From Oligoflexus sp. (GTDB lineage Bacteria; Bdellovibrionota_B; Oligoflexia; Oligoflexales; Oligoflexaceae), in NCBI GenBank assembly GCA_030151925.1, contig JASLCY010000336.1, positions 1 to 15,806 of the forward strand: DNA of 15,806 bases, given 5' to 3'. Under the pieces are notes generated by a model. That model was not told the DNA's origin and did no database searches. It saw only the letters and a program-made list of their open reading frames with translations. The position numbers were made by a program, and so were the translations under genes. This document shows positions 1 to 15,806 of this stretch, one piece after another; within the stretch, counting starts at the first letter, position 1; each line of letters starts with the position of its first letter.

Positions 1-69
1 ATTCGCCAGACCCTCGCTCGTCAAAGTCGGAACCTTGTGCGCAACCTCATGAAAGGCCTTGCTATCCAT
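1..69 (-). CDS. 5' fragment of an unrecognised small-protein or longer gene
   Basis: The first 23 codons of a minus-strand gene run off the left edge. The translation begins MDSKAFHEVAHKVPTLTSEG. The ATG at 69-67 is preceded by a good Shine-Dalgarno sequence (GAGGAG, six bases before the start), which is the main support. No signal peptide is visible and the N-terminus is soluble. The pattern of a short amphipathic N-terminus faintly recalls UbiK/BMFP-type accessory proteins, but 23 residues are too few to assign a family. The gene is divergent from the HD-GYP gene, with 269 bp between the two starts. Confidence 0.6.
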   Translation of the reverse strand, partial: MDSKAFHEVAHKVPTLTSEGLAN

Positions 70-219
70 GTCTAACTCCTCAGGTAGGGACACCGTGAGA
101 CGAGCTTAACCCCAACCGGGTCCCTCGTCAGCAACAACTTCAAGGCCGCAAGATCGGCTGGATGGAGCGTCAGTAAGGGCATCAAAAATCGGGACTATCC
201 CCCAGAAACCGAGGAGTTT

Positions 220-228
220 TGGTAAAAT
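220..228 (+). promoter_or_regulatory. candidate extended -10 promoter of the HD-GYP gene
   Basis: TGGTAAAAT contains the TGn extension followed by TAAAAT, a 5/6 match to the -10 consensus, about 110 bp before the HD-GYP start. There is no convincing -35 element 16-18 bp upstream, so it would have to act as an extended -10 promoter. The rest of the 70-338 gap shows no gene; a minus-strand open frame crossing it is an unlikely shadow. This is inference from motif match only. Confidence 0.3.
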
Positions 229-338
229 AGAGACGGGCCAAAACTTCCGTAAAGAACTTCCCCCGGCGGCCGATAGGCCCAATAGGGGTGTAAGTCGTTG
301 ATTTCACCTCGTCCGGCGTCGAGCTCGAGAGGACCGCC

Positions 339-1529
339 ATGTCACGAAAATTCATCATCAAAGAGTCGACCCGCAGTCGCTGCAAGATCATACCGATCGA
401 AGCCGACACGCTCTCTGCCTATAGACCGATCAGTCTGGAGCTCTTCGCCTACCTCTGGGAGGTGAAGACGATCGATTTCAGCATCTATCTGCGGGTCGAT
501 AACGAATTGCTGCAATACATCAAGCCGTCCGAGCTTTCGGAGGAGCTCCTCCAGCACGTGTGGATGGCTTCGCTCAAAGAGGATGCGGGCGTCGACGTCT
601 TCATCGCCAGGAAGGACTTCCCGAAGTTCGAGCACACCCTCGCCTACGTCCGGCAGAAGAAGATCAACACGATGCTCGAGCAGGAGCCCTCGCTCGACCG
701 CAAGACCCTCGAGGTCTTCGGCGACCTCAGCGCCGCGAGCCAGATGGTCTTGCGCGGCGGCATCGACAAGCAGGTGGCCGAACGCGTGAAGACCGCGGCG
801 TCCTTCATGGTGCAGAACCTGATGGATTCCGAGAGCGCGATGGCCACTCTCAGCCGCATGATCACCATCGATCCCACGCTCTACGACCACAGCGCGTCGG
901 TCGCCATGTTCGCCACGGTGATGGCTCGACGCTTCTTCGGTTCGAAGTTCTCGCAGAAGGAGGCGGAGATCCTCGCGCAGAGCGGCCTCTACCACGACGC
1001 CGGCAAGTCCTGCATCCCCAACTCCGTCCTGAACAAACCCGGCGCGTTCACGCCGGAGGAATTCGAGATCATGAAGACCCACGTGCATCACGGCTTCCGC
1101 GAGCTGAGCCTGGCGATCAGCACCGGCGCCCCGATCGATCCGCTGGTCGCGCAGGTCGCGATCGAGCATCACGAGCGTTTCACCGGCAAGGGTTATCCTT
1201 ACGGTAAAAAAGGCCGTTTCGAGGACGATCCCGATAACGGCATCCATCCCTACGCGCGCATCGTCGCGATCGCGGACGCCTACTCCGCCCTGCTCATGAA
1301 ACGCGTGTACAAACCCGCGCTGCCGGCCGAGAAGGCCCTCGAGCTCCTGGAGAGATCCGCGCCGGACGACTTCGACCCGCTGATCTTCGAGCCCTTCGTC
1401 AAAGGCGTGAAGACCAGCCTGCAGGCGCTGAAGGACGAGAAGGAAAAAGCCAGTCGCGGCAACATCTATATGGTGGATAAGGGCGATTCGATCGCCGCGA
1501 AGATCCAGGAAGCCCGCAAGACGAAGTGA
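339..1529 (+). CDS. HD-GYP domain protein, probable cyclic-di-GMP phosphodiesterase
   Basis: A 396-aa cytoplasmic protein with no membrane segment. Residues 1-130 are an N-terminal region I do not recognise; residues about 165-365 are an HD-GYP domain. Visible motifs are H184 (DHS), H219-D220 with K223 in YHDAGK, H248 in THVHHG, H277-H278-E279 in HHER, the GYP triplet at 285-287, and D313 in IADAYSAL. These match the expected metal ligands and the diagnostic GYP. Two details differ: the usual second Asp of the ADxxDA motif is Ser316, and position 180, four residues before H184, is Thr rather than the Glu of trinuclear enzymes, which suggests a binuclear site. Family knowledge: HD-GYP proteins hydrolyse cyclic-di-GMP. 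The start is ATG 339 with AGAGGA five bases upstream. It is transcribed alone and ends at a bidirectional terminator. The N-terminal region may be a sensory or partner-binding module. Confidence 0.9.
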   Translation: MSRKFIIKESTRSRCKIIPIEADTLSAYRPISLELFAYLWEVKTIDFSIYLRVDNELLQYIKPSELSEELLQHVWMASLKEDAGVDVFIARKDFPKFEHTLAYVRQKKINTMLEQEPSLDRKTLEVFGDLSAASQMVLRGGIDKQVAERVKTAASFMVQNLMDSESAMATLSRMITIDPTLYDHSASVAMFATVMARRFFGSKFSQKEAEILAQSGLYHDAGKSCIPNSVLNKPGAFTPEEFEIMKTHVHHGFRELSLAISTGAPIDPLVAQVAIEHHERFTGKGYPYGKKGRFEDDPDNGIHPYARIVAIADAYSALLMKRVYKPALPAEKALELLERSAPDDFDPLIFEPFVKGVKTSLQALKDEKEKASRGNIYMVDKGDSIAAKIQEARKTK

Positions 1530-1553
1530 AGCTCCCTCGGCACAGCAAGAACT

Positions 1554-1594
1554 AAAAAAGCCGGCTCCCGCGAGGGAAGCCGGCTTGCGTTTTT
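1554..1594. terminator. bidirectional intrinsic terminator between convergent genes
   Basis: A GC-rich stem (AAGCCGGCT-CCC pairing with GGG-AGCCGGCTT, one bulged A, GCGA loop, 1558-1586) is flanked by a T run at 1590-1594 on the plus strand and an A run at 1554-1559, which reads as a U tract on the minus strand. It lies between the convergent HD-GYP and M23 genes and can stop transcription from both sides. Confidence 0.8.
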
Positions 1595-1623
1595 AGGAGA
1601 GGACTTGGGAGCCCGGTCGACGC

Positions 1624-2394
1624 TCAGTGAGCGTAGTCGCGGCTGAGGTGCGGCAGCGGATCCATCGCCAGGTTGTCGAGACCCTGGTATTCGAAGTGGA
1701 GGTGAGCGCCGTGCGCGTTGCCGGTTGCGCCGACATGCGCGATCTTCTCGCCGACGTCGACCGCTTCGCCCTTGTGCACATAGATCTTCGAGCAATGCGC
1801 GTAGAGGGTCTTGAAGGTCTTGTGGTTGATCACCACGGTATTGCCGTATCCGTGCTTGCGACCGACGAACTCGACGGTTCCGCCTTCAGCGGCCAGGATT
1901 TCCTTGCTGGTCTTAGGGAAGATATCGAGGCCCGCGTGGCGACGGCCCGAACGCGGCCCGAAGTGCGAACGCACGAGACCGTTCTCGAGCGGCCATTCGA
2001 TCTGCCGATACTGGCTATAGAGCTCCGCGCGCCGGCCCGTGGAAGGCGCATCAACATCACGTCTGGCGTCATCATCTTTAGACAAGCCCGCTGGTTTATC
2101 GACCAGCTTACCTCGTCCGCGCAAGTCAGTAGACTCGAGAGCCTCCTCACCAACGGGGATATAAATCAGTTGTCCGGGTTTAAGCTCTTCGTCAGAGCCA
2201 AGATGATTCAAGCGTTGGATGCTGAGGGGGGCGACCGCGTATTGCTGTCCGAGAGTTAGGAGAGACTCGCCTTCTTGAACTTGATACTCGAGAACTTGGC
2301 GATTGTCCGTGCCCGGAGGAGCCGGGAGGCGGTGAGCGCAGCTGAAAGCGGCTGCGGTGCTTGCGAAGATGGCAAGCGCTTTGATCGTCTTCAT
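1624..2394 (-). CDS. LysM and M23-family metallopeptidase lipoprotein (peptidoglycan endopeptidase or amidase activator)
   Basis: A 256-aa protein read from ATG 2394. An in-frame GTG lies three codons upstream at 2403, but it abuts the AAGGAAG ribosome site with no spacer, whereas ATG 2394 has eight bases, so ATG was chosen. The N-terminus MKTIKALAIFASTAAAFSC is a lipoprotein signal with a somewhat weak lipobox (AFSC; Cys19). A LysM domain follows (residues about 36-80: YQVQEGESLLTLGQQY to GQLIYIP), then a charged linker, then a C-terminal M23 domain. All M23 catalytic features are present: HxxxD zinc ligands (H153, D157 in HAGLD), H200 in YAHC, and HLH (H231, H233) in HLHFE. The active site is complete, unlike degenerate EnvC/NlpD proteins, so it may cut peptide cross-links directly. 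It is likely anchored in the outer membrane facing the wall. Cell-wall remodelling near an envelope machine is plausible, but a functional link is inference. Confidence 0.92.
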   Translation of the reverse strand: MKTIKALAIFASTAAAFSCAHRLPAPPGTDNRQVLEYQVQEGESLLTLGQQYAVAPLSIQRLNHLGSDEELKPGQLIYIPVGEEALESTDLRGRGKLVDKPAGLSKDDDARRDVDAPSTGRRAELYSQYRQIEWPLENGLVRSHFGPRSGRRHAGLDIFPKTSKEILAAEGGTVEFVGRKHGYGNTVVINHKTFKTLYAHCSKIYVHKGEAVDVGEKIAHVGATGNAHGAHLHFEYQGLDNLAMDPLPHLSRDYAH

Positions 2395-2504
2395 CGTGAC
2401 CACTTCCTTATCGTAGGTTGCGAGAGCGTGTTGTCTGATGCTTCAGGCGCCATCGCCAGAAATTAAGACAACCAGTCCTAACTCCCATCTCAAAGAGACG
2501 AGGG

Positions 2505-2519
2505 GTACTCAGAGTACTC
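2505..2519. repeat. short inverted repeat GTACTC-A-GAGTAC
   Basis: A perfect inverted repeat of six bases around a single A (2505-2517), with the overlapping 8-bp palindrome GAGTACTC at 2512-2519. It lies about 110 bp upstream of the M23 start. The size and symmetry fit an operator for a dimeric regulator, but no regulator can be named. Confidence 0.4.
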
Positions 2520-2526
2520 GGTAGCT

Positions 2527-2546
2527 GTGACACCCTAGGGGTGACA
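2527..2546. repeat. direct repeat GTGACA flanking palindrome CCCTAGGG
   Basis: Two identical hexamers GTGACA (2527-2532 and 2541-2546) flank the 8-bp perfect palindrome CCCTAGGG (2533-2540). The repeats are 14 bp apart start to start. Together with the inverted repeat ten bases away, this makes a compact cluster of symmetric elements in the M23 upstream region. The role is unknown; a protein-binding site or small RNA structure is possible. Confidence 0.4.
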
Positions 2547-2727
2547 AAAGAACATTCGAGTAGGAACACTCTACCCCAAAACTGTCTCCTTGCGAACCCA
2601 CAAATTGCAATTAAAGTCGATAATTAGCCGCGTCACTTCTAAATTATATATAAGAAACGGTGCTTTATCTTTTTTTTCGAAGTGTCCTAACGAGAAAACA
2701 TTTCAGTTTTATACCCGCCCTAAACGC

Positions 2728-2756
2728 AAAAAAGCACGTCCTTGTGAGACGTGCTT
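2728..2756 (-). terminator. intrinsic terminator of the FHA/AgmX-domain gene
   Basis: A perfect 9-bp stem AAGCACGTC/GACGTGCTT (2732-2740 and 2748-2756) with a 7-nt loop is followed, on the minus strand, by six U residues (A run at 2728-2733). It lies 20 bp past the stop codon of the minus-strand gene that ends at 2776. Confidence 0.85.
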
Positions 2757-2775
2757 GCGCGGATTCGAGACAAAA

Positions 2776-4944
2776 TTACATAGGGTTGAAGACGAAGGGA
2801 TAAGTGACGTTGACGTTCTGGCCGCCGCGTGGCGTTGGGAACTTCCAACGGACGATCTTACCCGTCACACAGCCCGACATCGTCGCATCACCGATCGTAT
2901 CCGAGTTGATCGTCGCAGCCGATACACGGCCCGTCGCGTCGATCGTAAAGTTCACTTTAACCTTACCGCTGGCGCTAGGCGAACGCTGGAGGAGCGTTTC
3001 GTAGCAGTGGCGGATCTGGTTGAGGTTCGCGCGGATCACCGCCTGCACTTCCTGGTTCGTCAAACCACCGCTGACGACCGGGTCGCCGGGAGGCACTTCG
3101 ACAGACGCGCGGCCGTTGCCCGCTCCCTTGCCGTCACCCTTACCGAAGCCCGAGCCGAGACCGGCGCCGCCGAGGCCGCCGGCGCCACCAGCGCCCGAAC
3201 CCGTGCCACCGAAACCACCGAAGTTGTTACCGGCCTGGCCCGTACCGGCCATACCGAGGGTTTTACCCGCACCTGGACCGCCGAGGCCCGTGGTCTTGGC
3301 CGCTGAGCCTGAACCACCGCCCGCACCGCCAGCCGCGCTCTTGAAGTCGGTCTTGATCGCGCCAGCCGCTTTGCTGTCGAGGATCTTGCCGACGCCGAGA
3401 CCGAGCTGACTGAGGTTCACGCCCGAAGCTTTGTTCGGCGCGCCGCCTTCCACACCCGCGAGATCGGTCTTGGTATTACCCTTCCGCTCACCGCCGGCCG
3501 CGTCGTTGCGTTTACCGCCGCCCAGCGGACCGCCGCTGAGGCCTTGCGCTTTATTCGGATCGACCTTACCCGGGTTCTTCATATCGGCTTTGTCGGGAGC
3601 CTTCGCCATGCCAGCGGCCTTCGCCGTCTCTTTCTTCTCGGGCGTCGGCGCCTTGGGCGGCGCGACCTGCGGAGTCGGCTTCTGCGCGAGCTCCTTCACC
3701 GGCTGAGGCGTCGGGAGCGGCTGCTTCACCTGCTCGACCGGCTTCGCCTTCTCTTCAGGCTTCACAGGAACCGGCGGCTTCGGGGGCGGCTTGGGAGGCT
3801 CGACCTTCTTGGGCGGCTCCTTCTCCACTTTCGCCACTTCGACCTTCGGCTTCTCGGGCGGCTTAGGGACTTCTTTGGTCTCCGGTTGGTTCACGATGGA
3901 CCAGATATCGTCCTTGTCGTCCTTCTTCGGATTCTTCGACAGGTAAATAGCGGGGATGACCGCGAGGTAGACGAGGGCCGCGAGCGTCATCAGCATGACG
4001 AAGAACGGGTCGCGGGCGCTCTTGCGCGGCAGGTCGAGGACCGGAGGCTTGATGAACATGAGGAAGTATTTCACGGCCCCGTGCGTGATATGAGCGATAT
4101 CGTTCTTGCTCATATCGATCGTGGCGTCGCCCTTCTCCTCGATCACGCGGCCGCCCTTGCGGATGCGCGCGCTCATGTCCGAGGAGAGGTGGACGGTGTA
4201 GCCGTCCTTCTGCACCGAAGCGAGCTTATAGCGCTTGATGTCGCCCGTGCCGCCGGCGATGAAGTGCGCCTTGCCCGGCGTACCGATCGTGACTTTCTCG
4301 AAGTTCTTGATCTTGGGGTGGAACATGTCCACGTCGAGAATCGTGTCTTCCCAGTAGGCCACCACTTCGAGCACGTTACCGCTCGGCTTGGCGTTACGCG
4401 GGTTGAAGAGGGGCTCGACGGCGTCTTCGCCGTCCGATCCCCTGTCGTGCCCGCCCGGATCAGCCAGTACCGTTGACCTTGGATCATCACTCATGTCGTC
4501 TGCATGCTCCGAATCTTCATCGTCATCGTGTCTCGCCGCAGCTGCATTCCGGACGTTGGCGCCCGCGACTACCGTCTTCTTCACAGACAGATTCTTGGTG
4601 TCGCCGGCTTGGGCCCGATCCTCCAGGCGTGGAGCGAGGGCGGGAGCCGCCTGCACCACATGGACTTCGACTTGAACGTTGCCGATCGTTATCTTGTCGC
4701 CGATCTCTATAGGGGACTCGACGTCGACCTTCTTGCCGTTCAGGAGCACGCCGGACTGCGAGCCGAGATCGGTGAGAATGTGGACGCCGTTTTCCAGGAC
4801 TTCTATCATCGCGTGAATGGGCTCCACGCCGGGCGCGCGGATCACGACTTCATTCGATAACAAGGAACCGATCATCAGCCGGTCACGGACGGGCACCACC
4901 TGTCGCGACTGACCTGGAGGCGAATAGTGAATCTCGAGGTTCAT
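2776..4944 (-). CDS. FHA-domain, single-pass membrane protein with Pro/Lys-rich, Gly-rich and C-terminal AgmX/PglI (TonB-like) domains; GltG-like
   Basis: A 722-aa modular protein. In order: FHA-like domain (1-97, DLGSQSGVLLNGKK), acidic linker (140-180), a second folded cytoplasmic region (about 186-300) I do not recognise, one transmembrane helix (about 313-336), Pro/Lys-rich stretch (355-435), Gly-rich low-complexity stretch (470-610), and a C-terminal AgmX/PglI-type domain (625-722) with IRHCYETLLQ, SGKVKVNFTID and the ending VNVTYPFVFNPM. C647 and C692 sit where the family has paired cysteines. The layout puts FHA in the cytoplasm and the TonB-like tip in the periplasm, as in PglI/GltG of the Myxococcus gliding machine. 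Unlike active FHA domains it lacks the GR Arg and SxxH Ser used for phosphothreonine binding. ATG 4944 has AGAGGA six bases upstream. It is the last gene of the motility locus but is separated from it by a terminator, with 139 bp for its own promoter. Confidence 0.88.
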   Translation of the reverse strand: MNLEIHYSPPGQSRQVVPVRDRLMIGSLLSNEVVIRAPGVEPIHAMIEVLENGVHILTDLGSQSGVLLNGKKVDVESPIEIGDKITIGNVQVEVHVVQAAPALAPRLEDRAQAGDTKNLSVKKTVVAGANVRNAAAARHDDDEDSEHADDMSDDPRSTVLADPGGHDRGSDGEDAVEPLFNPRNAKPSGNVLEVVAYWEDTILDVDMFHPKIKNFEKVTIGTPGKAHFIAGGTGDIKRYKLASVQKDGYTVHLSSDMSARIRKGGRVIEEKGDATIDMSKNDIAHITHGAVKYFLMFIKPPVLDLPRKSARDPFFVMLMTLAALVYLAVIPAIYLSKNPKKDDKDDIWSIVNQPETKEVPKPPEKPKVEVAKVEKEPPKKVEPPKPPPKPPVPVKPEEKAKPVEQVKQPLPTPQPVKELAQKPTPQVAPPKAPTPEKKETAKAAGMAKAPDKADMKNPGKVDPNKAQGLSGGPLGGGKRNDAAGGERKGNTKTDLAGVEGGAPNKASGVNLSQLGLGVGKILDSKAAGAIKTDFKSAAGGAGGGSGSAAKTTGLGGPGAGKTLGMAGTGQAGNNFGGFGGTGSGAGGAGGLGGAGLGSGFGKGDGKGAGNGRASVEVPPGDPVVSGGLTNQEVQAVIRANLNQIRHCYETLLQRSPSASGKVKVNFTIDATGRVSAATINSDTIGDATMSGCVTGKIVRWKFPTPRGGQNVNVTYPFVFNPM

Positions 4945-5030
4945 TCACGTTCCTCTGTCATCAAGATCGAAATAAAAACACTAATACAACTATTATTGCG
5001 TGTTAGGTGGCAAATGGGAAGCTTTCTTGG

Positions 5031-5067
5031 CAAAAATTAGAAAGGCCCACATTTTGCGTGGGCCTTT
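5031..5067 (-). terminator. intrinsic terminator after the TPR lipoprotein gene
   Basis: A perfect 10-bp stem AAAGGCCCAC/GTGGGCCTTT (5041-5067) with a 7-nt loop is followed on the minus strand by CTAATTTTT. It sits 16 bp past the stop of the TPR lipoprotein gene and closes the seven-gene operon before the FHA gene. The following leader (4945-5030) is AT-rich and should hold a promoter for the FHA gene, but I could not find a good -35/-10 pair. Confidence 0.8.
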
Positions 5068-5083
5068 GCGGTCGGTTCCTCAG

Positions 5084-6268
5084 TTATTTTGCGGGCGGCG
5101 GCGGAGCGTCGCCGCCTTTGTCCGCCGGAGCCCCGCCGCCGGCCGGCGCCTGCGCGCCGCCTTCCGCGGGCTTAGCCGGCGCTCCGCCCTTCGCCGCTCC
5201 GGCCGCATCGGCTTTCGCCTTCGCCGCCGCGCGAGCCGCCTCCGCCTTCGCAGCGCTTTCTTTTTGCTGCTGCATTTGGAGGTCTTTTTCGATTTTACCC
5301 AAAACGAGGAACGATTTCTCGTCGATCGTCGAAGGGCCGCCGCTCAGCTTGCCGATATGCTCGAGGTCGGTCCGGGCCTTGGCGAGGTTGCCGAGGCCCT
5401 GGTATTCGTTCAGGGCGCAGCTGAAGAGCGCGGGCTTGTAATTGGGCTTCTTCTCGAGGATGGTCTTGCAGAGGCTCGCCGCCTCGTTCGAGTTGTCCGC
5501 GAGGCGCTCGGCCTGCATCTGTCCCGTCATCACGAACCAATCGCGGTTCACGCCTTCGAACATCGCCTTGGCCGTTTTGTAATCGCCGTACTTCAAAGCG
5601 GTGAAGCCGATGTTGAGCCGCGCGGGCTCGTAATCGCTCTTCGCCTTCAAAGCGTCGTTCCAGAAGGCGACGGCTTCGGGCAGGCGGTTATCGAGCAGGG
5701 CTATCATGCCTTCGGCCGTGTAGGCCGCGGCCTTCGTCTTGGGGTTCTTGCTGCGCAGGAGCTTGCCGATCCAGTGCTCGGCCATGGGGATCTGCTTCGA
5801 TTGGATCGAAGCCAGGGCGAGCTCGAGCATCGCGACTTCGGGCATCTCGCGTTTGATGTCTTCCTTCATCTCGACGATCATGAGGCGTTTCGCGATATTG
5901 AAGACCGGGACGACGCCTTCGCCGGCGAGGCGCTTCGCGGCCATCAGGGCGACGAGGTCCTTACGGTCCTTGCCGGTCGGATTCTTGAGTTTGCCTTCGA
6001 GATCGTCGGCGTTGTTCTTCGCCTTGGCCGAGTTCACCGTATAGGGCGTCAGGCCGTTATTGCTCAAACTATAGACGAAGGTCCCGCTGCCGGACGAGGA
6101 ATAGCTCTCGTCGTCCCGGCCGCCCTTCTTGCCGCTATCGTCGTCATCGTCGTCTTTCGAGGACGCCGATTCCTTGCCCTCTTTCTTCTTCTTGCCGCCT
6201 TCCGTCGTCGCGCACGACGTGAGGGTGACAGCGGCCGCGAGCAGACCGACTTGCCAAAGTCTTTTCAT
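5084..6268 (-). CDS. TPR-repeat outer-membrane lipoprotein (GltE/AglT-like by context)
   Basis: A 394-aa lipoprotein. The signal peptide MKRLWQVGLLAAAVTLTSC ends in a clear lipobox (LTSC, Cys19), followed by Ala-Thr rather than Asp, so outer-membrane sorting is expected. Residues 25-60 are a charged, disordered linker with a run of six Asp. Residues about 120-310 are helical TPR-like repeats (for example AAYTAEGMIALLDNRLPEAV and ARLNIGFTALKYGDYKTAK). The tail (about 320-394) is Ala/Lys-rich, then Gly/Pro/Ala-rich low complexity. The ATG overlaps the TGA of the upstream 1029-aa gene by four bases (ATGA), indicating translational coupling. A TPR lipoprotein in a TolQ/TolR/OM-barrel operon fits AglT/GltE of the Myxococcus machine, but TPR sequences diverge fast and orthology is unproven. 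The gene ends at an intrinsic terminator. Confidence 0.85.
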   Translation of the reverse strand: MKRLWQVGLLAAAVTLTSCATTEGGKKKKEGKESASSKDDDDDDSGKKGGRDDESYSSSGSGTFVYSLSNNGLTPYTVNSAKAKNNADDLEGKLKNPTGKDRKDLVALMAAKRLAGEGVVPVFNIAKRLMIVEMKEDIKREMPEVAMLELALASIQSKQIPMAEHWIGKLLRSKNPKTKAAAYTAEGMIALLDNRLPEAVAFWNDALKAKSDYEPARLNIGFTALKYGDYKTAKAMFEGVNRDWFVMTGQMQAERLADNSNEAASLCKTILEKKPNYKPALFSCALNEYQGLGNLAKARTDLEHIGKLSGGPSTIDEKSFLVLGKIEKDLQMQQQKESAAKAEAARAAAKAKADAAGAAKGGAPAKPAEGGAQAPAGGGAPADKGGDAPPPPAK

Positions 6269-9200
6269 TGACGATCTCCCTTGAGGCCGGAGGTGACGTT
6301 ACCTGCCAATTCCGAACCGAGGAAGTCCGGCGTGACTACGTAGTCGTCAAACTGCAACTTCTTGCCCGAGAGGCGGCTGATGCCGCCGAGGACGCGGATC
6401 GACCAGTCGTTGTAGACTTTGAATTCCGTTACAGTCTTCTGAGCGGTGACATACCAGTTCATAGCAACTTTTTTGCGTTCGGCGATCTGCGGCGCGAGCT
6501 CCTTCAGCACATCTTCCTTGCTCGCTCCCTGGATCGCGGGCGGGTTCGACAGAGCGTCCGCGAAGTTCTCGTTCGCGAGGCCGAGCTGATAGAGGGCCGC
6601 GACGCCCCAGTAGGAGTCCTTGGTGTTCGCCACGCGGCCGAGCTGCTGCTCGACCTGCTGGAGGCCGACCGCCTTCTGCTCGATCGACTTCGCGAGGTCG
6701 TTGACCGTGCCGCCGACCAGCGTGATCTTCATGAAGCGCGGCAAGGCGCCTTCCACTTCCTTGTAAGTGAGCTCGCCGACGTAGCGGAGGGCCTCGCCCG
6801 AGACGGCCGAGGGATTCTGGGCGAAGACCTGCTTGATCTGCGCCGCGGCCTGGGCCGCTTCGCCCGAGCCTGAGCGATAGATGCGGTAGAACGCTACGAT
6901 CTGCTGGTTCGGGCTCAGCTTGAAGCGGTTCAGGTATTGGGTCTTGATGATCGTGACGAGCTGCTCGGTGCGTTTCGCGCGTTCGGCGCCTTCGATCAGC
7001 TCCTCGGTGAAGGCCTGCGCGCTCGAAGGATCCTTCTCCGCGAGCACGTTGCAGGTCGAGAGCGCTTTCGCGGTGTTCAGCGCGATCTGCAGCTCGCATG
7101 CGCTGGCGAGGGCCGGAGCGGACTCCTTCTCCTTCGGATAGCGCTTCGCGAACTGCACGTAGTATTCCGAGGCCTTGTCGTATTCGAGCTGCTTCTCGTA
7201 GATCTGGCCGACCTGGAGGAGCGAGTCCTTCGCCTGGGGCTTGTCGGGGAACTTCGTCACGATCACGAGATAAGCCGTGATCGCCTGGGGCACGGCTCCC
7301 GCCTTGAGGTAGTCGACGGCGGCGTTGTACCAGAGTTTATCGACATCGGGGTCGGTCGGGTATTTACGCGCCTGGGCTTCATAACGCTGCGCGCGCTTGA
7401 AGGTGTCGCCTTCCTTCGAGATGTCTTCCTTCTCCGCGCCGCGCTGGATGTTGCGCAGGTCCTGGCCGACCTTGCCGTTCCGATACTCGGGCACTTTCAA
7501 GAGGAAGTTCGCCACCGCGAGGAGCTGCGTCCTGTCGTTCTTGACGATAGGCACGAGGGAGTCGACCGCGTTCTGGCCTTCCTTCTCCTTCGAGTATTTC
7601 ACCGCTACGTTCTTGAGGTACTTGATCGCGTTGTCCTTCTGCCCCGAGTGGTAGTAGACGTCGGTCACGCCGATGTCGCAGGACTTCACGCGTTCCTTAT
7701 CTTCCGGATACCACTGCACGTACATCGAGCACGCCTTCACGTAGTTGCGGGCGCGCACCGAGATGGGCTTCGGCTTCGTGAAGTCGGGCTTCTCCTTCTT
7801 GAGGACCTTGAACTCGGGCTCGAAGTCCTTCACGAACGCGCCCACCATGTTGATGGACACTTCCTTGTGGATGTTCTCGCCCTTGTCGTCCTTCTTCACG
7901 TACTTGACCGCGTTGGCCTTGCCGAGGCTGGCGATCTCGAGATCGTAGCGGCCGGAAGCCTTGTAGTCCTTGAGGTAGTATTCGATATCCGCGAGGTAGT
8001 ACTTCACCGCGGTGACTTCGCGGGCCTTCGGGTAATACTTCAGGAAGAGGAGGTAGCCCTTGCGCGCCTCGAGGTTGCCCTCGCGATTGTCGTCCTTGAT
8101 CGCGTTCTGGTGGGTGAAGGTCGCGTAGTAGAGCATCTGGTCCTTGATGTCGCTTTGCGTCTCGAGCACGAGGTTCTTGTCGTTCGCCTTCGCCCAGGCC
8201 GAGTTCGGGCCGTACTGGAGCGCGTAACGCTCGAGCTCCACCCAGACCTTAGGCATGGTGCCGACGGCCGCGTAGAGCGAGATGATCTCCTTCTGGGCGT
8301 CCGCCGCGCCCGGGTCGTTCGGCACGAGGCCCTGATAGCGCTTCAGGACCGAGATGGCCTGGGCGTAGGCGCCCTGGTCGGCGAGGATCTGGGCGAGCAG
8401 GGTCAGGAACGGGCCGATGAACTGCGTCCCGCCGTTGGCGCGGTAGTAGGCGATCGCCTCGTCGATCATCTTGAGCTCGGCGAACGAGTAGACCATGTCG
8501 CGCAGCGCTTCCTCACGAAGGTTCGCGTCCTGGCCGTTCGAGCCCTTCGCCAGGGCGACGAGCTGCTTCCAGTAGGCGAGCGAGCCCTTGAAGTCCTGGA
8601 GGTTGTAGGCGCACCAGCCGAGCTTGAACATCGACCAGAGGTAGCGCTTCGAACGCTTGTATTTCAGGGCCTTGACGAAGTTGGTCTTCGAGTTCGCGAA
8701 GTCGTTGCGGTCGAAATAGTAATCGCCGAGGGACGCGTAGGCGTCGCCCGCGATGGCCGAGTTCGGGTATTGCTGGATGAGCTGCGTGAAGATGCGCGCC
8801 GCGTCCTTCTCCTTGCCGAGGTACTGCAGGGCCACCGCCTTGTTGTAGGTGATCTGGTCGGCGTTCTCGCTGCGCGGGTATTCGGTGAGGATCTGCGACG
8901 ACTGGCTGATCACCTTCTTCCAGTGGCCCATCGATTTCGAGGTGTTCAGGCGAGGCTCGGCCCCTTTTTTGCCGCCCGCCTGCCAGGCCTTCCAGACTTT
9001 GTCGTAGTTGCGCTCTTCTTCCGAACGCACGTAGGTCGCCTGCTCCATCTGCAGGTTCAGGACGCGTTCGAGGATCTGCAGCCTTTGGGGCGACTTGGGC
9101 GGCAGGCTCTTCGCGGTCTTCTCGAGATAGGCGGTGGTCTTGTCGATGCCGACGATCAGCTTCTTCTCCACCTGCGTGGCGAAGGCGGCCGAATGGTGCA

Positions 9201-9354
9201 GCTGCGGCGGCTTCTTGGAGCTGGCATCGCTCTTCACGCGTTTGCGTTCCTCAACCTTGAAGACCGCGCGTTTTTGCTCCTGGGCGTACGCGCTATGGAA
9301 CGCAGGAACCAGCGCGAGCTGGAGCAGCAGCAATGTCGAGAGCAGAAAGCGCAT
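6265..9354 (-). CDS. large secreted TPR-repeat protein (periplasmic scaffold of the motility-type machine)
   Basis: A 1029-aa exported protein. The N-terminus MRFLLSTLLLLQLALVPAFH is a Sec signal with a probable cut after AYA (residue 24). Tetratricopeptide-like helical pairs are clear at about 150-265 (ITYNKAVALQYLGKEKDAAR, AYASLGDYYFDRNDFANSKT) and 665-745 (LWYNAAVDYLKAGAVPQAIT, LLQVGQIYEKQLEYDKASEY), with more degenerate repeats between and after. No enzyme motif, membrane segment or lipobox was seen. Its size and place between a 520-aa TPR protein and a TPR lipoprotein suggest a periplasmic connector. Large TPR proteins such as AgnA/GltD and AgmK/GltI occur in the Myxococcus gliding machine, but I cannot say which it matches. 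ATG 9354 has AAGGA six bases upstream. It lies 35 bp after the previous gene and overlaps the next by 4 bp. Confidence 0.87.
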   Translation of the reverse strand: MRFLLSTLLLLQLALVPAFHSAYAQEQKRAVFKVEERKRVKSDASSKKPPQLHHSAAFATQVEKKLIVGIDKTTAYLEKTAKSLPPKSPQRLQILERVLNLQMEQATYVRSEEERNYDKVWKAWQAGGKKGAEPRLNTSKSMGHWKKVISQSSQILTEYPRSENADQITYNKAVALQYLGKEKDAARIFTQLIQQYPNSAIAGDAYASLGDYYFDRNDFANSKTNFVKALKYKRSKRYLWSMFKLGWCAYNLQDFKGSLAYWKQLVALAKGSNGQDANLREEALRDMVYSFAELKMIDEAIAYYRANGGTQFIGPFLTLLAQILADQGAYAQAISVLKRYQGLVPNDPGAADAQKEIISLYAAVGTMPKVWVELERYALQYGPNSAWAKANDKNLVLETQSDIKDQMLYYATFTHQNAIKDDNREGNLEARKGYLLFLKYYPKAREVTAVKYYLADIEYYLKDYKASGRYDLEIASLGKANAVKYVKKDDKGENIHKEVSINMVGAFVKDFEPEFKVLKKEKPDFTKPKPISVRARNYVKACSMYVQWYPEDKERVKSCDIGVTDVYYHSGQKDNAIKYLKNVAVKYSKEKEGQNAVDSLVPIVKNDRTQLLAVANFLLKVPEYRNGKVGQDLRNIQRGAEKEDISKEGDTFKRAQRYEAQARKYPTDPDVDKLWYNAAVDYLKAGAVPQAITAYLVIVTKFPDKPQAKDSLLQVGQIYEKQLEYDKASEYYVQFAKRYPKEKESAPALASACELQIALNTAKALSTCNVLAEKDPSSAQAFTEELIEGAERAKRTEQLVTIIKTQYLNRFKLSPNQQIVAFYRIYRSGSGEAAQAAAQIKQVFAQNPSAVSGEALRYVGELTYKEVEGALPRFMKITLVGGTVNDLAKSIEQKAVGLQQVEQQLGRVANTKDSYWGVAALYQLGLANENFADALSNPPAIQGASKEDVLKELAPQIAERKKVAMNWYVTAQKTVTEFKVYNDWSIRVLGGISRLSGKKLQFDDYVVTPDFLGSELAGNVTSGLKGDRQ

Positions 9355-9389
9355 ACGTGATCCTTATTGAATCGCTAGTCGGATTTCGA

Positions 9390-10952
9390 TTACTTCTCGG
9401 AGCCTTCTTTTTCTCCGCCGCCGGCATCCTTGCGGACGTTGCACTTGCTCGGCATGTTGTAGACGTAGAAACCGAGCTCGTCCTCCCAGTACTCGCCTTC
9501 GAACGGCCAGTACTCGAGGGTCTGGTTGATGTTGAGCTTCTGCAGGCCGCCGATGAACTGGGCCTTCTTATCGTCCTCGCCGATGTTGATCAGCGCGCGG
9601 AGGTTGGCGAGCTTGCCGAGCTGCATCTCGGCGACGATCAGCTTGGTCTGGTTCGAGAGCTCGAGCAGCTGGGTATAGTAGGTGCCGCCCTCTTTATAGA
9701 TGCGCTGCCCGGCGTCGAGGATCGCGGTCGACTTCTTCGCCTCGAGGAAGTTCTGGATATCCTCCATGAGGCCGCTGCCCTTCCAGGCGCCGCCCTTCGA
9801 CTTGAGCGCGTTCAGCTCGCGGTCGGTGAAGCGGATGGTGTCCATCGCTTCGCGGAAGGCGTCGACCTGCGCGAGCTTCTTCACGATCTCCTCGGCCTTC
9901 TTATAGCTGGTGAGGTGGCCGGTCCGGTAATCGTAGACGAACTTGAAGAAGCCCTTGGGATCGCCCTTATAGCGATTCATCATGCCGCGGACGTCGCCGA
10001 ACACGGGTTGGTAACGGTCCTTGAAGCGCTTCATCGATTCCTTCACCTGATCGTAGCGGCACATGCGCAGGAAGGTGATCGCCTGGAGGATGTAGGCCTC
10101 CGGATAGAAGCGGTTGTCGAAGAAGGGCGAGTGGATCGTATGGATGTTGCCCAGGGTGTTGTTGAACTTCTCCATGAAGAAGAAGGCCCAGGACGATTCC
10201 CAGATCGCGTCCAGCCAGTTCTCCGAATCGCGCGGGATCTGCCCGTAGTAGGAGATCGCCTCGGTGAAGCGCTTGATCTCGTAGTTCACGCGGGCGATGT
10301 TCATGAGCGACTGCTCCTGGAGCTCGCGATACTCGGGTTTGTCGCGGGTGCCCGCGAGGACCTTCTCGAAGAGCGCGATCGCCCGCGAGTGGCGGCCCTG
10401 GAGGTTCGCGATCACGCCCTGGTGGAACATCGCGCCGAGCTGATAGGGGCCGGCCGGCACCATCTCGAAGAATTTGTCGGCGGTCTCGAGGCTCTTGTCG
10501 CCGAAAGCCTCGACGCCCTTGTAATAGAAGTAAAATCCGCGAGCCGGTCCTGGGACGTCGGCGAGGCGGATTTCAGACTTGAAGAGCTGGACGATGTGGG
10601 ACTGGCCGAGGCTGATCTTGCTGTTGATCTTCCCGAGCTCCTCGAGCGCCGATCGGAAGAACGGGTTGTCGGCCACCCTCCCCCTGCGCACGATCACGGA
10701 ATAGTACTTGGAGGCCGAGTAGCTCAGTCCCATCTTCTCGAGGGATTGGGCCAGGCCCCATTCCGATTTCCTCTTCTCGGCGCGGTCCGAGCTTTTCGAC
10801 ATCACTTCGAAAAAAGCTTCCGCCGCCTTCGGATAGTTCTTCTTCGCGTACAGATCCTTCGCCTGCTTGTAGTTCGCGAACGCGGCCTGGCTGCCGAGCA
10901 TCGCCAGCACCAGCAGGAGGACTGTTCCCAAATTGTACGAATTCCTAGCCAT
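9390..10952 (-). CDS. secreted TPR-repeat protein, 520 aa
   Basis: The N-terminus has a signal peptide (hydrophobic core TVLLLVLAMLG, probable cut after AFA at residue 26). The mature protein opens directly with a TPR-like pair (YKQAKDLYAKKNYPKAAEAF) and has further repeats to about residue 300, for example AMFHQGVIANLQGRHSRAIA. The C-terminal third is less repetitive and carries a distinctive aromatic-acidic segment, WPFEGEYWEDELGFYVYN, at about 480-498. I believe this recurs in TPR proteins of Myxococcota and Bdellovibrionota envelope clusters, though I cannot check it here. No catalytic motif is visible. ATG 10952 follows GAGGG with a short spacer and lies 14 bp after the OM-barrel gene, so it is in the same operon. 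The likely role is periplasmic scaffolding between the TolQ/TolR motor and the outer-membrane parts. Confidence 0.86.
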   Translation of the reverse strand: MARNSYNLGTVLLLVLAMLGSQAAFANYKQAKDLYAKKNYPKAAEAFFEVMSKSSDRAEKRKSEWGLAQSLEKMGLSYSASKYYSVIVRRGRVADNPFFRSALEELGKINSKISLGQSHIVQLFKSEIRLADVPGPARGFYFYYKGVEAFGDKSLETADKFFEMVPAGPYQLGAMFHQGVIANLQGRHSRAIALFEKVLAGTRDKPEYRELQEQSLMNIARVNYEIKRFTEAISYYGQIPRDSENWLDAIWESSWAFFFMEKFNNTLGNIHTIHSPFFDNRFYPEAYILQAITFLRMCRYDQVKESMKRFKDRYQPVFGDVRGMMNRYKGDPKGFFKFVYDYRTGHLTSYKKAEEIVKKLAQVDAFREAMDTIRFTDRELNALKSKGGAWKGSGLMEDIQNFLEAKKSTAILDAGQRIYKEGGTYYTQLLELSNQTKLIVAEMQLGKLANLRALINIGEDDKKAQFIGGLQKLNINQTLEYWPFEGEYWEDELGFYVYNMPSKCNVRKDAGGGEKEGSEK

Positions 10953-10966
10953 ATGCCCTCGAAGAA

Positions 10967-11818
10967 CTAAAAGAATCGTGAGATGCCCAGAAGCAAGGTG
11001 ATGACGTCATGCGGCGCATCGCTTGCGAACTGGGCGCCGTCGGCCTTCGCTTTGATCGGACTGCATTCCGCGTCCAGCTCGTTGTAGAGGAAGCGGTGGA
11101 ACTTGAACTCGAAGCGATACGCGGTGGTCTTGTTGACGAAATAGCGTTGGCCCGCGCCGACCATGAACGTGGGATAACCCTTGACCTGGTTCTTCGGCAG
11201 GGCCTCGGCGCTCGGATCGTCGGCCTTGGGCGCTTCGCAGAAGTCGGTGTATTTCCAGTTGATCCCGGTCTGGCCGAGGCCCGCCGTGATATAGGTATCG
11301 AAATAAATGAGGCGGCCCGAGGGCAGCTGCCACTTGCCGTAGATCGGCGTGTACTGCAGCGCGAGCTCCGCCAGGTATTGCGTCCTGAAGATCTGCGTCT
11401 TGATGTCGAATTCGTCGAACAGAACGCGCTTATCCTCGCGGTCCACGTTGAGGCCGTAGGACAGCGAGGCTTCGAGGGCGAGCTCTTCCGTGAAGTGGAA
11501 GGTCGCGATGCCGGTGGCCATGAACGTGTAGATGAAGCTCTCGTTCATGATCGCGGTCATCGCCGCGCCGAGCTCAAAGCGCTTGGCCTTGTTGAAGTAG
11601 CGAGGACGGATCACGCGGATCTCGGTGTCCTTGAAGCGCTCGGCTTCGGAACTCTTTTCCTCGACTTTCTTCTCAAGCGCCTTGTCATCCTTTTTCGCTG
11701 AAGTTGCCTCTTCCGCGAGCAGTGGCTGGCTCAGAAACGCAAAAGCCAGGAGTGCTGCGAAGCGACTCCGGCCGGAAGAACGAACGTGTGACAGACACTG
11801 AGGCAGAAGGGCCTTCAT
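10967..11818 (-). CDS. outer-membrane beta-barrel protein (OMP_myx_plus-type; GltA/GltB/GltH-like by context)
   Basis: A 283-aa protein with a signal peptide that has an unusually long n-region (about 19 residues), a hydrophobic core at 20-34 and a probable cut after LLA (residue 35). A short charged, coiled-coil-like segment (40-65) precedes the barrel. The segment VIRPRYFNKAKRFELG (69-84) opens an alternating-hydrophobicity region ending in ISRFF. A terminal Phe is the usual Bam recognition signal of barrel proteins. C194 and C252 lie in two predicted loops and could pair. Such small barrels occur in Myxococcota and Bdellovibrionota, including the gliding-machine proteins GltA, GltB and GltH. 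Gaps are 17 bp upstream and 14 bp downstream. ATG 11818 has AAGGGA upstream. The initiator could lie further in, but the ATG near F20 would leave no signal n-region, so the annotated start is preferred. Confidence 0.85.
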   Translation of the reverse strand: MKALLPQCLSHVRSSGRSRFAALLAFAFLSQPLLAEEATSAKKDDKALEKKVEEKSSEAERFKDTEIRVIRPRYFNKAKRFELGAAMTAIMNESFIYTFMATGIATFHFTEELALEASLSYGLNVDREDKRVLFDEFDIKTQIFRTQYLAELALQYTPIYGKWQLPSGRLIYFDTYITAGLGQTGINWKYTDFCEAPKADDPSAEALPKNQVKGYPTFMVGAGQRYFVNKTTAYRFEFKFHRFLYNELDAECSPIKAKADGAQFASDAPHDVITLLLGISRFF

Positions 11819-11835
11819 GTTTCCCTTTCTTCTTT

Positions 11836-12348
11836 TCAGATCGACTCTTTAGCCACGAGGAGCTTGAACGTGACAAAGTCCGCCTGTTGTCCGGCGAGCA
11901 TGATGCGCTTGAGCAGCTCGAACTCATGCTTCTTGTCCATCTCTATCGTGATTTCGCCGGGCTTGGCTTTTTTCTCGCCGTCGTCGGGTCCGCGCTGGAA
12001 TTCCTCCATCGCCTTCTTGTTGGCCTCGCTGATCTCCAGGAGGGCCTTGTAAACGGGCATGACCGCGCCTTGGCCGATGTCCGCCTGCGGGACCTTGCCG
12101 TTCTCGAGCGTCACGACCTTCTTGTTGTTGATGAGGATCTCGTTTTTATTCACGATGATCGCCGGGACCTCGTCCATCGTCACGAGGGTCACCGAATCCG
12201 GGAGCTCCAGGTTCGCGTCGACGTCGTGGTTGTTCGGATCGGTCGAGTAACTCATCAAAAGGAAGGTTACCAGGATACTGAAGATATCCAGCATCGGGGT
12301 AAGGTTGAGCGAGAGTGACTCGCTTGAATCGCCGCCTGCTGAAGCCAT
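11836..12348 (-). CDS. ExbD/TolR-family motor protein 2 (AglS/AglQ-like)
   Basis: A 170-aa protein with a short cytoplasmic tail, one transmembrane helix (about 19-36, LTPMLDIFSILVTFLLMSY) and a periplasmic domain. D21 in the PMLDI motif is the conserved proton-carrying Asp of ExbD/TolR. The periplasmic part ends in ITIEMDKKHEFELLKRIM, which matches the usual fold with its Asp-x-x-x-hydrophobic helix. Between about 95 and 130 there is a longer, charged insertion (EISEANKKAMEEFQRGPDDG) not seen in the other ExbD of this operon. ATG 12348 has AAGGAG seven bases upstream; the spacing to the previous gene is 16 bp. In the Myxococcus gliding motor two TolR homologues (AglQ and AglS) serve one TolQ homologue (AglR), the same arrangement as here. 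Which paralogue this is cannot be decided by eye. Confidence 0.92.
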   Translation of the reverse strand: MASAGGDSSESLSLNLTPMLDIFSILVTFLLMSYSTDPNNHDVDANLELPDSVTLVTMDEVPAIIVNKNEILINNKKVVTLENGKVPQADIGQGAVMPVYKALLEISEANKKAMEEFQRGPDDGEKKAKPGEITIEMDKKHEFELLKRIMLAGQQADFVTFKLLVAKESI

Positions 12349-12364
12349 GGGCCGCTCCTTTCCT

Positions 12365-12913
12365 TTAGAGAATCACGCTGCCGATGACGACCTTCTCGAA
12401 GATGAAGGCGTCGTTGACCGGCTTGCCGTCCGCGGGGGGCGGCAGGTTAAGTTTAGGCTCTTTTTCTTTAAGCGTCTTGATATTGTCGATGACCTGCACG
12501 AGCTGCTCGTACATCACGGTGTTGTCGGCGTAGACCGTGACCTTGTCGTTCTCGGGCACCTTCTTGCGGAGGTCGATCATCTCCTGATGGAACTTCGCGA
12601 TATCGTCTTTATCGAACTTGAAGGACTTCTCGGACTTATCGTCGGGTGCGGCCGTCCACTGCGAAGTCACCTTCACCTGAGCATCTTCGATGTCAACCCG
12701 GATCGAGAACGAACGCTTGGGCTCGTCCTTCACTTCCGGGTTGTTCGAGAGAAAGGGAACCTGCACTTCGAGGATGCCGAGCCCGAGGAACGCCGCCGAC
12801 ACCAGAAGGAAGGTGTTCAGCATCGAGAAGATGTCGATGAAAGGCATGATGTTGAGCTCGGGTGCGTCCGTGCTCACAGAACTGGCCTGTCTTTTCTTCT
12901 TATGCGATCCCAC
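12365..12913 (-). CDS. ExbD/TolR-family motor protein 1 (AglQ/AglS-like)
   Basis: A 182-aa protein. A basic N-terminal tail (GSHKKKRQ) is followed by a membrane helix at about 25-46 with NIMPFIDIFSMLNTFLLVSA; D27 is the conserved ExbD/TolR proton-path Asp. The periplasmic domain includes KVTVYADNTVMYEQLVQVID, a good match to the family's C-terminal signature. After it comes an unusual Pro/Lys-rich stretch and a hydrophobic end (VVIGSVIL). The start is GTG at 12913: GAGGAG lies six bases upstream and no ATG in frame is as well placed. It lies 18 bp after the TolQ homologue and 16 bp before the second ExbD. The role is a subunit of the proton-driven inner-membrane motor. Confidence 0.92.
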   Translation of the reverse strand: MGSHKKKRQASSVSTDAPELNIMPFIDIFSMLNTFLLVSAAFLGLGILEVQVPFLSNNPEVKDEPKRSFSIRVDIEDAQVKVTSQWTAAPDDKSEKSFKFDKDDIAKFHQEMIDLRKKVPENDKVTVYADNTVMYEQLVQVIDNIKTLKEKEPKLNLPPPADGKPVNDAFIFEKVVIGSVIL

Positions 12914-12931
12914 GTTTCACTCCTCTAAGGC

Positions 12932-13588
12932 TTAGGCCTTTTTGGTGCCTTTGAGTTTCATCTTGCGCGTATAGAGCAGGTCGACGAGCTTCGCCGCGTT
13001 CTTGTTCACGTCGTCGACGATCGACTTCTGCTTCGCCGAGAGGACGCCGTAGCAGAAGAGGCAGAAGAGAGCGGTCGAAAGGCCGAACGAGGTCGCGTTG
13101 AGCGCTTCCGAGATACCTTCCGCGAGGAGGGTCTGCTTCTGGGCGCCGGTGGCCTTGGCAACCGCCGCGAAGGAGCGCATCAGGCCGAAGATGGTACCGA
13201 GGAGGCCGAGGAGCGTGGCGACGTTCGCGGTGGTCGCGAGCATGGCTACGGTCTTGTTGACTTTAGGGACCACGGTGAGGACCGCTTGGTCGACCGCGTT
13301 GGAGATCTCCTGGGTCGAATCGTTCGAGCGCTTCAGGCCTTCCGCGAGGACGAAGGGCAGGAGCTTCGGACGAGCCTTCTTGCAGAGGCGGATCGCGTTC
13401 TCGATCGAGTTGTTCATGACCATCTTTTGGACCATGGCCATGAATCCGTCCGAATTCACGAGGTCGTACTCCATCCAGAGGCGATAGGATCTTTCGATCA
13501 CGAGGGCCAGCGAGATGACAAGCACAGCGAGAATAGAGAACATTACGGGATAGCTACCGGCCTCGAAATAATGATGCAGTGCTTCCAT
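12932..13588 (-). CDS. TolQ/ExbB/MotA-family proton-channel protein (AglR-like)
   Basis: A 218-aa protein with three predicted membrane helices (about 13-33, 113-137, 160-183), the usual TolQ/ExbB layout with a large cytoplasmic loop between helices 1 and 2. The family signature is visible in ATLLGLLGTIFGLMRSF (124-140) and the third helix ALNATSFGLSTALFCLF, with polar Thr and Ser facing a channel. The C-terminus is basic. It is the first gene of the operon and is followed by both ExbD/TolR genes, so together they should form one ion-driven motor. ATG 13588 is preceded by GGAGGT, but at eleven bases, longer than ideal; a nearer upstream ATG (13607) is out of frame. Transcription should begin at the strong promoter at 13675-13704, leaving a leader of about 80 nt. 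Confidence 0.93.
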   Translation of the reverse strand: MEALHHYFEAGSYPVMFSILAVLVISLALVIERSYRLWMEYDLVNSDGFMAMVQKMVMNNSIENAIRLCKKARPKLLPFVLAEGLKRSNDSTQEISNAVDQAVLTVVPKVNKTVAMLATTANVATLLGLLGTIFGLMRSFAAVAKATGAQKQTLLAEGISEALNATSFGLSTALFCLFCYGVLSAKQKSIVDDVNKNAAKLVDLLYTRKMKLKGTKKA

Positions 13589-13674
13589 ATCCTAACCCGA
13601 CCTCCATGATAGGTTGAAGCTTGGTTCACAAGCGACACGAACAAAAGCAGAAATAGCTTTTTGGCTTTAGTAAA

Positions 13675-13704
13675 ATTCTACGAACGTCGCATCCCTTATG
13701 TCAA
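13675..13704 (-). promoter_or_regulatory. strong sigma70-type promoter of the TolQ-TolR-TPR operon
   Basis: On the minus strand, a perfect -35 TTGACA (13704-13699) is followed by an 18-bp spacer and -10 TAGAAT (13680-13675, 5/6). It is the best promoter match noticed in the window. It faces the TolQ-homologue start at 13588 and would give a transcript starting near 13668 with about 80 nt of leader. Confidence 0.7.
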
Positions 13705-13734
13705 CTATCGCCTTGATCTTTCTTCCAATCTGGC

Positions 13735-13763
13735 TGGATTCGCTAGGCAGATTGATTTATAGT
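13735..13763 (+). promoter_or_regulatory. candidate divergent promoter of the pseudo-receiver/ATPase gene
   Basis: TATAGT (13758-13763, 5/6 to the -10 consensus) lies 17 bp after TGGATT (13735-13740, a weak -35). Transcription would start near 13770, with a leader of about 100 nt before the ATG at 13869. It is divergent from the operon promoter, with the two -35 elements about 30 bp apart, so one bound regulator could affect both. The leader also contains an A-rich/T-rich inverted segment (GGAAAA and TTTTCC near 13779-13798). Confidence 0.4.
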
Positions 13764-13868
13764 GAAAGCACTAGCGTAGGAAAAAAAAGCTCTTTTCCGC
13801 TTTGTGCGTTTCGTAATTAGCGGCACACAGGGAAGTTGTTCCAGGAACTTAGGCCAACCAGGACGAAC

Positions 13869-14828
13869 ATGAAATCGACTGCATTATTTGCCGACAGCGG
13901 TGGGTACAAGCCACTTCCGACGATCGAGGCGTTGCGAGTGATAGCGCAGGGGCATGAGCTCGAATCGGTCACCGATCGCGGCGCGGCCTTGTCGGTTCTC
14001 GCCCAACGTCCGAGCGTCGGCCTGCTTATTTCCAACGCACCCGACTTCGAGCTCTTCACGAAGTTCCGCGAGCTCCATCCCAAGGGCCAGGCCATCCTCG
14101 TCACCGATCTGCCGATGAAGGACTACAGCGAGCAGCTGCAGGGCCAGGAGGTGAGGCTGATCGATCATATCGTAGTGAATAAGGGCCGCGAGAATTGGAC
14201 CGTCAACCAACTGCGCATCACCTTGCAGAAGATCCGCACGGGCGACATCTTCGGCATCGCGCAGTACCTCGCGCCCCACACTCCCCTGCACAGCGCCCCG
14301 ATACGCGCTTCTTCGGACCGCGAGATCCTCAACCAGCGCGTGCAGAAGTTCGCCGAGGCTTGCCACCTCGGGCAGCACCTCGCGCGCGTCGCCTTCGGCA
14401 TCACCGAAGAGCTCCTGATGAACACGATCTTCGACGCGCCGGCCGCGGCGGGCATCCAGAGGTTCCAGAATATCGAGCACCATTCCGCGATCATCCTCCA
14501 GCCGGAGGAATACGGCGAGCTCTCCTACGGTTGCGACGGCCAGATCCTGGCGATCTCGAGCTCCGACCCTTTCGGAGCCCTGCGCAAGGAAACCCTCCTG
14601 ACTTATCTGAAGAAGGTGCTGCGCCGCGAAGAGGGCCAGGGCATTATCGACGAGAAGAAGGGCGGCGCCGGCCTCGGCCTGTTCAAGATCCTCTATTCGA
14701 GCCACGGCATCGTCTGCAACGTTCGCCCCGGTCAGCGCACAGAGATCATGGCTTTGATCGACATCAACGACCCGCTGCGCGATTTCTCGACCCTGGCGCG
14801 GTCGATTCACTATTTTTCGACTCCCTGA
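13869..14828 (+). CDS. degenerate receiver fused to a GHKL (HATPase_c) domain, probable regulatory protein
   Basis: A 319-aa protein read from ATG 13869, which has AGGA five bases upstream; a TTG at 13836 in frame is poorly spaced. Residues 1-110 look like a receiver fold (LLIS, ILVTD, HIVVNK pattern), but the expected phospho-accepting Asp is Ser55, while the T79 and K105 positions are retained. Residues about 165-300 look like a GHKL ATP-binding domain: N-box EELLMNTIFDAP (E181, N185), a G1-like DPFG (D233) and a G2-like GGAGLGL (265-271), then a final strand (TEIMALID). There is no His-containing dimerisation domain, so it is not a normal histidine kinase; a SpoIIAB/RsbW-like anti-sigma or Ser kinase, or a pseudo-kinase, is possible. 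No STAS or sigma partner lies nearby. Its divergence from the motor operon suggests, but does not prove, that it regulates it. Confidence 0.8.
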   Translation: MKSTALFADSGGYKPLPTIEALRVIAQGHELESVTDRGAALSVLAQRPSVGLLISNAPDFELFTKFRELHPKGQAILVTDLPMKDYSEQLQGQEVRLIDHIVVNKGRENWTVNQLRITLQKIRTGDIFGIAQYLAPHTPLHSAPIRASSDREILNQRVQKFAEACHLGQHLARVAFGITEELLMNTIFDAPAAAGIQRFQNIEHHSAIILQPEEYGELSYGCDGQILAISSSDPFGALRKETLLTYLKKVLRREEGQGIIDEKKGGAGLGLFKILYSSHGIVCNVRPGQRTEIMALIDINDPLRDFSTLARSIHYFSTP

Positions 14829-14829
14829 G

Positions 14830-14875
14830 CTCGGCCTACAGATTGTCCGTCATGCGGACCAATCTCAGGCTCGAG
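14830..14875 (+). terminator. long hairpin just after the ATPase gene, possible terminator without a U tract
   Basis: Nested complementary arms CTCG, GCCT, AGATTG, TCCG (14830-14849) pair with CGGA, CAATCT, AGGC, CGAG (14855-14875) around the loop TCATG, with only small bulges. It begins two bases after the TGA of the preceding gene. There is no T run after it, so it is not a standard intrinsic terminator; it may be a 3'-end stabiliser or a weaker terminator before icd. Confidence 0.4.
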
Positions 14876-14917
14876 GCGGGATACGCGGAAGAACCCTGCG
14901 CCCCCGGGCAGTAATGG

Positions 14918-14946
14918 TTGCAAGCTCTCAAAATAGCCCCTACAGT
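14918..14946 (+). promoter_or_regulatory. candidate promoter of icd
   Basis: TTGCAA (14918-14923, 4/6) lies 17 bp before TACAGT (14941-14946, 4/6), placing a start near 14953 and a leader of about 27 nt before the icd ATG. Spacing is ideal but both boxes are moderate. Motif match only. Confidence 0.4.
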
Positions 14947-14979
14947 GATCCCCTTGGATACTGTTAGGAGCCTTTCTCT

Positions 14980-15806
14980 ATGAAGATCAAAGTAAAAAAT
15001 CCCGTCGTCGAGCTCGACGGCGATGAGATGACCCGCATCATCTGGCAGAAGATCAAAGACAAGCTCATTTTCCCCTTCCTCGACGCGGATATTAAGTACT
15101 TCGACCTCGGCATCGAAAACCGCGACAAGACCGAAGACAAGGTTACGGTCGAGGCGGCTCATGCCATCCAGAAATACGATGTCGGCATCAAGTGCGCGAC
15201 CATCACCCCGGATGAAGAGCGCGTCAAAGAATTCAATCTCAAGAAGATGTGCAAGAGCCCGAACGGCACCATCCGTAACATCCTCGGCGGCACCGTCTTC
15301 CGCGAGCCCATCCTCTGCAGCAACATCCCCCGCCTGATCCCGAACTGGAAGAAGCCTATCGTCGTCGGCCGCCACGCCCACGGCGACCAGTACAAGGCGG
15401 TGGACGTGGATATCCCGACGGCCGGCACCCTCAAGCTCGTCTTCGAACCGAAGGACGGCGGCAAGGTCGAGAGCTGGGAAGTCTTCGATTTCAAATCGGC
15501 CGGTATCGGCCTCGCCATGTACAACACCGACGAGTCGATCGAAGGTTTCGCGCGCTCCTGCTTCCAGTATGCGTTGCAGAAGAACTTCCCGCTCTACCTC
15601 TCGACCAAGAACACCATCCTCAAAGTCTATGACGGCCACTTCAAGGATATCTTCCAACGCCTCTACGACAGCGAGTTCAAGGAGTCGTTTAAAAAGGCCG
15701 GCCTGACCTACGAGCATCGCCTGATCGACGACATGGTCGCGCAGGTCCTCAAATGGGATGGCGGGATCGTGTGGGCTTGTAAGAACTATGACGGCGACGT
15801 GCAGTC
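14980..15806 (+). CDS. icd: NADP-dependent isocitrate dehydrogenase, eukaryotic-type (5' part)
   Basis: The first 275 codons of a protein of about 405-410 aa; the gene runs off the right edge. The sequence follows the dimeric IDH1/IDH2-like subfamily closely ([73 protein letters not shown]). Substrate and cofactor residues of that family are present: T76, S93, N95, R99, R108, R131, Y138, K210, and D273 near the end. One visible change is His134 where human IDH1 has Tyr135 (HAHGDQY). It oxidatively decarboxylates isocitrate to 2-oxoglutarate, making NADPH, in the TCA cycle. ATG 14980 has TAGGAG nine bases upstream. It is likely transcribed from its own promoter and is unrelated to the motility locus. 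Confidence 0.96.

Follow-up and report, generated by a model that had tools for sequence, protein, structure and literature searches.

Does the compact, single-strand gene cluster of this Oligoflexus sp. encode a force-transducing machine that spans the cell envelope, and what might such a machine move? The window, by which we mean the whole stretch of 15,806 nucleotides analyzed here, contains eight genes on the reverse strand, running from position 13588 to 2776, and a sequence-only reading had likened their products to the gliding motor of Myxococcus. All eight reading frames, their strand, and their domains were confirmed, and the products are, in order, a TolQ-like protein, two TolR-like proteins, an 8-stranded barrel, a GltC-like and a GltD-like protein, a TPR lipoprotein in the position of GltE, and a GltG-like protein with FHA, transmembrane, and TonB-like parts. 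We put the probability at about three in four that the locus specifies a self-contained Agl-Glt machine that transduces force across the envelope and belongs to a type retained in the Oligoflexales and Silvanigrellales. Most likely it is a surface-transport machine, the output of which would be either surface motility or the transport of a surface polymer.

The first seven genes are separated by 18, 16, 17, 14, 35, and -4 nt, and from these short distances and a sequence scan they look like one transcriptional unit, with a promoter-like site (TTGACA-18-TAGAAT; 13675..13704, reverse strand, match 11/12) lying 5' of the motor gene. The gene for the GltG-like protein lies 139 nt beyond the seventh gene, past a terminator-like stem of 11 pairs (5041..5067), and a second such stem of 10 pairs (2732..2756) is located 3' of it, both on the reverse strand. 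These signals are suggestive only: the scan of positions 1500 to 14000 returned 4 promoter-like sites against 2.6 expected, and the terminator scan returned 16 sites against 14.3 expected.

The first gene (12932..13588, reverse strand, as are all coordinates of the eight genes) encodes an AglR-type motor subunit of the TolQ/MotA family of 218 amino acids, which matched PF01618 (MotA_ExbB) with 88.1 bits, had three hydrophobic stretches in the scan run on all eight products for signs of membrane insertion or export, and contained the residues T132 and T166, conserved in an alignment of 34 rows. It is followed by genes for two TolR/ExbD-like subunits of 182 amino acids (12365..12913; PF02472, 48.7 bits) and 170 amino acids (11836..12348; PF02472, 44.9 bits), each with one membrane stretch that carries an aspartate, D27 and D21, respectively, conserved in alignments of 35 rows. 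We refer to the first of them as AglQ/AglS-like, without choosing between the two.

In three phylogenies, inferred from hand-picked subsets of the matches (58, 58, and 40 rows), the motor clustered with Agl-type motors that have two TolR proteins, apart from TolQ and ExbB, with support values of 100/96, 100/99, and 98/94. For two members of this group (L137 and L141) the TolR profile gave no match, and the stretch retrieved for another (L246) stops after one TolR. The motor of the window was placed in a second subtype, separate from Myxococcaceae AglR-like proteins and from the motor of the B. bacteriovorus HD100 locus L178/L179, which we take to be Bd0828-0838 (AU test, p = 0.006, for groups named only after the trees were seen). 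The first subtype emerged only under wider sampling (87/87 in the second motor tree and 94/89 in the third, neither starred); in the first motor tree the Bd0828 motor was outermost in the double-TolR group, and a Myxococcota motor (L217) joined the motors encoded at 0.40 and 2.28 Mb in HD100. AglR was represented by stand-ins from the Myxococcaceae, Myxococcota, and Anaeromyxobacteraceae of 226 to 247 amino acids, judged by length, M. xanthus itself being outside the sample; AglR of M. xanthus is given as 245 amino acids (PMC3169522).

The GltC-like protein (9390..10952; 520 amino acids) and the GltD-like protein (6265..9354; 1029 amino acids) are exported TPR proteins with one N-terminal hydrophobic stretch each. 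In an alignment of 525 columns the former was 25% identical to a Myxococcus GltC, named Myxococcaceae proteins being used in place of that of M. xanthus, and 76% identical to the GltC of O. tunisiensis. Its score on the myxococcal model NF033756 was 220.9 bits, higher than the 187.6 bits of the GltC in the Bd0828 locus, both being under the cut-off of 450, and a search of solved structures with GltC returned generic TPR chains only. The GltD-like protein was 24% identical over 933 columns to GltD of the Bd0828 locus (E 3e-53). The trees of both proteins were inferred by quick searches with long-branch warnings from 85 (GltC) and 48 (GltD) hand-picked rows. The GltC tree had a weak backbone (41) that leaves the placing of the window's GltC unsettled, and in the GltD tree a second Oligoflexia set, not that of the window, joined Myxococcota proteins (98). 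Many Oligoflexia genomes contain such a second GltC-D-E-barrel set without a nearby motor match. The 394-amino-acid TPR lipoprotein (5084..6268) has a signal peptide and a lipobox, LTSC, both read by eye, and no hydrophobic stretch above the threshold. The TPR-type matches were clear in the 1029-amino-acid protein and mostly below the cut-off in the lipoprotein and the GltC-like protein. The lipoprotein scored only 15.1 bits on the GltE model, and no Bdellovibrio GltE was matched directly by BLAST; it is called GltE-like from profile and position, which we counted against the main reading.

The GltG-like protein (2776..4944; 722 amino acids) combines an FHA domain (40.7 bits), one transmembrane stretch (residues 315-333), a Pro/Gly-rich arm, and a TonB-like C-terminal domain (TonB_C, 23.9 bits, slightly below the cut-off of 24.6), with an AgmX/PglI tail (NF033768) at 108.7 bits (cut-off 40). 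In direct sequence comparison it matched GltG of the Bd0828-type locus of Bdellovibrio, and on NF033760, with a cut-off of 650, it scored 155 bits and the Bdellovibrio protein 234.2 bits. That GltC and GltG fall well under their NCBIfam equivalog cut-offs also counts against the main reading, though the proteins of the Bd0828 locus do so too. No AglR model was among the NCBIfam matches of the TolQ homologue.

The outer-membrane barrel (10967..11818; 283 amino acids) is of the GltA/GltB kind, with 74.4 bits on OMP_myx_plus (cut-off 60), a match to the barrel of the Bd0828-type locus, eight OmpA-like strands in the structure model, and no hydrophobic stretch above the threshold. Just upstream of strand 1, codons 66-72 (11603..11623) encode the peptide EIRVIRP, of which V69-P72 were invariant in 25/25 aligned sequences, including that of the window, and the Bdellovibrio barrels carry counterparts of it. 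Possible TonB boxes on GltA/B have been described for the family (PMC3169522, PMC3858216, PMC5349195), and from its sequence we infer that the peptide is a TonB-box-like candidate contact for GltG, concrete enough to be tested.

The complete set of eight genes was found in identical order and on one strand in 28 of 38 related loci, and the other 10, truncated by contig or locus ends, agreed up to their ends; the gene set is therefore kept beyond chance. The 38 loci represent fewer genomes, with L025/L028 and L033/L048 each being two contigs of one assembly. In the 28 complete loci the spacer between the genes for GltE and GltG ranged from -40 to 251 nt, which is less than 89 codons and thus leaves no room for GltF; three spacers were longer than 200 nt, one with a frame of 52 amino acids and two with none of at least 50. 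At most one barrel match was obtained per locus of the window's type with a profile that detects both Bd0828 barrels. Hence GltF and a second barrel are absent at the level of the locus, in the window and in its relatives, which was again counted against the main reading. The space between the eight genes admits no further gene for GltH, GltI, or GltK, and GltJ is absent as a gene of its own; the GltJ model matched the GltG-like protein, best in the shared tail (61.7 bits, cut-off 450).

The machine of M. xanthus is described as encoded by 14 genes across three loci, M1, G1, and G2 (PMC3169522). It shares with the window AglR, two TolR-like proteins, a GltA/B-kind barrel, GltC, GltD, a GltE-like protein, and GltG, and differs in having GltF, H, I, J, K and a second barrel, as well as a motor of the other subtype, judged by proxy proteins. 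What the sequence-only reading had termed a near-complete set, and possibly a minimal form, was overstated: the locus has 8 of the 14 M. xanthus genes and a motor of a different subtype. Its relationship to the Myxococcus machine is genuine, resting on GltC, GltD, the barrel, GltG, and the motor clade, yet it is not new in kind: single-locus forms were published by Luciano et al. 2011 as ancestral Agl/Glt core complexes and as four expanded sets in Bdellovibrio (PMC3169522). According to that source, the core complexes of Gammaproteobacteria, Geobacter, and others keep seven core genes in one region and have an extra gene in their clusters, whereas the window adds a barrel. The core features are recognizable here as AglR and two TolRs apart from TolQ/ExbB and as homologues of GltC, GltD, and GltG in a single region.

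Closer parallels were found in HD100. The Bd0828-0838 locus, like the window, has a GltA-like barrel, GltC, GltD, GltE, GltG, AglR, and two TolRs in one locus on a single strand, but it contains two barrels, a space of 327 nt between GltE and GltG that fits GltF, and a motor of the other subtype that comes last rather than first. The HD100 locus at 1.40 Mb (L180/L181) shares with the window a leading motor of the same subtype and a single barrel; in contrast, its order is AglR-TolR-TolR-GltD-GltG-barrel-GltC, its GltC has 713 amino acids, and no GltE match was obtained. Its GltC and GltD are on long branches and unsure in placement. The gliding machinery of B. bacteriovorus is still called unidentified in a 2026 review (PMC13104615), and in searches of open PMC text we recognized no description of the present locus in Oligoflexia. 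With motor, transducer, scaffold, and outer-membrane part united in eight genes, it offers a small system for the core machine without the additions of Myxococcus.

In such a machine, proton flow through an AglR pentamer around a pair of the two TolR-like proteins would drive GltG, the FHA domain of which may sense a phosphorylated cytoplasmic partner. The Pro/Gly-rich arm of GltG would cross the peptidoglycan, and its TonB-like domain would pull on an outer-membrane assembly of the 8-stranded barrel, GltC, GltD, and the GltE-like lipoprotein, probably via the EIRVIRP peptide, so that the assembly would move laterally along the cell surface, together with whatever polymer or adhesin is attached. 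For M. xanthus, a contact between AglR and GltG is reported from a two-hybrid result (PMC3169522, PMC3858216), and the movement of Glt and Nfs complexes is described as driven by protons (PMC3169522, PMC3858216, PMC5349195).

A variant of Tol-Pal or Exb-TonB, serving general envelope upkeep or nutrient uptake, would have the same TolQR-like motor and TonB-like arm, and best matches to these systems had been named beforehand as the outcome that would speak against an Agl-Glt machine. The top NCBIfam models of the TolQ homologue were indeed TolQ (66.9 bits) and ExbB (53.5 bits), and its PDB relatives detected by sequence were ExbB and TolQ, but both scores are far under the cut-offs of 221 and 206.2, and the motor trees separate it from both families. 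Elsewhere in the related genomes there are further TolQ/ExbB-like genes, accompanied by only one TolR match, and TolA, TolB, Pal, and a large receptor were all unmatched among the scanned proteins; the window instead has two TolRs, a TPR scaffold, and a small barrel modelled with eight strands. We rejected this explanation from the NCBIfam scores and the trees, and consider it very improbable. Much the same low standing is given to a machine specific for predation, that is, for prey entry or exit: a link between gliding and predation is described for B. bacteriovorus (PMC9140294, PMC13104615), but R2A medium supported the growth of O. tunisiensis, for which predation is an unconfirmed prediction.

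Within the Agl-Glt reading, the machine could be a gliding motor functionally equal to that of A-motility in M. xanthus, or it could resemble Nfs and, without propelling the cell, drag or arrange polysaccharide or coat material around its surface. The entire core gene set (GltE by position), the GltA-like barrel, and the GltC score above that of the Bd0828 locus speak for gliding. By the published rule, however, a glider requires GltF and a second barrel, the GltD tree joins the other Oligoflexia set to the Myxococcota, and O. tunisiensis, which carries the orthologue of GltC, has been described as non-motile. The motor subtype is a further objection, weakened because bd1480, an aglQ of B. bacteriovorus reported as surface-induced (PMC9140294), is placed by interpolation from locus numbers, not by annotation, in the 1.40 Mb locus of the same subtype. 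An MglA-like GTPase, searched with a query picked by eye, was present in 49/58 genomes, including 41/48 with a GltC match; it was dropped as proof of gliding and is not linked to the locus, because it was about equally frequent without GltC (8/10, one a weak partial match). Gliding is plausible, with the odds somewhat against it. The same non-motile relative and the motorless second sets favor the alternative, for which the Agl-Nfs machine of M. xanthus sporulation is the published precedent (PMC3858216), with a Glt-like transducer on an Agl motor, a likeness of description rather than sequence; in that system, unlike in the window, the AglRQS proteins that supply power are described as encoded in another cluster. 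Genes for polysaccharide synthesis or export were not recognized in the window among the reading frames and domain matches, and we hold this reading, too, to be a serious candidate that falls short of even odds.

More tentatively, and with considerable doubt, the Agl-Glt reading may be extended to a history in which an early split divided the double-TolR motors into two subtypes, the second of which would be represented in the Oligoflexia by this self-contained locus. Its eight genes would specify a minimal surface-transport machine, with GltG pulling a single 8-stranded barrel directly via EIRVIRP and a divergent receiver/SpoIIAB-like regulator in control; the original work of this machine would be to move surface material, and gliding would have been added later or be optional. 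The putative regulator is the divergent neighbor of the locus (13836..14828, forward strand; 330 amino acids), which adjoins 22/28 complete loci. A Pfam search with it gave nothing above the cut-off; its AlphaFold2 model (mean pLDDT 89.7) combines a receiver-like domain with a SpoIIAB/RsbW-like ATPase fold, the top fold match being SpoIIAB (E 9e-5), and a regulatory role is possible. It was also noted that a gene for a LysM-M23 peptidase with a lipobox read by eye (1624..2403, reverse strand), located downstream of the locus, accompanies 20/28 complete loci.

The eight genes described in a sequence-only reading were all present, on the minus strand between positions 13588 and 2776 of the window. 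Among their products, Pfam and NCBIfam models identified one MotA/TolQ/ExbB protein and a pair of ExbD/TolR proteins, followed by a TIGR04565 barrel that scored 74.4 bits against a cut-off of 60, a match to GltC (220.9 bits, under the cut-off of 450), a TPR protein of 1029 aa and a lipoprotein of TPR type. The eighth product was an FHA protein that matched GltG (155 bits, under the cut-off of 650) and carried an AgmX/PglI tail (108.7 bits, cut-off 40). The first seven genes were spaced by 18, 16, 17, 14, 35, and -4 nt, while the GltG-like gene started 139 nt beyond the seventh, with a terminator-like stem in between. A promoter-like sequence, TTGACA-18-TAGAAT, was located upstream of the motor gene. 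Both were found by a pattern scan that gave 16 terminator-like sites against 14.3 expected and 4 promoter-like sites against 2.6 expected, and since these counts are near expectation, the matches are weak evidence. An open frame of 807 aa was also noted on the plus strand (6937-9360), antisense to the GltD-like gene; long antisense open frames are expected in GC-rich coding DNA.

The motor grouped away from both TolQ and ExbB in all 3 TolQ-family trees, each built from a chosen subset of sequences, with support values of 100/96, 100/99, and 98/94, which separates it from the Tol-Pal and Exb-TonB systems whose kinship would have spoken against a gliding-type motor. The members of the motor group were mostly adjoined by 2 TolR genes, and in the two wider trees only, this double-TolR group was split into 2 parts. 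The first part (94/89, not starred), which was not recovered as one group in the first motor tree, contained the motor of the Bd0828 locus of Bdellovibrio bacteriovorus HD100 and proteins of 226-247 aa from Myxococcaceae, Myxococcota or Anaeromyxobacteraceae; the AglR protein of M. xanthus, of 245 aa (Table 1, PMC3169522), was itself absent from the trees. The second part (99/96) contained the clade of the window, the motor of the HD100 locus at 1.40 Mb, and further motors from several Myxococcota genomes, 4 of which also carried a motor of the first part. Constraining the clade of the window to the first part cost 32.7 log units (AU p = 0.006), for groups picked post hoc from the trees. In two Myxococcota genomes (L266 in G060 and L269 in G062), 2 double-TolR motors of different subtypes were located back to back and divergently transcribed.

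To examine relatives, genome contigs were scanned, and 80 of 119 confirmed loci, the upper limit of the scan, were scored against profiles built from the proteins of the window; 38 of them (L001-L036, L040, and L048) were assigned to the type of the window by their GltC match. These belonged mainly to Oligoflexales and Silvanigrellales, with some assemblies labelled otherwise or vaguely, and the nearest named GltC homologs came from members of Oligoflexales or Bdellovibrionota, the one in Oligoflexus tunisiensis being 76% identical. All eight genes were found in the same order and on the same strand in 28 of the 38 loci, and the remaining 10, which ended early at a contig or locus end, were consistent with this order up to that point. 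Residues T132 and T166 of AglR, D27 of TolR1, and D21 of TolR2 were conserved within the type (34-35 alignment rows), and such Thr and Asp residues are of the kind known from the TolQR and MotAB motors. A GltC match was obtained in 48 of 58 genomes of the phylum, 45 of them at an E-value of 1e-100 or better; a second, weaker kind of match, counted by eye from the table, was seen in 34 of the 58, in 33 alongside a strong one.

The surroundings were also partly conserved. An M23 peptidase gene lay downstream in 20 of the 28 complete loci, and a counterpart of the divergent plus-strand gene adjoining the motor operon (13836-14828) was found beside 22. No Pfam model scored over its cut-off for the product of the divergent gene. 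Its structural model (mean pLDDT 89.7) was receiver-like in the N-terminal part, as judged from the order of strands and helices, and the best fold matches of the C-terminal part were SpoIIAB/RsbW-type ATPases (E 9e-5). As a lead only, this protein may connect a partner-switching signal with the machine. An HD-domain protein (HD_5, HD-GYP-like; 339-1529, plus strand) was encoded next to the M23 peptidase gene, and was found at the locus L001 only, among loci many of which may stop short of this position. At the other end, a plus-strand reading frame (14980-15804) that continues past the window edge resembled, by eye, an NADP-dependent isocitrate dehydrogenase.

The locus had also been described as compact, and perhaps a minimal form of the machine. 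The single locus is indeed present, but its form is not new: an ancestral core complex of aglRQS with gltC, D, E, and G has been described, and was reported to lie in one region in Geobacter and in all non-Deltaproteobacteria studied, in most of which gliding is undocumented (PMC3169522). In the Bd0828 locus, as in the window, the set is located on one strand in one locus, and the compact form therefore belongs to a kind already published. The same source speculates that AglRQS together with GltA-G is a sign of a potential glider (PMC3169522). By this rule, GltF and a second barrel are missing from the window locus.

We consider it about equally probable that the machine drives gliding and that, by analogy with the Agl-Nfs system, a precedent for such a role (PMC3858216), it would transport a surface polymer. 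Gliding is favored by the surface induction reported for bd1480, an aglQ gene (PMC9140294), which by interpolation of locus numbers falls in the 1.40 Mb locus of HD100; like the window locus, this one has the motor first, a single barrel and a motor of the same subtype. The GltC protein of the window also scored higher against the myxococcal GltC model than that of the Bd0828 locus (220.9 versus 187.6 bits). However, no motility is ascribed to O. tunisiensis in its published descriptions, for the conditions applied there (PMC4179278, PMC5154148), and the MglA-like GTPase was not linked to GltC, being found in 41 of the 48 genomes with GltC and in 8 of the 10 without (one a weak partial match). 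Within Silvanigrellales, the paper on Fluviispira vulneris contradicts itself on motility, and motile stages have been reported for other members.

It was also noted that Oligoflexia genomes often contain a second, diverged barrel-GltC-GltD-GltE set (L133:5424-12180, L135, L139, L143, L144, and L145). These six loci were examined as examples of the second, weaker kind of GltC match. Five of them had all four genes, the sixth had barrel-GltC-GltD followed by the contig end, and no match to the motor profile was obtained in the stretches examined. A third cluster, identified at L137:5676-10787 and L141:10767-15927, encodes an FHA protein, a TolQ-like protein, two small proteins, and a protein with an AgmX/PglI tail. 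Its motor belonged to the motor group, was strongly diverged and had no TolR match beside it in these two stretches, and the neighborhood of the cluster was conserved and included a gene that looked SecA-like by eye.
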